Shown here piece after piece: positions 1 to 64,000 of a stretch of 64,000 nucleotides of DNA. Made by a program: the position numbers and the translations under genes. How positions within the stretch are numbered: the first letter of the stretch is position 1; every line of letters begins with the position of its first letter. This DNA is from Victivallales bacterium. Its GTDB lineage: Bacteria; Verrucomicrobiota; Lentisphaeria; Victivallales; UBA1829. The notes under the pieces were generated by a model. The model worked only from the letters and a program-made list of their open reading frames with translations, was not told where the DNA came from and searched no databases. The stretch spans positions 123,865-187,864 of the forward strand of contig JAEEQN010000001.1 in assembly GCA_016285345.1 (NCBI GenBank). Direction: 5' to 3'.

Positions 1-756
1 CTCGCTGCCGGCCTCGGCATCGCCGATCGCTTCCGCTGTCTTCTTCGCCGCCAGCCGCATGGCGGCAGGCGTCCAGTGTGTGTCGGTCTTGAGGTAGGAT
101 TCCACGCCGTCTTTCCGCATGGATTTGAAATCATCCGTGAAATCCAGCACGGCCACGCCGAGCTCGTTCATCTGCTTTTTAAACTCGGCGAACGATTTGT
201 TGTTTCCGAGCTTGTCGCTCGCGCCGAGCTTGTCGCCGTAGACCAGCGGCTTGCCGGGCACCGGGATCAGGATCAGGCGGATGTCGCGGGCTTTGAGGTC
301 ATCGGCAAACTTTCTAATCGCCGCGACCGGATCGGGATGCACGCCCGCGAGATCGCGCTTGTGCATGCGACCCTCCTGCAGGAATCCCGGATTCACGAGG
401 TAGTCGTAGTCGCCGGAATAGAACAGCCAGCCGTCACGGCCGACAATCACTTTTTCATTGCCCGTGCGGAAGCACTTCGTAAGGAATTCCTGAGCGGGCG
501 TAAGCAGGATGGCGCGAAGCAAAGAGGTGTCCTCGATCGCCGTCTCGTACTGTTTGAACGCCTTCTGCGCGGTCGCCGCAGGACGGATCTCCTTCAGCGG
601 CGAAGAATAGACAAATTGCACGCACGGATAAATGCCGATGATCAAAAGGAAGAAAATGGAAAGGAAAAGTTTCTGTGCTTTCGAAACATCAGTTACGCCG
701 ATTTCCCGTTTTGCGATCTCTTCGCGGGAGAGCTTGACTTTTTTTACTTCAGACAT
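1..756 (-). CDS. algJ: AlgJ/AlgX-like SGNH acetyltransferase (partial, C-terminus off window)
   Basis: The ORF track misses this gene because it has no stop inside the window. Reading from ATG at 756 gives 252 codons open to the left edge. A short cytoplasmic N-terminus is followed by one membrane segment (about residues 29-50) and then a periplasmic domain. The motif TDTHWTPA is the Asp-x-His dyad typical of the AlgJ/AlgX SGNH-like family (PF16822), which works with AlgI to move acetyl groups onto exported polysaccharide. It begins 12 nt after the algI stop, so the two are almost certainly co-transcribed. The GDS-type serine block is not identifiable in the visible part. Family assignment is strong; the acetyl acceptor is inferred. 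Confidence 0.85.
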   Translation of the reverse strand, partial: MSEVKKVKLSREEIAKREIGVTDVSKAQKLFLSIFFLLIIGIYPCVQFVYSSPLKEIRPAATAQKAFKQYETAIEDTSLLRAILLTPAQEFLTKCFRTGNEKVIVGRDGWLFYSGDYDYLVNPGFLQEGRMHKRDLAGVHPDPVAAIRKFADDLKARDIRLILIPVPGKPLVYGDKLGASDKLGNNKSFAEFKKQMNELGVAVLDFTDDFKSMRKDGVESYLKTDTHWTPAAMRLAAKKTAEAIGDAEAGSE

Positions 757-768
757 GATCGCGCCTCC

Positions 769-2169
769 TTAGAAGATGAAGTAGATGAACGGGTTGTAGC
801 TCTGCGTGGTGAGCGCGATGAGCGAAACGAAGAACAGCACGATGCACCATGCGATCTTCGGCCAGGTGAGCCGCCGTGTGAAATCCCACGTCTGCGGAAG
901 CGCCCAGATCGTGACGCCAGCCAGAATGAAGTTCACCACATAATACGGATTGTAAATCAGGCCGCGGACTGCTTCGCCCTGTCCCGGCGTCGCGCCGCCG
1001 AACATGCATTTGAGGTACTGCCATGCGTCCGGCAGCGTGTCGGCGCGGAAGAACACCCACGCGATCAACACGATGAAGAACGTGATGAGGACTTGCAAAA
1101 GCGCCGGGAGCTTGTGGTAAATGCTTTCCTTGCCCTGTGCACGCTCGAACGCGAGGTAGCCGCCATGAATGCCGCCCCAGATCAGGAAGTTCCAGCTTGC
1201 GCCGTGCCAGAGGCCGCCAAGCAGCATGACGAGGGCCAGGTTGATGTACGTGCGGACGCTGCCCTTGCGGTTGCCGCCGAGCGGGATGTACAGGTAGTCG
1301 CGAAGCCACGTGGAAAGCGACAGGTGCCAACGCCGCCAGAATTCCGTGATCGACTTCGACCGGTACGGCGAATCGAAGTTCTTCGCGAACACGAATCCGA
1401 GCATCAGCCCGAGGCCGATCGCCATGTCGGAGTAGCCGCTGAAGTCGAAGTAGATCTGGAACGCATACGCCACCGCGCCGTACCAGGCGTCGAAACAGCT
1501 CAGGTCACCCGTATTGAACGTAGTGTCTGCGATCTTGCCGCACGGATTCGCGAGCAGGACTTTTTTCGCCATGCCGAGCATGAAAAACGCCGTGCCGCGC
1601 GCGAATTTCTCCCAGGTCAACGTGCGTTCGCGGAGCTGATCGGCGACGTCCTGGAACCGGATGATCGGTCCTGCGACGAGCTGCGGGAACATCGAAACGT
1701 AGCAGGCGTAGTCGATGAAGTTCGTTACGACCTTCGCGTCGCCTCGGTACACATCGATCACATAGCTCATGCTCTGGAACGTGTAGAAGCTGATGCCGAG
1801 CGGCAGCACCACGCGGAAGAACCCGAGGTACTGCGCTTCCGGGATGCCCAGCGCCGCCATCGTAGCATTGTAGTTGTCAAGCCCGAAGTTGAAGTACTTG
1901 AAGAAGCCGAGGATTGCGAGGTCGCAGACGATCGAAAGCGTCACGAACAGCTTCTTCCTCGCCGGATATGCCTGCATCAGGCGGCCGTTCGTGTAGTCCA
2001 CGCTCGTATTGAACAGCATCAGCAGGCAGAACCACGGATTCGCCCACCCGTAGAAAATGTAGCTGAAGATCGTCAGCGTGAGGTGACGGAGTTTCTTCGG
2101 CGCGGCATAATACCCCAGCAGCGCCAGCGGCAGGAAGAAAAATATGAAAAGGTAGGAGGAGAAAACCAT
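769..2169 (-). CDS. algI: MBOAT-family polysaccharide O-acyltransferase (AlgI-like)
   Basis: A 466-residue, multi-spanning membrane protein of normal AlgI length. The motifs FWRRWHLSLSTWLRDYLYIP and LLGGLWHGASWNF are the MBOAT signature, the second containing the catalytic His. In known systems AlgI takes acetyl groups across the inner membrane and passes them to periplasmic AlgJ/AlgX/AlgF partners. Here it sits 3 nt after a divergent SGNH protein and directly before an AlgJ homologue, so an O-acetylation unit for the locus polysaccharide is likely. The first ~115 bp of this gene are repeated as a dead copy at 5119-5234. Confidence 0.92.
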   Translation of the reverse strand: MVFSSYLFIFFFLPLALLGYYAAPKKLRHLTLTIFSYIFYGWANPWFCLLMLFNTSVDYTNGRLMQAYPARKKLFVTLSIVCDLAILGFFKYFNFGLDNYNATMAALGIPEAQYLGFFRVVLPLGISFYTFQSMSYVIDVYRGDAKVVTNFIDYACYVSMFPQLVAGPIIRFQDVADQLRERTLTWEKFARGTAFFMLGMAKKVLLANPCGKIADTTFNTGDLSCFDAWYGAVAYAFQIYFDFSGYSDMAIGLGLMLGFVFAKNFDSPYRSKSITEFWRRWHLSLSTWLRDYLYIPLGGNRKGSVRTYINLALVMLLGGLWHGASWNFLIWGGIHGGYLAFERAQGKESIYHKLPALLQVLITFFIVLIAWVFFRADTLPDAWQYLKCMFGGATPGQGEAVRGLIYNPYYVVNFILAGVTIWALPQTWDFTRRLTWPKIAWCIVLFFVSLIALTTQSYNPFIYFIF

Positions 2170-2172
2170 GGG

Positions 2173-4725
2173 TTATTGCCAAAGTTCAATATCTTTAATT
2201 ATGAACACGGAGTTGTTATTGCCAGTTACAGTAACTGATATTTCTTTTGTGTCTGCAGGTATTTCAAATATGAGAGACTGATAAGAATTTAACGACCCGT
2301 CAAAAGAAGATGGGATTAATTGCGATTCACCATTAATAGACAAAGAAACTTTCCCAGAAACAAGACAAGATGGGATTACTATCAGTGATTTCTTATTATT
2401 TGTTTCGATTTTGGAATTTGCAATTTCAAATTCCTGAGTAGTTGCTTTGAAATTATATCCTTTCAAAAGCCCAATGGTAGTCATTTGTCTGTCCGACAGA
2501 TTAGGTAAACTTACATTTTCCTGTGGAATAACGGGAACTTTTGAAACAGGCTTCGTTGATGTCAATAATGTCAACTGTCTATCAAGCGTAGCAATGTTGT
2601 GCCATTGTACTCTAAGCAAATGACTCATAGCAAATTGGATTATGCAGACTTTCTTGCCCTTCAAGTATTTTTCAGGATCGACAAGAAGATTGTTTATAAA
2701 TACCGTTGCAGGTCCATTCTGGGTGTACGAAAAACTCGATACATCAGACTCAAGATTATAATCCAGCCAAGATACGAGTCCTCCTCCCGAAGTATATGGA
2801 GAACCGATGTAAGAATTTCCTATGACAAGAACCTCACTTTTGCTATTTATATACGAATGTTCCTTAGGCAATACTGGCTTCCTGACCATTATTGCTTCAC
2901 CCGGCTTATGTGAGCCGATATCACAATTCTCCGGCCAAGTCCGCAATGGATCATATCCATAAAAAGTATGCTTTTCCTCCTGGAAACTAAAAAGTTCTTT
3001 TTTCAGGCGCTTGGGAATATTGTACCTTTCGAGGCGTTTTGCAAGTATCTCAGATACTATCTTCTGAATTAGAATTGAAGGATGACCATCGTTTCCAACG
3101 TTGTAAACAAATTCTTCCTCATTATAACGAAGAACAGAATCTTTGCTTGGAGTAATAGCCTCAATACCATGTTCAAGAAGTATTCTAATGTTATTATACA
3201 TGTGATAATCAGGAATTCTTCTAAAATCCTCATTAATAATTCGAGCGACAATAGGTTCTCTGCTTTGAACGATTGACAATATCAGTTGAACACCGTTTGC
3301 TTCAAGCACTTTTTTTAGTTCAATCAATGCATTAAGATTGTCCTCGCTTACCGTTGTTGTTGCTATAATACTTGAGATACCTGGACTTATAGAAAAGAAA
3401 GAATTGTCCAACTGCCTCCAAATGATTTTGTTTTTGCTTGTGTCAACTGTGATAACGTTGTGTCCAGATGTATCCTTTTCTTTTTCGGCTTTCCATGCCA
3501 GAGCAAAAGATGTGTTGACCTCTTTAATTTTTTCTTCATCATAATCTTTTAACATTTCATTGATTTCGGCAAGGTCATCGGCGATTGCACGAGCTTGAGC
3601 TTCTTGTAACTCTTTTGAGATAGGGGGATTAATGTGTTGATTGGCAATAGAGACATGTTCTTTCTGTTCATCCAGAAAATGAACACCAGAGGCGGGGAAC
3701 AAAGCGTTGTCTCCATCAGCAAAAGCATTTAATTTTCTTACGCCAAGGACATAGTAATTCTCCAAGGTAAAAAGATTCAAGTCATCCGCTTGTTGCACAG
3801 ATTGTTCATCTTCAGACAGGGTGTCGTAAGGAATAACGGAGCAGATGATCTTGTCGCCCTTTTTCAGCGTGTCGGTTCTAAGCGTTTTGTAGTTTTCAAA
3901 GCCATCAACAATCAATGCCATTTCTTTGGGGCAAGGTACACCGCCTTTAATTACATTCCCTGAAAACTGAACTGTGTATCGACAGTTGGGATAATCGGAT
4001 TTCTTAGGATCGGGCAAGTCAGAGCGTTCGACAATCTCGCCCTCAAGATATGTCGTACCCGTCAACTCTTTCTGATAAATCCGAAGACCAAGAATTGTAA
4101 CATCTCCCGTGATTTCGATAAACGGACGAACATTGTCATAATGCTCAAGTGCGCTTATCTCGTAATTGATGCACTCCTCTTCAAACTCTCCCGACAATTC
4201 CCCAACGTAGGTTTTACCTGGACGAAACAGTCCCAATTCTTCTATTCCTAATTTAACTTTTGTTTCCGGCGTTTTACCCGTTAATTCCACAGAAATTCCA
4301 GTTGAAGTATTTAATACAAGTCGTGCTGGTGTATTGATTTTCAAGACACCATCGGGAGATGAGATTTCATAACTATTCTCTTTTCGATTAAAATCACAGT
4401 TCCCCTTTAATGTGCTGTAGTCAATTGCCCATCCATTAGGAACCTTCCTTGTTAATAATTCAGAACGTGATTTAACCACACCATTCTTTTTGAATGTTTC
4501 ATCAAAACTGGCCGCAATAGAAACAGACGTATAGGTGTTCATTTTATCATCATAAACTAGTTCCATCCCTTTTTTTGAGAACTCCATTCTCTTTGCATTG
4601 TTTTCAGCAAAAACCATCGCCTCCTCGTTCAGCTTCTCCGCCTCATCCGCACTCACGACGGGCACAGCGGCAGGTAGGTCTACCTGTTTTGCGATACTCT
4701 GTGCATGAGAATAGAGTGTTAGCAT
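2173..4725 (-). CDS. SGNH/AlgX-like periplasmic protein, paralogue 2 (N-terminus uncertain)
   Basis: The frame stays open to 5202, but its first part is an algI remnant followed by sequence I do not recognise, so I place the start at the in-frame ATG 4725 with low confidence (850 aa). Residues near the N-terminus carry the module PAAVPVVSADEAEKLNEEA, then a region ~75% similar to the product of 5238-8045, then a C-terminal SGNH-like domain with VIGNSYIGSP (Ser block) and NDGHPS (Asp-x-His dyad retained). No clear signal peptide or membrane anchor survives unless translation starts at a non-ATG codon near 4770 (the segment GIVYYTFGIVFMLTLYSHA is hydrophobic). Position just before algI suggests a role in polymer O-acetylation. 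It may be a partly degraded duplicate. Confidence 0.7.
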   Translation of the reverse strand: MLTLYSHAQSIAKQVDLPAAVPVVSADEAEKLNEEAMVFAENNAKRMEFSKKGMELVYDDKMNTYTSVSIAASFDETFKKNGVVKSRSELLTRKVPNGWAIDYSTLKGNCDFNRKENSYEISSPDGVLKINTPARLVLNTSTGISVELTGKTPETKVKLGIEELGLFRPGKTYVGELSGEFEEECINYEISALEHYDNVRPFIEITGDVTILGLRIYQKELTGTTYLEGEIVERSDLPDPKKSDYPNCRYTVQFSGNVIKGGVPCPKEMALIVDGFENYKTLRTDTLKKGDKIICSVIPYDTLSEDEQSVQQADDLNLFTLENYYVLGVRKLNAFADGDNALFPASGVHFLDEQKEHVSIANQHINPPISKELQEAQARAIADDLAEINEMLKDYDEEKIKEVNTSFALAWKAEKEKDTSGHNVITVDTSKNKIIWRQLDNSFFSISPGISSIIATTTVSEDNLNALIELKKVLEANGVQLILSIVQSREPIVARIINEDFRRIPDYHMYNNIRILLEHGIEAITPSKDSVLRYNEEEFVYNVGNDGHPSILIQKIVSEILAKRLERYNIPKRLKKELFSFQEEKHTFYGYDPLRTWPENCDIGSHKPGEAIMVRKPVLPKEHSYINSKSEVLVIGNSYIGSPYTSGGGLVSWLDYNLESDVSSFSYTQNGPATVFINNLLVDPEKYLKGKKVCIIQFAMSHLLRVQWHNIATLDRQLTLLTSTKPVSKVPVIPQENVSLPNLSDRQMTTIGLLKGYNFKATTQEFEIANSKIETNNKKSLIVIPSCLVSGKVSLSINGESQLIPSSFDGSLNSYQSLIFEIPADTKEISVTVTGNNNSVFIIKDIELWQ

Positions 4726-5118
4726 GAAAACTATACCGAAGGTATAATAAACAATTCCTTTTCCAATAACGCTGGCATGAAGATATGACCTTCTGCGGAA
4801 AGATTGAGATAGATTAAGTGAACAATGAGGGTTGCAATGTTCCTGTCGTTTCCAACGCAAAAGCCCGCTTGAGCGAAATGCGAAAGCGTACTGTATTTCT
4901 GCTCTGCTCCGCCTAATCCAATTAGTGCATAATAGAACTGTGCCGAAATGCTTTTGGAATAGCTGTCGGAGTGTTGCGAAAATCATATTCAGAATTCTTT
5001 TCGTTGCTCTCTCAGGAAATTTTGGAGGCAAAAAGCGGATTAAAAAAGGGGTATTGAATATAAAATATAGCTTGGAAATGGAATAATGCAAATGAAAAAC
5101 ACAAAATTGAGAAAAAAA

Positions 5119-5234
5119 GTAGAAGATGTAGCTGAAGATCGTCAGCATGAAGTGGCGGAGTGTCTTCGGCGCGGCATAATACCCCACCAGCGCCAAAGGC
5201 AAAAAAAGATGAACAAGTAGGATGAGAAGACCAT
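5119..5234 (-). pseudogene. algI 5'-end remnant
   Basis: From the ATG complement at 5234 the minus strand closely matches the first ~115 bp of algI (2169 leftwards), including the same spacing to the upstream SGNH stop codon. The match ends near GTAGAA (5119) and the frame is shifted after about 12 codons, so it cannot encode AlgI. This is what remains of a second algI after tandem duplication of an SGNH-algI unit. Confidence 0.85.
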
Positions 5235-5237
5235 AGG

Positions 5238-8045
5238 TTATTGCCAGATTTGAATATCTTTAATTGCAAAGGGGGTACCAGGCCTCCCTTTAATTTTTAT
5301 AGTAATTTCTTTTGTATCTGCTGGAAGTTCAAATAATAGGTTATAGAATTTTGCCGTCATTCTGCATCGAAAAACGGGTCGAGAAACGCCATTGACCTCA
5401 ATTGTCAAAACCCCGTTTTCAACAGTACAGCAAGGGATAAGGCAAAGAATCGGTTTGGTTTTGTTAGTTGAAGTGGTCTCATCATTTTTAATTGTTATAA
5501 TGTGTCTCTCGTTGTTTTCGAGTTCAAATAGCGTTTTTGTTTTTAGATTATCCCAAAAATCACCATTAAAATGGGAGAGATCAGAAATATTGGATTGAAG
5601 GGAAAAACTGCCAACCATCTTTTTATGATTTAGCAGTAATCTTTCCTGGTCAGCCCGCTGTATATTAAACATTGCTGAAGCTCTGTTAATAGACTTTATA
5701 TGACCTGTTCCAACATGAAGAATTAGAGCTTTTTTGTTTTTTAGAAAAAACTCGGGACGAGACAGTATTTGGTTCAAACCATCTGTAAATGGACCTAAGC
5801 CTCCTATGAGATAAACATCATTTGAAATATTCATTTTTTTAGAAAGAAGCATTGGAATGGCACAACAATCTTGTGTAGGTCGTTGCATATATGAGTTACC
5901 GAATACAATAATACTACCATTCGGATTCCTTTTTAGTGGTTTGCCGTTATATTCAAACATTGTATAAGGATAGATTGTTCCATCTAAGTTCATCCCATTA
6001 TCACAGTTCGAGGGAAAAACATACCCGTAATGATTAGGAACCATTTTTTTCGAAAATAATTCAGGATTAAGATCAGGAATGATATTATGCCTTTCTAATC
6101 TTTCGACCAAAATATCTGACAAACAATCTTGCGTCAGATCGGAAGGGTGACCGTTCGAAGGATAAAAAAATGCAAACGGATATCTGTTATAGTTTTTAAT
6201 AATTTGATCTGATGCATAGATGGTTTCCACGTCTATCTCAGAAAGCTGCTTCACATATGTTGCCGTTTGAAGATCTGGAACATTAGAAAAATCTTTGTTG
6301 ATTACTCTTGAAGAAAGTGTATAAAGATCTGGAACCAGGGATACTATAAGTTGTACTCCATTTGATTCTAAGGCATGCTTAAGACTTGTAAAACAGTCCA
6401 ATGTTTCTGAGGAAAGAATGTCTGGTTCCTTAAGAAAAGTATAGTTTTCCGGCAAAGCCCAAAAAGAATTATTTATGTTACGCCAAACGTATTTATTTCC
6501 ATCAATTTCAATGCGGTTGTACCCCAAAGGATCTTTAGCTTTTTCTCTGTTCCATGCTTCTGAAAAGGCATTATTCATTTGTTGAATATACGTTTTGTCA
6601 CACTTTCTTAAAATGCTATTCATATAGGCCAAATCATGTTGAATAGCATTGTTTTGTGAACTAATTATGCTCTGTGAAAGCGGTGGATTGATCTTTTTTT
6701 CAAATATTGAGGTATATAATTCCCCATCAGAAAAGAATATTCCCGAAGATGGAATTGCTGCATTCTCTCTAAACTTTGCAATTTTATGGATGTTCAACAC
6801 ATAATACCGTTCTAATAGATATAAATCCAATTCATCGGATTGCTGAGTTGACTGTTCGCTTACAGGAAGGCTTTCATATGGAATTAATGAGCATTCAACT
6901 TTATCGCCAGGTTTTATTGATTCCGTTTTAATTATTTCATAGTTTTTAAATCCCTCAACAACCAAGACGACTTCTTTGGGAAGTGGTTTGCCGGAGAAAA
7001 TCGCATTTCCATCAAAATGAATCGTGTATCGGCAATTGGGATAGTCGGACGTCTTGGGATCAGGCAAAGAAGAACGTTCAATGATTTGTCCCTCAAGACA
7101 AGTTGAATTCTTTATCTCTTTCTGATAGATTCTCAGCATGTGAATCGTAACATCACCTGTTATTTCGAGAAACAGTCGAACTGTATCAAAGTGCTCAAAA
7201 GCACTTATTTCATAGTTGAAGCATTCCTTATTGAAAATACCAGACATTTCTCCTATGTATACCTTGCCAGAACGAAACAGGCCAAGCTCTTCTATCCCGA
7301 ATTTAACTTTTGTCTCGGTGGTCTTTCCGGTCAGTTCAACAGAGATTCCTGTCGTTGTGTTTAAAATCTGCTTTGGAGATGTATTTATGGTCAGTGTTCC
7401 ATCGGGAGAGTGAATTTCGAAGCCTTTATCCGTTTCGCCAAAGTCGCAATTGCCCCGGAGTGTATTATAATCAATTTCCCACGACTTCGGAATCTTTCTT
7501 GTTAAAAAATCACTTCTCTTTTTGATAACACCGTTCTTTCGGAATATTTCATCGAAACTCGCCGCGATGGAAATAGACGCGTATGTATCCATTTTGTCTT
7601 CATGGACGAGTTCCATCCCCCTTTTTGAAAAATCCATTCTCTTTGCATTGTTTTCAGCAAAAACCATCGCCTCCTCATTCAGTTTCTCCGTCTCTTCTGC
7701 CGTAACAACGGGAATGGCAGCAGGAGCAAGCTTTCCTTCGATGGGCAGCGTCTTGGCGACAGGCTTTGTCTCGGCGGATTTCGTCTCGGCTATCGGCTTT
7801 GTTTCGGCAGACTTCGCATCTGTCTTTGGTTTGGTCTCAGTCACAGGCTGAGTGTCGACTGCGGACTTTGTTTCAGTCACTGTCTTTGGTTCGGGGACAG
7901 AGACTGTTGGTCTCCTGTTGGATGTGAGGCTCTCGCCTTGAACCGTCTGAACATCATCATGTCGACTGAACTCCTTGCGGTCAATGATGACGAAGAAAGC
8001 AATCAACGCAACAATGATTGCAATAGGCACGATTAGTTGTCTCAT
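5238..8045 (-). CDS. Membrane-anchored SGNH/AlgX-like protein, paralogue 1
   Basis: 935 residues. An N-terminal signal anchor (about residues 2-22) is followed by a ~70-residue T/E/K/S/A-rich linker with repeated TETK and AETKP motifs, the module AAIPVVTAEETEKLNEEA, a region shared with paralogue 2, and a C-terminal SGNH-like domain. The serine block VFGNSYMQRP is present, but the usual Asp-x-His dyad reads SNGHPS, with Asn in place of Asp. Start ATG 8045 has an AAGGA ribosome site about 9 nt upstream. The first ~89 codons and the upstream DNA are nearly identical to those of the sulfatase-like gene at 15998-18406. A role in modifying exported polysaccharide is inferred from neighbours; catalysis is doubtful. 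Confidence 0.8.
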   Translation of the reverse strand: MRQLIVPIAIIVALIAFFVIIDRKEFSRHDDVQTVQGESLTSNRRPTVSVPEPKTVTETKSAVDTQPVTETKPKTDAKSAETKPIAETKSAETKPVAKTLPIEGKLAPAAIPVVTAEETEKLNEEAMVFAENNAKRMDFSKRGMELVHEDKMDTYASISIAASFDEIFRKNGVIKKRSDFLTRKIPKSWEIDYNTLRGNCDFGETDKGFEIHSPDGTLTINTSPKQILNTTTGISVELTGKTTETKVKFGIEELGLFRSGKVYIGEMSGIFNKECFNYEISAFEHFDTVRLFLEITGDVTIHMLRIYQKEIKNSTCLEGQIIERSSLPDPKTSDYPNCRYTIHFDGNAIFSGKPLPKEVVLVVEGFKNYEIIKTESIKPGDKVECSLIPYESLPVSEQSTQQSDELDLYLLERYYVLNIHKIAKFRENAAIPSSGIFFSDGELYTSIFEKKINPPLSQSIISSQNNAIQHDLAYMNSILRKCDKTYIQQMNNAFSEAWNREKAKDPLGYNRIEIDGNKYVWRNINNSFWALPENYTFLKEPDILSSETLDCFTSLKHALESNGVQLIVSLVPDLYTLSSRVINKDFSNVPDLQTATYVKQLSEIDVETIYASDQIIKNYNRYPFAFFYPSNGHPSDLTQDCLSDILVERLERHNIIPDLNPELFSKKMVPNHYGYVFPSNCDNGMNLDGTIYPYTMFEYNGKPLKRNPNGSIIVFGNSYMQRPTQDCCAIPMLLSKKMNISNDVYLIGGLGPFTDGLNQILSRPEFFLKNKKALILHVGTGHIKSINRASAMFNIQRADQERLLLNHKKMVGSFSLQSNISDLSHFNGDFWDNLKTKTLFELENNERHIITIKNDETTSTNKTKPILCLIPCCTVENGVLTIEVNGVSRPVFRCRMTAKFYNLLFELPADTKEITIKIKGRPGTPFAIKDIQIWQ

Positions 8046-9014
8046 TTGTCAATGATCCTTGGATATTTTAAGGAAACCTCTATCAATATCGTTTTTGAGA
8101 GATTGTTCGGTTGTTGACGGATAAGAACCGTCGGATGCGATTCTTTGTTCCCCATAAAAAGCATTTGTACACTGCTGTCTGGGAAAAAAAGGTTATGATT
8201 GAAAACGTCGGCTCCTGCGCTATATTATAGAACACTAACAGTCTCAATGAAAACATAGGAGACTCGACAGCATATTACTATAGCATCTTCCAGCAACTTG
8301 TCAAGTTTGTTCCGCGATATCGTTTGGAAAAAAGCGTGGAAAAGCATTCCGGCGACCGTTACTGCACGCATTTTACCGCCATCCGCCAGCTCAAAACGGT
8401 TTTCTGCGCCCAGCTCGCCGGAAAGGATTCTCTCCGTGAGGTCGAGTCAGGCTTGCTCATGAATGCCGAACGCATGTACCATCTCGATATGGAAGCGGTT
8501 TCGAAGTCAACATGTCGGACGCGATAAACCGGCGTTCGCCGGAAATCTTCCGGGCGATGTTCGAGGAAATCCTGAATCGTGCGCTTGCCTGTGCTCCCGG
8601 GCATAATTTCAAGTTCAAAAACCCGCTCCATGTCATCGACAGCACAACCATAGCTCTGAGCCTGACGGTCTACAGCTGGGCCCATTACCGGAAGCAGAAA
8701 GGTGCAATCAAGCTTCATACGGAGCTGGACTTGTCCGGCAATCTGCCCTGTTATGTGCTGATGACCAACGGAAGGATGTCCGAACGGCGAAGAAAAATGT
8801 CTCAATCAAACCGGACAGCATCGTCCAGCTCTGCCAAAGAAAGGCGCGATCTTGGACGAACTCATCGAATATACCGGCGCAGCCTCGGTCAAAAAAACGG
8901 GCAAACTCAGGCTCATCGAATTCATGGACGATGAGGGAAAAACGTATCAGTTCCTGACCAACAACTTCAAGCTTGCAGCATCATCCATCTCGGAAATCTT
9001 CAAACAGCGCTGGC
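7779..9014. repeat. Segmental duplication, copy A
   Basis: About 1.24 kb covering the first 89 codons of the SGNH paralogue 1 gene, its upstream region and most of an IS4-type element. It matches 18139-19374 with few differences. The IS and the gene 5' end were therefore copied together as one block. Confidence 0.9.
8046..8169 (-). promoter_or_regulatory. Shared upstream region between IS4 end and SGNH gene
   Basis: Nearly identical to 18413-18528 upstream of the sulfatase-like gene. It includes the small hairpin GACGG-TTCTTAT-CCGTC. Just beyond it, inside the IS left part, TATAAT occurs on the minus strand (about 8224-8229), with TTTTCA 18 nt upstream, so transcription of both genes may be IS-driven. 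Weak evidence. Confidence 0.35.
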
Positions 9015-9338
9015 AGATAGAACTCTTCTTCAAATGGATCAAGCAGAACCTCAAAATCAAAAGCGTCCTCGGCATCTCAAAGAACGCCGTCATGACGCAG
9101 ATCCGAGTGGCGCTCATCCTCTATCTGTTGCTTTCCTACATCAAATTCGTCAGCAAATGCCGGTACGGCATCACAGAACCGGTAAACCGGCTCCGCGATA
9201 CGCTCATGTCAGACTTCGCTTTGGGCGAAGTCCTCAATTTGAACAGAGATACCCTGAAGAAACCTCCAGACTGGAATGCACCTGAACAACTTGATCTCTT
9301 TGCAAACTGTTGCTGCTCATTTTAATCGGACAGCAGTG
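8170..9338 (+). mobile_element. IS4-type insertion sequence, degenerate (copy A)
   Basis: The element is bounded by imperfect inverted ends, CACTGCTGTCTGG at the left and CGGACAGCAGTG at the right, about 1.17 kb apart. It contains a frameshifted DUF4372/DDE transposase. No target-site duplication is visible next to these ends. Copy B at 18529 is truncated, and shorter relics of the same left end lie near 23045 and 30310. Confidence 0.75.
8247..9325 (+). pseudogene. IS4-family transposase (DUF4372 + DDE), frameshifted
   Basis: Three overlapping frames rebuild one transposase. The N-terminus contains SIFQQLVKFVPRYRLEKSVE (DUF4372-like). The middle is IDSTTIALSLTVYSWAHYRK (first catalytic Asp region). 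The C-terminus is QRWQIELFFKWIKQNLKI (catalytic Glu region). One frameshift is at about 8520, where KST is followed out of frame by MSDAINRR. Another lies after MTNGRM near 8785. A possible ATG at 8247 is out of frame with the DUF4372 part. The gene cannot make a full protein without several corrections. Confidence 0.85.
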
Positions 9339-9453
9339 GAGGAGAAAACAAAAAAACGACGGAAACTGTCGGGTTATACGATTCGAAAGGTGGAGTATAC
9401 AATTAAAAAAAAGAATGCCGCTAATGTCCACAAGGGAATTAGTAGACAAACAG

Positions 9454-9495
9454 CTTTCATTTGGAAATGAGGTAGTTCTTTTTTCCAAATGAAAG
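9454..9495 (-). terminator. 14-bp perfect inverted repeat after the small membrane-protein gene
   Basis: CTTTCATTTGGAAA and its exact complement flank a 14-nt loop, 18 nt beyond the stop of the 9513-9749 gene. It could end the phosphonate operon transcript. It lacks a strong T-run on the minus strand, so intrinsic termination is uncertain. Confidence 0.5.
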
Positions 9496-9512
9496 ACGGG
9501 GAGTTGACTCCT

Positions 9513-9749
9513 TTATTTCTCTGAAGAGTGAGTTTCCGAAGTTTGTGTAGCATCTCCGTCAATAATCTGAACATCCTCCTCGACTTCCTTTTTTTGGTTT
9601 TCATCGATTTTGAGGACTTTCTGCGTTTTTTTCTTCATGATACGCCATGAGACGCCGATTACTGCGCCCAAAGCAATAATTGCACCGGCGACAGCTTGAA
9701 TCGTGTAGGTCATTACGGATGGATCGACATAAGCAAAAAGAGGGTCCAT
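9513..9749 (-). CDS. Small membrane protein, last gene of the phosphonate block
   Basis: 78 residues: an N-terminal stretch YVDPSVMTYTIQAVAGAII that leads into one membrane helix (about residues 14-36), a basic KKK stop-transfer, then an acidic, Lys/Glu-rich cytoplasmic tail. I recall similar short proteins with a xDPS/T start and one helix near polysaccharide and teichoic-acid-like loci, but know no function for them. It lies 44 nt downstream of the AEP transaminase fusion and is probably co-transcribed. It might anchor or chaperone the glycan-modifying enzymes; that is inference. Confidence 0.75.
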   Translation of the reverse strand: MDPLFAYVDPSVMTYTIQAVAGAIIALGAVIGVSWRIMKKKTQKVLKIDENQKKEVEEDVQIIDGDATQTSETHSSEK

Positions 9750-9793
9750 AGATTGATTCCTTACTTTTGAGGTGATTAAAAAGGTTAAGATAG

Positions 9794-11635
9794 TTAATGC
9801 GTTTGTTTTGTGAAATCGCGGAAATATTCTTCGAAGAGGGAAATGAAACGTTTCATTTCCTCGACTTTGATATCTCCAATATTGGCGATTCGGAACGTGG
9901 GAAGATCCGAGACCTTGCCTGGATAGATGGTAAAGTGATGTTTCAGGAAGAAATCGTGCATCGTATCGAAATCAAACTGATCCCAATCTGGGTTAAGGAA
10001 TGTTGTCACAAGATGAGCTTGTTCTTCTTCGGGAACGGGCATTCTCAGACCGATTCTTTTCGATGCCGCTACAAGCAGACTCCACACCTCGGAATACCGC
10101 TTGTAACGGGCAGGGATTGTTTCGATTTTTGTTTCAGTAATTGCCTGCCGCAGCGCATAGAAGGTTTGGACAGGTGGTGTGAAACGAAGCTGTCCTGTCT
10201 TCTGAAAATACTGATACTGATCATAGATGTTGAGATAGTAGCATCTCATCGGCTTGTTTTTCAGTTCCAGCAATTTGTCTTTTTTGCAGATGACAAAAGC
10301 AAGTCCGGCCATCCCCTGGATGTTTTTATTGGAAGTGGATGACATGAAATCAATATTGAAATCATCAAGTCCGAAGGGGATCCCCGCGTATGCGCTGACC
10401 GCATCGACGATGGTGGTGATGCCATATTTTCTGCAGAGATTTCCGATTTCCTTCGCAGGATTCATGACGCCGGTCGTCGTTTCGTGAAATACATAGGCGA
10501 GATGCGTGTAATGCCCCTTCTTCAGTGCATCTTCAAGCGCATCCAGGCTGACCTGGCGGCATGGATCGGCTTTCAGTACATCGAAGTCAAGGTGGTAGAC
10601 GGAAGCCATTTTCGCCATGCGCGCGCCGTAAGCGCCGTTGTCAACGATCAGGAGATGATCCTCGTCTCCGACACAGGAGGAGATCATTGCCTCATCGGCA
10701 GCCGTCCCGGAACCGCCGAAAAGGACGGTTTCATATTTAGCTGGATCCGCGACCAGAGCCGTCAATTCACGCTGGGTATATGCAAGCAGCTCGCTGAATT
10801 CTTTTTCCCGATGGCAGATGTCGGGAACGACCTGAGCATATTTGACTGAATCAGTCGTAGTCGCGGGCCCCGGATTCAACAGGACTTCTCGAGGAACACT
10901 GAGAAGACTTTCCGATTCATGGATTCTCGGCAGGATAACGCTTTTCGCCATGTTCAAATGGCTGACATCATCGATTTCCCGCCAGGCGTAATGTTCGATT
11001 TTCAGCAGAGAGACCGGATTATCCTTTGCAACGGCCTGCATGGCGGATTCGTATTCCATTTTGGGAATGTCCGTATGATGTTCCGCCGCATAGCCGCACA
11101 TGGCTTTTAAAAGCCGGACGGATATTTTGGAAATACCGACGAGCTCTCCGGCAGCTGTGGATTTTCTTTCTTTATCTTTCCCGAGAGCTAACAGATTGCC
11201 GTCGGCATCAGGCTGGACATAGACTTCATCCCCGGATGCAGTTTCACCCGAAAGCAGAAGAACATTTGCCTCCGGATGATGCACGAGGATTCGAAGCCCG
11301 GAAAGATCATAGATCAGATCGGACTCCAGCAACAGGAAATCCTGTGTCACCTTCTTCGCAGCGACCTCAAGCGTTCCCATGCTGCCCGTATTGGCGTATT
11401 CCGTATTCTGAATCGTTTCAACACCGTGATATTTCTTAGACAAGTCATCATAAAACTCATGATGATACCCGGTTCCGATTACGATGTGTTCAATCCCTAC
11501 GGAAATCAGTTTCCGAATGGACCATTCAACGATCGGAAGCGATTCAAGAATGATGAATCCTTTTGGAATCTCCCCCTGAGATCCTTTCAATCTGGTTCCC
11601 ATTCCTCCGGCGAGAATAACCGCTTCTCTAATCAT
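9794..11635 (-). CDS. pntC-phnW: Bifunctional AEP cytidylyltransferase / AEP-pyruvate transaminase
   Basis: About 613 residues from ATG 11635, chosen over the TTG at 11653 because AAGGG lies 8 nt upstream and the gene then starts 4 nt after the decarboxylase stop. Residues 1-240 are a nucleotidyltransferase (ILAGGMGTRL, then a conserved PKG lysine) of the PntC/LicC type, expected to make CMP-2-aminoethylphosphonate from CTP. Residues ~255-613 are a PLP transaminase of the PhnW/AEPT family, with LLNPGPATTT, REKEF and the PLP lysine in STSNKNIQGMAG. In a biosynthetic setting it aminates phosphonoacetaldehyde to AEP. The fusion joins the last two soluble steps of phosphonate activation. Confidence 0.9.
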   Translation of the reverse strand: MIREAVILAGGMGTRLKGSQGEIPKGFIILESLPIVEWSIRKLISVGIEHIVIGTGYHHEFYDDLSKKYHGVETIQNTEYANTGSMGTLEVAAKKVTQDFLLLESDLIYDLSGLRILVHHPEANVLLLSGETASGDEVYVQPDADGNLLALGKDKERKSTAAGELVGISKISVRLLKAMCGYAAEHHTDIPKMEYESAMQAVAKDNPVSLLKIEHYAWREIDDVSHLNMAKSVILPRIHESESLLSVPREVLLNPGPATTTDSVKYAQVVPDICHREKEFSELLAYTQRELTALVADPAKYETVLFGGSGTAADEAMISSCVGDEDHLLIVDNGAYGARMAKMASVYHLDFDVLKADPCRQVSLDALEDALKKGHYTHLAYVFHETTTGVMNPAKEIGNLCRKYGITTIVDAVSAYAGIPFGLDDFNIDFMSSTSNKNIQGMAGLAFVICKKDKLLELKNKPMRCYYLNIYDQYQYFQKTGQLRFTPPVQTFYALRQAITETKIETIPARYKRYSEVWSLLVAASKRIGLRMPVPEEEQAHLVTTFLNPDWDQFDFDTMHDFFLKHHFTIYPGKVSDLPTFRIANIGDIKVEEMKRFISLFEEYFRDFTKQTH

Positions 11636-11639
11636 ATTG

Positions 11640-12761
11640 TTACCCTTTCGCAAAGTTTTGAATATAATTCATCAACGCATCGCAGTTTTCCTGCGGTGTT
11701 GTGGCGGGACGTCCTAAATCTTTTCTTGCACCGGGACGAACCTTGACCTCAATGAAACGGAAACCACTACAATTTTCAGAAAGTATCCTGTGCAGTTCTT
11801 CGCGTGTGGAGACGGATTCAATCCTTTGGTATCCGGCGGCAGAAGCAAGTTTTACCAAATCTAAAGCGCCGATATCCGTTGGCTGTCCGCCAACCGAATC
11901 GTGAACGCCGTTGTTGATGACGATATGTGTAAAGTTGCCGGGTTTTCTGCTTCCCAGAATCGCGAGCGCCCCGAGGTGCATCAGAAATGCACCGTCCCCG
12001 TCAATGCATGTCACGGGCAGATCAGGATGCGCCAGGGCGATTCCCAATGCGATCATGGAGCTGTGTCCCATGGAGCCGACAGTCAGAAAATCGCATTCAT
12101 GCCCCTCTTTTCTGCGTTCGCGAATTTCAAACAGCTCACGTGAGGTGAATCCTGTTGTGGAGACAAAAATGCCAAGGAGTTTCGATATCTCCTCCAAAGC
12201 ATCTTCTCTGGTCATTTTCGTGTCCGACATTGTATGAAGCGATGGGATTTCCTCAAACAATCCTTTTCTGACGACCAACGCAACCGGTGTTTTCTGTTCC
12301 TTTGCGATTCGGATCGCCTCTTTCGTCTGGCGTAGGATTTCTTCCGGTTCCGATCCAAGGATGAAATATGGATACCGCATTGCATCCAGTAGCGCGGGAG
12401 TCACCATGCCCTGTTTTTTGTGCTGGGGCTCGTCATGAACTCCGGGTTCTCCGCGATACCCGATCAGGAGAACGATTGGCAAAGAATATACCTCCGGATC
12501 CGCAAGGGAAAGCAGCGGATTAACCGCGTTGCCAATCCCGGAGTTCTGCATATAGACCAATGGCAGATGCCCGGTCGCAAGATAATGCCCTGCGGCCAAA
12601 GCGACCGCCCCGCCCTCGTTCTGCGTGATGATGTTGTTACTTTCTGAAACATTCTGCCGGATGAATGTGCAGAAATGCTTCAGCAGGGAATCCGGGACGC
12701 CTGCAAAAAAATCGATGCCTTCATCGCACAGGCACTGGTAGAATAGTGACGGATGGATCAT
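11640..12761 (-). CDS. ppd: Phosphonopyruvate decarboxylase
   Basis: 373 residues, the usual size of Ppd/AepY. The N-terminal pyrimidine domain has GVPDSLLKHF and the TPP-activating Glu in TQNEGGAVALAAGHYL. The C-terminal PP domain has GDGAFLMHLG...NNGVHDSVGGQPT, which matches the GDG...NN thiamine-diphosphate/Mg site. It converts phosphonopyruvate to phosphonoacetaldehyde, the step that makes the unfavourable mutase reaction irreversible. It sits between PEP mutase (12 nt upstream) and the AEP-forming fusion (4 nt downstream), so order follows the pathway. Confidence 0.93.
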   Translation of the reverse strand: MIHPSLFYQCLCDEGIDFFAGVPDSLLKHFCTFIRQNVSESNNIITQNEGGAVALAAGHYLATGHLPLVYMQNSGIGNAVNPLLSLADPEVYSLPIVLLIGYRGEPGVHDEPQHKKQGMVTPALLDAMRYPYFILGSEPEEILRQTKEAIRIAKEQKTPVALVVRKGLFEEIPSLHTMSDTKMTREDALEEISKLLGIFVSTTGFTSRELFEIRERRKEGHECDFLTVGSMGHSSMIALGIALAHPDLPVTCIDGDGAFLMHLGALAILGSRKPGNFTHIVINNGVHDSVGGQPTDIGALDLVKLASAAGYQRIESVSTREELHRILSENCSGFRFIEVKVRPGARKDLGRPATTPQENCDALMNYIQNFAKG

Positions 12762-12773
12762 CGAAATAACCCT

Positions 12774-14084
12774 TTATCTTTGTTTCTCGTAAGGAATGAG
12801 GTTGAGAATTTCCTTGATGGGCATGCAGTCATCGTTTACTTCCAGCGACCTTTCATGCTCCAGAATCTTTCTTGCGACATTGTTCATCGCGGGATATGCC
12901 GCACGTAGCATGTGATTGGCATAAATGATTATATTGACGCCCCATGACACCAGTTCCTTTTCGTAGATGTGGTTGTAGGTGGTGGGGACGACAACAATCG
13001 GGACTGTTGGGAATAAGGCGCGGAATCTTTTGCAGAATTCATGGATATCCTCACCGGTTTTGTTTTTGCTGTGGATCATAATCCCGTCCGCCCCGGCTTC
13101 CACATAATTCTTCGCACGTTCAATTGCTTCTTCCATGGGGTGCTCTGCAATGAGGGCTTCAATGCGGGCGATGATCATGAAAGCATCTGTGACCTGCGCA
13201 TTTTTGCCGGCGTGGATTTTTGCGCAAAAATCGGGAATCGGTGCCAGTTGCTGTTTAACCGTAGCCCCGAACAGTGAATTCTGTTTCAGCCCGACCTTGT
13301 CTTCAATGATGATAGCTGAAATGCCGTTTCGTTCCAGTGTGCGGACCGTAAATGCAAAATGTTCCAGTTTGCCACCGGTATCACCGTCATATATGATCGG
13401 CTTCGTGGTCGTTTCAAGAATGTCGTTCAATTCCTGCAGGCGAGTCGTCAGGTCGACCGCTTCTATGTCGGGTTTCCCTTTGTTCGTCGAGCTTGTCAGG
13501 CTGGACGACCACATCCCGTCAAAGCAATGGACCCCGTCCTCTTTTACAACTTCGAGATTTTCGACAATCAATCCGCAAAGACCGGAGTGGACTTCCAGAA
13601 TTCTCACTGGCTGTTTAGCCTCAATTAATCTGCGGAGTTTTGTCAGGCGGAGATCAGGAGTCGTTCCGTATGCATTAAGAGCCTTTGCCAGCTTGGAGGA
13701 TTCAAAACCGTATGTATATGGGATTTCGATAACCTCACCACCTAATTCCTTCATGACCTCAAAAGCTTCTTTTCTCAGGTTGCTGCCTGGGCCGGTTTTC
13801 CAGTCATCCCCATGAATGAGATAATCCGGGCGGTATTTTTTCAAATTCGAGATGCAGCTCCAGTCCTCCTGCGGAACGACTTTAGTGACGCCACGCAGTT
13901 GCTCAACAACAGTTCTCCGCTGCTCGTAGTTCAAGAGCGGCAGTCTGCGATGCTTTGTCAATGATTCATCCGTAGAAAGACCGACCAGCACATCGCCATA
14001 TTCGGCAGCTTTCTTTATGATGTTGATAATACCCGGGTGAATAAAATCGCCCGCCAAGTCCAGATAGACCGTTTTGTTGCTCAT
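12774..14084 (-). CDS. pepM: Phosphoenolpyruvate mutase with N-terminal nucleotidyltransferase-like domain
   Basis: 436 residues. The C-terminal ~290 residues are PEP mutase: MWSSSLTSS followed by GKPDIE, and the catalytic loop EDKVGLKQNS. This enzyme makes the C-P bond, PEP to phosphonopyruvate. Residues 1-135 resemble a CTP_transf-like domain (GVSTDE-like GLSTDESL, IHGDDWK), but the catalytic HxGH motif reads HPGI and the expected ISST motif reads FESS, so this domain is probably inactive. The start overlaps the stop of the YidC-TagF gene by 4 nt (ATGA), which indicates translational coupling. Confidence 0.93.
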   Translation of the reverse strand: MSNKTVYLDLAGDFIHPGIINIIKKAAEYGDVLVGLSTDESLTKHRRLPLLNYEQRRTVVEQLRGVTKVVPQEDWSCISNLKKYRPDYLIHGDDWKTGPGSNLRKEAFEVMKELGGEVIEIPYTYGFESSKLAKALNAYGTTPDLRLTKLRRLIEAKQPVRILEVHSGLCGLIVENLEVVKEDGVHCFDGMWSSSLTSSTNKGKPDIEAVDLTTRLQELNDILETTTKPIIYDGDTGGKLEHFAFTVRTLERNGISAIIIEDKVGLKQNSLFGATVKQQLAPIPDFCAKIHAGKNAQVTDAFMIIARIEALIAEHPMEEAIERAKNYVEAGADGIMIHSKNKTGEDIHEFCKRFRALFPTVPIVVVPTTYNHIYEKELVSWGVNIIIYANHMLRAAYPAMNNVARKILEHERSLEVNDDCMPIKEILNLIPYEKQR

Positions 14085-15973
14085 GAGTTGGATTGTTTCC
14101 TTATGCTGTCTTTTTTGATGATTTGGCTGACAATATACTTCCCAGCAGCTTCTCCGCTGTGCCCTAAATTGAAAATCGTGTCGGAACGCACTTGGGAGAT
14201 TCTGTCATGGAATTCGTCTTTTTTGGAGAAAATATCCGAAACCGCATCCGCAATATGATCAATCTTATCCAGATCAATCTCTATGCCGATCTTTTTACGA
14301 AGCGAGATGTCAATCGGTTCCAGGCTGATTTTCTTGTAATTCTTGTTTGTGATCTTCATCGGGGTATTGATGAAGAGGGTCGGCTTTAACGTCGAGAAGG
14401 AGAATTCATACGCGATCCCGGACCAGTCGGTAATGACCAGGTCAGCCGTAAAAATCGTAACATTGGACGAGAAATCCGTTTCGATGATCAGCTCATCCTT
14501 GGAAATGTCCTTGTACCGTTCGATCATCGCGTTCATCTTGGCAACATAACGCTTTTTATACTCGGGGTGAGGGCGGACAATAATCAAATAACCTTTTCCA
14601 AGAAGACCGGAGAGGATTTGATCCAGGCAGGAATCCAGGATGTTGGCTTCCTGCCAGGACGGAGCAATCAGGATTCGTTTCTTCGGATTTTCATTTTGTT
14701 TATCCTTACTCTTTTCGTACTTGTCAACCAGATTGTCGAGAAGTCCATATCCGCAAGGAATCAGATTCTTCTTCCTGGTTCCGTAGACTTTTTCAGATTC
14801 CCGAAGCTCCTGAACCTGATTTGGGCCTACGCACAGGAAGGTGTCGAAATGATCGTAAGCGCCCTCACGGACTGTCAGATGGATGCTGCAGATAGCATGG
14901 TCAATGTAGACGTACTCGACATCTTTCCGTACGTAGCTTCTCTTGATGTAAAAGTTGTCAAGGTCAGGCGTTGTCATTACGACCATGTCGGCATCCATTT
15001 TCATCATCAAAGTGATCATCCGTTTTTGACCGATGTAATACGGCTTAATCTTACTTTGTGTTTTTGCAAGTTCGAAAATCTGGTCATTCGGGTCGTTCGT
15101 GATATAATGTATGGTCATCGTCGAATGACTCAGCAGATATTCGATCACCGCCTGATAATACTTGTAAAAGCCGCTTGCCTCCGAATAAAAAACAAGATGC
15201 TTGTTTGCGATTGAAAAAAATCGTTTATAATCTGCTTTCTCGCGTTTTTTCAGTTCCTTTGTCTGAACATTTGCTCCCATGTTCTTCAGGTGGTCAAGCT
15301 CTTTCCGTGTACTTGCCAAAAGATCATAATCGACGTATTTCTTCGGGGGGATCAAAATGTTGCAGAGCCATTGGAGAGGAATCGTCATGAGGTTGCTGCA
15401 AATCCAGTAAAGAATTACGCCTGCCGCAACGTAAATGCCAAGGAAGAAAGAAAGAAGGATCGAAATCCAGTTTGTGAATTCCTGAGATAATCTGCTCTGT
15501 TCTTTCTGAAGCGGATTGATCTTATTTTGTGCATAGCCGAGAATCCATGCGGAAAGACCTGCCAGAACTGGCCACAAATAGCTCCAACCGCCGTTTTTGG
15601 CTGGGATTATCCCCAAAGCTTCATTCTTTCCTGTGTCGGTGATCTGATGAATGACCGCAACCAGCCCCATCAGGATGACGACCTGAACAGCAAGAGGAAT
15701 CAAGCTCAGAAGAGGATGATAATGCTCTTTCTTGAAAATCTCCCGTTGTTTTTCCGCTATTGTATCTTCATCGCCAAAGTGCTGGATTTTGACCTTGTTA
15801 ACCAGAGGCATGATCTTAACCATGATGATGCAGTTCTTCTGACACCATAGTGTAAGCGGCAAAAGAAGAACCTTCGTAATTGCAGTGAATAGGATAATTG
15901 AAATCCAGTAGTTATTGCTTATGCAGTAACATACATCCATCAAATAGCCGAGAGCCATTTCTAAATAATGCAT
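14081..15973 (-). CDS. YidC/Oxa1-like membrane domain fused to TagF-like CDP-alcohol phosphotransferase
   Basis: 630 residues. Residues 1-~225 form a multi-helix membrane region of YidC/Oxa1 type (YWISIILFTAITKVLLLPL, an amphipathic Lys-rich loop, then helices around 95-115, 130-150 and 175-205). Residues ~245-620 are a GT-B glycerophosphotransferase domain (TagF/TarB family) with VYIDHAICSIHL, LIAPSWQEANILDS, VRPHPEY and TDWSGIAYEF. TagF enzymes move a phospho-alcohol from a CDP donor to a glycan. The downstream genes make CMP-AEP, so AEP transfer to a lipid-linked polysaccharide at the inner membrane is the most economical role (inferred). CDP-glycerol is the alternative donor, since a TagD homologue lies at 24.4 kb. 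Confidence 0.87.
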   Translation of the reverse strand: MHYLEMALGYLMDVCYCISNNYWISIILFTAITKVLLLPLTLWCQKNCIIMVKIMPLVNKVKIQHFGDEDTIAEKQREIFKKEHYHPLLSLIPLAVQVVILMGLVAVIHQITDTGKNEALGIIPAKNGGWSYLWPVLAGLSAWILGYAQNKINPLQKEQSRLSQEFTNWISILLSFFLGIYVAAGVILYWICSNLMTIPLQWLCNILIPPKKYVDYDLLASTRKELDHLKNMGANVQTKELKKREKADYKRFFSIANKHLVFYSEASGFYKYYQAVIEYLLSHSTMTIHYITNDPNDQIFELAKTQSKIKPYYIGQKRMITLMMKMDADMVVMTTPDLDNFYIKRSYVRKDVEYVYIDHAICSIHLTVREGAYDHFDTFLCVGPNQVQELRESEKVYGTRKKNLIPCGYGLLDNLVDKYEKSKDKQNENPKKRILIAPSWQEANILDSCLDQILSGLLGKGYLIIVRPHPEYKKRYVAKMNAMIERYKDISKDELIIETDFSSNVTIFTADLVITDWSGIAYEFSFSTLKPTLFINTPMKITNKNYKKISLEPIDISLRKKIGIEIDLDKIDHIADAVSDIFSKKDEFHDRISQVRSDTIFNLGHSGEAAGKYIVSQIIKKDSIRKQSNS

Positions 15974-15997
15974 CGAATCACTCCAAACGATATAGTT

Positions 15998-18406
15998 TTA
16001 TTTGATTTCTTGAGAGATAATAGTAAAAGGAATGCGTCGAACAAACGATTCTGATTCTTTCCCGAGCTTTAATGTCTTGATATCATTAAAAATATATTCT
16101 TCAACACAATTGCTACGTACACCCTGTTCGTCTTCAAAAACCGGATAATCCTTGCAAGAAGTTAAGACATATATTTTCCTCTTTCTGTCATTGGGGATGT
16201 CAAAGGACGGAAAACCTTCAAAATCTTTGAAATCAGCAGTGTCACCACATGCCAATTTTAATATAGTTGGGAGAATGTCAATGCTTTGGACTTTTGAGTC
16301 AATGATCGAAACCTCTGTTTTGTTTTCTTGAAATGGCTTAACCATAAATGTCATGTCGTATGGGTTTGAAAACCCCTTATGTCCTCCGTGATCCGAACAC
16401 AACAAAATTGCAGTGTTATCATAAATACCAGCTTCTTTAAGAAGACGAATAAGCTCAGACAAAAGGTAGAAACAGCCTTTGACAGTTGGAATTGGACTGT
16501 CAAGTTCTTCAGTCCTATTGCTTTTTTCGTCGTAAATCCATGGCACGTGTGCTCCCCTAATATAATAATATGCTAGAATTGGAGAGTCCGCATTTGTTGA
16601 TATTCCAGATGACAACATTCTTCTTAAAAAATCATCATTTAAATATGGAAGGGCCTGTTTTCCCGAAGGGATGTCAGGAACAAGCTTCTGAACCACATTG
16701 TCGGAAAAATCGAATGAGTAGTAGAAATTTTTTTTGATTAAATAGGGCACAGAACTAAATAACGATATTTGCTTCAAGCAATCATGGAGACAATTATAAT
16801 CAATCTCATAGATGATATCTTTAGCTACAATATTTGAAAAGTATTCATGATAACAATCAGCTGATCCAATTGTAAAATCCGGTTGTTTTACATAAAATCT
16901 TGCTTCATACCCGGCATCATGAATTTGTTTGTAAAATGCGGTCGATGGCGTTGAATGCCACATTTTTTGAAAGCTCTCATAACAGCTATTTGCTGGAGGC
17001 GGAAACGATGTCCCGGTCAGCTCATGTGGCAACCCGAGATACGTCGCGCGATAATAGGAGCATGCATCTGCATACCATATAAAATCTTTTACTATTTCTT
17101 TCGTTTCGGGGGAGCTCCTAAAACATTCTTTAACATTTTCGCTGCCTAGCATATCCATAACAAACAGAATTATATTTTTCTCTTTTGAAAGTTGGAATTG
17201 TTGTGAGCTGTCAACATAATAGGAATCTTGACGAGTCCAAACGCTTGAACTTGCTGAAACGACCATAGATGCAGTAGCTAAAAGTTCTAGAAAAAGAACA
17301 ATCCCTGTAGCCATTGATATGACTTTTGAAAAATAGGATGGCACAAGCTTCCGTAAAACAACGGGAGACAAAACAATAGCAATCCATATAATCAAGTTTA
17401 TTGTTCCAAAAACGTGATGTTCGCTCCAAACCGGTTCGAGACCATCCATTGTTCCAAGGTGCTGATTCATAAACATCGCCTGTATATAAACACATAATCC
17501 AAGCCCCGCGATGATAGCGACAAGATAATCGCTGACGATTGGCGGTATCAACAGTAAAATGATACAGGCTCCGATAATGGATATTGTAAGCACACGAAGA
17601 TTCCAATTGACAAAATCCTGAAAGATGAACGGAAACTGCAGACTATTTCCGAAATAGACACTCCAGGGAACGAATACAAGAATGCCAAAAGCAAGCAGTG
17701 AAACAGAGAATAGAATGCATATACGTCTCGGCAAAGAAAAATAATCTTTAAGCTTGCTACTACATTTCTTTTTCCTTTTAAAGAAAATGACATCGATAAT
17801 TAGCAATAGCGGAAGCAGGGAAAGAACAAAATGAATTCGGTTAAGTCCGATTCTGTGAATGAATGATTGAAACGCATTGGCTATTGCTTTGTTCCGTTGG
17901 AATCCAATTGCTTCTTTGTTGGCTTTTATGGCTTCTTCTGGGGTGAGAACTGGAACTGCCATAGGAACAGATTTGTTTCCTGCAATAGTTTTGGTATCAG
18001 ATTTTATGTCTTTTGATAGCGTGGTTGTTTCTTTTTTCGGGAGGAGCTTTAAGGCATCCTCGTTTGCTCTAATTGCCTCTTCCGCAGTTGCGACAGGAAC
18101 TGCGGAAGGTTGGGCTTCTGATTTCGTCTCTGCCTCCGGTTTGGTCTCGGCTATCGGCTTTGTTTCGGCAGACTTCGCATCTGTCTTTTGTTTGGTCTCA
18201 GTCACAGACTGAGTGTCGACTGCTGACCTTGTTTCAGTCACTGTCTTTGGTTCGGGGACAGAGCCCGTTGGTTTCCTGTTGGATGCGAGGCTCTCGCCTT
18301 GAACCGTCTGAACATCATCATGTCGACTGAACTCCTTGCGGTCAATGATGGCGAAGAAGGCAATCAACGCAACAAGGATTGCAATCGGAACGATTAGTTG
18401 TTTCAT
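15998..18406 (-). CDS. Membrane-anchored sulfatase-fold (alkaline phosphatase superfamily) transferase
   Basis: 802 residues from ATG 18406 (GAGG about 10 nt upstream; the track start at 18412 is TTG). An N-terminal anchor and T/E/K-rich linker are almost identical to SGNH paralogue 1. Two copies of the short module follow (SAVPVATAEEAIRANEDA and MAVPVLTPEEAIKANKEA). Then come about five membrane helices (residues ~190-390) and a periplasmic sulfatase-like domain with IILFVMDMLG, ATYLGLPHELTG (probable nucleophile Thr) and CSDHGGHKG (metal ligands). This layout resembles LtaS and phosphoethanolamine transferases. A phospho-group transfer on the glycan is likely; the substrate is unknown. It is 24 nt upstream of the YidC-TagF gene. 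Confidence 0.8.
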   Translation of the reverse strand: MKQLIVPIAILVALIAFFAIIDRKEFSRHDDVQTVQGESLASNRKPTGSVPEPKTVTETRSAVDTQSVTETKQKTDAKSAETKPIAETKPEAETKSEAQPSAVPVATAEEAIRANEDALKLLPKKETTTLSKDIKSDTKTIAGNKSVPMAVPVLTPEEAIKANKEAIGFQRNKAIANAFQSFIHRIGLNRIHFVLSLLPLLLIIDVIFFKRKKKCSSKLKDYFSLPRRICILFSVSLLAFGILVFVPWSVYFGNSLQFPFIFQDFVNWNLRVLTISIIGACIILLLIPPIVSDYLVAIIAGLGLCVYIQAMFMNQHLGTMDGLEPVWSEHHVFGTINLIIWIAIVLSPVVLRKLVPSYFSKVISMATGIVLFLELLATASMVVSASSSVWTRQDSYYVDSSQQFQLSKEKNIILFVMDMLGSENVKECFRSSPETKEIVKDFIWYADACSYYRATYLGLPHELTGTSFPPPANSCYESFQKMWHSTPSTAFYKQIHDAGYEARFYVKQPDFTIGSADCYHEYFSNIVAKDIIYEIDYNCLHDCLKQISLFSSVPYLIKKNFYYSFDFSDNVVQKLVPDIPSGKQALPYLNDDFLRRMLSSGISTNADSPILAYYYIRGAHVPWIYDEKSNRTEELDSPIPTVKGCFYLLSELIRLLKEAGIYDNTAILLCSDHGGHKGFSNPYDMTFMVKPFQENKTEVSIIDSKVQSIDILPTILKLACGDTADFKDFEGFPSFDIPNDRKRKIYVLTSCKDYPVFEDEQGVRSNCVEEYIFNDIKTLKLGKESESFVRRIPFTIISQEIK

Positions 18407-19374
18407 TGTCAAAAATCCTCGGATATTTTTAGGAAATCTCTATCAATTCGTTTTTGAGAGAGCGTTCGGTTGTTGACGGATAAGAACCATCGGATGCGAT
18501 TCTTTGTTCCCCATAAAAAGCATTTGTACACTGCTGTCTGGAAAAAAAAGGTTATGATTGAAAACGTCGGCTCCTGCGCTATATTATAGAACACTAACAG
18601 TCTCAATGAAAACATAGGAGACTCGACAGCATATTACTATAGCATCTTCCAGCAACTTGTCAAGTTTGTTCCGCGATATCGTTTGGAAAAAAGCGTGGAA
18701 AAGCATTCCGGCGACCGTTACTGCACGCATTTTACCGCCATCCGCCAGCTCAAAACGGTTTTCTGCGCCCAGCTCGCCGGAAAGGATTCTCTCCGTGAGG
18801 TCGAGTCAGGCTTGCTCATGAATGCCGAACGCATGTACCATCTCGATATGGAAGCGGTTTCGAAGTCAACATGTCGGACGCGATAAACCGGCGTTCGCCG
18901 GAAATCTTCCGGGCGATGTTCGAGGAAATCCTGAATCGTGCGCTTGCCTGTGCTCCCGGGCATAATTTCAAGTTCAAAAACCCGCTCCATGTCATCGACA
19001 GCACAACCATAGCTCTGAGCCTGACGGTCTACAGCTGGGCCCATTACCGGAAGCAGAAAGGTGCAATCAAGCTTCATACGGAGCTGGACTTGTCCGGCAA
19101 TCTGCCCTGTTATGTGCTGATGACCAACGGAAGGATGTCCGAACGGCGAAGAAAAATGTCTCAATCAAACCGGACAGCATCGTCCAGCTCTGCCAAAGAA
19201 AGGCGCGATCTTGGACGAACTCATCGAATATACCGGCGCAGCCTCGGTCAAAAAAAACGGGCAAACTCAAGCTCATCGAATTCATGGACGATGAGGGAAA
19301 AACGTATCAGTTCCTGACCAACAACTTCAAGCTTGCAGCATCATCCATCTCGGAAATCTTCAAACAGCGCTGGC
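18139..19374. repeat. Segmental duplication, copy B
   Basis: The counterpart of 7779-9014. It covers the 5' end of the sulfatase-like gene, the upstream DNA and a truncated IS4 copy. Similarity stops abruptly after CAGCGCTGGC, where copy A continues into the rest of the transposase and copy B continues into unrelated minus-strand coding sequence. Confidence 0.9.
18529..19374 (+). mobile_element. IS4-type insertion sequence, truncated and frameshifted (copy B)
   Basis: It has the same left end (CACTGCTGTCTG) and the same disabling frameshifts as copy A, plus one extra A in an A-run near 19250. The last ~320 bp, including the C-terminal DDE region and the right inverted end, are gone. The shared frameshifts mean the element was already dead before the block was duplicated. 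Confidence 0.85.
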
Positions 19375-19517
19375 CAAGTGTTTTGTGTTTTCTCTCTCTG
19401 TAAATTCTTCCAAATCATATCCTTTAGCAATAATCTTATCTTTAAGTTCTTTAGACAATGCAACAGATTTATCGTTTTTGAAATGTTCAGAATACAGAGG
19501 ATGATATCCCCTCTTTA
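19375..19517 (-). pseudogene. Out-of-frame remainder of a module-bearing gene
   Basis: On the minus strand one frame reads GYHPLYSEHFKNDKSVALSK and continues without stops to the IS breakpoint. It lies directly after, but one frame away from, the C-terminal module of the 19518-20714 ORF. It looks like the continuation of a lost gene that also began with the AVPVATADEAEKLN module. No family recognised. Confidence 0.45.
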
Positions 19518-20714
19518 TTATTTCTTGCTCCTTTTTTCAAAAAATAAAAGAGCATCCGCATTCAGCTTCTCAGCCTCATCCGCGGTTGCGACGGGCACAG
19601 CGGCAGGCTTAGCCTTGGGCATCGTTTCGACGGGCTTCGACAAAGATAGATAAAAAGGCTTAAACAGGGTTTTATTTTGGTTAATCAAATAACCAACATC
19701 TATTTCCCTGACAGGGTATTCATTCGGGAGAGACCGTTCGAAAACTTTGTATTTCCCATAGCGTCCTGTTTCATTCTTGGTATCTGCATAAAAACTTCGA
19801 TTATCTTTAAATCTTTTGCGTGATAGAAAAACTTGGTTTGTTGGAAACAAAAGATATATTATTTTGTCTTTAGACTGCAAATCAGCACCAACAATCCAAA
19901 TAAGTTTGTTTCCCAACTGATATATATATGTCTCAAAAAACGGGCTGCAGGATTTTAGTGTGCCGTTACAAATGATAGAGTTTAAGGCTGGGATAGTTTT
20001 TAAATCCTCAAAAGATGATGGGATAAACTTCTCATGGAAATATACCGAAATATATTGTTTTTTGCTTTTTATGTAATTCCTAGTCTTCTTTAATATTGTA
20101 TTGGAATTATATAAACATTTTTTTAAGGTTCCGGCACTATTTTTTCCCCCTTTTTCTGAAAATACTAGATATGCATTGTTATTCCAAAAGTCATATTGAT
20201 AATAGATCGAATCTAAATCTTCATATGTTTGTGGGGGGTGACATAAAACTATTTGATTGTTTTTTTGGGGAGAATACAGAATTCGATCATATTCCTTTTC
20301 TTCAATTAAAATAGTTGCTTCTTTGTCGTGTGATAAAAAGAATGCTGTATCTTCCATTAAACAAAACAAATAGTTGTTTCGTGAACCAGAAAAAGAGAGG
20401 AAGAAATGAGAGATTAATACCAAAAAGATAAAAGAAACAATAATTCTTTTTATTTGTTTGATTTGTACTACTTTTAATGCGTAGGCAAGCGAGATAATAT
20501 AGAAGATTTGAATCGAGAAACAGTATCTTGAAGTAATAATCGGTGCTTTTATTCTCCATACAAAGAAGAACATAATAGACAAAACAAAAAGAAGACCAAC
20601 TCTCCATTTAAAACAAAGGATTAAAATACAAAAAAACAAAAAAAGGAAAAAATCTGGAACATAAAGAGAGCGTATTATTGATACAAAAACATCTATCATT
20701 GTAAAAAAGCCCAA
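19518..20714 (-). pseudogene. C-terminal half of a GT39/ArnT-like glycosyltransferase, with chimeric tail
   Basis: 398 codons, starting only with a TTG that overlaps the upstream ORF by 19 nt. The first ~110 residues are four membrane helices of the kind that follow the N-terminal half of GT39 enzymes. A soluble periplasmic region follows. The last ~40 residues (KPAAVPVATADEAEKLNADA) are the module found near the N-termini of the SGNH and sulfatase-like proteins, so the C-terminus is a recombination chimera. It is in the -1 frame relative to 20696-21487, and the two ORFs together would make one ~650-residue enzyme. I mark it as broken, though recoding is possible. Confidence 0.6.
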
Positions 20715-21487
20715 TTGAGAATAAAATCAAACTTCTTTAAATAACGGCCAGACAAAAAATAAGAAAATGGGACATTCATAATATAAACGATTGAGCCAAA
20801 AGAAATAATTGAGAATGAAATGAATAAGAATAATTTCTTTATGCCTTTTGAAAAAGATTTAAGGTTTGAAAATGTTATCCAAAGTACAAAGATTGCAAAC
20901 AATTCTAATGCTTCAAATCTGCATAAGAGAGCGCATGAGGAGAATATCGCGGCATATGCCACATAGAATATTTTACTTGTTCTGGTAAGACTTTTTATAA
21001 AAAAATATGTCGCCAGACAGGAAAAAAATAAATAGGAGTTTTCTCTTGTCATTTGACAAGAGTAATGAATAAGTGTTGGATGTGTTGCCACTAATATGCC
21101 GCTACACAATGCAGCGGCTTTTGAGGGAAATAATGCATATGCTATTTTGATTAACGCTATAATGATCCCCAAACCTAAAACAATATTGATGATTGTTCCA
21201 CCTTTAATTACATCATATCCGAATAATGAATAAGGTATCTTGAGAATGAAGATGCTGAGAGGAGGATAATATGATTTACCCGGAATAATGCCCGAAAAAT
21301 CCCATAATTCAATAAACTCCTTGTATTTAAAGGAATCGCGAACAGGGACAGGATATACGATGCAATATATGACTCTAATTAGTCCCCCCAGCGCAACGCA
21401 TGGTATATCAATCGAAAACAGATCTTTTTTTTGTGAAAAAAACATACGAGGCTTCAGCCAGAATTTGGTCGTATCCTCTTCAATCAT
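20696..21487 (-). CDS. GT39/ArnT-like membrane glycosyltransferase, N-terminal half
   Basis: The ORF runs to 21586. I prefer ATG 21487 because AAGGA lies 10 nt upstream and the protein then begins with a short cytoplasmic tail before helix 1. It has about seven membrane helices. After helix 1 comes the acidic loop VPVRDSFKYKEF, typical of GT-C enzymes that use polyprenyl-phosphate sugars. The ORF ends in TGA just after a T-TTT-TTA heptamer, and the reading continues in the -1 frame as the 19518-20714 ORF. It may be a frameshift mutant or a recoded gene. Likely role: adding a sugar to the exported glycan. Confidence 0.65.
   Translation of the reverse strand: MIEEDTTKFWLKPRMFFSQKKDLFSIDIPCVALGGLIRVIYCIVYPVPVRDSFKYKEFIELWDFSGIIPGKSYYPPLSIFILKIPYSLFGYDVIKGGTIINIVLGLGIIIALIKIAYALFPSKAAALCSGILVATHPTLIHYSCQMTRENSYLFFSCLATYFFIKSLTRTSKIFYVAYAAIFSSCALLCRFEALELFAIFVLWITFSNLKSFSKGIKKLFLFISFSIISFGSIVYIMNVPFSYFLSGRYLKKFDFILNWAFLQ
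20702..20708 (-). promoter_or_regulatory. Candidate -1 frameshift heptamer T-TTT-TTA
   Basis: On the minus strand the zero-frame codons GCT TTT TTA CAA TGA contain the heptamer T TTT TTA in the correct phase for simultaneous -1 slippage. A -1 shift joins this ORF to the next (ACA ATG ATA GAT). The same sequence would be a hotspot for an ordinary indel. Confidence 0.4.
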
Positions 21488-21569
21488 GTCCGGCATGTCC
21501 TTAATATGAGAGTTTACTGTGGCTTGCGACGAACATGCGGGCAACTGTGTTTGAGCAGTCCCGCTGGAA

Positions 21570-21609
21570 CGTTGTAATGCTCCCATTTATCAATGTGAGC
21601 ATTACAACG
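21570..21609. terminator. 13-bp perfect hairpin between two genes
   Basis: CGTTGTAATGCTC and its exact complement flank a 14-nt loop, 25 nt after the stop of the 21634-22935 gene and upstream of the GT39 start. It has no T-run, so it may be a processing or attenuation structure rather than an intrinsic terminator. Confidence 0.45.
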
Positions 21610-21633
21610 ATCTCCTGAGACTGTCACAATATA

Positions 21634-22935
21634 TTAATACTCTACAATAAAGTCTTCAATTTGAACAGTATTCTGTTCCTGCTGACCGGCGGTATTTGAG
21701 AGAATAACCGGAACGACATAATATGTCCCACGACAAAGTTTGGATCCAAATTTCAGGTGATTGTCATCTTTTTTTATCTTAGCCGAAAAAGTTACTTCTT
21801 CTCCAGGTTGGAGCAATTGTGAACCAGTATAAAGGTAAGTCGCTCCTTGGCGAGATTGGACTCGAACAGAAGTCCCGATTTTGATATCTTTTTTACTTGC
21901 CTTGTTAAATAGAATTTCAACATGACTATCATCAACTTTTTTCACATCCTCTATTGTTCCTTCCACAAATGAATGATTTGGAAAGTCAGAAAGATCTTCT
22001 TTTGCGTCCAAAACAAGACGGCATCCTTTTTCCCATTCAGGCTCCGAATCCACAACGATTGTGTTTTTTTCCTTGTCAATCGAAATGACATTCATAACTT
22101 TGCCGCTTTTATATGGTATATTTTTGTTGTCAATTAACTTCCCATCCTTTGTATATGGAGCATAGCCCAGATAAACTTTTGTTGGTTTCTCGCCAATGTT
22201 CTTTATCCTGACCGAATTGGTAATAGTATTATCAGAAACAAGTATTCTGTTTTTGGAATAGACTCTGGAACGTATCCCTGTTAATGAGAAAGAATTCTCT
22301 GTAATCTTTGTTTTTGCATCAGAAGTCGAACAATTCGTATCCGTAATGACAAGTTTTCCTGGGGAAGAAAGAAAGAGATCATTCTTCATAAAAGATAAAA
22401 CAATCCTTTCTACTTCCAATTTTCTGGAATTTGTTGCGGTAAAGCTTAGAAAGAATGAATAATCATTTGTATCTTCCAGATGGAATGTCGCCGATTTTAC
22501 ACTGTAACCTATAAAAGTGTCATTTTGCAATGCATCTGAAATAACTGTTTTTTCGTTGCTCAAAACAGAAAATTGCAAATCATCATTTTTTGAAATAATG
22601 TCAATTCTGCAGTCCTGCGATACATCGACATTTGCAAGCTGGATTCTTAAGAGAGAACTTTTTTTGAGTTCATCGTCTAAAAGAATGTTAATCGTTTCAT
22701 TTTGACTGAAAACGCTTTTCTCCGTCCAAAATTGTTTAATATTTGACGGAGTAAAAACAATGGTGTTGTTGTATCCTTTTGACTGAATATAGGAATCAAG
22801 CAAGGCTGCATCATCCGTTTTCTGTTTGTCGGTCTGTGCGTTACCAATGAGTGTCATCACCAAAGAAGCCAGGATAGCAATAGTCTTGAATGCCCCGCAG
22901 CTTTTCTTAATTTTTTTTTGCGCAAAGATAATCAT
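21634..22935 (-). CDS. Secreted protein of unknown function
   Basis: 433 residues with an N-terminal signal peptide (about residues 12-34, ending near GNAQ). The rest is rich in beta-strand pattern. No catalytic motif seen. The C-terminal ~200 residues contain segments such as KVYLGYAPYTKDGKLI and LQPGEEVTFSAKI that look like adhesin-type or jelly-roll beta domains. It lies between the flavin/Fe-S protein and the GT39 gene on the same strand, separated from the former by an IS relic. A carbohydrate-binding or surface role is a guess. Confidence 0.6.
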   Translation of the reverse strand: MIIFAQKKIKKSCGAFKTIAILASLVMTLIGNAQTDKQKTDDAALLDSYIQSKGYNNTIVFTPSNIKQFWTEKSVFSQNETINILLDDELKKSSLLRIQLANVDVSQDCRIDIISKNDDLQFSVLSNEKTVISDALQNDTFIGYSVKSATFHLEDTNDYSFFLSFTATNSRKLEVERIVLSFMKNDLFLSSPGKLVITDTNCSTSDAKTKITENSFSLTGIRSRVYSKNRILVSDNTITNSVRIKNIGEKPTKVYLGYAPYTKDGKLIDNKNIPYKSGKVMNVISIDKEKNTIVVDSEPEWEKGCRLVLDAKEDLSDFPNHSFVEGTIEDVKKVDDSHVEILFNKASKKDIKIGTSVRVQSRQGATYLYTGSQLLQPGEEVTFSAKIKKDDNHLKFGSKLCRGTYYVVPVILSNTAGQQEQNTVQIEDFIVEY

Positions 22936-23044
22936 AGAATCTCTCCGTAAGTTGTTTGGTTTATTTATTTGTAAATTTGAGTGTTTGTATCACTGTTTTC
23001 TGGTTCTATTTTTCAGAAATGATTGTAAATATTTGCTTTTACAT

Positions 23045-23105
23045 TGTGTTGAAAAGCACTAACCACCTCAATATAAACGTAGGAGGTCCGATAATACTGT
23101 GCCGG
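23045..23105 (+). mobile_element. Relic of the IS4-type left end
   Basis: AGCACTAACCACCTCAATAT followed by AAACGTAGGAGG aligns with AACACTAACAGTCTCAATGA followed by AAACATAGGAG inside copies A and B. Similarity fades after about 60 bp. The rest of 22936-23203 has no gene that I can support. Confidence 0.5.
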
Positions 23106-23203
23106 GTTCTGCGGGTTTGTCGCAGTCCTTCGCATTCTTCAAAGCCATCTGCCAAAAACGCTCTATAGTTTTCACCGTCACAACGACTCCTGCATCCATG
23201 CTA

Positions 23204-24388
23204 TTACCCTTTCACAACAGATCTGAGCTTGCCTCTAATAGATTCCGGTATCATTCTCCAAAGTCTTTGCTTCAATGGAGGCTTAGTACACTCAAATACC
23301 GCCTTCCTAAAACTTGTTCTCTTCAACAATTCGAAAAACTTATCACGGTTCCTGTGCATATCAGTGGGTGCTCTGAACAATCTCTGACTTGTGAGAGCCC
23401 ACTCCGATGAAACTTCTTCTAAATCCATTACGGTTTTTATCGTTTCAAAGGCATCTCTTGCTTTTTCGGTATTGAACAGAAGCAAGGAAACACCTTCAAT
23501 CGGTCGATAATCCGGTTTCACCTTTTCAATTCCCCAAGCATCTGCAATCGTGAAGTCAGAAACCCTTTCTTTGCATGTGAAATGGCATACAGCACATGAC
23601 GGTCTGTAAAAAAGACGTGAATAATATCCTCGTAAAAAAGGATCTTTTTCTCTTGTGCGAATATACTTGTGTCCATTACTAAATTCAACCCATGCGGTTC
23701 TTGAATTGACTTTGTTTCTATCCGCTTCTTTATTCTTGAATCTAAACTCGCAAACGTGCGCTTTTTCTTTTTCTTCTTCCTCTTTTATGTACTTATCAAA
23801 CAATGCTTGGCTTGGAACACCATGGCAAAGAATGCTTACCGTTACCAAATTGTCTCTTGAAACTTTTTTTGTATCAAGGTATGAAATCAAAGCCGCACAT
23901 TGGCATGATACACCTGAGAATAAGACCTTCTTTCCAGCCTTCAAATCATCTTCAATCTTATTGAAGCACCCAACTGTATCGCTTTGAATGTATTTGGATT
24001 TTCTGAACTTCTTGCATTCATCTTCCGTTTCCGCCCGTCCGTGAACAACCTTAAAGTGATCCTCATACTGTGCGCCGTAGACTACATATCCTCCTCGATA
24101 ATATGTTTGGTATATTGCTGTAAAAGCGCCGCCAGACGAGCTGTCATAGATCACATCTTTGGATTTGTATGTACCTACATACGATTTGACAGAAGCATAA
24201 CTTTGGAAATTGGAAAAGTTCAAAGGACATGTTTTTTCACACAGACTGCAGTTGATGCATTTCTCTTTGTCGATTACAGGATATCTGAAAGTCTCATCAT
24301 CTTCCTTTAATGAAATAGCGCCTTTGGGGCATATGTCCGCACAGGCGCCGCATCCACAGCAATTCTTATTGCATTCTTTGATGGCCAT
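23204..24388 (-). CDS. F420H2-dehydrogenase beta-subunit-like Fe-S flavoprotein
   Basis: 394 residues. Two 4Fe-4S clusters are visible at the N-terminus: CCGCGACADICP and CINCSLCEKTCP. The body matches the Coenzyme F420 hydrogenase/dehydrogenase beta-subunit family (FrhB N and C domains), including SSSGGAFTAI and GVSCQCAALISYL. Members are common in polysaccharide clusters of bacteria that have no F420, next to pyruvyl transferases and glycosyltransferases. The true reaction there is not settled; a flavin-linked redox step on a sugar is usually proposed. It starts 2 nt after the tagD-like stop, so it is co-transcribed. Confidence 0.85.
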   Translation of the reverse strand: MAIKECNKNCCGCGACADICPKGAISLKEDDETFRYPVIDKEKCINCSLCEKTCPLNFSNFQSYASVKSYVGTYKSKDVIYDSSSGGAFTAIYQTYYRGGYVVYGAQYEDHFKVVHGRAETEDECKKFRKSKYIQSDTVGCFNKIEDDLKAGKKVLFSGVSCQCAALISYLDTKKVSRDNLVTVSILCHGVPSQALFDKYIKEEEEKEKAHVCEFRFKNKEADRNKVNSRTAWVEFSNGHKYIRTREKDPFLRGYYSRLFYRPSCAVCHFTCKERVSDFTIADAWGIEKVKPDYRPIEGVSLLLFNTEKARDAFETIKTVMDLEEVSSEWALTSQRLFRAPTDMHRNRDKFFELLKRTSFRKAVFECTKPPLKQRLWRMIPESIRGKLRSVVKG

Positions 24389-24390
24389 GC

Positions 24391-24819
24391 CTATCCCTCG
24401 TTTATCTTGTGAAGAACTTCAGATAAAAGTGTCGACGATACTCCTTCCGTATGAGGGAGGAAAACAACATCAACACCTACCTGTTTGAACTCTTCAATCA
24501 TTTTGTTATACATGTCGCTTCCCTTCCAGTCGGATCCGTGAAAAAGCGCATCAAAATGAAGCTTTTTCCATGCTTCCATCTTGTTCATAGAGGTCTGAGG
24601 TACAGCCTCATCAACGCACTTGAGGGCGGACACGATAGCAATTCTTTCCTTAAAAGGGATAATAGGACTCTTGTGTTTATAGTTCTTAACGACTTCATCC
24701 GTACTAACGCCGACTATCAAATAGTCACACTGCTCCTTGGCTTTTTGAAGAATATTCAAATGCCCGATATGAAACATATCGTATACTCCTGTGGTGTAAC
24801 CTATTTTGTACTTAGCCAT
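24391..24819 (-). CDS. tagD: Glycerol-3-phosphate cytidylyltransferase-like protein
   Basis: 142 residues, TagD/GCT size. The nucleotide-binding motif is GVYDMFHIGHLN (HxGH intact), and HTEGVSSTLL matches the C-terminal EGVSTT-type signature. The expected reaction is CTP + glycerol-3-phosphate to CDP-glycerol. Users of that donor in this locus could be the LicD proteins or the TagF-like fusion at 14081. It overlaps the flippase gene by 19 nt. Ethanolamine-phosphate or ribitol-phosphate type substrates cannot be excluded. Confidence 0.85.
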   Translation of the reverse strand: MAKYKIGYTTGVYDMFHIGHLNILQKAKEQCDYLIVGVSTDEVVKNYKHKSPIIPFKERIAIVSALKCVDEAVPQTSMNKMEAWKKLHFDALFHGSDWKGSDMYNKMIEEFKQVGVDVVFLPHTEGVSSTLLSEVLHKINEG

Positions 24820-26348
24820 TGAAAGAAGCTCCTTTCTTTGCTTTTAAAAATTCCTTTAAATTTAACAAAAAGGATCGTAAGTTCCTTTTTGTATATCAAA
24901 AAATCAAAAATAAAAGTTAATGCGGTTGCTACAATAGTTGTAACAATTGCCATTAATACCCATTGCCATATGTTCGATATATCTATAAGATATATCTTTG
25001 AAATAAGCACAGTCGTGAGACTAATGCAGAGAAAAACAACGAGATGCTTTAGGAAAATCGAAAGACTCCTTTTCAGAATATTTCTTCCAAGATATATAGC
25101 ATATTGAAATGTTCGAAAAACAGCAGCACATAGGCTACCAATCGCAACGCCGACTAACCCATAGTGTATTACAAATATCAACGAAACAACAATGTTGATT
25201 ATTGCTTCGGCAAACGCACCATTTCTTGTTTGTTTATAATGACCTACTGCTTTTACAACCGTTTCATAAGGAATCCTGAAACAGCTAAAAGCGCCAGCGA
25301 TTGTAAAGATGATCCCAAACACTGGTCTAATGTAATTTACATCATGTACGCCATGGGTATATATACCAGCAAATGAAGTTATCATAACAAGAGTTACGGA
25401 GTAAAGAACAGATGCAATTGAGAATACAATAAGTTCATATAGGGCAAGGTTTGAATGCATTAGCTCCACCTCGTTTTTAACATACATATTACCGAAGGCG
25501 GCTCCAAATCCCGTAATAAAATTTGTAACAACTCTACGTATGCTTACTATGACAAAACAATAAACTGTGTACACAGAAACTTCTAAAAGCCCGGCAAATA
25601 CCGTCAAAACCATAATGCCAGTATTATTATTTACAAAGTTTGCTACTTCGTGACCGACAGCATCCCATCGTTGTTTGATTAAATCACCTTTTGCCTCGAC
25701 TGTTTTATCGATATGATATTTTTTTTTGGTGTATAGGCTAACAGCTATAGGCATAATCACAAAAACAATCGAGCTTCCAAGCTTTACTAAATGAATGGTT
25801 CCCCCGAGTAAAATAATAAATACCGCTACAATGGTATTAATTATTTTTCCTATAATATCAAAGACAAATGTTACACTTTGTTTCTGATCAGCTATCAAAA
25901 CCATTTTATATGTCAAACCAAAATAATACTGAGCAAAAGTTGACATAGATATAATCAAGATAAGTGAAAAGGAAAATAACCATGTAAAATCTCTATTAAT
26001 CCAAATTGGATATATAACTGAGAAGATGATTGCAAAAGCAACAAAAATCAAAGCGATTTTGCGCATGAAGCGTTCGGTCTGAATGACAATCGCACTGATT
26101 CCCTTGTAATCATGTTCAGCTAAAGGTTTATATAGAGCAACTCTGGTAACGCCACCGATTCCTGCCTTCATTAAGGCAATCACAGAAATGAATTGACTGA
26201 TAGAAGATGTGATCCCATTATATGCGGATCCAAATGTTGTCATAATTAATCTTGGAAGGATTAATCCACATATCAATGCCACAAATTCATCGGCAAATCC
26301 CATGATGGTGTTTAGGAAAGCCTTTTGACTTCTACTCTCTTTTCGCAT
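24801..26348 (-). CDS. wzx: Polysaccharide flippase (Wzx-like, MOP superfamily)
   Basis: 515 residues and about 12-14 membrane helices with few charged residues inside. The pattern (GLILPRLIMTTFGSAYNGIT near the N-terminus, repeated helix pairs) matches O-antigen and capsule repeat-unit translocases. It would carry undecaprenyl-linked repeat units to the periplasm for polymerisation by the Wzy-like protein at 27998. It is followed directly by tagD, with overlap. Confidence 0.88.
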   Translation of the reverse strand: MRKESRSQKAFLNTIMGFADEFVALICGLILPRLIMTTFGSAYNGITSSISQFISVIALMKAGIGGVTRVALYKPLAEHDYKGISAIVIQTERFMRKIALIFVAFAIIFSVIYPIWINRDFTWLFSFSLILIISMSTFAQYYFGLTYKMVLIADQKQSVTFVFDIIGKIINTIVAVFIILLGGTIHLVKLGSSIVFVIMPIAVSLYTKKKYHIDKTVEAKGDLIKQRWDAVGHEVANFVNNNTGIMVLTVFAGLLEVSVYTVYCFVIVSIRRVVTNFITGFGAAFGNMYVKNEVELMHSNLALYELIVFSIASVLYSVTLVMITSFAGIYTHGVHDVNYIRPVFGIIFTIAGAFSCFRIPYETVVKAVGHYKQTRNGAFAEAIINIVVSLIFVIHYGLVGVAIGSLCAAVFRTFQYAIYLGRNILKRSLSIFLKHLVVFLCISLTTVLISKIYLIDISNIWQWVLMAIVTTIVATALTFIFDFLIYKKELTILFVKFKGIFKSKERSFFQWLSTK

Positions 26349-26352
26349 GTCC

Positions 26353-27123
26353 TTACCTTATATCAAATATCTTGCTCATCTCAGAATCAATATATTCTTG
26401 AGGAGGGTATTTCATGTAATCGCCATAATATTGCTTCAAGTAGAAATCTGTTTGATCCGGTATTCTTACAGATAATCCTTCATACTCTGCGATTACACCC
26501 TGCCCGTAAACTTCTTTTCTGAAAATATTCTTTTTCCCATATTTGCCAGATGGATTCATGACAAATGAAGCCGTTGAATATAGGTATCTATTGCACAGCT
26601 TGTTAAATTCCTCAATAAAATACATTCTACTATACTTTCCAACACCTAACTTTCCAAAAGCGAATAAAAATTTACCTTTTAGCAACAGCTTCCAAAATGG
26701 CTGTCTCATAAGAGCATTGGATTTGGTATAGTAACGAGCCTCTTCGATCAGTTTAAGCTGTTCAGATTCATCATTTGGAAGCCCTATCAACCTAAAAACA
26801 TCCAAATGCAGCTTATTTGTACTATATCCTCTTAAACCAATTCTAGGAAATTGCCTTAAAGTTTTGTCGTCAATTTTATAATAATCAACATAATATTTTG
26901 GGGGAAGCTCATGAATCATGCACTCAACGAATCTGTCAATTTCGTTCTCGGGAACAATAATATCCGCATCATAATCCCAAGGAATCGGACCTTTATGTCT
27001 GACCGCACCCAATACGGTGCCTGCTTGACAATAATATGTTATGTTGTTTCTGTCACAGATGCTAACAGTTATTGCCATCAACTCTTTTTCTATTTCCTGC
27101 ATTTTTTGTATTGAATATTTCAT
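26353..27123 (-). CDS. LicD-family phosphotransferase (second)
   Basis: The track ORF extends to 27270, but the ATG at 27123 is 10 nt after the upstream licD stop, has GGGAG upstream, and begins the conserved domain (256 aa). Motifs are CQAGTVLGAVRHKGPIPWDYD followed by DIIVP, the LicD nucleotidyltransferase-fold metal site. LicD proteins move phosphocholine or other phospho-alcohols from CDP donors to glycans. A CDP-glycerol or CMP-phosphonate donor is plausible in this locus. Confidence 0.85.
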   Translation of the reverse strand: MKYSIQKMQEIEKELMAITVSICDRNNITYYCQAGTVLGAVRHKGPIPWDYDADIIVPENEIDRFVECMIHELPPKYYVDYYKIDDKTLRQFPRIGLRGYSTNKLHLDVFRLIGLPNDESEQLKLIEEARYYTKSNALMRQPFWKLLLKGKFLFAFGKLGVGKYSRMYFIEEFNKLCNRYLYSTASFVMNPSGKYGKKNIFRKEVYGQGVIAEYEGLSVRIPDQTDFYLKQYYGDYMKYPPQEYIDSEMSKIFDIR

Positions 27124-27133
27124 CGTTTTCTCC

Positions 27134-27976
27134 CTATAAAATATCAGATATAGACAGTTTCGTTTTTTCATCGGCAAATAAAGCCTCGGTACCATCACTA
27201 AACCTGACATATGCCGGATAGTGTGTTTTTCTTTTTTCCACTGGAGGAAGTTCCATATAGTTGTTTCCAAATATATTTTTCAAAACTGCTTCTGATTTAT
27301 CCGGTGCAATATATATCCTATTTTCAAATTTTATATCGCACCCATTTCCAAATGCTTCCTTCTCTATTGTTCTTCTCTTTATTGGGTACTGAGAACCAAA
27401 GTTGGAATAATATTTTCTATTATTCCCATTTGTCATTGTCATGATAAAATTCGCTATCTTAAATAAAGCTTTGTAGGTAAGGAATTTTACAATATATTTT
27501 TTTAGCCCAGAAAATGATTCTGGAGACCTTTTTCCGCTGATCATTACGGCTAGCTTCTTAATGATTTGTTTTCGGAGTTCAACAAATCGGCTGTATCCAT
27601 TGGTATCGTCAATTGGAAAAACATCTACAAATATTCCGCAATTCCTTTGCGCTCCCTGTTCTAAGAACACAGTCTGCGTGTTACTTATTTTTGCATAGAT
27701 TCTCCAGTACTCCGGTTCCGTCGTAATCCAATTCAGTTTATAACCATCTGGAAGCCGAGTCTTGCAAATATCTAGAAATCGATTGAAGTCTTCTCTTGGC
27801 ATCACAATATCAAGATCATCATCCCAGGGTATAAAACCGCCGTGCCGAATTGCTCCAAGAAGAGTACCGCTTATTAAATAGTAGTGAATGCGATTTTTTC
27901 TACATACCCTATCCACTACATCCATTATATCCAGAATTTCTTCATGAATTTTCTTTTGGTATAATGTTTTATCCAT
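27134..27976 (-). CDS. LicD-family phosphotransferase (first)
   Basis: 280 residues, typical of LicD. The core motif GTLLGAIRHGGFIPWDDDLD is intact and the C-terminal half has the usual aromatic-rich tail. It is paralogous to the next gene downstream but clearly diverged, so the two probably differ in acceptor or donor. It starts 21 nt after the polymerase gene and is read with it. Confidence 0.9.
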   Translation of the reverse strand: MDKTLYQKKIHEEILDIMDVVDRVCRKNRIHYYLISGTLLGAIRHGGFIPWDDDLDIVMPREDFNRFLDICKTRLPDGYKLNWITTEPEYWRIYAKISNTQTVFLEQGAQRNCGIFVDVFPIDDTNGYSRFVELRKQIIKKLAVMISGKRSPESFSGLKKYIVKFLTYKALFKIANFIMTMTNGNNRKYYSNFGSQYPIKRRTIEKEAFGNGCDIKFENRIYIAPDKSEAVLKNIFGNNYMELPPVEKRKTHYPAYVRFSDGTEALFADEKTKLSISDIL

Positions 27977-27997
27977 TTAACGTTTCCTTCCCTCAAT

Positions 27998-29302
27998 CTA
28001 TATAATAAAGAATACCCACCAGTAAGTTGCGGTAAACATTGATACGGATAGTGCCGTAAGGGCGTATGAGGTCTTTAATAGCAATATCTGCAATTGGTAA
28101 TTATTATTTTTATAGTATTTTATTCCGTTATAAAACCGATAAAAAACAAAGATCAACGGAATTAATCCCATATATAAAAGCATATCCATATAGGTGTTGT
28201 GAACATAATCAGGAAGATCATAGTAGTATTTGTAGTTTACAACGCCGCTCCCAAATAATTTGTTGAAAAAACTAAACCTGTTACTGTATATATACCAGTA
28301 ATCGTCAAAGATTTCTGTTCTTCCTGACGTTGCACTTGAATATTCGCCATCTGATGCCAACATGGATACCTTTTTTGCTCGGAATATCATATTATCAATT
28401 GCATTTATTCCAGACCCATAATTGTAAACATAGTAAAATGTTCCCAATATTAAAACAATTAATATTGCTAATATTCCTTTGTTCAATTTTGATTTTCTAT
28501 AGGAATCAATCAACAATATTATACAAAATACAGAGACACATAGCACGGCTGTAATGCTAAGTGTCAGTAGTGTCATAGTTGCTAGCAATCCTAAAGAGCA
28601 TATTTTCAGCCATTTTTTTTTCATATAGAAAATTGGATATATTGCAGCAGCACAATACAACATACAAGAACGATCTGTTCCAACAGTAGAACGCAGTCTT
28701 GAATGTATATTTCCGTCCAAATATATAGTGGCAACATTTCCTTGCATATAAGAGACAAATCCCCACATTATGGATAAAATTGTAGAAATAAATATAAACA
28801 AAAAAGCTCGTTTCCAGAAGTCCGCATTGTCTTCTTTTTCTTGATTGATATATCTTATGTAAATTACAATAAAAACATCAAAAATCATTTTGATTCCTGA
28901 CATATTGCGATGAAGTAACAAAGCTATAACTGAGTAAATACAAGCAATGCATAACAGAACAGAATCGTCTAGACGAATACGAATTCTTTTATGAATTAGC
29001 TGGATTACAACAACGAGTCCCAGAATCATATCTATGATCGAAATTGCGGACAGAACAGGCATTGTTGTAAAGCGCTCCCATGTGGTTAGATAAAAATACG
29101 AGCAAATAGCGGTGCTCATGTCTTTTTGAGTGAGGATCGCTAAAAACAAAGCGATTATTGCTAGATTCAATATTTGATTATTTTGTAAAAATACAAAAAG
29201 AATGGACGCAATACTCAAACCATATAGTGCTTTTTTATCACTTACACGGATACGAATATCTGGCTCTTTTATTTGTACAGTGTTTGTCGCTGCGCTCATC
29301 AT
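27998..29302 (-). CDS. wzy: O-antigen/capsule polymerase (Wzy-like)
   Basis: 434 residues with about ten to eleven membrane helices and one longer periplasmic loop (around residues 300-350, ending near DLPDYVHNTYMDMLLYMG), the layout and H-N-x-Y-type signature of Wzy/ligase proteins. Sequence similarity within this family is always low, so the call rests on topology, this motif and position beside the flippase and glycosyltransferases. Confidence 0.78.
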   Translation of the reverse strand: MMSAATNTVQIKEPDIRIRVSDKKALYGLSIASILFVFLQNNQILNLAIIALFLAILTQKDMSTAICSYFYLTTWERFTTMPVLSAISIIDMILGLVVVIQLIHKRIRIRLDDSVLLCIACIYSVIALLLHRNMSGIKMIFDVFIVIYIRYINQEKEDNADFWKRAFLFIFISTILSIMWGFVSYMQGNVATIYLDGNIHSRLRSTVGTDRSCMLYCAAAIYPIFYMKKKWLKICSLGLLATMTLLTLSITAVLCVSVFCIILLIDSYRKSKLNKGILAILIVLILGTFYYVYNYGSGINAIDNMIFRAKKVSMLASDGEYSSATSGRTEIFDDYWYIYSNRFSFFNKLFGSGVVNYKYYYDLPDYVHNTYMDMLLYMGLIPLIFVFYRFYNGIKYYKNNNYQLQILLLKTSYALTALSVSMFTATYWWVFFII

Positions 29303-29306
29303 TCGT

Positions 29307-30275
29307 TTACCTACAATACTTTCGAATTATCATGGATATTTTTATCGCATTTTTTGCTCCAATTGTTGCAATTAATATATAGAATACTTTATGTCTTAGC
29401 AATTTACAATATTTCAACATAGAATAATTATTATCAAGCAATTTATATATTATATCTCTCTCGTTTTGTTCGTATTTATAAATGTTCACCAAGCATGATA
29501 ATAATGCTCTTCCCAACTGATTAAAGATTTCATGTTTTTCCATTTTGGATAATAAATTATACTTGGGCTCATTTTCCTGTTTGGCGACCAATGTAATCAC
29601 ATCCTTTGTCCTTTTCGGGTTTGGAACTGTTGTTATAGAACCTTCCCTCTCAAATCTTCTTACGTACCATATATAAGGAAAAAAGGAAAAAGTTTCCGCG
29701 TTTAAAAACAGCCGGGATGTCCAATCAACATCCTCATGATAGAACCCCTCTTCAAATTTCAACTCTCTTTCACATATAAATGCTCTTTTTACAATATACT
29801 GCTGTGCGGGCCATGTTAAATCCTCTTTAGCAAAGACAAAATGTATCACTGATTTTTTATCTGTTTGCTCGGGTTTAATGTATTTTTCATGATTGACAAT
29901 TTGCGCATGAACATCCGAAGTATTGTACATTTCAGTAATCAAAACATCAGGTTTCTTCTTCAGGGCACCACTTATATTCTTCAGGGCATCGGGCAGTAAC
30001 ACATCGTCCGAATCCAGAAAAACAATATACTCTCCAGTCGATTTTTCAATGCCTCTATTCCGTGCACTGGATAAGCCCCCGTTTTTCTTATGAATAACAG
30101 ATATGTTTTTATATTCACCAGCATATTTATCACATATAACGGGACACTCATCCGGGCTTCCATCATCAACTAATATCATTTCCCAATCCTCGCATGTTTG
30201 ATTCAAAACGCTGAGAATACACTCTTCAAGATAATCTTCGACCTTATAAACTGGTACAATTATAGAAAAAAGCAT
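29307..30275 (-). CDS. Family 2 glycosyltransferase
   Basis: 322 residues. The GT-A domain is clear: SIIVPVYKVEDYLEECILSV at the N-terminus, LVDDGSPD (nucleotide binding), GGLSSARNRG and FLDSDDVLLP (DxD metal site). A second half with helices near the C-terminus may bind the membrane. It would add one sugar to the undecaprenyl-linked repeat unit. It is separated from the upstream gene by an IS relic region and 4 nt from the polymerase. Confidence 0.92.
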   Translation of the reverse strand: MLFSIIVPVYKVEDYLEECILSVLNQTCEDWEMILVDDGSPDECPVICDKYAGEYKNISVIHKKNGGLSSARNRGIEKSTGEYIVFLDSDDVLLPDALKNISGALKKKPDVLITEMYNTSDVHAQIVNHEKYIKPEQTDKKSVIHFVFAKEDLTWPAQQYIVKRAFICERELKFEEGFYHEDVDWTSRLFLNAETFSFFPYIWYVRRFEREGSITTVPNPKRTKDVITLVAKQENEPKYNLLSKMEKHEIFNQLGRALLSCLVNIYKYEQNERDIIYKLLDNNYSMLKYCKLLRHKVFYILIATIGAKNAIKISMIIRKYCR

Positions 30276-30299
30276 TTTTCACCTATCCTCACTACCGTC

Positions 30300-30937
30300 C
30301 GGATAAATTTAGAGGTGTATGATTGACAACGTCGGCTTCAATGTTATATTTAAGAAGTTTAACGTCTTTAAATATGAGCATAACGTATTACTATAGCATC
30401 TTTCAGCATCTTTTCAAGTTTGTTCCACGATATTGTGCTGAAAAAACGTTGAAAATAATCCCGGAGACCGACTTCAAAACAAATATTGTTCCCCGTTAAG
30501 AGATGCTATAAAAAAAAGAAAGTCTGTGAAACGCGGGTACGAAGAAAAAACTTGAACTGGGCAGGAGAAGCTTGCAATCGTCCTTCATGGATTGTCGAAT
30601 TTCGCAACGAACACGGCATCACGCAGGGAATGCTCTTCAGGTTGCGAGACTAGCTATTAAATGATAATGTGAAACTTTTTGCTCTCGGGGGGCGTTTACC
30701 ACGATATGGAACGTCTACAGCGGAGAACCGCAAGCCAAGGAAACAATCAGTGAGCTGATCATGGAACTTAAAACCGTCTGGCACAGAGTATTCAATCGTT
30801 CGGTTCTGTCGATTTTCTGTTTTGCGAGTCCGCATAGAGATTTGTTTTTGTGCCCGGCTTGATTCCGAGCCGTGTACGGTCGGGCGTAATACCGCATAGC
30901 TTGCTGCGCGGATAGCCTGACCGGAAGCAAAACTATA
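30300..30937 (+). mobile_element. Gene-free stretch with IS relics
   Basis: The 660 bp between two operon genes hold relics only. At 30310-30475, AACGTCGGCTT and AGCATCTTTCAGCATCTTTTCAAGTTTGTT align with the left part of the IS4-type element (frame ..YYYSIFQHLFKFVPRYCAEK). At about 30560-30660 the plus strand reads PSWIVEFRNEHGITQGMLFR, which resembles an IS66 OrfA-type helix-turn-helix. The remainder is scrambled and I support no intact gene. The insertion interrupts an otherwise tightly packed operon. Confidence 0.55.
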
Positions 30938-31720
30938 TTATTTATATTTCAGTCCTTGCCAGAATCGCATAATATTGTCTTGGGTATTTGAAAAGAAATC
31001 AACTTTCCAGTTTCTTGGATGTGTCAAAGTCATGATAATGTCATATCCAGTTGTGATACCCTGTTTTACTTCATTTGGAAAGTGCCCCAGCAAAACCTGG
31101 TCCGCATATCTTGCCTGTATGCATCTTGTTACAGCCTCATCATAAGCTTCAACAATTATTCCGGCTTGCTCTCTTGTCCTCCGGTCTCTCAAGATTTCTT
31201 TATTCTGAATCTTATACATGGTGTTTATAAAATCGCCATGAGAAGCAACTGTCAAACATGGAGAACCTGTTTCTCTCCTGAATTGTGCTACATCTTTCAG
31301 AAACATTTCTCTGCATTCAGGCAATGCTTCACGCATCTTTTCAATATTTTTCAGTTTGTGTTCTTTTTCATAGGTCGCTAATTCTTCGTAATGGTATCCT
31401 GTTTCATAACCATAGTCGTCAATATCTTTTATTAGTTTCTTGTCTATGGTTGAATCCCGGAAATAATATGTCACAGATCCCTCGTGACCATAAACATCTT
31501 TCTCGATTTCAAACATCTCGCGTGCAACTATCGGAGAGGTATCAATATCATGACGATTGATAAAAACCTTACCCCCCCCCCCCAAGGTTATAAGATTATA
31601 TAAATCAGGGATACCAACCATCTTATATCCTGCATCGCGAAATGCTTGAAGCACCGCCTTATACTCCGAGAGTCTACTCGGTTTGAAATAATCTTCATAT
31701 ATTCTCTTCTTCAAATTCAT
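30938..31720 (-). CDS. Polysaccharide deacetylase-like (NodB-barrel) protein with G12 tract
   Basis: 260 residues from ATG 31720 (GAGG ribosome site upstream; the track start at 31729 is GTG). Motifs typical of this deacetylase-like family are INRHDIDTSP (metal Asp/His), GYHYEELA, VASHGDFIN and LTHPRNWKVDF. It probably de-N- or de-O-acetylates a sugar of the repeat unit, or is a structural relative of such enzymes. Residues LGGGGKV are encoded by a run of 12 G that makes the frame unstable; it is in the ON length here. Confidence 0.75.
   Translation of the reverse strand: MNLKKRIYEDYFKPSRLSEYKAVLQAFRDAGYKMVGIPDLYNLITLGGGGKVFINRHDIDTSPIVAREMFEIEKDVYGHEGSVTYYFRDSTIDKKLIKDIDDYGYETGYHYEELATYEKEHKLKNIEKMREALPECREMFLKDVAQFRRETGSPCLTVASHGDFINTMYKIQNKEILRDRRTREQAGIIVEAYDEAVTRCIQARYADQVLLGHFPNEVKQGITTGYDIIMTLTHPRNWKVDFFSNTQDNIMRFWQGLKYK
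31572..31583 (-). repeat. Poly-G tract (G12) in coding sequence
   Basis: Twelve consecutive C on the plus strand (G on the coding strand) lie about 45 codons into the deacetylase-like gene. Gain or loss of one base would frameshift the protein early. Such tracts are the classic substrate for slipped-strand phase variation in surface-glycan loci. Confidence 0.85.
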
Positions 31721-31762
31721 TATCAACACCTCATAGTCTCCAAAGAATGATTTCTTTCATTT

Positions 31763-32677
31763 TCAGCATCCAGTAAACCGCCGGAACTCATCGTAGTCCC
31801 TGATATAATCTTCGACCTTGTAATAATCGGATGCCGCCACACACAGGACTGAGTCTTTCTGTAACCAGAGCATCTCTCTCCATGTGCATCGATCGATTAT
31901 GACGCCAATGCTTGGATCCGACAGTTCGATCTCTTCTCTTCCCATCTTATTCTCCAGCACCAACTGAATTCGGCCATAGGGGCAGAACAAGAGCTGTTTC
32001 AGTTCTTTATGGGCATGGAACCCTCGCCGCATTCCTTCCGGCACCTTGGAGATGTAGTAGATACGCTTAATCTCAAACGGGATCTCGTGAGCCCCCTCGA
32101 AAAAAGACAGTTCCCCGGCATCCACGGTGGGTATCGTCTTGATATGGATAACCCTGCACCCTGCAACAGACTCCGGCACTCTGAACTCATCACCCCGGAG
32201 CACGGAATACCATTTCAGGTTTTCGATGCCTTTATAACGATCCAGGACCTTCCGCGGGATATCCAGCACCTCGTTGAAGTTGTGCTTGTCGTAGAAACGA
32301 ACCGCTCTTGTGTTGTCCCTGGATACACACCAGTAAACACTCTCCAGCCCGTATTCATGAAAAGCCTTCTCAATGATGCTCTCCATGCCAAACCAGGAAT
32401 AACCGCGGCCCATTGCCTCGGCACGTACCGTTATCGCAAACTCGGCACTGCCATCTTCGATGTGTTTCAGACTGACGGTACCCATATACTCGTCTTCATC
32501 CGATGCAATGGCAAGATTGATGTTTTCCTTGTTTTCCCAACTCCACCTTATGAAGTTCTCGGCATCTTCCATCGTTTTCGAGGAAAAGTCCGTCCTGAGG
32601 TTTGCCGTGACATTTTTATCGTGCATCCAGGCAAGCATCAAAGGAGCATCTTTCAATTCAAGTTTTCTCAGATACAT
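31763..32677 (-). CDS. fdtD: Fused GNAT N-acetyltransferase / dTDP-4-keto-6-deoxyhexose 3,4-ketoisomerase
   Basis: 304 residues. Residues 1-~150 are a GNAT domain (RAEAMGRGYSWFGME, RFYDKHNF). Residues ~165-304 are a WxcM/FdtA cupin (RIYYISKVPEGMRRGFHAHK, with the HAHK active-site motif). FdtA/QdtA-type enzymes convert dTDP-4-keto-6-deoxyglucose to the 3-keto isomer. The same fusion is known as FdtD-type isomerase/acetyltransferase. With RfbA, RfbB and the aminotransferase at 32689 this completes a route to dTDP-Fuc3NAc or dTDP-Qui3NAc. Which epimer is made cannot be told from sequence by eye. Confidence 0.85.
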   Translation of the reverse strand: MYLRKLELKDAPLMLAWMHDKNVTANLRTDFSSKTMEDAENFIRWSWENKENINLAIASDEDEYMGTVSLKHIEDGSAEFAITVRAEAMGRGYSWFGMESIIEKAFHEYGLESVYWCVSRDNTRAVRFYDKHNFNEVLDIPRKVLDRYKGIENLKWYSVLRGDEFRVPESVAGCRVIHIKTIPTVDAGELSFFEGAHEIPFEIKRIYYISKVPEGMRRGFHAHKELKQLLFCPYGRIQLVLENKMGREEIELSDPSIGVIIDRCTWREMLWLQKDSVLCVAASDYYKVEDYIRDYDEFRRFTGC

Positions 32678-32688
32678 CTGCGTCGCTC

Positions 32689-33783
32689 CTAAAACTCGTT
32701 TATGGCATCGGTTACATACTGAATCTCTTCATCCGTCATCCCGTAATACATCGGAATGCTCAGTTCTGTGGAGCTGATTTCCTCCGCAATCGGAAGCGAG
32801 CCTTTCGTAATATTCAAATCTTTGTAGCACTCCTGCAAGTGCATCGGGATCGGATAATGCTTATTCGTTCTGATGCCTTTGTCGTTCAGATGCTTTTCAA
32901 GCGCATCACGTTCTGCGCACCGAATACCGTAGATATGCCAGACCGGAACCGTATAATCCGGTATATACGGAGTGATTACCTTCGGGTTCTTGATTCCATC
33001 TGAGTATAACGCCGCAATTCTCCGTCTCTCCACATTCATCCTCTCAAGATGCGGGAGCTTTACCCCTAGAAAAGCGGCCTGGAGCTCATCCAGACGGCTA
33101 TTATTGCCTTTGTAAATATGGTGATACTTATAGTCTGATCCGTAGTTTCCGAGAGCACGAATCATGTCAGCCAGCTCTTTGTTGTTCGTCACAACAGCGC
33201 CGGCATCACCAAGAGCCCCAAGGTTCTTCCCCGGATAGAAAGAAAAACCAGCGGCGTCACCAAAGGTGCCGACCTTCTGTCCTTTATAGGTAGCGCCATG
33301 AGCTTGTGCACAGTCTTCGACCACCTTCAGTCCATGCTTCTTCGCCACTTCCATAATCGGATCCATGTCGCAGGCTTGACCGTAGAGGTGAACAGGCATA
33401 ATAGCCCTGGTTTTTTCCGTGATAGCCGCTTCGATAAGCTCCGGATTGATATTGAATGTCCTGATGTCCGGTTCAACGAAGACGGGAGTCGCGCCGACAT
33501 AGGTAACTGCCAGAGCTGTGGCAATATAGGTGTTTGAAGGCACAATAACCTCATCGCCTTCTCCAATCCCTAACGCCTTCAATGCAAGCATCAGAGCGTC
33601 AAGCCCATTCCCGACACCAATGCAGTATTTTGCTCCACAATACTCCGCAAACGCCTTTTCAAATGCTTCATCCTCTGCGCCTTCGATATACCATGAACGG
33701 GTGAACACTCGGTCAAAGGCTCCTCTCAGATCGCTATTCAGCTCCTTTTCCATCGGAAGGAACGACACAAATGGTATTTTCAC
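32689..33783 (-). CDS. fdtB: dTDP-3-keto-6-deoxyhexose aminotransferase (DegT family)
   Basis: About 364 residues from GTG 33783, preferred to the TTG at 33798 because GAGG lies 7 nt upstream. A PLP enzyme of the DegT/DnrJ/EryC1 family: [28 protein letters not shown] and the PLP lysine in [17 protein letters not shown]. The FYPGKNLGA form is typical of sugar 3-aminotransferases (FdtB/QdtB/DesV). Its neighbour encodes the 3,4-ketoisomerase that supplies its substrate. Confidence 0.88.
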
Positions 33784-33885
33784 CTTCTTACCTCTCAACT
33801 CAAAACGAGATATTGAAAAACTTATGCAACAAATAATCTACAAGTGCACGGGACGAGATATCGACCTGTTGAGATTAGCGCAGCA

Positions 33886-35208
33886 TTACAACCGCCACCA
33901 TTGCATCCCAGATGCTTTCAGCTCCTCAACTTTGTAGAGGCCCTTCACATCAATAAAGACTTTTTCTCCATCATCTCCGGTCTTAAAAAGCTTCTTGATG
34001 GCTTCAAGGGGCAATGCTCTAAACTCATTGTGAGCAACGGCTAAGATCACGCAATTCGCATCAGCAACATCTTCGATTCTAGTCAGCTTTACACCGTATT
34101 CATGCATAGCATCACGTTCAGAAGCCCAGGGATCAACCACGACTGGCTCAATACCATAGGTGTTTAGATGCTTGATAATATCGTTGACTTTGCTATTTCT
34201 GGTGTCAGGACAATTTTCCTTAAAGGTAAGACCGAGGATAACCACCTTACTCTTTTTTGGAGCTTGTCCAGCTTCAATCATTTTCTTGATAGCCTTGTCT
34301 GCCACGAAAGCGCCCATGGAGTCATTCACAATACGACCGTTCAAAATAATCTGGCTGTGATAACCGAGTTTCTCGGCCTCATAGGTAAAATAGTAAGGGT
34401 CAACGCCAATGCAGTGGCCACCGACCAAACCGGGTCTAAACCCCAAAGCATTCCATTTGGTGTTCATGCCGTCTACCACCTCATTAGTGTCAATATCCAT
34501 GCGGTCAAACACCATGGCAAGCTCATTCATAAATGCAATATTTATATCACGCTGAGAGTTTTCAACAACCTTTACAGCTTCCGCAGTACGCAGGTTAGAG
34601 ACAGGGTGTGTACCCACCTCAATAACCAAATCATACACAGCCTTAATCTCGGACAGAGACTCTTGATCTATTCCAGACACGATTTTACAAATGTTCTCAA
34701 GCCGATGTATTTTATCTCCGGGATTGATACGCTCAGGAGAATAACCAATCTTGAAGTCTATACCGCACTTCAGTCCACTTTGCTTCTCCAAAATCGGAAT
34801 ACAAACATCTTCTGTGCAACCAGGGTAGACCGTAGACTCGTATACGACAATACTCCCCTCTGTTAAGTTGCGCCCAACAATCTCGGATGCTCTGATGACA
34901 GGAGTCAAATCCGGAGTATGGTCAGTATTCACCGGTGTCGGCACAGCCACGATGATGAATTTTGCTTTCTTCAGTTCCGTCTCATCCGCCGTGAACTGGA
35001 TCTTTGTTTTTTTTATTTCCTCATCACCAATCTCTTGAGTAGGGTCAATGCCAGAAATATACAACTCAATTTTCGCCGCATTTAGATCAAAACCGATAAC
35101 ATTAAGGCCTCTCTTTGCAAAAGCATGAGCAATGGGCATTCCAACATAGCCAAGACCTACAAGTGCCAAGGATTCTTGCTTGTTTACAAGTTTGTCGTAG
35201 AGTTTCAT
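33886..35208 (-). CDS. wbpO: UDP-sugar 6-dehydrogenase of WbpO/TviB type
   Basis: 440 residues. The N-terminal NAD domain has LALVGLGYVGMPIAHAFA. The catalytic Cys is in GLVGGHCIGVDPYY, the WbpO/TviB form rather than the GGYCLPKD form of UDP-glucose dehydrogenase. It has VYESTVYPGCTE and SPERINPGD. It probably oxidises UDP-GlcNAc or UDP-GalNAc to the uronic acid. The locus thus has two different sugar dehydrogenases (see 49994). Confidence 0.9.
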   Translation of the reverse strand: MKLYDKLVNKQESLALVGLGYVGMPIAHAFAKRGLNVIGFDLNAAKIELYISGIDPTQEIGDEEIKKTKIQFTADETELKKAKFIIVAVPTPVNTDHTPDLTPVIRASEIVGRNLTEGSIVVYESTVYPGCTEDVCIPILEKQSGLKCGIDFKIGYSPERINPGDKIHRLENICKIVSGIDQESLSEIKAVYDLVIEVGTHPVSNLRTAEAVKVVENSQRDINIAFMNELAMVFDRMDIDTNEVVDGMNTKWNALGFRPGLVGGHCIGVDPYYFTYEAEKLGYHSQIILNGRIVNDSMGAFVADKAIKKMIEAGQAPKKSKVVILGLTFKENCPDTRNSKVNDIIKHLNTYGIEPVVVDPWASERDAMHEYGVKLTRIEDVADANCVILAVAHNEFRALPLEAIKKLFKTGDDGEKVFIDVKGLYKVEELKASGMQWWRL

Positions 35209-35211
35209 TTT

Positions 35212-36450
35212 TTACTCCGATGTTATATTTTTTATTAATGTTTGAGAAACATTCTTTAGGTAGTTTTCTGCAACAGCTTTTTCAGAAAAATTAACAGCGG
35301 TATCTATTGCTGCCTGACCTATTTGATTCCATTGAGCTCTTGGCATTTTCAATATTGTATCAAAAACTTTTGTGAGTTTTTCTTCATTTCCCTCAGGAGA
35401 AAGAAACCCGTTCTTCCCCTCATTAATAATTCCATCGAACCCACCACCGACAGAAGCTACAACAATACATCCCTGCAACATTGCTTCAAGATAAACCATG
35501 CCAAAGGCTTCTTTCTCACTTACCATAGCAAATATATTTGCCTCCCGCATTTTTAATGCAACCTGATCTCTAGGGAGTCTTCCCGTAAAAGTAACGGCAT
35601 TTTCAATCCCTTTCCCTTTAACAAGTCTTTTCAAAAAATCTTCTTCTGCCCCCCCGCCCACAATTGTTAAATGATATCCATCTTGATAGACTGCAAAAAA
35701 AGAACGAATGATGGTATCCACATGTTTTTTGGCCATTAAGCCTCCAACATAAAGAAACTCTACTACACCAGAATTAGTACTGTGCTTTTTACATTCTCGA
35801 TCAGCGGATTCGACAGCTTTATTAGGAACACCGGAATAACAGATAAAGGGATCATACGGCAAATCAAAAACCTTTTTAATTGATTTTGATAATAGAATTG
35901 ACCTGCAGCCGATTATATCTATCCCTCTTAAGTATTCTTTTAGGCGATAATTATCAACATATTCTTTTGAGCATTCATGATGGAAGACAAAGGACGTTTT
36001 CACATTCAATTCAGTTCCGACTCGCGAGGTTAGCTCAAAACAGGGGTTAACAAAGTGTCCCATAACTATGTCTGGCTGAAAATTTTGATCTGAACACAAA
36101 TTGATGATTTTCCTAACCTGCTTATTCATTTCTTTTCTGGAGAAAGGCGTTGAAGGGATATATTTCTTTATTGGCAATCTACATATTTTCACCCCATATT
36201 CTTCTCGTAACAGTTTCTTCCTTGAGGATAATGTTGGAATCAAAGCATATGTATTCCTGAAAATAGCATTCGACAATTTTACAGGAACAAGATAATACAA
36301 AAATGGAAACTTTGTTTGGCAATGAACCACTAACACACAATGGCCTGCTTTTACCCACTCTTTAGCAAAGTATTCAACTGTTTTTGTTGGCTTATAACCA
36401 TTTCTGTCGTCCGGCTCAGGATAAATTTGTGTCAAAAGAAGTAAATTCAT
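35212..36450 (-). CDS. Family 4 glycosyltransferase
   Basis: 412 residues, GT-B fold. The C-terminal donor domain has FLYVGGLMAKKHVDTII, VGGGAEEDFLKRL, and EAFGMVYLEAMLQGCIVVAS (the EX7E-type glutamates). A C7 run (35649-35655) encodes part of the VGGG loop. It ends 3 nt before the dehydrogenase gene. It adds a sugar to the repeat unit on the cytoplasmic face; donor not predictable. Confidence 0.9.
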   Translation of the reverse strand: MNLLLLTQIYPEPDDRNGYKPTKTVEYFAKEWVKAGHCVLVVHCQTKFPFLYYLVPVKLSNAIFRNTYALIPTLSSRKKLLREEYGVKICRLPIKKYIPSTPFSRKEMNKQVRKIINLCSDQNFQPDIVMGHFVNPCFELTSRVGTELNVKTSFVFHHECSKEYVDNYRLKEYLRGIDIIGCRSILLSKSIKKVFDLPYDPFICYSGVPNKAVESADRECKKHSTNSGVVEFLYVGGLMAKKHVDTIIRSFFAVYQDGYHLTIVGGGAEEDFLKRLVKGKGIENAVTFTGRLPRDQVALKMREANIFAMVSEKEAFGMVYLEAMLQGCIVVASVGGGFDGIINEGKNGFLSPEGNEEKLTKVFDTILKMPRAQWNQIGQAAIDTAVNFSEKAVAENYLKNVSQTLIKNITSE

Positions 36451-36455
36451 TTTTA

Positions 36456-37685
36456 TTAACCCTCTATCTTATCTATCAGGACTTGAACAAGGTTTTTATA
36501 GTCATATTCCTCAGCGGTTGCACGGGCATTTTTGCAGTAGCTTTCATATTCCGCCCGATCCATCCCGCAGAATCGTTCTATCGCATCAGCCACGACTTCC
36601 GGCTTGTTCTCTACAGAAATCCCGGCCTTCTTTCCTTCCACCAGGTCGTAATTCGGTCTTATCATAGAAAGTACGGGCTTTCCACTTGCAAAGTACATGA
36701 ACAGCTTGTTCGGGCTGACACCATATTTCCAAAGCGGGGAATCTCTAAACGTGAAGATGTTCAAATCACTTCTGCTAAGCAGACTCATGGCATACTTCTT
36801 ATTAAGCCTTCCTTTGAACTTTATGTTCGTAAGTCCATAATCTTCAACTGTTTTTTTGAGTTGTTCCTCTTGGTTGCCACAGCCATAGACCAAGACTATG
36901 ACCTTATTATTTCCACGTTTTTGCAGAACCTTTGCGGTCTCGACAAGGACATCCAGTCCGTTCATAGCACTGATTGACCCAAGATAAACGACTTTGAATT
37001 TTGCTGTATCCAGATCAGGATCATCCAGATGAATCTCATTTCTCTGTTTATCTACCGTCTCCAAGTCAACGCCATTGTTTAGATAACCGATATTACTGGT
37101 ATCGACATCTCCGCCAACTTCCTTACTCCAGCCTTTGTCAATAATATAATCTCTTCCTCCCTGCATGGAAAATATAATTCCATCCGCTTCCCGGTAGGAT
37201 TTGTGTTCAAGGCTATAGAGAAACTTCGCAATAAGAGAGTTCTTCTTGATATACCCCATGTCTACAAAGCCCTCTGGCCAAAGATCAAGGATGTCGTAAA
37301 TAATTCTGGTTCCATACTTCTTCTTCCATCTGAGGAACACGTTACCGAAAAGACCTGCAAAATCCGATACGATCACGTCTGGTTGGGGAAGTCGATCACG
37401 GAGTTTCCAAAGGCGATGCTGGAATTGGAGTGCAACAAGGACTCTTTCATAAGTTCTTCGATAATTCGATGTCTTGATCACATAGAATTTCGCTCCATCG
37501 GATTCCACAAACTTAAATGCAGAGCCGTCCTCAATTGCGTTCTTGCCGCCTTTGTTGTCTGAACTTCCACTGAACAGATAAACCGTATATCCCCTCTCTT
37601 CAAGCCTCTGGCTTAAAACGGTTTGCCGCGATCGTACAGCAGTCGGACCGTTATACTCATTTACAATCCATACAACTTTACCCAT
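36456..37685 (-). CDS. Family 4 glycosyltransferase (FucNAc/aminosugar type)
   Basis: 409 residues, GT-B. Visible are VVWIVNEYNGP at the N-terminus, KVVYLGSISAMNGLDVLVE at the start of the donor domain, and SPNKLFMYFASGKPVLSM as the donor-sugar loop. The overall pattern resembles WbuB-like transferases that use amino-dideoxy sugars, which would fit the dTDP-3-amino sugar made nearby, but that is a loose resemblance. It is packed 5 nt and 1 nt from its neighbours. Confidence 0.88.
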   Translation of the reverse strand: MGKVVWIVNEYNGPTAVRSRQTVLSQRLEERGYTVYLFSGSSDNKGGKNAIEDGSAFKFVESDGAKFYVIKTSNYRRTYERVLVALQFQHRLWKLRDRLPQPDVIVSDFAGLFGNVFLRWKKKYGTRIIYDILDLWPEGFVDMGYIKKNSLIAKFLYSLEHKSYREADGIIFSMQGGRDYIIDKGWSKEVGGDVDTSNIGYLNNGVDLETVDKQRNEIHLDDPDLDTAKFKVVYLGSISAMNGLDVLVETAKVLQKRGNNKVIVLVYGCGNQEEQLKKTVEDYGLTNIKFKGRLNKKYAMSLLSRSDLNIFTFRDSPLWKYGVSPNKLFMYFASGKPVLSMIRPNYDLVEGKKAGISVENKPEVVADAIERFCGMDRAEYESYCKNARATAEEYDYKNLVQVLIDKIEG

Positions 37686-37686
37686 G

Positions 37687-38721
37687 TTATCCTCTATACT
37701 TCGGGAAGAATCCCGGATTATTAATCTCGTCTCTTAGGCCGAGCAATGCATCATATTTCGCTTGATCGTATATCTTCTTTCCAATAAAGAAGTGGTTTAA
37801 ATCACCCTTATAGAAAGCTCTCTTAAATTTGAAAAGACTGTCCTCTCCGGAGCCAACGCCACCACCAAGGTAAAACGTCCTATAGCCATTAGCGCACCCC
37901 CAGAGAGCAGCGGTGTAAAGAATCAGGTTACCAGGCGCTAAGGGACTGAACTCACGGAGAGAACCACTCAAATGGTAGTTCAGGTATCCATTCGCGCCGA
38001 TCATGATACTCGCTGCTATGACCTGCCCATCTTTTTCAGCCCAGAACACCTGCGAATTCTGCGGCAGATCCTCCAAGACTGATGTGTAGAACTCTGGTTT
38101 GAAGTAATAATACTCCTCGGCGTTATCCTTATCCATCGTTCCGTTGTATATCACACGGAACTTCTCGAAGATTTCAGGGAAGCGACCATTGTAAATCTTG
38201 ATATCATTCTTTACGGCTTTTCGAATCATGTTTCGATTTTTGCTGATGATATTGTTCCAGATATCTTCCGGAGAGGAAAGCTCCATATGAACAACTTCTC
38301 CCAACTGAATGACTTCATAAAATGAACGACATGCTTCATGATTCTTGACGATAGGATGGAATCTTACAAACTCACTGACGACTCCATTCTTCTCAAGCCA
38401 ACATTTATATTCATCAAATAGACCGTTAACCCCTTCTCCTTCTATAATCCATCCACCATATCCATAGGGCGTGGCAAAATCAAAATACTGCTTTTCAGGA
38501 ATTCTTCCTGCGAATCGTTCATCCTTCGCCACATCACGCTTCATGACTACATTAATGCCACGAACATCTGATCCTTCGAAGTGAAACAGAAGCGGTTCCC
38601 CATCACCATGGATTTGGAATGCCTTTACATAACCGCTAAGCCAATAAACATCATATTCCTTGAAGGAGCGTACAACGGCATCCCACTGTTCGGATTGCTC
38701 CAATGTATAAAAAGATAGCAT
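37687..38721 (-). CDS. FemAB/GNAT-type aminoacyl- or acyltransferase
   Basis: 344 residues. The pattern NIISKNRNMIRKAVKN, then VFWAEKDGQVIAASIMI and GYRTFYLGGGVGSGEDSLFKFKR matches the FemAB-related acyltransferase fold, in which two GNAT-like domains use aminoacyl-tRNA or acyl donors. In polysaccharide loci such proteins are thought to add amino acids or acyl groups to amino sugars. Two ATP-grasp ligases in the same operon suggest an amino-acid or peptide-like decoration (inferred). Confidence 0.8.
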   Translation of the reverse strand: MLSFYTLEQSEQWDAVVRSFKEYDVYWLSGYVKAFQIHGDGEPLLFHFEGSDVRGINVVMKRDVAKDERFAGRIPEKQYFDFATPYGYGGWIIEGEGVNGLFDEYKCWLEKNGVVSEFVRFHPIVKNHEACRSFYEVIQLGEVVHMELSSPEDIWNNIISKNRNMIRKAVKNDIKIYNGRFPEIFEKFRVIYNGTMDKDNAEEYYYFKPEFYTSVLEDLPQNSQVFWAEKDGQVIAASIMIGANGYLNYHLSGSLREFSPLAPGNLILYTAALWGCANGYRTFYLGGGVGSGEDSLFKFKRAFYKGDLNHFFIGKKIYDQAKYDALLGLRDEINNPGFFPKYRG

Positions 38722-38740
38722 TCTTACCTCACATCTGTGG

Positions 38741-39958
38741 TTACAGTTGCATTACAATTGGCTTTATATGCACGGAGATTTCTCGAGTCAGCTCTCTTTG
38801 TTTTTCTTGTGTTGGAAAAGACAGTCTAACAAATGCAACAGCATCTCCAGCATTCTTTTTTCGCGATACACTCTCGCCTTTATTAATTACATTTTCATGC
38901 CAAACAACGTAGGGCTTAATTGTTTCACTGAATATCAGCCCTTGATATTGGCCTTCGTCTATCGAAAACACGACATACATTGTTACATATTCGTTTTTCC
39001 GATCTTGGTTTTTTGCGTTCTCGAAACTCTGCTTATCACCTACCGATGTGGTACAAAGAAGAGACGTAAAATCAATACCCGAATGCTCAAGAACCAAATC
39101 AGGAATATGATTGCCACCCTGCCGAGGATTAATTTCTATTACGAACACATCACCTTCTAGTGTGAAATATGATTCTGCGTTAAACTCTCCAAGTACAACC
39201 CCAGAGGCATGAATAAGTTTGCTGATAACTTCCTTGATTCTATTAATCTTATCTTCTTCTAAATCTAATGGCAAAGACTCCATCATTGGCAACATAGGCG
39301 CATCATCAGTCCTAAAAGAAGCATATAAGCCATCCCAAAGAATTTCATTTCCATTAACAAATAGTTCTGCATCATATGCTACCAGTTCACTCATTGGGAC
39401 ATATTGCTCAACAGATACAGCTTGATTCCTCGAAAAACTTGCGCACTGCCGATAAGCTTGTAATGCCAATTCATTATTATTTTTTTTTATAATGGTTGTC
39501 CCTCTCGTGCCCGAACTAAGGACTGGTTTAATAACTAATGGATATCCAATCCAATTAATGGCATCCTGAAGAGTACTTTCGTCTGAAACAATACGATGTT
39601 TTGGAGCAAAGACTCCAACTGATTCCTGCAGCTCTCTAAAAGCAGTTTTAGATAATAATGTCTCCACTGATCTCTCTTTATTTCCAGGTAAATGGAGTTG
39701 TTCTGATAACCACGCCACATTGATCATAGCTGGTTCCGAATTAGAAACGACCCCGTCAATCTTTTCCTCTTCGGCAACTCTCAATATAGCTTCCCGGTCC
39801 ATATAATCCACACAATAATATTTGTCTGCAATTCTAGTTCCTTTTAGATAGTCTCGTTTATCACAGACAATAGTGTATATTCCTTGCTTAAGAGCGGCTT
39901 CAATTATTTGTAATTGCGCCTCACCTGCTCCCAAAACTAATAATCGTTTTTCTTTCAT
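38741..39958 (-). CDS. ATP-grasp carboxylate-amine ligase (second copy)
   Basis: About 405 residues from ATG 39958, 4 nt after the upstream stop; the track start at 40054 adds an unrelated extension. An N-terminal pre-ATP-grasp domain (LLVLGAGEAQLQIIEAA) precedes the ATP-grasp fold with VIKPVLSSGTRGTTI and EINPRQGGNHIP (Mg site). It is clearly paralogous to 43243-44412. The family joins a carboxylate to an amine through an acyl phosphate; substrate unknown. It is next to a GNAT gene, as is its paralogue. Confidence 0.87.
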   Translation of the reverse strand: MKEKRLLVLGAGEAQLQIIEAALKQGIYTIVCDKRDYLKGTRIADKYYCVDYMDREAILRVAEEEKIDGVVSNSEPAMINVAWLSEQLHLPGNKERSVETLLSKTAFRELQESVGVFAPKHRIVSDESTLQDAINWIGYPLVIKPVLSSGTRGTTIIKKNNNELALQAYRQCASFSRNQAVSVEQYVPMSELVAYDAELFVNGNEILWDGLYASFRTDDAPMLPMMESLPLDLEEDKINRIKEVISKLIHASGVVLGEFNAESYFTLEGDVFVIEINPRQGGNHIPDLVLEHSGIDFTSLLCTTSVGDKQSFENAKNQDRKNEYVTMYVVFSIDEGQYQGLIFSETIKPYVVWHENVINKGESVSRKKNAGDAVAFVRLSFPTQEKQRELTREISVHIKPIVMQL

Positions 39959-39962
39959 CAAC

Positions 39963-40904
39963 TCACCCAATCTTCTTAAAGAATACAAATTGATACTCTT
40001 CATCAACAAAGCCCAAGTTATGGTAAAAATTCTGTGCCCTTTTATTGATGGCATCCGTGTGTGTGTATACGCAGTGCAAATTATTCCTCAGTGCTATATC
40101 CTGTAATGATTCTATAAGTTGCATCCCGTAGCCTTTGCCTCTACAGTCTTCCGATACCTGAATCGCTGCTATCAGCATCCTATCATTTCCTTTATAGGGA
40201 TACTTGTAGCCCCAGATAAAGCCAGAAATATGATTGTTTTCTCCGATATAAAAGCAAAAGGCTTTTCCCTCAGATAAATAGTCGCATAGCGCTTCCATTT
40301 TCATGTATGCATATTGATAATCAAAGGAAGCAACAAGTGTATGTGCTTTGAGATTTTGTAAAAATAGATTACAAAATTCATCAATATGCTCTTTCAAGAA
40401 ACCTGCTTCAAGTAGTTTTACCCCCCCCCATGAGTTTGTGGAGGTTTCGATTTTCTTTGCTAATTGCAATCTTTCAAGTTTAAATCCAATCGATTTATAA
40501 AAGCACTGGGCATTCGTATTATGGGCTTCGGTATGAAGGAAAAGAGCATTATAATTATTTCTTTCCGCATATTCCTGAACTTTTTCTATGAGTTGACTTC
40601 CTATATGTTGTCCCCTATATTCTACATCAACATGAATAATACTGATGTAAAGTCGCTTCTTGTCATCGCGGAAAGGAAACTCATAAGCCCATATAAAACC
40701 AATCAATTGCTCTTCATCAAAAGCACCATAGCATACTGCCTTGTTATCCTTCAAATACTCCTTGAGTTCTGCACACTTTGATTCTGCATCCTTCTGAGCA
40801 AAGGAATCCATATAATGACTATTTCGAACGCTTTGATATATGTAGTCACTGAGTTTGCTTTGATATAGACAACAAAGCTCATAGGTTATCGGAGTGATCC
40901 TCAT
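39963..40904 (-). CDS. Tandem two-domain GNAT acetyltransferase with G9 linker tract
   Basis: 313 residues with two GNAT domains: residues ~1-150 (VEYRGQHIGSQLIEKV, CFYKSIGF) and ~165-313 (EDCRGKGYGMQLIESL, NFYHNLGF). Both resemble the single-domain protein at 42789. The linker STNSWGGVK is coded by a G9 run at 40421-40429. It likely acetylates amino groups of sugars or amino-acid decorations. Loss of frame in the linker would leave only the first domain. Confidence 0.85.
   Translation of the reverse strand: MRITPITYELCCLYQSKLSDYIYQSVRNSHYMDSFAQKDAESKCAELKEYLKDNKAVCYGAFDEEQLIGFIWAYEFPFRDDKKRLYISIIHVDVEYRGQHIGSQLIEKVQEYAERNNYNALFLHTEAHNTNAQCFYKSIGFKLERLQLAKKIETSTNSWGGVKLLEAGFLKEHIDEFCNLFLQNLKAHTLVASFDYQYAYMKMEALCDYLSEGKAFCFYIGENNHISGFIWGYKYPYKGNDRMLIAAIQVSEDCRGKGYGMQLIESLQDIALRNNLHCVYTHTDAINKRAQNFYHNLGFVDEEYQFVFFKKIG
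40421..40429 (-). repeat. Poly-G tract (G9) between two GNAT domains
   Basis: Nine consecutive C on the plus strand sit exactly in the interdomain linker of the 39963-40904 gene. Slippage would switch between one- and two-domain products. Confidence 0.75.
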
Positions 40905-40905
40905 A

Positions 40906-41991
40906 TTATAGTTTCTCCATACAGTCGATTATTCGCATCATATCGTCTATGCCATATCTTTGATCGATCGGAATGCATATTAAATGATTATACAATTCTT
41001 TAGCTTCATTACAGATAAGTGGTGCTTTATCTGGAAGTGGCCACACAATAGGAGCATAAATTCTTTCCTCACGCAACTTTGTTTGAAACGCTATTCTATC
41101 TTCAACATAGATTGGAAAGTAAAGAGGAACAACTTCTCTGGTTAATTGTCCCAATATTGGTCTTATACATTTCCTGCCCCTTACTCTTTCAAATAAGCAA
41201 CTATAATTTTCGCGGCGTCGGTTTATTAATTCCTTTATATTCAATTTATTAAAAACGCCTACAGATACGGGACTTATTTTATAGTACTTTGTTTCAGAAT
41301 TGAGTATTTGTTCTGCTTCAGCATAAAGGCTCAAAAAATGCTGTTTTTCTACTTGGAGTCCTTGAATGTACGAATTCTTCTCATAAGACGCAGAAAGCTT
41401 TACAGCTGTCAGTTCAACGTCATATTCATCGGGTTTTGCTCTAAATAACGTTTTCTTACTTACGGCAAAGCCACCATCTGGTAGACCAGCCCATTTTCTT
41501 AGACTACCAGTGTAATAATCTGCATTAAGAGACTCATAATTACTAAACAGAGATTGTGTTCCATCTTCTACAAATACAATACCCTTTTCTGAAAACTCAT
41601 CTATGATGTCATGGCATCCGACTACTGTATCAAACCCAAAGTACCTATGTATTAGTACAATCCCTGGTTTTTTATCTTCAATTACTTTTCTTAAATCAAT
41701 AGCAGACGTTTCGAGGTTTAATGATACTCTATATGTATATAGTTCATACCCATGCTTATAAAATGGTTCCAAAACAGTATGACATGTATAAGGAGGAACA
41801 ATAGCTACTTTATTGATATTTGGATTCCGAGATTCAACATCATCCAAAACCATATTTTCAGCAGCACGTCCAGTAGATAAGAGAGCCGTGTCTTTTCCCT
41901 TATAGCCAAACTCAGCAACAGATAATTCAGCTTCGAATGTATAATTATCATTTGGGTCAAGCCAGAAATTACTACCTATCTCCGGTAACAT
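40906..41991 (-). CDS. DegT-like PLP aminotransferase
   Basis: About 361 residues from ATG 41991 (inside the longer track ORF), overlapping the sugar-transferase gene by 20 nt. It shows a reduced DegT-type fold: LLSTGRAAENMVL near the N-terminus, VFVEDGTQSLFS for the PLP-contacting Asp, and the probable PLP lysine in GSLRKWAGLPDGGF. It is more divergent than the other two DegT proteins here and may act on a different keto-sugar or on a non-sugar substrate. Confidence 0.72.
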   Translation of the reverse strand: MLPEIGSNFWLDPNDNYTFEAELSVAEFGYKGKDTALLSTGRAAENMVLDDVESRNPNINKVAIVPPYTCHTVLEPFYKHGYELYTYRVSLNLETSAIDLRKVIEDKKPGIVLIHRYFGFDTVVGCHDIIDEFSEKGIVFVEDGTQSLFSNYESLNADYYTGSLRKWAGLPDGGFAVSKKTLFRAKPDEYDVELTAVKLSASYEKNSYIQGLQVEKQHFLSLYAEAEQILNSETKYYKISPVSVGVFNKLNIKELINRRRENYSCLFERVRGRKCIRPILGQLTREVVPLYFPIYVEDRIAFQTKLREERIYAPIVWPLPDKAPLICNEAKELYNHLICIPIDQRYGIDDMMRIIDCMEKL

Positions 41992-42781
41992 AAGAATTCG
42001 CCCTCTCAATATTCAAAGGTAGATGGAGAATAACATCTTTTCCATCTACTATAAAATGCTTTTTCCCATCGTCTCCAACATATGAGCTTGTCAAATCAGC
42101 AATATCTTTTCTCTTAACCACCTTCATCATAGTCGACAAGATGATTATAAAGTCATTGACAAATGTCACATTATTTGCGTACTCTACATCGTATCGAAAT
42201 ATTTCTTCCCACGATATAAAACTTCTTCCATTGACTTGGGCTAACCCTGTTAATCCCGGTCTAACATCATGCCTGTGTTTTTCTTCTTCTGAGAAATAAG
42301 GTAAATATGCTGGAATAAGTGGTCGCGGACCAACAATTGACATGTCACCCCAAATAATATTACATAGTTCGGGCAGTTCATCCAGAGAAGTTGAACGTAG
42401 TAATCTGCCGTACTTATTTAACCTCTTTTCATCAGGAAGCAAGTTGCCACCCTTATCTTTCGCATTGCTCATTGTCCTAAACTTTATGAGTTTAAATAAT
42501 TTTTCATTTTTACCAGGACGCTCTTGTAAAAAGAAAGGATTCCCTTTCATCTCGATTGCGCCGAGTATTGTAAGGATCAACAGGATAGGGGAAAACACTA
42601 TTACGGCTCCTGTCGATAGAAATGCGTCCAAAAACCTCTTGAAAAACCTCTCATATAGTCCATATGGTTTGTGACTATTTGACTTAGAAAAATGCTCCAT
42701 TACGAGGGCAATCAGCCCTACGCATGCCGCTATTATAATAATGGTTAGAATAATTTTTAGAACAATCATGTTCTCTAACAT
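41972..42781 (-). CDS. Initiating sugar-1-phosphate transferase (PglC/WcaJ-like)
   Basis: 269 residues. One N-terminal helix, then the bacterial sugar transferase domain (PF02397): KRFLDAFLSTGAVIVFSPIL (re-entrant helix), LIKFRTMSNAKD, TSLDELPELCNIIWGDMSIV followed by GPRPL, and DVRPGLTGLAQVNGR. It places the first sugar-phosphate on undecaprenyl phosphate, so it starts repeat-unit assembly. Given the WbpM- and PglE-like genes upstream, a di-amino-trideoxy sugar such as UDP-diNAcBac is a reasonable first donor (inferred). Confidence 0.92.
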   Translation of the reverse strand: MLENMIVLKIILTIIIIAACVGLIALVMEHFSKSNSHKPYGLYERFFKRFLDAFLSTGAVIVFSPILLILTILGAIEMKGNPFFLQERPGKNEKLFKLIKFRTMSNAKDKGGNLLPDEKRLNKYGRLLRSTSLDELPELCNIIWGDMSIVGPRPLIPAYLPYFSEEEKHRHDVRPGLTGLAQVNGRSFISWEEIFRYDVEYANNVTFVNDFIIILSTMMKVVKRKDIADLTSSYVGDDGKKHFIVDGKDVILHLPLNIERANSYVTGDR

Positions 42782-42788
42782 CCTTCTT

Positions 42789-43253
42789 TTACTCTACTTT
42801 GATTTCTTTCCTCATTTGAATCCGTTCCTCAACATAACCACAGGATTCATAAAACCTTCTGGCATCCATATTTCCAGCCTCCGCATGGAGATATATTGTA
42901 TGAAGCCCAATCTCTTTCGCTTTGTCCTCAACCTGCCTCAACAGCTGACTGCCTATTCCCTGTTTCCGGTACTCTTCCTTCACCCGTATCTCGCTCACAT
43001 ACATTCTGGTCTCTTCCCGGAACGGATGAACATACGCCCAGATGAACGCGACCAATTCCTCATCGTCGAACGCCCCGTACACGACGGCCGTATTGTCTGC
43101 GAGATGACCAATGAGGTCGTCCATTTTCTTATATGCTTCATCGTAGGTGTAGTGCTCATGAAAAGCATTGGACCGCACATTCTCAAAATACAACTGCGCG
43201 AACTCTTTTCGATACTTCTCAGCCACCTCGGCTGTTATCGGTTCAAGCTTCAT
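42789..43253 (-). CDS. GNAT-family N-acetyltransferase
   Basis: 154 residues, one GNAT domain with KEEYRKQGIGSQLLRQVED (acetyl-CoA loop) and ARRFYESCGYVEE. It is related to each half of the 39963-40904 protein. It overlaps the ATP-grasp gene by 11 nt. It may be the PglD-like step in making an N-acetylated amino sugar, or act with the ATP-grasp ligase. Confidence 0.88.
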   Translation of the reverse strand: MKLEPITAEVAEKYRKEFAQLYFENVRSNAFHEHYTYDEAYKKMDDLIGHLADNTAVVYGAFDDEELVAFIWAYVHPFREETRMYVSEIRVKEEYRKQGIGSQLLRQVEDKAKEIGLHTIYLHAEAGNMDARRFYESCGYVEERIQMRKEIKVE

Positions 43254-44412
43254 CGACTTCGATTCTGATCAGGTCTTCCAACCGTCCGCTGATTTCAATC
43301 TGTTCATCGGAATCGGCAAACACCAGATCCACATATCCGATGCTTGATGAGCCGTATTTGGCAGTTTCGATTGCATCTCCCGCGGTCACATTGACCTGTG
43401 TCCGGGAGATATGGTCTTTTATTTCCTCGGCGATTTCCACACCTCTGAACCGTCCATGTTCTCTCGGATACAGCATGTGGTGTGTGATCCTGTTGTTCTG
43501 TCGTTCATATCCCCTCAGACTCTCCCAGTAGCTGTCATCACCGGCCGACGTCGTAACGAGCAACTTATAATAATCGATCCCGCAATGCTCCTGAACATAT
43601 CGGGGAAGATCATTGCCGCCCTGCCTGGGATTTATTTCGATGATGAACGGCTGATCTTTCACAAAACACGCTTCGATGTTGTACTCCCCGTGAACAACTC
43701 CGGCGGCGCGGAACGCCTTTTCCAGGGCATGCCGCAAATCCTTCTCTTTCTCCTCACGGAGGGGAAACACATAGGTCATAGGAATCATTGGAGCGTTCTT
43801 GCTTCTGATGGATCGAAAAAGTCCGTCCCACAGAATCTGCCCGTTGTGAATGAAAATCTCTCCTTCGATCACCGTTTCCGGCGATATTGGCATGTACTCC
43901 TCAATGACGGCTTTCCCGTTCCTGGACATGTCCGAGCAGGCTTGCATTGCCGCTTCGGCTTCATCATTCCATTCCAGTACAACTGTCGTCCCCCTCGTTC
44001 CCGAGCTCATGTCAGGCTTGACGATCACGGGGAAGGTCTGCTCGCCCATCCTCACGAGTCTCGGTGCGAACAGTCCCGTCCTCTCCTGCAGTTCCCTAAA
44101 CGTACTCTTTGACGATAATACCTTGATCGCGTCCTCCGGATTTCCGACCAGCCCCAGCTCATTCGCTATATATGCAACATCAAGCATCGCATATTCCGAG
44201 TTTGCCGCAATCCCGTCGATCTTTTTCTCCTGCGCCGTTCTATACAGCCCGGCTCTGTCCTTTGTGCTTACCTTGCAGTACGCATCGGCCAGCCGTACTC
44301 CCGGCGCATCCGGATTCGAGTCGCAAACAACAGTAAAGTATCCTTCCTTCCCGGCGGCTTCAATCAATGGCACTTGAACTTTCCCCGCGCCAATGATCAT
44401 GATTCTTTTCAT
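43243..44412 (-). CDS. ATP-grasp carboxylate-amine ligase (first copy)
   Basis: 389 residues: MIIGAGKVQVPLIEAAGKEG at the N-terminus, VIVKPDMSSGTRGTTVV for ATP binding and IEINPRQGGNDLP for Mg binding. It is paralogous to 38741-39958 and, like it, sits beside a GNAT gene, so a GNAT plus ATP-grasp pair appears twice in this operon. Substrate unknown. Confidence 0.87.
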   Translation of the reverse strand: MKRIMIIGAGKVQVPLIEAAGKEGYFTVVCDSNPDAPGVRLADAYCKVSTKDRAGLYRTAQEKKIDGIAANSEYAMLDVAYIANELGLVGNPEDAIKVLSSKSTFRELQERTGLFAPRLVRMGEQTFPVIVKPDMSSGTRGTTVVLEWNDEAEAAMQACSDMSRNGKAVIEEYMPISPETVIEGEIFIHNGQILWDGLFRSIRSKNAPMIPMTYVFPLREEKEKDLRHALEKAFRAAGVVHGEYNIEACFVKDQPFIIEINPRQGGNDLPRYVQEHCGIDYYKLLVTTSAGDDSYWESLRGYERQNNRITHHMLYPREHGRFRGVEIAEEIKDHISRTQVNVTAGDAIETAKYGSSSIGYVDLVFADSDEQIEISGRLEDLIRIEVDEA

Positions 44413-44430
44413 CCCGAAAGCCTTTGGTTC

Positions 44431-45426
44431 TTATTGTTCAAAATACCTGTTCCGGTTTTTGCTTCTGTAGAGCGTATTCAGGGAATACAGGAGGTTGAAG
44501 ATGAGGGGACTTCGCATCCTTGCATAATAACATGCCGCTTTTACATGTCCGGAATACGCTCCGCTCGTTACCTCGCGTCTGTGTTCCTCCACAAAAATCC
44601 GCATATCGTTCAAAATCTCGTTGGCTTCCCGCTTCTCCTGTTCGTTACATCCCGCATACCATCTCCACATCCGGCTGACCGCCCCGACTGCTTCGGAGAC
44701 AGCGGCCTTGTAGTATTGATCCGAGATCGGAGAAAGCGTATCGAACCTCTCGCGATAAACGAACCAGTAATCCAAAAGGCTCTTCATTGAGTGGACATTG
44801 GACAGGCTTCCTTCCCGGTTCCTGTAGTGGATCAGGGGATCCGGCGTGTAAGCCAGCTTATCTGCTTTCCAGAGCACCTTGTATGTCGTCGCCTTGTCCT
44901 CGAACAATCGTCCTTCCGGGTAGCGGATGGAGTCGAACAGACCTGCTTTGTAGAACTTGTTCCACACATCCTCGGTCAGTTTATGGTCGATGACCATCGA
45001 TTTGAGGACTTCATCGCCTTCGACAACGAATTCCGCATCGATCCCTTCCGGCTTCACCGTTTTGTCTGCATATTCCTGATAAAACCGGCATGCTACGATA
45101 TCCGCCCCCGTGCTTTGTGCAACGGTTACGAAACGTTCCAGCGCAGTATTTTCAAACCAATCGTCGCTATCCAGAAAAGCTATGTAATCTCCAGTTGCCC
45201 GATCAAGCGCATAGTTCCTTGCGGCTGAGAGTCCGTGATTATCGGTGTGGTAGACTCTCACGCGCTTATCGAACTGATACTCGTCGCATATCTTTCCGCT
45301 TTGATCCGTACTCCCGTCATCTACGATCAGGATCTCCAGATCCCCGTAAGTCTGATTGACTACACTGTCCAGGCATTTTCTCAAATAAGCTTCTACATTA
45401 TAAACGGGGACTATGACGCTTATCAT
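44431..45426 (-). CDS. Family 2 glycosyltransferase
   Basis: 331 residues: SVIVPVYNVEAYLRKCLDSV, LIVDDGSTDQSG, GLSAARNYALDRATGDYIAF and FLDSDDWFENT mark a GT-A enzyme with an intact DxD. The C-terminal ~90 residues are basic, as is common in membrane-associated repeat-unit transferases. It lies between the aminotransferase and the ATP-grasp genes in the same transcript. Confidence 0.92.
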   Translation of the reverse strand: MISVIVPVYNVEAYLRKCLDSVVNQTYGDLEILIVDDGSTDQSGKICDEYQFDKRVRVYHTDNHGLSAARNYALDRATGDYIAFLDSDDWFENTALERFVTVAQSTGADIVACRFYQEYADKTVKPEGIDAEFVVEGDEVLKSMVIDHKLTEDVWNKFYKAGLFDSIRYPEGRLFEDKATTYKVLWKADKLAYTPDPLIHYRNREGSLSNVHSMKSLLDYWFVYRERFDTLSPISDQYYKAAVSEAVGAVSRMWRWYAGCNEQEKREANEILNDMRIFVEEHRREVTSGAYSGHVKAACYYARMRSPLIFNLLYSLNTLYRSKNRNRYFEQ

Positions 45427-45466
45427 GAGTTCGTCCGATCCGCGCCTTCATGCAGATGCCGCCGGC

Positions 45467-46765
45467 TTACAAAAAGCACCTGTGAATGATCTCGATGATC
45501 ACGTCCTGCTGTTCCGGCGTCATCTTGTTATCCGAAGGCAGGCAGAGTCCGCGTCTGAATATATCAGCCCCCGCGTCCACCGATTTTCCTTTTATGTACG
45601 CATTGCTCCGCGCCCTCCCGTTGCCATCACGGGTAATAAACGGGTGAGAACGATAAATCGGCTGCATATGCATGGGCTTCCATATCGGCCGCCCTTCCGC
45701 GTTAAAGCTTGTCAGCGCACTCAGGATCTCTCCCGGACAGGACTTGCCCGGTTCCGTGATCCACAGCTCATCCTTCTCGCCGCGCACCGTCTGACACATG
45801 GCGGCCTCATCTATCAACAGACAGCTCAACCAGTAGTTCGGCACGCTGACAGGTTCAAACGGATTCATTTCAACCGGCAGATCCTTCAATCCTTCCTTGT
45901 ACCTCTCGAAAACCGCCTTCTTCTGCGCGATGTGCTCCTCCAGATACGGAAGCTGCCCCCGGAGGATCCCGGCGATGATATTGGACATTCTGTAGTTGTA
46001 GCCCAGTTCCTCGTGCTGATACCACGCGGCATCCTCCCGGCTCTGCGTACTCCATTTCCTGACCTTGTTCGCATCTTCGATCTCGTCGGTCAGAAGGAAG
46101 CCCCCGGCGCTGCCTGTTATGATTTTGTTGCCATTCCCGGACAGGATGCTCAGAGTCCCGAAACAACCGGTCTGCACCCCCTTGTACGTGGCGCCGAACG
46201 ACTCCGCCGCGTCCTCGACGATGAGAGCGCCGTGAGCATCGGCGATAGAGCGGATTTCATCGATCCTGCCCGGTGTGCCATAGAGATGAGCGACAACTAT
46301 CAGACGCACCTCCGGGTACATTTCAAACGCTTTCTCCAAAGCCGCCGGATCCATGTTCCACGTGTCGTACTCCGTGTCGATAAACACAGGTTCACCGCCC
46401 TCATAGCAGATCGGATTCACCGTGGCGTCGAAGGTCATATCGCTGGCGAAAACACGATGACCTTCCAGCGTTCCATGTCCGACTTTAGGCTGACCGTAGA
46501 GTTTCTCGCCGGCAAGCTTGACAGCAAGGTGAAGGGCCGCGGTACCGGCAGAGAGCGCCACTGCGTATTTCCGGCCAACGACGGACGCGACCTGTTTCTC
46601 AACCTCGTTTATATTTGCTCCGACTGTAGATACCCAGTTCGTCTGAATCGCTTCGTCTACCCAACGCTGCTCGTCTCCGTGCATAGTGGGACTCGACAAC
46701 CAGACTTTATTCTGAAAGGGTTGGATTCCGGCAAAACGGGAATCAGCGGTTACAATAGTCTTCAT
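45467..46765 (-). CDS. UDP-4-keto-6-deoxy-GlcNAc aminotransferase-like (PglE type)
   Basis: 432 residues, DegT/DnrJ/EryC1 family. It has VALSAGTAALHLAVKLAG, IVEDAAESFGATYKG and the PLP lysine in SILSGNGNKIITGSAGGFL; the GNGNKI form is typical of PglE/PseC-like enzymes. It follows the dehydratase at 46844, which would provide UDP-4-keto-6-deoxy-GlcNAc. The product would be UDP-4-amino-4,6-dideoxy-GlcNAc, a precursor of bacillosamine-like sugars. Confidence 0.87.
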   Translation of the reverse strand: MKTIVTADSRFAGIQPFQNKVWLSSPTMHGDEQRWVDEAIQTNWVSTVGANINEVEKQVASVVGRKYAVALSAGTAALHLAVKLAGEKLYGQPKVGHGTLEGHRVFASDMTFDATVNPICYEGGEPVFIDTEYDTWNMDPAALEKAFEMYPEVRLIVVAHLYGTPGRIDEIRSIADAHGALIVEDAAESFGATYKGVQTGCFGTLSILSGNGNKIITGSAGGFLLTDEIEDANKVRKWSTQSREDAAWYQHEELGYNYRMSNIIAGILRGQLPYLEEHIAQKKAVFERYKEGLKDLPVEMNPFEPVSVPNYWLSCLLIDEAAMCQTVRGEKDELWITEPGKSCPGEILSALTSFNAEGRPIWKPMHMQPIYRSHPFITRDGNGRARSNAYIKGKSVDAGADIFRRGLCLPSDNKMTPEQQDVIIEIIHRCFL

Positions 46766-46843
46766 TGTTTTCCTTTTTCGTAGTTGGATTGAACTGTTTC
46801 TTCTCCGGCAGCCATTGCGAAGAATCTGTTGTCCTTTTCATGG

Positions 46844-48814
46844 TTACAGATGCGCTGTATTGTCCGGATGATATGTGTTTACCATTGCCGCTACCTGGTT
46901 GCGAATGTCTTTCCTGTTGCAATAGGCGACAGTCATCAGATCATCGAGCTGTGTTAAGAACACATCTATGTCAAATGGAATTGGGCATCCGATAAGGATA
47001 AGATCGTTCTCTGTCTTCTTCAGGCCTTCCTCTGCCATGAGCTTCTCTTCATACAGCTTTTCACCGGGGCGGAGACCGGAGTAAACGATCTTGATGTCGA
47101 TGTCCGGTCGATATCCGCTCAGCTTGATGAGATTCCGGGCAAGCGTGTCGATCTTCACCGGGCTCCCCATATCAAGGACGAAGATTTCCCCTCCATGGGC
47201 ATATGTGCCGGCGAGCATTACGAGAGAAACCGCTTCCGGAATTGTCATAAAGTATCGGATGATATCCGGATGAGTTACCGTCACCGGTCCACCCTTCTCA
47301 ATTTGCTTTTTAAAGACGGGAATAACAGATCCGTTGGAACCCAGCACATTGCCAAACCGGACAGCCACGAATTCCGTCTTTACGTTCTTGAAAATACTCC
47401 CGATTTCATCCTTATCGATATTATCTTCGCTGGCGTGCGTGAAGAGTTGCGGGATCTCTGCTGCTTTCCCCGCTTTGATCTTTGCGTCAAAGGACTGAAT
47501 GATCATCTCGCATAACCGCTTTGATGCGCCCATAATATTGGTGGGATTCACAGCCTTGTCCGTAGAAATGAGGACAAACCGCTCACAGCCGTGCACCATG
47601 GCCGCATAGGCGGTTTTATAGGTGCCGATGGCGTTGTTCTTGATCGCCTCGCAAGGACTGTCCTCCATCAACGGAACATGCTTATGCGCAGCCGCGTGAT
47701 AAACAATCTGCGGCTTGTACTCATCGAATATCTTGAACAGGCGACGACTGTCGCGGACAGAACCGATGAGCGTCACCAGATTGACCTCAGGATGCTTCTC
47801 CTTCAGTTCCAGCTGAATCGCATATGCGTTGTTTTCATAAACATCAAATATGATCAGCTGCTTTGGATTATGGGCAGCAATCTGTCTGCACAATTCGGAG
47901 CCAATGGAACCGCCTCCGCCGGTCACCAGTACAACTTTCCCGTTGATAAAGTTGAAGACTTCCTGCATGTCGGCCGTAATCGGTTCTCTGCCAAGCAAAT
48001 CTTCAACAGAAACATCCGTCATGTCGCTGGCATGGATCTCTCCAAGGACAAACTGGTACATCCCCGGAAGCTGTTTCAGCTGGCAATCCGTCACGTTGCA
48101 TATGCCAATGATTTCTTTCCTGTCTTCGGCAGAAGCAGAGGGTATCGCCATATAGATTTTCGTTACGTGATACTTCTTGACATTGGTCAGGATATCATCC
48201 CGTCCGCCAACGATGGGCACTCCTTCAATAAACCTGCCCCACTTGTTCGGGTTGTCATCAATACAGCAAACGACCTTATCGTTTACCTCTTTTGTTCTGT
48301 TGATATCCCGAAGAATCATCTGTCCCGCGGAACCGGCTCCTATCAACATCACTCGGCCAACCGTCTCATCCGTTTTCCTGTACACGGTTTGCAGGAGCAG
48401 AATAAACCTGTACGAAAACCGAATTGCAACCAGGAACATCAGTTGAGTGGCTCCTCCCCACAGGTAAAAGGAGATCGGCATTCTTCCGTAGACTGCTGTA
48501 ATGATTACGGAATACAACAACGATAAAACGATACATATCTCTACGACTTTTATCAATTCGACGACGCTTGCAAAACGCCAGATGATTTTATATAGCCTGG
48601 TTACCCAAAAAACAATAATACAGATGATTGCATAAAACGCTATCGATCTAACATAGGCGGACAAGAACGCCGACGGGATGGTGGTATAGACAAAATCAAA
48701 ACGCGCCCACAAGGCGACGAAATACGAGAGCAGAATTGCAGAAAAGTCATACAGCATTAACAAAATCGCCACTATCTGCCAATGCTCAAGTATATGTGCT
48801 TTTCTGGTTTCCAT
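46844..48814 (-). CDS. UDP-GlcNAc 4,6-dehydratase, long membrane form (WbpM/PglF/CapD type)
   Basis: 656 residues. Four to five N-terminal membrane helices (residues 10-140) precede a CoA-binding-like domain (IGAGSAGQMILRDI) and the SDR catalytic domain (VLVTGGGGSIGSELCRQIA, then LISTDKAVNPTNIMGASKR, where the catalytic Asp-Lys pair is in STDK rather than SMDK). It removes water from UDP-GlcNAc to give UDP-4-keto-6-deoxy sugar. It is followed 78 nt later by the aminotransferase that uses this product. Confidence 0.92.
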   Translation of the reverse strand: METRKAHILEHWQIVAILLMLYDFSAILLSYFVALWARFDFVYTTIPSAFLSAYVRSIAFYAIICIIVFWVTRLYKIIWRFASVVELIKVVEICIVLSLLYSVIITAVYGRMPISFYLWGGATQLMFLVAIRFSYRFILLLQTVYRKTDETVGRVMLIGAGSAGQMILRDINRTKEVNDKVVCCIDDNPNKWGRFIEGVPIVGGRDDILTNVKKYHVTKIYMAIPSASAEDRKEIIGICNVTDCQLKQLPGMYQFVLGEIHASDMTDVSVEDLLGREPITADMQEVFNFINGKVVLVTGGGGSIGSELCRQIAAHNPKQLIIFDVYENNAYAIQLELKEKHPEVNLVTLIGSVRDSRRLFKIFDEYKPQIVYHAAAHKHVPLMEDSPCEAIKNNAIGTYKTAYAAMVHGCERFVLISTDKAVNPTNIMGASKRLCEMIIQSFDAKIKAGKAAEIPQLFTHASEDNIDKDEIGSIFKNVKTEFVAVRFGNVLGSNGSVIPVFKKQIEKGGPVTVTHPDIIRYFMTIPEAVSLVMLAGTYAHGGEIFVLDMGSPVKIDTLARNLIKLSGYRPDIDIKIVYSGLRPGEKLYEEKLMAEEGLKKTENDLILIGCPIPFDIDVFLTQLDDLMTVAYCNRKDIRNQVAAMVNTYHPDNTAHL

Positions 48815-48951
48815 GGGTATGCGTTCCTAGGTTTTTACAAGTTAAATCCTACTGTTCGCGGTTTCTCGTTCCAGCGCGTTCGAGTTCGCCGGCCGCAAGA
48901 AAGATACGGTCGGAATCATTGGAAAACGGCGTGATGATCTTGAAACACCTG

Positions 48952-49983
48952 TCATAGTTGAGGAAAGCCCGTCTCCGAGCCGTGCCGTACGATTTCAGGT
49001 TTGATGACTTCGACATCATATTCCTTCAGCTCTCGCTTCATGTCGTCGAACGTGTCGTCGCGGTAGATGCCGATGATCGCGCCGCCGGAACCTGTGAACT
49101 TGGCGGAAGCGCCGAACTGGCGTGCGATCCGCACCATGCGGCGGTTCTTTTCGCTCACGGACGAACCGCAGACCTCGCAGCGGAGGTCGAAGTTGCGGTC
49201 AAGCAAAGTGGGCAGGAGGTCATACCGGTGCGAAGCAAGCGCGTCACGGACCTTGTCGGTCAGCTCGGCCCATTCGCGGACTGCGGCGTGGACTTCCGGC
49301 ACGCCCGCCTCGTAGTCGAGCGCGAGGCGGCTGTGGAGAATTTCCGATCCCTCGGCAAGGTCGGTGCGGTAGGCAATGAAGAGCGGCAGGTCGTCCGGAA
49401 TTTCGATCGGTTCATAAATACCGTAACCGAACTTCTCCATGTGCTCTTTGTTAAAGTCCATGTAGACCGGTGTCTCGTAGACCTGCGCCACGCGGTCCTG
49501 AAGTCCGGCTTTGATGCCGAGTTCGTCGAGCTCGACGGACAGCACCAGATTCGCCAGTACCGGTTTCGGGATTTCGATTTGGAAGAAGCGGATCATGGCG
49601 CGCATGGTAGCCGTGATGATGGCGGAGGAGCCCGCCATCCCGAGGCGGTTCGGAATGTCCGACTGGTAGCGCAGCGTGAAGTTGTCGTCGCTGAGCTTAA
49701 TATGTTCATTTGTGCAGTAAGTGTAGAAGGTCTTCACGCAGGCTTTGAGCAGACGGATGCCGCCGTAGTAGCCGAACTTCGTGATGCTGCTCGTGAGGTC
49801 CGCCATGTTTTCGTAGGTGTTGTAATCCAGCATGGATGGCAGGATCTCGAGGGTGGGCGATTCGTACAGCGTGACCTCGGCGCTGTAGTTGCGGAATACG
49901 AATGCGATTGTCTTGCCATAGTAGCCGTCGGACGGATTGCCGATGAGCGCTGCGCGCGGATATGCTTTTTCACGAATGATCAT
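48952..49983 (-). CDS. GHMP-family sugar kinase (glucuronokinase-like)
   Basis: 343 residues. The GHMP ATP loop is IPNRLGMAGSSAIITA. The N-terminal substrate region is ALIGNPSDGYYGKTIAF, and the C-terminal motif is KFTGSGGAIIGIY. The GNPSDGYYGKT form matches the group that contains plant and bacterial glucuronokinases. It would phosphorylate a free sugar, such as glucuronic acid, at C1. It lies 10 nt downstream of UDP-glucose dehydrogenase, so both may feed a UDP-uronic-acid pool. The exact sugar is uncertain. Confidence 0.8.
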   Translation of the reverse strand: MIIREKAYPRAALIGNPSDGYYGKTIAFVFRNYSAEVTLYESPTLEILPSMLDYNTYENMADLTSSITKFGYYGGIRLLKACVKTFYTYCTNEHIKLSDDNFTLRYQSDIPNRLGMAGSSAIITATMRAMIRFFQIEIPKPVLANLVLSVELDELGIKAGLQDRVAQVYETPVYMDFNKEHMEKFGYGIYEPIEIPDDLPLFIAYRTDLAEGSEILHSRLALDYEAGVPEVHAAVREWAELTDKVRDALASHRYDLLPTLLDRNFDLRCEVCGSSVSEKNRRMVRIARQFGASAKFTGSGGAIIGIYRDDTFDDMKRELKEYDVEVIKPEIVRHGSETGFPQL

Positions 49984-49993
49984 GGTTCATTCC

Positions 49994-51178
49994 TCAATCT
50001 ACCCGGAACAGGTCACGGGTATAGACTTTTTCCGCGACATCCTTCAAGTCCTCACTCCAGCGATTCGCCAGAATGATGTCGCTTTGTTCTTTGAACTGGT
50101 TCAAATCGCGAATGACGCGGCTGTTGAAGAAAGAGTCCTCTTTCATGCTCGGTTCATAGATGATGAGTTCAATCCCTTTGGCCTTCAACCGCTTCATGAC
50201 CCCCTGAATCGAAGACTGTCTGAAATTGTCGGAACCGGCTTTCATCGTCAGTCGATAGATTCCAACGACATTCGGATTCCTGTCCAGAATCTGTTCTGCA
50301 ATGAAATCCTTTCTAGTGCTGTTTGCGGCAACGATGGCGGAAATGATGTTTTGAGGGACATTGTTATAGTTGGCAAGCAGTTGTTTTGTGTCTTTCGGCA
50401 GGCAATACCCGCCATATCCATAGGATGGATTGTTGTAATGGTCTCCGATTCTGGGATCCAGGCAGACACCTTCGATGATTGACCTTGAATCCAGCCCGCG
50501 AACCGCGGCATAAGTATCAAGCTCGTTGAAGAAACTGACGCGCAGCGCGAGATAAGTGTTGGCAAAAAGTTTTACAGCTTCAGCCTCGGTCGGATTCATA
50601 ATCCGGATTTCGATGTTTTCCTTCAGGGCGGCGTTTTTCAGGAGGTTGGCAAACGTTTCGGCGGCTTTGTGCAGGCGAACGTTCCGGACCGGCGTGCCGA
50701 CGATGATTCTGCTCGGATACAGGTTGTCATAAAGCGCCCGGCCTTCGCGGAGAAATTCCGGACTGAACAGGATATTGTCGCAGCAGTACTTCTCGCGTAC
50801 GCTCTCCGTGAATCCGACCGGGACCGTGCTTTTGATGATCATCACGGCATCCGGATTGACTGCAATGACCTGCTGGATGACAGACTCAACGCTTGATGTG
50901 TCAAAATAGTTGAGCTTCGGGTCGTAGTTCGTCGGAGTGGAAATAATGACGAACTCGGCATCCTGATATGCGCTGTTCCCGTCTGTCGTTGCTTCCAAAT
51001 CGAGCTTTTTTGTGGAGAGATACTCCTGGATTTCTTTGTCAATGATCGGGGATTTTTTCGCGTTGATCATGCTGACTTTTTCCGGTACAAGATCAACGGC
51101 CTTGACGGTATTATGCTGGGAAAGCAATACGGCCATGGAAAGACCGACATATCCGGTTCCTGCTACTGCGATTTTCAT
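49994..51178 (-). CDS. ugd: UDP-glucose 6-dehydrogenase
   Basis: 394 residues, the short bacterial Ugd type. It has [20 protein letters not shown] (NAD), [21 protein letters not shown], and the catalytic Cys in [15 protein letters not shown]. It oxidises UDP-glucose to UDP-glucuronate, giving the polymer its acidic sugar. It is distinct from the WbpO-like dehydrogenase at 33886 by motif and by length. Confidence 0.94.
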
Positions 51179-51240
51179 GCTGAATTATTCTGTTGTTTTG
51201 TGCTGTGGGTAGAAAGGGGAGCTTTGAGATCCGGTCGTAA

Positions 51241-52107
51241 TCATTCTTCAACCAGTCTCAACAGATACTGTCCATACTCGGTCTTCATCATGTCTTTGAC
51301 GCTTTCGCGGACCTCGTCGGCGGTCATCCAGCCGTTCTCATAGGCGATTTCCTGGAGGCAGGCGATCTGAAGTCCCTGACGGGTCTCGACTGTACGGATG
51401 AAGTTCGCGGCATCGAGCATGGAATCATGTGTGCCGGTGTCGAGCCAGGCATAACCGCGTTTGAAGATTTCGACGTGAAGCTGGCCGCGGCTAAGGTATT
51501 CATTATTGACGGCGGTGATCTCGAGTTCGCCGCGCGCGGAGGGCTTGATGTTTTTCGCGATGTTTACGACGTCGTTGTCGTAGAAATAGAGTCCGGTCAC
51601 GGCGTAGTTCGATTTCGGGTGAACGGGTTTCTCCTCGATGGAGATCGCCTTGCCGTTCGAATCGAATTCGACCACGCCGAAACGCTCCGGGTCGCACACG
51701 TGGTAGCCGAACACGGTTGCGCCGACCTCGCGGTCCGCGGCGTTGTGCAGGAGCTTGCCGAGCTTGGCGCCGTAGAAGATGTTGTCGCCGAGCACGAGCG
51801 CCACGCGGTCATTGCCGATGAATTCCTCGCCGATCAGGAAAGCCTGTGCTAAGCCTTCAGGCTTTGGTTGGACGGCATAACTGAAGTTCACGCCAAAGCG
51901 CGAACCATCCTCCAGCAGACGTTGAAAGCTCGCCTGGTCTTCGGGTGTGGTGATGATGAGGATGTCGCGGATGCCCGCCAGCATGAGCACGCTGATCGGG
52001 TAATAGACCATCGGTTTATCGTACACGCCGAGGAGCTGTTTGGACACTCCGCGGGTAATCGGGTGAAGACGCGTTCCCGCGCCGCCTGCCAGTACAATAC
52101 CTTTCAT
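51241..52107 (-). CDS. rfbA: Glucose-1-phosphate thymidylyltransferase
   Basis: 288 residues, standard RmlA length. Motifs are [32 protein letters not shown] and [10 protein letters not shown]. It makes dTDP-glucose. It lies 3 nt after rfbB. No rfbC (3,5-epimerase) or rfbD (rhamnose reductase) is seen in the window, so the pathway here most likely leads to the dTDP-3-amino-6-deoxy sugar through the genes at 31763 and 32689 rather than to rhamnose. Confidence 0.96.
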
Positions 52108-52110
52108 GCG

Positions 52111-53175
52111 TTATTCTCCTGTTCCGAGGCGTTCCATTTTATACGAACCGCTGAGTACGTGAGCGCACCAGTCGTCCTTGTGTTCGAGGTACCACAGCAC
52201 GGTTTTGCGGATGCCGCTTTCGAACGTCTCCTGCGGCTTCCAGCCGAGCTCGCGGGCGATCTTTGATGGGTCGATTGCATAACGCAGATCGTGGCCCGGA
52301 CGATCTTTCACATGAACGATTTGCTCGGCGTAGGATTTGCCGTCCGGGCGCGGCTTGAGCTCGTCGAGCAGAGCGCAAATGGTCTTCACGACCTCAATGT
52401 TCTTCTTCTCGTTGTGCCCGCCGATGTTGTACGTCTCGCCTGGAACACCCCGCGTGGCCACGAGGTACAGCGCCCTCGCGTGGTCCTCGACGTACAGCCA
52501 GTCGCGAATCTGGAGTCCTTCGCCGTAAACCGGGAGCTCCTTGCCGTCCAAAGCGTGCAGAATCACCAGAGGGATCAGCTTCTCCGGGAAATGGTACGGC
52601 CCGTAGTTGTTCGAACAGTTCGTGACCACGGTGGGGAGGCCGAAGGTGCGTTTCCACGCGCGGACCAGGTGGTCGCTCGACGCCTTGCTGGCGCTGTACG
52701 GCGAACTCGGCGCATACGGAGTGGTCTCGCGGAAGAAATCCTCCGGGCCGTTCAGGTCGCCATAGACCTCGTCCGTGGAGATGTGGTGGAACTTGAACTT
52801 GACTTTCGCTTCGTCGTCCAGCGTGTGATAATATTTCCGCGCCGCCTCAAGCAGCGTGTACGTGCCGACGATGTTCGTCTGGATGAACTCGCCGGGACCG
52901 TCGATCGAACGGTCCACATGGCTTTCGGCGGCGAGGTGCATCACGTGCGTCGGTTTGAACTCGCTGAACACACGGTCGAGTTCGTCGCGGTCGCAGATGT
53001 CGACCTTCTCGAACTTGAACCGGTCGGATTGCGCGATGGTCGCCAAATTCTCGAGATTTCCTGCGTAAGTGAGCTTGTCGACCACGCAGACGGCGTCCGA
53101 CGTGTCGTTGATGATATGCCGAGCCACGGCCGACCCGATGAATCCGGCTCCGCCGGTAACGATGATACGGTTCAT
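52111..53175 (-). CDS. rfbB: dTDP-glucose 4,6-dehydratase
   Basis: 354 residues, extended SDR. It has [29 protein letters not shown] (catalytic Thr-Asp-Glu) and [15 protein letters not shown] (YxxxK). It forms dTDP-4-keto-6-deoxyglucose, the branch point substrate of the FdtA-type isomerase domain at 31763. It is the first sugar gene after the antiterminator, from which a 95-nt gap separates it. Confidence 0.96.
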
Positions 53176-53270
53176 GATAAAACCTTTAGCAAATTCAAAA
53201 CAAAGAAAAAAACACAGTTGTCGTGTGCATAGAGAAGTGGATTGCGATGGACGGGGGCTGAAAAAAGATG

Positions 53271-53814
53271 TCAGCTGGTGATTCTTTTCAGTTCATCGGC
53301 AGAGACAGGATACTCAACTGTCTTTTCGAGAATTGTAACGTTGACAATGATTGCATTCCGAGCATCATCGCGGCGGATCACTTCGGTTTCGAGTCCTTTC
53401 AGCGGGCCTTGTGTTACAACAACTTTATCTCCACGTCGAATACCCGGATTAACGTAGACTTCCTGCGACTGAGCAAGAATTTCAAACTGATGCAGAGCGT
53501 TCAGTTCACGAATGAGAGTTTCCTCTTCAATGGAAGTCCTAAGCAGCTCAATGTGCACAAAACTTTTTTCTGAACGTTTCAGCTCGTTGCGTTCCTGATC
53601 TCCGGCAGCAAGAAATATGTAGCCGGGAATCATCGGAAGCGGAGTCACGACTTTTGAGCCGTGATGAAGTCGAGCTTTGTTGACGAGCGGCAGAAACACT
53701 GGGACATCCCGTCCGGCAAGGATATCCGCTACTTTTTTTTCCGTCCGTGGACGAAGATAGGCGAATCCCCAGTAACGATCAGCTTGTTTTTCGATAAATG
53801 CCATGTATAAGAAT
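53271..53814 (-). CDS. Specialised NusG-paralogue transcription antiterminator (UpxY/LoaP/RfaH type)
   Basis: About 180 residues from ATG 53814. The track start (TTG 54020) adds ~69 residues with no NusG character, so I reject it. The NGN domain begins with [20 protein letters not shown] and includes [13 protein letters not shown]. The C-terminal KOW domain is [20 protein letters not shown] followed by [12 protein letters not shown]. These proteins load on RNA polymerase near the start of long surface-polysaccharide operons and prevent early termination. Being the promoter-proximal gene of a ~50-kb co-directional cluster fits exactly. The ribosome site is weak. Confidence 0.88.
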
Positions 53815-53895
53815 CCGGAATCCGGGGATGCCGTAGCCCCGTCGCGGGAATTGTGATCCCACAACGAGGCATAAAAACAAAAACAGCCGCTAAGT

Positions 53896-54024
53896 TCAGA
53901 AGAGTCTGAAATAAGCAGCTGAGTTATGTTTGGGTAGAAGAAAGGCCGGAGCTGAAGCATAAAGAATCCGGGCATCAACGCTGAGTTGTGTCTGCCAAAG
54001 ATATGTCCTGTTTGCTTCAATCAT
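53896..54024 (-). CDS. Possible 42-codon leader ORF before the antiterminator
   Basis: An ATG at 54024 preceded by TGAGGAAAAAACCGGAC opens 42 codons (start MIEANRTYLWQTQLS) that end at TGA 53896, 81 nt before the antiterminator start. It has the best ribosome site in the leader. It may be a translated leader that tunes the antiterminator, or chance. No homology recognised. Confidence 0.3.
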   Translation of the reverse strand: MIEANRTYLWQTQLSVDARILYASAPAFLLPKHNSAAYFRLF

Positions 54025-54132
54025 GTCCGGTTTTTTCCTCAGATTGTGTTATGAACTCGCGATGAACATGCGAGCATGACGTTTGAGCTTTCTTCAGAGC
54101 ATGAATGCCCCAAGCAAGTCTCATATATCTTT

Positions 54133-54161
54133 AATATAACATCTGTTTCAATAAAAAACAA
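54133..54161 (-). promoter_or_regulatory. Candidate sigma70-type promoter of the polysaccharide operon
   Basis: On the minus strand TTGTTT (54161-54156) and TATATT (54138-54133) are separated by exactly 17 nt. Transcription would begin near 54126, giving a leader of about 310 nt before the antiterminator ATG at 53814. Confidence 0.5.
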
Positions 54162-54182
54162 GCTCATGTAATAAAAAACAAG
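54150..54182. repeat. Direct repeat AATAAAAAACAAG x2 over the -35 region
   Basis: Two exact 13-bp copies (54150-54162 and 54170-54182), 20 bp apart, so nearly two helical turns. The first overlaps the -35 box of the candidate promoter. They could be activator or repressor half-sites, or an AT-rich UP-like element. Confidence 0.45.
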
Positions 54183-54563
54183 ATTATTTCTTGAAGCCAT
54201 AAACGGTGTATGAGGGAACAGCACTGTGTTTTCAGCAGGATGCGACATCGGTTTCCCAGTCTCTGACGTGTTTGGCGCTAAACTCCCGTTTAACCGCACG
54301 GCAGTCCTCCGAGCAAACAGCGAGGAGGGCTGTATTTTGCTGCTCTGCTCGCGCAGGAGCCCCGATACAGAAAGGCATCAGCCGGGAGGATGCCGGAATA
54401 TGCGTGAGCATGGGATCTGTCCTAGATTGTGCTTGTGGGCTATGTGGTAGAGTTTGACTTGCGGTTTGCATATAATAATATATAGCGTAATTATAATTTC
54501 GTCCAAATTGCAAGCCCGTTGGGGGGACGAATCATGAATTCCGACCGAATCTCAGACAAGCGG
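54183..54563. other. Non-coding stretch upstream of the operon promoter
   Basis: About 380 bp with only short overlapping shadow ORFs in both directions. I recognise no gene, RNA or strong repeat here. Confidence 0.4.
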
Positions 54564-54866
54564 TCATCGCCAACGACAGAAGGGGATCTTGGGATAAAGG
54601 TATTTTTTCACGTTTTCGAAGCCCCGCTTTTCTATCTTGCTGAAGATCTCCTGAGCGGGTTTGTGTCCATGCTTCGCCGCGCTTTTAATCCATTTGATTG
54701 CTTTTTCCTTGTTCTCTTTCACTCCGCCGCAGCCGGTAATGTAAGCCTCGCCAAGATTAAACTCAGCGGACGGTTGTTCTTTTTTGGCGGCTTTTCGCCG
54801 CCATTTGATAGCTTTTGCTTCATCCACGGAAACGCCATAATCGCAGGCATAGAAAAAACCCAACAC
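54564..54866 (-). CDS. Sel1-repeat protein, probably 5'-truncated
   Basis: 100 residues with two Sel1-like (SLR) repeats: AIKWRRKAAKKEQPSAEFNL and AIKWIKSAAKHGHKPAQEIF. The MLGFFYACDYGVSVDEAKA start looks like the middle of a longer repeat protein (A..LG..Y..G.GV..D..KA consensus). An IS3 remnant begins about 15 bp upstream, so the 5' part was probably lost to that insertion. SLR proteins are scaffolds; no specific function can be given. Confidence 0.65.
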   Translation of the reverse strand: MLGFFYACDYGVSVDEAKAIKWRRKAAKKEQPSAEFNLGEAYITGCGGVKENKEKAIKWIKSAAKHGHKPAQEIFSKIEKRGFENVKKYLYPKIPFCRWR

Positions 54867-54881
54867 TGATTTCTAATTCAG

Positions 54882-55117
54882 GCAACGCCTCAGACAGTTG
54901 GGGGTCAAACAGTCCTTTTCCTATCTGGGAATCCCATTAGATAACGCCGTGGCAGAATCTTTCTTCGCCTGCATGAAACGGGATGAGCTTTTGCATCACT
55001 GCTACGATTCGATTGAGGCTCTTGAACAGGCTGTCTCGGAATACTGTCCGCGTTCGCCAAAGACTTGGAAATCTTACTCCAATTGAGGTGGAAGACGCAT
55101 TTTTCGCTCGAAGCTAA
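54882..55117 (+). pseudogene. IS3-family OrfB remnant (C-terminal part)
   Basis: Reads QSFSYLGIPLDNAVAESFFA (catalytic Glu region) and then, after a frameshift and small deletion near 55045, RLGNLTPIEVEDAFFARS to a TAA at 55115. It corresponds to the end of the intact transposase at 57429-58559 but is diverged from it. Only this 3' part and the following tail of the element remain. Confidence 0.85.
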
Positions 55118-55495
55118 ACAATAAAACGGTATTTTGGATGTGTCTCATTCAGACTGTCCAAAATACCGTCAGCGTATCACGAACCGATTTCAGCGCCACT
55201 CTTTATGAGGGGAGAAACCACTCACCACTCATTTTTCGCAGCTATTTCTTGCGATAAAAACCGCAACCTATGCGATATTTCTGCAGAAAAAAGAGAATAA
55301 ATCGTCGAAAAATGAACGTAGAGTTCAACAGGTCGACCGCGCTGATTTTTAATTTCACATAGCGGGTCGATTGTTACGCTAAAACCGATCAAAAGAGCAC
55401 GGAATAAAAAACCACGAGAGAGGAAATCTATTCCGATATTTAATATACATCATACATGGAATAATTCAAGTCGCCTTTATGTTTTTCCGTGGCAT
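55118..55495 (+). mobile_element. Non-coding tail of the IS3 remnant
   Basis: It begins with the hairpin ACGGTATTTTGGA / TCCAAAATACCGT (55126-55138, 55157-55169) and continues ~330 bp, matching the tail after the intact IS3 copy (58561-58904) in blocks such as CGTCGAAAAATGAACGT and CATGGAATAATTCAAGTCG. It ends near TTTATGTTTTTCC, which resembles the end of the intact copy. Confidence 0.7.
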
Positions 55496-55502
55496 AACGC
55501 GG

Positions 55503-55666
55503 TCAGCCCCGGAACTGACTTCGGGGGCTGAGACATAAGAGAAGATTAAAAGGTTTGTTCCGAAATAACCCCTGTCGCCTGTATAAATTCAACCGTTGTC
55601 GAACAGCATCCATCCGAGCAATGCTGCACCACAGGTGCAGCTCAAGTTTGGGTTGCACGTCCAAAC
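55503..55666. other. Hairpin-rich intergenic region upstream of hipBA
   Basis: Three perfect stems are visible: TCAGCCCC/GGGGCTGA (55503-55531), GCTGCACC/GGTGCAGC with a 3-nt loop (55623-55641), and GTTTGG/CCAAAC (55646-55666). None has a clear T-run. I see no coding sequence here. Confidence 0.5.
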
Positions 55667-55691
55667 CTGGAAACAATTAAAAAAACGCTGC

Positions 55692-55749
55692 ATAACACCA
55701 TATTAGATTTGACTTATTGGCTATGCGATGCTATTTTAATATGTGTTAT
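55692..55749. promoter_or_regulatory. hipBA promoter flanked by an inverted repeat (probable HipB operator)
   Basis: TTGACT (55709-55714) and TATTTT (55732-55737) are spaced by 17 nt on the plus strand. ATAACACCATATTA (55692-55705) and TAATATGTGTTAT (55737-55749) are inverted copies, with one bulged base, that bracket the promoter. A HipB dimer bound at both arms could loop or cover the promoter, as expected for autoregulated toxin-antitoxin operons. Confidence 0.6.
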
Positions 55750-55781
55750 CGGATTCATGACGCCAAATTACGGAGGCTGAC

Positions 55782-56096
55782 ATGGCGAAAAAAACTGCAA
55801 TCGTACTGCCGAAGACGGAGGAACTCCTGCGTACCTTCGGCGAAAACATTCGTCTGGCGCGCCTGCGCCGGAATATCACGGCGAAACTTGAGGCGGAACG
55901 AGCAGGGATCAGTATCGTGACGCTCGCAAAGATCGAGAATGGCGCACCGACCGTGGCGATAGGGCATTACATGCAAGTTCTCCTGACGCTGGGGCTGGAA
56001 CGTGACATCCTGAAGGTCGCCGCGGACGATGAACTTGGACGGAAGCTTCAGGATATCGGGTTGTCCGTCCGCAGACGCGCATCGAAACGGAGCTGA
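55782..56096 (+). CDS. hipB: HipB-like antitoxin (XRE helix-turn-helix)
   Basis: 104 residues with a GGAGG ribosome site 5 nt before the ATG. The HTH reads RLARLRRNITAKLEAERAGI and continues SIVTLAKIENGAPTVA, an XRE-type fold. It should bind the operator at 55692-55749 and neutralise HipA. The C-terminal tail is basic (RRRASKRS). It ends 2 nt before hipA, the usual coupled order. Confidence 0.88.
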   Translation: MAKKTAIVLPKTEELLRTFGENIRLARLRRNITAKLEAERAGISIVTLAKIENGAPTVAIGHYMQVLLTLGLERDILKVAADDELGRKLQDIGLSVRRRASKRS

Positions 56097-56098
56097 GT

Positions 56099-57355
56099 AT
56101 GAACACAGGCAAGACTATTTACGTTTACTTCGATCATCGGTCCGCGCGACGGGCGCCTGTTCTGCTCGGCATACTCACGGCGCAGCAGGTCCGGGGCAAG
56201 GAAGTCTTTTCGTTCGAGTTCAGCAAAGACTGGCTGAGGGAACATCCTGGTCAGGCACTTGATCCCGATTTACAGTTGTACGCCGGACCTCAATTCACCA
56301 TGAAACCGAACTTCGGACTCTTCATGGATTCTGCACCGGATCGCTGGGGGCGGAAGCTCATGCAGCGTCGGGAGGCATATCGGGCCCGCCGAGAGGGAGA
56401 ATCGCCGAGGATTCTGATGGAATCCGATTACCTGCTGGGCGTTCATGATGAAGCCCGCATGGGGGCATTGCGCTTCAAAACGAATCCCGACGGGCATTTC
56501 CTGAACGACGATCAGGCTATGGCGGCTCCGCCGTGGGCTCGTTTGCGCGAACTCGAGGAGGCGAGCAGACACGTCGACGATGACAGCGCGGATTCCGAAC
56601 GCGAAAAATGGCTTGCGATGCTGATCGCGCCCGGCTCGTCGTTGGGCGGAGCTCGACCGAAAGCCTGCATTTCTGCTCAGGATGGATCGCAGTGGATCGC
56701 CAAGTTCCCCAGCCACAAGGATACCTCGAATATGTCTGCGTGGGAATACGCGGTCATGCGGATGGCGCGTGATGCGGGTTTGAATGTGCCGGAAATCAAA
56801 TTGGAACACTTTTCCAAGTATGGTTCGACCTTCCTGACCAAACGTTTTGACCGGAATGGTTACGAACGGATTCATTTCGCCTCGGCAATGACACTGCTTG
56901 GCAAAACAGACGGAGCCGACGCCCAGCAGGGCGAAAGCTATCTTGAGCTTGCGGAATTCATCATGCGCTACGGAGCCAGACCAGGCGCCGATTTGCACGA
57001 ACTCTGGCGACGCATCGTTTTCTCCATTGCGGTATCCAACACGGACGACCATCTGCGCAACCACGGTTTTCTGCTGGCGGAATCTGGTTGGAACCTTTCA
57101 CCCGCCTACGACATCAACCCGAATTCGCAGGGACACGGTCTCTCGTTGAACATAACTGACACGGACAACTCCCTTGACTTTGAACTTGCGATGGAGGTCG
57201 CGCTTTTTTTCAGAATCAGTGCCCTCGAGGCGAAGAAGATTCTTAATAAGGTCGGTTCCACCGTTTCAAAGTGGCGGCGTTACGCAACTGGTGCAGGAAT
57301 CGGCCATGCCGAACAGGAGGAAATGGAACCCGCATTCCGAGTGCCGGGGCATTAG
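56099..57355 (+). CDS. hipA: HipA-like serine/threonine kinase toxin
   Basis: 418 residues, full HipA length. The N-terminal subdomain has LLGILTAQQVRGKEVFSFEF. The ATP loop is PGSSLGGARPKAC. The catalytic Asp is in SIAVSNTDDHLRNHGFLL, and the Mg-binding motif is LSPAYDINPN. All key residues are present. In E. coli HipA phosphorylates glutamyl-tRNA synthetase and causes persistence; the target here is unknown. It is followed at once by an IS3 element, and has a higher GC content than the polysaccharide genes. Confidence 0.9.
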   Translation: MNTGKTIYVYFDHRSARRAPVLLGILTAQQVRGKEVFSFEFSKDWLREHPGQALDPDLQLYAGPQFTMKPNFGLFMDSAPDRWGRKLMQRREAYRARREGESPRILMESDYLLGVHDEARMGALRFKTNPDGHFLNDDQAMAAPPWARLRELEEASRHVDDDSADSEREKWLAMLIAPGSSLGGARPKACISAQDGSQWIAKFPSHKDTSNMSAWEYAVMRMARDAGLNVPEIKLEHFSKYGSTFLTKRFDRNGYERIHFASAMTLLGKTDGADAQQGESYLELAEFIMRYGARPGADLHELWRRIVFSIAVSNTDDHLRNHGFLLAESGWNLSPAYDINPNSQGHGLSLNITDTDNSLDFELAMEVALFFRISALEAKKILNKVGSTVSKWRRYATGAGIGHAEQEEMEPAFRVPGH

Positions 57356-57428
57356 TCCTTGAATCGTTTTTTGCGAAAAAAATGAACTCAGGAAAACAAT
57401 ATAACAGTTCAATCAAACTCAAACAGAT

Positions 57429-58559
57429 ATGAAGACTGAACAGGAGAAGGCCGAACTTGTTGCTTTGTATCGTGCGGGAACGCCTGTCAATGTCTTATGC
57501 GAAAGATTTGGTATTTGCAAGAGCACGGCATACAATTGGATTCAAAAGTTTTCTCCAATCAAACGCGCATCGTGCGTACGTACGGTCACTCCGGATAGTT
57601 ATTACCGCCTCGAACGGGAAATGCAAACGCTTCGGACAGAAAATGAGATCATTCGACGAAGTGGTTTCCTGCTGGGCATTCCATTGGGAGCAAAGATAGA
57701 GACAATCGACCGACTGAAATCAGATTTCTCGGTTTATATCCTGTGCAAGACTCTCGGCGTGTTGAAATCGACCTACTATCATCATAAATTGCGCAGTCCT
57801 GTTCGAAAATGGTATGAACTCAACAACGATAAACTTCGTCCCCTCGTGAAGGAAATATTTGACGAAAGTCGGGAGCGTTTTGGGGCGCGGAAAATCAAAC
57901 ATGCCCTCAACAAACAGGGATATGTGGTCAGCGAGGCACATGTCTCTCACCTGATGAAAGAAATGAATCTGGTCTGCAAGCAGGTGCGAGTCCGTTATTT
58001 TTCAACGACTAATCGGAAGTACAAGTATTATCGCAACAAAGTCCAACGCAAATTTGAGACCGAGGCTCCGAATCTTGTCTGGGTGAGCGATTTCACAAGT
58101 GTTTATGTCAAAGATGCCCCTTACTCCATAGCGGTGATCATTGACTTGTATGCACGTATGGTCGTTGCGTACGATGTCATGGCGAACGCGACAGCGAAAC
58201 GCATGATCGGTCTTTTTGACACCGCATTTGAACAACGCCATCGTCCGGACAACCTGACGTTTCATTCCGATCAGGGAACGCAGTATACCGCATACACATT
58301 CCGCAAACATCTGCGTGATCTCGGCGTGAACCAGTCGTTTTCAAATCCGGGAACGCCATTGGACAATGCAGTCGCAGAGTCCTTTTTCTCATGCATGAAA
58401 CGGGAAGAGCTCTCCCATAACTACTATGACTCGGTCGATGATTTGAGGCGGGATGTTGCGGATTATGTGGTCTTTTTCAACAACATGCGCTCACATCGGA
58501 AGTTGGGAATGCTGACTCCATGCGAGGCGGAGCAACAATTCGAGCTCGAAAAAAACTAA
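57429..58559 (+). CDS. IS3-family transposase (single ORF)
   Basis: 376 residues. Residues 1-50 are a helix-turn-helix (VNVLCERFGICKSTAYNWIQ), ~65-85 a leucine-zipper-like stretch, and ~190-370 the rve/DDE integrase core: LVWVSDFTSV (first Asp), FHSDQGTQYTAY (second Asp) and DNAVAESFFSCMKREEL (Glu). HTH and DDE parts are fused without the usual OrfA/OrfB frameshift. All catalytic residues are intact, so it may still be active. Confidence 0.92.
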   Translation: MKTEQEKAELVALYRAGTPVNVLCERFGICKSTAYNWIQKFSPIKRASCVRTVTPDSYYRLEREMQTLRTENEIIRRSGFLLGIPLGAKIETIDRLKSDFSVYILCKTLGVLKSTYYHHKLRSPVRKWYELNNDKLRPLVKEIFDESRERFGARKIKHALNKQGYVVSEAHVSHLMKEMNLVCKQVRVRYFSTTNRKYKYYRNKVQRKFETEAPNLVWVSDFTSVYVKDAPYSIAVIIDLYARMVVAYDVMANATAKRMIGLFDTAFEQRHRPDNLTFHSDQGTQYTAYTFRKHLRDLGVNQSFSNPGTPLDNAVAESFFSCMKREELSHNYYDSVDDLRRDVADYVVFFNNMRSHRKLGMLTPCEAEQQFELEKN

Positions 58560-58560
58560 A

Positions 58561-58904
58561 GGGCATTTTGGAATTCCAGCCGGAATAGTCCAAAATACCC
58601 TGTGCGAATCACTTTTTGAGCTCATAAATCACTTACCATCAAAGAGTTGCACTAAATTTTTAGCATAAAAAAGGCAAACTATTCGACATGTTTTTCGAAA
58701 ACGGAGAATAAAACGTCGAAAAATGAACGTGGATTTCAACAGTTCATCCGCGCTTTTTTTGTTTTTCTCACACAGATGTAGAATGTTACGCTATTTTCGA
58801 AAGAGCATAGAATAGAATCCGCAGGCGGAAATCTGTTCTATTCTTAATATACACCTTCCATGGAATAATTCAAGTCGATTTTATGTTTTTTTCAAAAAAA
58901 CATG
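58561..58904 (+). ncRNA. Conserved non-coding tail of the IS3 element (candidate structured RNA)
   Basis: A stem GGGCATTTTGGA...TCCAAAATACCC follows the transposase stop directly. Further on, AGAATAGAA (58809-58817) pairs with TTCTATTCT (58836-58844). The corresponding stem in the remnant at 55400-55435 has a different sequence (CGGAATA/TATTCCG) that still pairs. Whether it is transcribed is unknown. Confidence 0.35.
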
Positions 58905-59270
58905 GAATCTTCACATGGATCAGGACTTTGTTGGGTTCCCGTTCAGGCGTATCGTTTCCGTTCAGGACGATTTAGCGGCCTTGTCGGTTGTTGCCTTCAA
59001 GTTTCAAGTCTGGTGTCCTATCTGGCATTTTAGTGGCGCGTGAGCTCAGATCAAGCTCGCGCCACGAAAAGTGTCCGGTTATTGGCGCCAGATAACGCGC
59101 CGGGTACACGGTGTCGGGCCTTCTCATCGGGATCAAAGATGAACTTGGTGGCGTTCCACGGCTCGCCGCCACGCTTTGTCACGTATTCAAGAAAAAACGG
59201 ACATCTTAAATGGCGCGAAAATCGGACAAATTATCTGGCGTCTAACAAGCAGGACGATAAAGATGTGTTA
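58905..59270. other. Intergenic stretch with coding-like fragment and 12-bp hairpin
   Basis: The minus strand has a short reading frame, YVTKRGGEPWNATKFIFDPD up to a stop near 59055, with no start of its own; I do not recognise it. GTGGCGCG(TG)AGCT at 59033-59046 pairs with AGCTCGCGCCAC at 59054-59065. The rest shows nothing I can name. It may be the wreck of an older insertion. Confidence 0.35.
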
Positions 59271-60344
59271 TCAATCTTCTATCTTAGGAAACTTTTTCTG
59301 TGTCAATTCTTTGTCCCCTTCCTTATAGGTAAAAACGAGTTTTTTTGCCTTGTTTCCCAAATTGTCAAATGTCATCGTCGCCGAGAACGGCGAGATAGAC
59401 AAATCGACATTGGATTCGATGGGCTTTAGAACAACATCGTTTTTATCTGCGTTGGAGGGATAGATTCTTGGGTAAACAGAAGAAAACCAATAACGGATGT
59501 TCTTTGAATCAAATGACATCTGTCCATAAAGTTTGCCTTGATAATAGATGGAGGCATGCAGGATTTCCGAAGCTGCCTCTTCAAAAAGAAAGCTGTACCC
59601 ATTTTTACAATGGATTTCGATTTGATTCTCCCTCTGCACGGATTCGAAGTTTTTCTCCGGTTCAGTACGAAGGGATTTTGGAGAGGAAAACAACAGCCCG
59701 GTCGGAATGTATTGGTCATGCTCCATCAAAGGGATTTCGTTTGTCAGGTATGTCTGCCGCGTCTCTACTTTTGAATCTTTATATAGCTTATTCGTAATAA
59801 AAGATTCATCTTTTTGGGAGCGGATCATAAGCTGGTTGGTGTATCGTACACCATGCATCTTTTGAAACGCCCGAATGACTGGCAGACCAAAAACAAGCCA
59901 TGCATTATAGTCGAAATAATCCACACCCTCTTGTGTTTTTTCTAAATATTTCTCAAAATTGAAAAAAACTTGCTCAAAAACACGTTTTTCTTCCGTTGTG
60001 CCGGGGGTGGAATTCAGATAGATAGAACTCACGAAATCATAGTTCTTATTGGAAAGAATAAGGCAAATAGATCCAATCTCCATTTCCCCTGCTTCTTTTG
60101 CTTTTTGGGGATTCGACAGAATGATACGGAAAAAGAAATCTTTCAAACCATTTTGTCGAATCTCTATGATGTCAGTGCTCTTAACAGAGTCATCAAGAGA
60201 CTCCAACGCAGGAGAAAGGATAACTGCTTCCTCTGGACTGACAACTTTCACCTCGATTCCGGATAGTTTTATTCCAAATAGGAGAAATGAAACGGTTAAA
60301 AACAAGGAGACGGTCTTAGCGGAAATAAAACGAGTCTGGTTCAT
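59271..60344 (-). CDS. Secreted protein of unknown function; possible immunity protein to an Rhs tip
   Basis: 357 residues with an N-terminal signal peptide (about residues 9-30, VSLFLTVSFLLFGIKLSG). The mature part is beta-rich without catalytic motifs. It starts 11 nt after the stop of a short C-terminal fragment (60356-60607) in the same direction. Rhs toxin tips are often followed immediately by their immunity gene, and the main rhs gene is next door, so an immunity role is a reasonable inference and no more. Confidence 0.55.
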   Translation of the reverse strand: MNQTRFISAKTVSLFLTVSFLLFGIKLSGIEVKVVSPEEAVILSPALESLDDSVKSTDIIEIRQNGLKDFFFRIILSNPQKAKEAGEMEIGSICLILSNKNYDFVSSIYLNSTPGTTEEKRVFEQVFFNFEKYLEKTQEGVDYFDYNAWLVFGLPVIRAFQKMHGVRYTNQLMIRSQKDESFITNKLYKDSKVETRQTYLTNEIPLMEHDQYIPTGLLFSSPKSLRTEPEKNFESVQRENQIEIHCKNGYSFLFEEAASEILHASIYYQGKLYGQMSFDSKNIRYWFSSVYPRIYPSNADKNDVVLKPIESNVDLSISPFSATMTFDNLGNKAKKLVFTYKEGDKELTQKKFPKIED

Positions 60345-60355
60345 TGTCAGATCCT

Positions 60356-60607
60356 TTAAATAAGTTTTCTTTTACATTTATCATTATGCCCTCCCCAAAA
60401 TTCCCCTATTGCTTCGCTACAAGCACACGAATTATTAAGATTACTTAAATCGTCTATAGCTCGCCGGAAATTGTCTAAAGCCAAATCAGAATATAATTGA
60501 ATATTAGTTGTTGCTGACAACACTGCCTCATAGGCATCATGATAAAATGTCATGAAAGGGGTAAGTGGTTTTGGCGAGACTTTCTGTGCGAGTGCGGTGT
60601 ACCCCAT
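60356..60607 (-). pseudogene. Orphan C-terminal fragment, cut by an IS3 insertion
   Basis: 83 codons ending CACSEAIGEFWGGHNDKCKR. The 5' side runs straight into the end of the IS3 element at about 60612, so the start shown (60607) is probably not a real one. Position between an Rhs gene and a secreted protein suggests a displaced Rhs toxin tip. No toxin family recognised. Confidence 0.45.
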
Positions 60608-60674
60608 TGGTTGGACAGTTTTCTTGAGATTGATAGGTGTAAATGTTCTGGTTTGTCGACCGGCTCGGGGCGGA

Positions 60675-60723
60675 GCAAAACCCGACCGACCATATAGCTC
60701 CGGAGGAGCAGGTCGGGTTTTGC
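60675..60723. terminator. 13-bp hairpin inside the IS3 end
   Basis: GCAAAACCCGACC pairs with GGTCGGGTTTTGC around a 23-nt loop that itself contains GCTCC/GGAGC. It lies just after the orfB stop and near the element end, where it could terminate transposase transcription or block read-through from outside. No long T-run. Confidence 0.55.
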
Positions 60724-60742
60724 GGAGCCCCCTTGACTTCGT

Positions 60743-61630
60743 CTAATATACATCCTCCTTGTTTTGATTGCAAGTGTTTGTTTTCTTTTTTTGCAATAAA
60801 AGTGCGGCTCTGTTGTGAAGGCCTTCTTCATAGACGGCATCCGGTGTCCGGTAGTTCAAGGCCGAATGAAGTTGAACTCCGTTGTAAAAGTTCACATATC
60901 CTTGGACTCCTCTGCGGAGCTGAGGCAGGGACTTGTACTCCTTGATCAGAAGGTCTTCGTACTTCAGGGACCACCAGAACCGTTCCATTTTGGCGTTGTC
61001 ATGGCATCTGCCGCGTCCATCCATGCTGATCTTGACTCCATACTCCTTGAGTACGTCCGTGAACTCCTTGCTGGTGAATTGGCTTCCTTGATCCGAGTTG
61101 AATATCTCGGGAATGCCGTATCTGGTCATGGCGAGCAGCAGAGTCTCGATGCAGGAGTATGCGTCCATTGTATTTACGACGTTGTAGGCCAGGTTCTTTC
61201 GGCTGTAGAGGTCTATGATGGCGATTACAAAGGCTCTGCATCCTGAAACCTTGGTGTAGGTGATGTCGGTCGTCCAAACCTGGTTCGAATGGTCTATCCT
61301 CAAATCTCGTAAGAGATAGGGATAGACCTTGTGCCCCGGATGAGGTTTCGATGTGGATAAGTGCGGTCGTGGATAGACCGTACGCAAGCCCGTTGCCTTG
61401 TGCAGACGACGAACGCGCTTGTGATTGACCGTGTAACCCTTTTGGCGGAGTTCGGCCGTTATCCGGCGAATTCCGTAAAAAGGCTTGTCCATGTAGATGT
61501 TCATGATTTCGTCCTTGACGTTTTGATTCTTGCGCTGTTGTTCAGGGCTGTGCTGCGGCTGGTAGTAATAGCTCGAACGCGGCACATGGAGCAACTCCAA
61601 TTGTCTCCTGACGCTCAAATCCTTGCACAA
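60743..61630 (-). CDS. IS3-family transposase OrfB
   Basis: 295 residues, start annotated at TTG 61630. The integrase core is intact: QVWTTDITYTKVSG (first Asp), IFNSDQGSQFTSKEF (second Asp), and GRCHDNAKMERFWWSLKYE (Glu). The N-terminal HTH_21 region has FYGIRRITAELRQKGYTVNH. It is in the -1 frame relative to orfA and is probably made mostly as an OrfAB fusion by ribosomal frameshifting, as in other IS3 elements; I see no textbook A6G heptamer. Confidence 0.93.
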   Translation of the reverse strand: MCKDLSVRRQLELLHVPRSSYYYQPQHSPEQQRKNQNVKDEIMNIYMDKPFYGIRRITAELRQKGYTVNHKRVRRLHKATGLRTVYPRPHLSTSKPHPGHKVYPYLLRDLRIDHSNQVWTTDITYTKVSGCRAFVIAIIDLYSRKNLAYNVVNTMDAYSCIETLLLAMTRYGIPEIFNSDQGSQFTSKEFTDVLKEYGVKISMDGRGRCHDNAKMERFWWSLKYEDLLIKEYKSLPQLRRGVQGYVNFYNGVQLHSALNYRTPDAVYEEGLHNRAALLLQKKKTNTCNQNKEDVY

Positions 61631-61635
61631 CGGAT

Positions 61636-61941
61636 TTATTTGGGCTTTTCGATGTTCAAGCCCAACGCCAAGGACACACTTCGCAAAAAGTCGTTCTCCA
61701 CCTCAAGACGTCCGATTTTCTTCATCAAATCGTCCTCCGTGTACATCTTCTTCTGCTCGGCCTTCCGTTCCGAAGGCCACATGAAGAGTTCCGAGGCGCC
61801 TTCCTGGAGACGTTTCTTCCAGTTTTGAACTTGATTCGGGTGAACCTGATACTTGCTGGCGATCTCCGCAATCGTCAGTTCTCCTCGCATTGCCTCAAGT
61901 GCAACACGACTCTTGAATTTGCTGTCATAGCTTTTTCGCAT
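61636..61941 (-). CDS. IS3-family transposase OrfA
   Basis: 101 residues with an N-terminal helix-turn-helix (LTIAEIASKYQVHPNQVQNW) and a C-terminal leucine-zipper-like region (DDLMKKIGRLEVENDFLRS). It binds the inverted ends of the element and, alone, usually acts as a regulator. It ends 5 nt before the OrfB start in the other frame. Confidence 0.93.
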   Translation of the reverse strand: MRKSYDSKFKSRVALEAMRGELTIAEIASKYQVHPNQVQNWKKRLQEGASELFMWPSERKAEQKKMYTEDDLMKKIGRLEVENDFLRSVSLALGLNIEKPK

Positions 61942-62036
61942 AAAACGGCGCGCTCCTTTCTCTGGTTGTTAATATAATGCCGTTTTACACCTTGTCAAGC
62001 TGTCCAGTTTTTGGGGAACAGCGCAGTATCACAGAA

Positions 62037-64000
62037 TCAATCTTCTTTTGAAGATTGGTTCAACTGATAAATATAGATCTTCTTATCATAACAATAAGCC
62101 AAATATTTGCCATTTTGGGAAAATGCAATGTTATCTGGAGTGAATCTTTTAGGAGAAAAGCACATATTAGGCGTAATGCGTTTATTGACAAATATTATAT
62201 TTTTATCAAAATGATATAACAGCAAACGTGTTTCCCCCGTAAGTCTCATACGTGTCCCAATCGAGATAATCATTCCAACCGTATTTCTATCTAAAAAACA
62301 AAGACCTTCATACCTATATGGAGCAAGTAATTGAAATTTAAATTTGGCTTCATTTTTTGAGAAACCGTTGTCATCGGGAAAAAAAGACAATAAAGGAGGC
62401 AATGTAAGACGATTTTCTTTGACCTTTTTTTGCCAATCCTCTTTCGGAATAAAAATAGTGGTAGCAAAATCAATATCATCTATTTTGTTTTCACTAACAA
62501 TGTTATCTAAAAACTCTGATAAATATATTTGATGTACAAAAACGTTACTGACAATCTTAATCGTTTTAATTAGACTTTTATCTTTGGAGTCATATATCAT
62601 CCATTGTCCATCATCCTCTATAAGAAGATACGGAAATACCGAATCGCTTCTGAAAATACACTCACATCTTCGATCTTTTCCAAGCGGCATACTCCATACC
62701 ACCTCATACCCAGTTGTATTTTTTTTCTTCAAAATTATATTTGAAGAATAGCCAAAGAACCATAAATCAGTTTTATCCACCTGATGCTCTCCGTAGTCAT
62801 CTTTCTTATATAACTGGCATTCCGTCACGAACTTCACTTTGTTAATGAGTTTTGGAACACCGGTAGGAACTCTATTGTTGATTTTGTTGATTTTCTGAGA
62901 AGCAATATTATACTCTTGATATTTCACTTTATTCTCATCATCTATAAAACACAAAATCAAACTTTTCTCCATTTCATCAAAGCTCATATATGTGGGATTT
63001 GACTCTATTGTTTTAACTAATTTCATTTCAATCTCGTTTGCATTTAAGTTATAAGATAAGGTCAATAACCACAATACAACTATCACCACATTTAACATAT
63101 TTTTATATACACATTTACATTTTTTAATCCATTTGTTAAGATATATAACTAGTTTATTGCGAGTAAAAATCATCGCTTGATTACGCCTGTTGGCAGCATC
63201 TGTAGCTCTATCTCCTGGTTCTACATGTGAGAATGGATTAATAATCCTAAAGAATCCACCGTGACCACCTCTAAATCCCATAAGGCCAAAGGTTACAGGC
63301 AAATATGTGAAATCAATGGCATCGGGAGAACCTCGCAACGTCCCAACTTGTGCACCAAACCAACTATCATCTCGTTCAACTCCGTGTGCATAGTAGTCTT
63401 GCCACATATGAGTCAACAATCCCAAAGTTTCTAATGCATCAATACATTTACTTTCATCAAGATATCCTTTTTGATTGAGTATTTTATTTAGGTCACCAAC
63501 GTTAGATGCAAGAGTAGCTTTATATTTTTCAATTGCCTGTAAATGTGTCCAATTCATTTGTGAACAATAATGATATTCTTGTTGTTTTCCAGTTTCACCG
63601 CTATCTGTATTAACATTAGACGCTATGACTATTGATATTAATTGTTCTTTAATTTTACCAATTACAATTATATCGCAATTATTCGACCTAGATATTTCAA
63701 TTAAGCGAATTGAACTAAAAGCTGACCTTGTAATATTTCTGTGAGTTTCTCCCAACCATAGTCCCAGGTGGTCATATTTTTCAATGCAATTATTTTGACA
63801 AAATAAATATAAGTTTATTGAATTCAACTCTTGGGATGGGTCACGGGAAAGCCATCTGCCAAGTTCAGGGGAGTAATACCGATAATTGTAGTAGACGAGT
63901 CCGAGGTCGGCATCGAATTGTTCCGAGGAGAACCGAATTGGATTGTTTGCGGCGATCGTCCCGGAGGAAGAGATAATCTGCCCGGACGGACCGTAGAGAT
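62037..64000 (-). CDS. rhs: Rhs-family protein, C-terminal part with toxin-like tip and fused secreted domain (5' end off window)
   Basis: The frame is open to the right edge; the track start at 63827 is internal. The first visible residues are the Rhs core end (FDADLGLVYYNYRYYSPELG then RWLSRDPS). The variable tip contains LGLLTHMWQDYYAHGVERDD, whose HxxQDxxAH pattern resembles zinc-dependent phospholipase C-like domains. From about 63092 the frame continues into a hydrophobic, signal-peptide-like stretch (MLNVVIVVLWLLTLSYNLNA) and a ~340-residue beta-propeller-like region (last repeat NIAFSQNGKYLAYCYDKKIY). The second part may be a separate immunity-type protein fused in frame. No stop separates them. 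Confidence 0.8.
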   Translation of the reverse strand, partial: LYGPSGQIISSSGTIAANNPIRFSSEQFDADLGLVYYNYRYYSPELGRWLSRDPSQELNSINLYLFCQNNCIEKYDHLGLWLGETHRNITRSAFSSIRLIEISRSNNCDIIVIGKIKEQLISIVIASNVNTDSGETGKQQEYHYCSQMNWTHLQAIEKYKATLASNVGDLNKILNQKGYLDESKCIDALETLGLLTHMWQDYYAHGVERDDSWFGAQVGTLRGSPDAIDFTYLPVTFGLMGFRGGHGGFFRIINPFSHVEPGDRATDAANRRNQAMIFTRNKLVIYLNKWIKKCKCVYKNMLNVVIVVLWLLTLSYNLNANEIEMKLVKTIESNPTYMSFDEMEKSLILCFIDDENKVKYQEYNIASQKINKINNRVPTGVPKLINKVKFVTECQLYKKDDYGEHQVDKTDLWFFGYSSNIILKKKNTTGYEVVWSMPLGKDRRCECIFRSDSVFPYLLIEDDGQWMIYDSKDKSLIKTIKIVSNVFVHQIYLSEFLDNIVSENKIDDIDFATTIFIPKEDWQKKVKENRLTLPPLLSFFPDDNGFSKNEAKFKFQLLAPYRYEGLCFLDRNTVGMIISIGTRMRLTGETRLLLYHFDKNIIFVNKRITPNMCFSPKRFTPDNIAFSQNGKYLAYCYDKKIYIYQLNQSSKED

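Follow-up and report, generated by a model that had tools for sequence, protein, structure and literature searches.

A YidC-TagF fusion gene within a phosphonate operon

The window analyzed here, the whole stretch of 64,000 nucleotides from a gut bacterium of the order Victivallales, contains a minus-strand gene series coding in turn for a sulfatase-fold membrane protein, a fusion of a YidC/Oxa1-like domain to a TagF-type transferase domain, PEP mutase (PepM), phosphonopyruvate decarboxylase (Ppd) and a protein uniting PntC with a 2-aminoethylphosphonate (AEP) transaminase (Table 1). The fusion is encoded by one uninterrupted ORF of 630 codons (630 aa), which begins with ATG behind a GGAG ribosome-binding site and shares 4 nt with pepM in an ATGA overlap. 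An earlier, sequence-only reading had described this ORF, its two domains and the overlap, and had quoted the motifs SWQEANILDS, VRPHPEY and TDWSGIAYEF; its coordinates prove exact, the three motifs are present, and the profile searches it suggested recover both domains above their Pfam cut-offs, with 60KD_IMP (PF02096) covering about residues 22-205 (91.5 bits against a cut-off of 35, 7e-26) and Glyphos_transf (PF04464) about residues 255-534 (48.7 bits against 22.1, 7e-13).

Table 1. Coordinates of the features discussed (positions without a locus label refer to the window)
Feature	Position	Strand	Remarks
PntC (CTP:AEP cytidylyltransferase) fused to AEP transaminase	9794..11653	-	TIGR03301 over cut-off
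Phosphonopyruvate decarboxylase (Ppd)	11640..12761	-	TIGR03297 461 bits, cut-off 312.5
PEP mutase (PepM); Fom1-like cytidylyltransferase domain at the N-terminus	12774..14084	-	TIGR02320 413 bits, over cut-off
YidC/Oxa1-like domain (aa ~18-206) joined to predicted TagF-type GT-B phospho(no)transferase (aa ~255-535)	14081..15973	-	
Membrane protein with alkaline-phosphatase/sulfatase-fold domain (LtaS/YejM-like)	15998..18412	-	24 nt upstream of the fusion
Stand-alone TagD-like cytidylyltransferase	24391..24819	-	PF01467 4e-20; near the LicD genes
LicD-family gene	26353-27270	-	PF04991 2e-28
LicD-family gene	27134-27976	-	PF04991 1e-40
YidC-sulfatase fusion	L116:2888-5743	-	
YidC-sulfatase fusion	L117:3709-6513	-	
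YidC-sulfatase fusion	L118:4473-7295	+	
Further YidC-sulfatase fusions	L119-L145		

The N-terminal part of the fusion additionally matches E. coli YidC at 8.5e-9 in a phmmer search of PDB structures, and scores below the cut-off of NCBIfam TIGR03592 (yidC_oxa1_cterm; 76.6 versus 84.3 bits). Its residue K34 aligns with the groove arginine R366 of E. coli YidC, a conservative change. The AlphaFold2 model, computed with 64 family sequences as input, is confident (mean pLDDT 93, pTM 0.79), and Foldseek matches the fusion to TagF/TarL crystal structures (3l7l at 7.3e-12, TM-score 0.61 by target length). A separate YidC-domain protein of 608 aa is encoded elsewhere in the genome, in which no PF04464 protein besides the fusion was found.

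The adjoining PepM carries EDKVGLKQNS, which fits the motif EDKxxxxxNS, and its N-terminal domain matches the Fom1 structure 5x3d at 1.9e-39. The HxGH motif of this cytidylyltransferase domain is degenerate (HPGI, with the second histidine lost), consistent with PntC being the activating enzyme here. Residues 7-612 of the PntC-AEP transaminase, nearly its whole length, are related in phmmer searches (7.4e-220) to the protein of PDB 6pd1/6pd2, annotated as a nucleotidyltransferase/class V aminotransferase, which we take to be Treponema denticola PntC. The crystal structure and AEP specificity of the T. denticola enzyme have been reported (PMC6697681). With PepM, Ppd, AEP transaminase and PntC all present, the operon is predicted to encode every step toward CMP-AEP. 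It is flanked by two near-identical remnants of a DDE transposase (8089-9374 and 18448-19653), 94-99% repeats about 10.36 kb apart in a composite-transposon-like layout, and the flanking repeat runs into the start of the genes at 5238-8045 and 15998-18412.

The gene content of the wider window marks it as a locus for surface polysaccharide: it codes for a sugar transferase, glycosyltransferases, a protein with an O-antigen ligase/polymerase domain, sugar dehydrogenases, an MBOAT protein, two LicD proteins and a TagD-like enzyme, the last of which could supply a donor for the LicD proteins. Several otherwise unrelated surface genes (2173-5202, 5238-8045, 15998-18412 and 19518-20714) have a leader or segment in common (e.g. 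AAVPVVSADEAEKLNEEA), as if shuffled; the first of them adjoins the MBOAT gene and has a match to AlgX below threshold.

Distribution and conservation of the fusion family

A scan of our genome collection recovered 71 real fusion members (L015-L085) from Lentisphaerota, Clostridia, Erysipelotrichia and Saccharibacteria; the 72nd match, L086, was rejected, only part of its YidC half matching, at 21%. The fusion is a real and recurrent architecture, and its recurrence in 71 other loci rules out an assembly artefact, chance or a frameshift. It was also detected in three other genomes of the order to which the window bacterium belongs, where it lies beside a PntC- or LicC-like enzyme and PepM was not detected. 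A search of a literature made up largely of papers outside subscription yielded no report of it, and the architecture has apparently gone unreported so far. Five Saccharibacterial members (L049, L050, L052, L054 and L055) come from genomes of only 0.7-0.9 Mb, which have yet kept the fusion, often with its partners. The fusion copies of five genomes (G315, G530, G463, G584 and G201) contain one in-frame TAA or TAG stop.

Across an alignment of about 70 fusion sequences H359, R467-P468-H469-P470, D516-W517-S518 and E523 are invariant, and the position of the YidC groove arginine is occupied by lysine in 69 of 70. Conservation is alike in the YidC and catalytic halves, with a mean pairwise identity within the family of 0.52 and 0.55, respectively. 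More than one YidC-domain protein was found in the window genome and in 33 of the 34 other hosts searched, which rules out the fusion as the sole YidC of the cell and suggests that it is probably not needed as a general insertase, much as the sequence-only reading had supposed.

A second architecture joins a YidC domain, through further transmembrane helices, directly to a sulfatase-fold domain in proteins of about 935-951 aa; such relatives were found in 16 of 299 genomes of one family, with asparagine or glutamine at the groove arginine position. Thus, two transferase-type folds that are unrelated to each other are found joined to YidC-type domains. These data bear on the possibility that the YidC half is a mere passive anchor, or an insertase dedicated to some partner protein, while the TagF half works alone. 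TagF-type enzymes work at the membrane, to which the fusion must bind somehow, and the YidC insertase profile is missed; nevertheless the YidC domain, with its groove residue and loop motifs retained, has drifted less than one would expect of an anchor, and the recurrence of such domains beside an unrelated transferase-like fold also argues against this explanation, which we consider quite unlikely.

Association with PepM and alternative transferases

We counted the neighbor genes of 72 fusion loci by a six-frame profile search over a 10 kb range, which found 18 PepM loci where a greedy ORF caller, missing genes under longer shadow ORFs, had found 16. In these 18 loci PepM always lies within 5 kb and on the same strand as the fusion, and Ppd was found near the fusion in 16 loci. 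PepM is detectable at E <= 1e-50 in 34 of 68 fusion host genomes, about half thus showing none. Among 398 genomes of one family, PepM occurs in 17 of the 27 with the fusion versus 32 of the 371 without it (odds ratio 18, p 8e-11 by Fisher's test, shared ancestry ignored), and on the fusion tree, scored with a slightly lower count of PepM loci, local linkage to PepM changes at least 10 times. One neighbor cluster (cluster 18, TagD-like, 440 aa) was rejected as PepM for want of any PepM match.

No PepM lies within 10 kb in the remaining 54 of the 72 loci. The sequence-only reading, which took the fusion for the missing AEP transferase, had itself held that a fusion occurring mostly without phosphonate genes would speak against a dedicated AEP enzyme, and this is the distribution observed. 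Because of these 54 loci phosphonate is not a family-wide donor and, with about half of the host genomes showing no PepM, a family specific for AEP is ruled out. Even among the 18 PepM-linked loci an AEP transaminase is present in only two, whereas an Fe-alcohol dehydrogenase is present in 13; in the Clostridial operons, whose PepM proteins keep the HxGH of the Fom1-like domain, this dehydrogenase suggests 2-hydroxyethylphosphonate. Compact operons of gut Clostridia (L019, L021, L022, L025, L030 and L041) consist of the fusion, nucleotidyltransferase, cytidylyltransferase and PepM domains as a triple fusion or split, an Fe-alcohol dehydrogenase and Ppd, and they probably make CMP-2-hydroxyethylphosphonate. 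In some other loci, among them L053 and the Saccharibacterial L050, the fusion adjoins a protein that combines a LicC-like nucleotidyltransferase with a CobD-like PLP decarboxylase domain (L050:12091-13923 and L053:5849-7651), probably a maker of CDP-ethanolamine or CDP-aminopropanol, which suggests phosphoethanolamine or aminopropanol phosphate as the group transferred. With a nucleotidyltransferase or cytidylyltransferase partner near the fusion in 44 of 72 loci, the donors common to the family are better read as several small CMP- or CDP-activated phospho- or phosphono-alcohols, the donor of the window fusion probably being CMP-AEP.

The two LicD genes of the window, overlooked when the fusion was called the missing transferase, are putative rival phospho-alcohol transferases within its own locus; they begin just over 10 kb from the fusion (10-12 kb) and hence beyond the range of the neighbor count. 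LicD proteins might therefore attach AEP while the fusion takes another donor, for instance CDP-glycerol from the TagD-like enzyme at 24391, and LicD-like phosphotransferases have indeed been noted near PntC (PMC6697681). In the window, however, the LicD genes share a different stretch (24-28 kb) with the TagD-like gene, whereas the fusion overlaps pepM. Furthermore, LicD occurs within 10 kb in none of the 18 PepM-linked fusion loci but in 8 of 20 PepM clusters of genomes without the fusion (p 0.003 by Fisher's test, shared ancestry ignored), the pattern expected if fusion and LicD are alternative transferases, and in several four-gene phosphonate operons the fusion is the only recognizable CDP-alcohol-type transferase. 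We regard attachment of AEP by LicD as improbable. We ruled out that a classical CDP-alcohol phosphatidyltransferase encoded nearby makes a phosphonolipid, a motif scan having found no such enzyme in the PepM-linked fusion loci. In one genome without the fusion, a protein with a classical TagF-like end (DYSGIFFDF; L150:11213-12331) directly adjoins a PepM operon.

Proposed function

Based on the overlap with pepM and the complete CMP-AEP pathway of the operon, the invariant motifs, the TagF/TarL fold, the co-occurrence with PepM, the absence of LicD beside the fusion, the frequency of nucleotide-activating partners, the extra YidC proteins of the hosts and the conservation of the YidC half, we propose, giving it about an even chance, that the window fusion is a membrane-embedded phosphonotransferase that would move AEP from CMP-AEP to a lipid-linked surface polysaccharide, with the YidC part as its platform; the LicD genes of the window and the many loci without PepM count against it. 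By homology, PepM, Ppd and the transaminase would yield AEP, which PntC would activate to CMP-AEP. The TagF-type GT-B domain, which follows the last YidC helix and presumably faces the cytosol, would use this donor and release CMP, with the observed H359, RPHP loop and TDWS/E523 site as its presumed catalytic elements. A hydroxyl on the lipid-linked surface polysaccharide that the window locus builds would most likely serve as acceptor. The YidC-like domain would act not as a general insertase but as an integral membrane platform placing the lipid-linked acceptor at the active site. Other members of the family would use the same scaffold for different groups: probably 2-hydroxyethylphosphonate (HEP) in the majority of PepM-linked Clostridia, and phosphoethanolamine-like groups in loci with a LicC-CobD-like fusion as partner. 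The earlier idea is thus partly supported, being right in kind but too narrow in substrate: the data support a CMP-phosphonate transferase that is encoded together with all steps to CMP-AEP in a locus for surface polysaccharide and is probably not the general insertase, but they do not support specificity for AEP as a trait of the family.

The sulfatase-fold neighbor raises a further version of the mechanism. In the window protein Thr457 and the metal-ligand-type residues D420, H622, D674 and H675 are conserved, LtaS is its best PDB profile match, and its predicted fold, apart from a poorly predicted N-terminal leader, matches YejM/PbgA, sulfatases and LtaS; it shares about 17-23% identity with its Clostridial counterparts. 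Such a protein lies within 10 kb of 49 of the 72 fusions, mostly directly upstream and on the same strand. The fusion might transfer AEP from CMP-AEP onto a lipid, either diacylglycerol or polyprenyl phosphate; the charged head group would then pass the membrane by way of the YidC groove, and the LtaS/YejM-like neighbor would hand AEP to the glycan on the outside. The direct joining of YidC to a sulfatase-fold domain in the second architecture and the basic residue kept in the groove favor such a relay, as does the in vitro lipid scrambling reported for YidC and Oxa1 (PMC10491306). Yet about a third of the loci, among them the phosphonate operons L015, L020 and L021, have no sulfatase-fold neighbor within 10 kb, and the groove residue of the YidC-sulfatase family is not basic. 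Moreover, the known acceptors of TagF-type enzymes are glycans or polyol phosphates and not lipids. The relay, though possible, is not favored and we deem it unlikely; direct transfer by a membrane-embedded phosphonotransferase to a lipid-linked glycan remains our preferred reading.

Relationship to known systems and implications

The fusion has in common with the TagF/TarL-type CDP-polyol phosphotransferases (PF04464; PDB 3l7i, 8va1) the GT-B fold, the histidine, RPHP and D-x-S motifs and a surface-polymer context, but differs from them in its integral YidC-type domain, in Foldseek alignments of about 14-16% identity and in partners that would supply CMP-phosphonates or CDP-amino-alcohols in place of CDP-glycerol or CDP-ribitol. 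With the YidC/Oxa1 insertases (PF02096; PDB 3wo6, 3wvf) it shares the YidC core, by profile and PDB matches, and a basic groove residue; unlike them it has lysine in place of arginine, scores under the TIGR03592 cut-off and is joined to a transferase in hosts with a separate YidC. All four activities of the Pnt pathway (PepM-Ppd-AEPT-PntC, T. denticola Tde1415; PMC6697681) are represented in the window, which adds a candidate terminal transferase; the text of PMC6697681 names LicD-like and glycosyltransferase genes as neighbors, with neither TagF nor YidC. The PepM N-terminal domain is homologous to the cytidylyltransferase of fosfomycin Fom1 but has lost the HxGH that its Clostridial relatives retain, and the neighbor at 15998-18412 has the fold and conserved threonine of the LtaS/YejM-type proteins but is very divergent.

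The transfer of phosphonates from CMP-activated precursors to surfaces has been called enigmatic after the PepM step, PntC being the one activation step identified since (PMC6697681). The fusion is the best candidate in the present analysis for an enzyme placing phosphonates on bacterial surfaces, and its family thereby puts forward a concrete enzyme for this transfer as a candidate. Some of the hosts are cultured (e.g. Angelakisella massiliensis, L019), the compact operons lend themselves to heterologous expression, and AEP-type operons stand in natural contrast to HEP-type ones. The family also suggests the idea of a YidC-type domain serving glycan assembly and not protein insertion. As a broader and more doubtful conjecture, surface-glycan phosphotransferases may on more than one occasion have taken up YidC-like domains as working membrane modules, in one case by fusion to a cytosolic TagF-type enzyme for CMP-activated phosphonates or phospho-amino-alcohols and in another by fusion to an LtaS-like enzyme outside the cytoplasm, the insertase groove handling a lipid-linked substrate or passing a phosphono-lipid head group. 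If true, YidC folds would gain a role outside protein insertion.

What the first reader, a model, noticed from the sequence alone, without database searches (positions are those of the whole stretch)
62037..64000. Rhs tip with HxxQDxxAH motif fused in frame to a second, signal-peptide-like beta-propeller part
The Rhs core ends and a variable tip follows with HMWQDYYAHG, a pattern seen in zinc-dependent phospholipase C-like domains; I know of no such Rhs tip by name. Without any stop, the frame then enters a hydrophobic signal-like segment and ~340 residues of repeat structure, which would normally be a separate exported protein. A toxin and its immunity protein may have become fused, or the stop may have been lost.
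Basis: partly seen in the sequence, partly recalled or inferred. Interest (0 to 1): 0.6.

Follow-up and report, generated by a model that had tools for sequence, protein, structure and literature searches.

The report
Rhs metal-hydrolase toxin fused to immunity gene
The sequence is the end of a bacterial competition toxin (Rhs) whose tip looks like a zinc-dependent phospholipase or nuclease, with the next gene, its probable exported antidote, running on in the same frame because the usual stop is missing; in relatives these are two genes, and the tip starts with a tryptophan that the Rhs protein's own self-cleavage should expose, which may switch the enzyme on.

Summary
One frame (62037-63998, minus strand) runs without a stop from the end of an Rhs core, through a 220-aa low-GC tip with HMWQDYYAHG, into a signal-like segment and a propeller-like 353-aa part. 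It runs off the contig end, so the front of the Rhs protein is not seen.

Relatives settle the anatomy. The tip occurs in Akkermansia, Lentisphaerae and Opitutales Rhs genes. In nine relatives with the CxC end, the toxin frame stops 4-15 codons after CxC. A separate gene follows, usually a signal-peptide propeller, a lipoprotein or a membrane protein, often overlapping the stop. The window alone is fused, so this is a toxin and immunity pair whose stop was lost (recent event or assembly error), not an integral two-domain protein.

The tip lies near the Het-C / zinc phospholipase C / S1-P1 superfamily (Tox-HET-C), though profile scores are weak. The new point: all 11 intact tips of this type begin with Trp exactly where Rhs self-cleavage should cut, against 1 of 49 other Rhs tips. 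S1/P1 nucleases and PLCs use an N-terminal Trp in the metal site. Rhs self-cleavage may therefore complete the active site, as propeptide removal does in pro-PLC. This is untested.

The parts
63759..63998 (-). C-terminal end of the Rhs core, with RYYSPELGRWLSRDP...YDHLGL; predicted self-cleavage after this Leu; continues beyond the contig end
   Evidence: Residues 1-80; the same core end found in 183 of 289 genomes of the phylum; cleavage after the Leu of DPLGL shown in P. laumondii Rhs1 (PMC8636562)
63099..63758 (-). Toxin tip, Het-C / zinc-PLC / S1-P1-like, residues 81-300, beginning W-x4-H
   Evidence: Relatives; alignment A6 invariants W,H,T,D,H,A,L,G,H,Q,D,A,H; Pfam VWA7_N in 8 of 9 tips, best 2e-4; Het-C at cut-off and Zn_dep_PLPC weakly in divergent members
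63756..63758 (-). Trp81: would become residue 1 after Rhs self-cleavage; predicted metal ligand through its alpha-amino group
   Evidence: Trp at this place in 8/8 HxxxDxxxH tips vs 1/49 other Rhs tips and in 3 further tips
63741..63743 (-). His86, the His of W-x4-H (His6 counted from the predicted new N-terminus)
   Evidence: Invariant in A5 and A6; W-x4-H is also the mature start of S1/P1 homologues of the phylum
63603..63605 (-). Asp132, invariant, predicted metal ligand
63570..63572 (-). His143 (Y/W-H-Y/F), invariant, predicted metal ligand
63384..63410 (-). HMWQDYYAH, HxxxDxxxH metal-binding motif
   Evidence: H, Q, D, A, H invariant in 8 diverse tips; same motif as Tox-HET-C (PMC3482391)
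63111..63119 (-). CxC near the toxin end; relatives stop 4-15 codons after it
62037..63098 (-). Probable immunity part (353 aa): signal-like N-terminus from an in-frame ATG, then a propeller-like repeat protein
   Evidence: Position matches the separate SP + propeller gene of Akkermansia; propeller hits; model pLDDT only 49
60743..61941 (-). IS3-type transposase genes (orfA 61636-61941, orfB 60743-61630) directly beyond the stop of the fused frame
   Evidence: rve and HTH_Tnp_1 Pfam matches

Best explanation
This is the 3' end of an Rhs polymorphic-toxin gene followed by its immunity gene. The tip is a metal-dependent hydrolase near the Het-C / zinc phospholipase C / S1-P1 nuclease superfamily, most likely acting on membrane phospholipids outside the cytoplasm. 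The second part is the cognate exported propeller immunity protein. The normal arrangement is two tightly coupled genes; here the stop between them is missing, so the frame is continuous, either by a recent mutation or by a sequence error. The immunity protein could still be made from its own in-frame ATG. Inferred mechanism: the Rhs cage cuts itself after DxxGL, leaving Trp as residue 1 of the released toxin; that free Trp, with His6, Asp, His and HxxxDxxxH, completes the metal site. The enzyme would be inactive until cleaved. Shown here: two-gene arrangement in relatives, residue conservation, and Trp exactly at the predicted cut site. Inferred: metal binding, lipid substrate, activation by cleavage, immunity function.
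For: Tip relatives in Rhs genes of Akkermansia, Lentisphaerae, Opitutales and others. Nine relatives stop 4-15 codons after CxC, while the window runs on 357. Separate downstream genes often overlap the stop as ATGA and mostly carry a signal peptide, a lipobox or TM segments. Invariant W,H,D,H,HxxxDxxxH over eight tips, the other seven at 19-47% identity to the window's, run in the same order as invariant W1,H6,D45,H58,H111,D115,H121 in S1/P1 proteins of the phylum. Trp at the cut site in 8/8 such tips vs 1/49 others, Fisher 5e-9, plus 3/3 later finds. Published: Rhs cut after Leu (PMC8636562); N-terminal Trp in the zinc site of S1 nuclease (PMC5201275); one residue added before W1 turns a PLC off (PMC10576769).
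Against: Pfam matches of the tips mostly lie below the curated cut-offs. Profile comparison with S1/P1 proteins found nothing, and the structure search found no significant match; an S1/P1 nuclease ranked only 22nd, E 5.5. The last His/Asp pair of the S1/P1 site is not invariant in the tips. No second genome of this species was available to test the fusion. The propeller parts match only blade to blade, so the window's second part is not proven an orthologue of the Akkermansia partner. The four Akkermansia tips in the count are close relatives.
Confidence: 0.7

Rival explanations
1. The continuous frame is an assembly or base-calling error in a metagenome-assembled genome, at an AT-rich junction close to a contig end; the living cell has two normal genes.
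For: Both halves are intact and only the single stop is missing. In two relatives the next gene already lies in the same frame just behind the stop (L129, L130). The genome is a 66-contig assembly, 83% complete.
Against: No sign of error elsewhere in this 1.96-kb frame; no reads could be examined.
Confidence: 0.35
2. A true, selected fusion: the Rhs protein carries its own antidote as a C-terminal domain, making a self-neutralised or tethered toxin.
For: The frame is open throughout in this genome, with no decay in either half.
Against: No relative has it. The second part starts with a signal-like segment that would sit inside the protein. It is the longest extension among 57 Rhs tips, and the published Rhs cage encloses its toxin (PMC8636562), so an extra propeller may not fit.
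Confidence: 0.08
3. The tip is a nuclease (S1/P1-like) acting on nucleic acid in the target cell rather than a phospholipase.
For: W-x4-H spacing is identical to that of S1/P1 proteins; Het-C is predicted to be either (PMC3482391).
Against: Partners are mostly exported, lipid-anchored or membrane proteins, pointing to protection in the envelope. Some members match Zn_dep_PLPC weakly, and none matched the S1-P1 Pfam family.
Confidence: 0.25
4. Trp at the tip's start serves only Rhs cleavage or packing and has nothing to do with a metal site.
For: Trp, Leu or Phe are found at the cut position of Rhs proteins (PMC8765631); one non-HxxxDxxxH tip also has Trp there (L102).
Against: Here Trp follows the cut and is nearly absent from 49 other tips that share the same core; it comes with a His five residues on, as in S1/P1.
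Confidence: 0.25

Closest known systems
Tox-HET-C polymorphic toxin domain (Pfam Het-C PF07217 / VWA7_N PF25107)
   Same: HxxxDxxxH motif; weak but repeated VWA7_N matches; one divergent Rhs tip (L130) reaches the Het-C cut-off; mainly helical model
   Different: In the 2012 catalogue it is not listed with RHS repeats or with any immunity family (PMC3482391). These tips lack a conserved Nxx[DE] after the motif and start at a Trp placed at the cleavage site
Zinc-dependent phospholipase C (PF00882), e.g. pro-PLC of Listeria
   Same: N-terminal Trp essential and inactive until the preceding residues are cut off (PMC10576769); ordered His/Asp ligands; PF00882 matches at E 3e-4 (L042) and 0.011 (L003)
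   Different: H-x3-D-x3-H instead of x5; the proposed propeptide is the whole Rhs cage; matches below cut-off
S1/P1 nuclease family (PF02265)
   Same: Mature chain begins W-x4-H in S1/P1 homologues of the same phylum; same order of invariant residues
   Different: No profile match; exposed by signal peptidase rather than Rhs self-cleavage
Rhs polymorphic toxins with self-cleaving cage (P. laumondii Rhs1, P. protegens RhsA)
   Same: Core-end motif DxxGL and variable low-GC tip followed by an immunity gene
   Different: In those, cleavage is known to release the toxin; here it would also create a metal ligand. The Lentisphaerae relative L020 has a Sec-type signal peptide instead of PAAR

Membership tests
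Rhs polymorphic toxin | Conserved Rhs core end with DPxGL-type boundary before a variable tip | tested here: met
   Core end matched in 183 of 289 genomes with many different tips; only the last 80 residues of the core lie in the window
Rhs polymorphic toxin | Full YD-repeat cage and secretion N-terminus | not testable with these tools
   Contig ends inside the gene; no other core piece in the genome
Rhs polymorphic toxin | Immunity gene directly downstream | tested here: met
   A candidate is present, but in frame without a stop; a separate gene in relatives
Tox-HET-C / Het-C | HxxxDxxxH motif | tested here: met
   HMWQDYYAH; H, D and H invariant
Tox-HET-C / Het-C | Profile match above curated cut-off | tested here: inconclusive
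   Window tip VWA7_N E=0.02, best tip 2e-4, all below cut-off; L130 tip meets the Het-C cut-off (21 of 21 bits)
Tox-HET-C / Het-C | Nxx[DE] after the motif | tested here: not met
   Not conserved in A2 or A5
Zinc-dependent PLC / S1-P1 nuclease superfamily | N-terminal Trp after processing, then His, Asp, His, HxxxDx(3-5)H | tested here: met
   Sequence order only; processing itself not tested
Zinc-dependent PLC / S1-P1 nuclease superfamily | Final His-x3-(Asp/Glu) pair | tested here: inconclusive
   HG in most tips with a later Glu/Asp, spacing not constant
Zinc-dependent PLC / S1-P1 nuclease superfamily | Fold similarity | tested here: inconclusive
   Model pLDDT 80, pTM 0.83; no significant Foldseek match, S1/P1 nuclease 4cxv at rank 22, E 5.5; hhalign negative
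Zinc-dependent PLC / S1-P1 nuclease superfamily | Metal content and hydrolase activity | not testable with these tools
   Needs experiment
Beta-propeller immunity protein | Propeller fold | tested here: inconclusive
   Foldseek and Pfam point to a propeller, model pLDDT 49
Beta-propeller immunity protein | Protects against the tip | not testable with these tools
   Inferred from position only

The most novel reading that the evidence does not exclude
A class of Rhs toxins are zymogens in which the cage's self-cleavage does more than release the toxin: it creates the N-terminal Trp that completes the metal site, so the enzyme cannot act in the producer before cleavage. The toxin is paired with exported propeller, lipoprotein or membrane immunity proteins.
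Probability: 0.55. Interest if true: 0.68.

Novelty: new variant of a known kind. Interest (0 to 1): 0.52.

Why it matters
If the Trp proposal is right, Rhs self-cleavage would be an activation step built into the chemistry of the toxin, which would help explain how a producer survives making a membrane-attacking enzyme. It is directly testable with one tryptophan. It also ties Het-C-like toxins to Rhs cages and gives them candidate immunity partners in gut bacteria such as Akkermansia. The fusion itself matters little unless confirmed in reads; it shows how close toxin and immunity genes sit.

Tried and rejected
An integral two-domain protein was rejected because all relatives with an intact end have two ORFs. 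Looking for the missing Rhs front elsewhere in the genome gave only the window piece. Plasmid, phage and viral-contig searches with the tip or the second part gave no relatives. Profile-profile comparison with S1/P1 proteins gave no match, and the PDB sequence searches gave nothing. NCBIfam, PADLOC and PHROGs gave no match better than chance level, E 0.04-0.08. No paper in the library linked Rhs, phospholipase C and an N-terminal Trp; the library holds only open-licence papers. The search for terminal inverted repeats of the IS element found no pair that framed it.

Full report
What is there. The window is the end of a contig (G000:C58, 187,864 bases) of an 83% complete, 66-contig genome. A genome of the same order (G063) has a contig that matches, in length and place of the hit, a record named uncultured Lentisphaerae bacterium (L003 and L019), so the window is from the Verrucomicrobiota/Lentisphaerota group. 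On the minus strand one frame is open from the contig edge to 62037. Residues 1-80 are the end of an Rhs core, residues 81-300 a low-GC tip with HMWQDYYAHG, and from residue 301 an ATG begins a signal-like segment and a propeller-like part.

Relatives have two genes. The tip is found in Akkermansia (complete Rhs frames of 1892-2139 aa), in Lentisphaerae, in Opitutales and in others. In nine relatives with the CxC end the frame stops 4-15 codons after CxC. In the window it runs 357 codons further, and the ATG of the second part comes four codons after CxC, where the others stop. In Akkermansia the next gene encodes a signal peptide and a propeller-like protein of about 340 aa; its start often overlaps the stop as ATGA. 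In other relatives the next gene is a lipoprotein or a membrane protein (L003, L011, L013, L021, L042, L129); in L130 it is a protein without an evident signal, and in L128 its start was not inspected. In L129 and L130 the next gene is in the same frame behind a single stop, so loss of one stop alone gives the window's arrangement. The window's frame is therefore a stop loss or a sequence error in a toxin and immunity pair. The window's propeller part and the Akkermansia ones match blade to blade only; same place and same fold type, not proven orthology.

What the tip is. Single tips match Pfam VWA7_N (8 of 9, best 2e-4), Zn_dep_PLPC (3e-4 for L042, 0.011 for L003), DUF6765 and Het-C (L130, at the cut-off). 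VWA7 appears to be the vertebrate MHC class III protein that PMC3482391 calls the animal version of Het-C (that VWA7 is this protein is my own knowledge). That paper names the toxin domain Tox-HET-C, with HxxxDxxxH, and predicts kinship with zinc phospholipase C and S1-P1 nuclease. Across eight tips, seven of them at 19-47% identity to the window's, the invariant residues are W, H, T, D, H, A, L, G, H, Q, D, A, H. In S1/P1 proteins taken from the same phylum the invariant residues include W1, H6, D45, H58, H111, D115, H121. The order agrees, and so does W-x4-H, which is the predicted mature start after the signal peptide in those proteins. Against this, the profile comparison found nothing and the tip model, though fairly confident, had no significant structural match. 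I take the kinship as likely but not shown.

The tryptophan. Rhs1 of Photorhabdus laumondii cuts itself after the Leu of its second DPLGL motif (PMC8636562). At the same place the window reads DHLGL, then W. In 57 distinct Rhs ends from the phylum, all 8 tips with HxxxDxxxH have Trp as the first residue after the cut, and 1 of 49 others does (Fisher 5e-9). Four of the eight are close Akkermansia relatives; counted once, the contrast is still 5 of 5. Seven of the eight have W-x4-H; L011 has W-x2-H. Three members found later also have W-x4-H there, though the profile that found them contained the Trp column. In S1 nuclease the zinc cluster involves the N-terminal Trp (PMC5201275), and in Listeria PLC W1 is essential, the proenzyme is inactive, and one residue before W1 turns activity off (PMC10576769). 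I infer that Rhs self-cleavage exposes this Trp and completes the site. Nothing here tests that.

Where it acts. Most partners are exported, lipid-anchored or membrane-embedded. An immunity protein in the envelope fits a toxin acting there, so phospholipids are the more likely substrate. A Lentisphaerae Rhs (L020) begins with a Sec-type signal peptide. These are inferences.

Verdict. A new variant of a known kind: Rhs toxin tips near Tox-HET-C, with candidate immunity families and a possible activation by self-cleavage. The fusion itself is probably stop loss or error.

Noticed in passing
window 59271-60607, minus strand: A small ORF ending CACSEAIGEFWGGHNDKCKRKLI (60356-60607) is followed about 12 bases on by a 357-aa protein with a signal-like N-terminus (59271-60344, no Pfam match); it looks like another leftover toxin end with its immunity gene.
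   Followed up: partly
window 60743-61941 and 57429-58559: IS3-type transposase genes beside the locus (Pfam for the first pair; the second read from its sequence only); the first lies directly behind the fused frame.
   Followed up: partly
window 55782-57355: A helix-turn-helix gene and a HipA-like gene in tandem, probably a HipBA toxin-antitoxin pair (read from sequence, not searched).
   Followed up: no
L004 / L013 (G041:C81): Three related small exported proteins in a row, one directly behind a fragment of this tip's end (another short fragment lies upstream), then a stray Rhs piece: an array of orphan immunity genes.
   Followed up: partly
L016 / L030 (G203:C12, Akkermansia): A decayed copy of the tip (stops and shifts) followed by an intact propeller gene: immunity kept after toxin loss.
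   Followed up: partly
L042, L128, L129, L130: Divergent Rhs tips with WGSDVH-type starts and LHPLQDxxAH motifs that match DUF6765, Het-C and PF00882 weakly; a wider Rhs metal-hydrolase group than the one given.
   Followed up: partly
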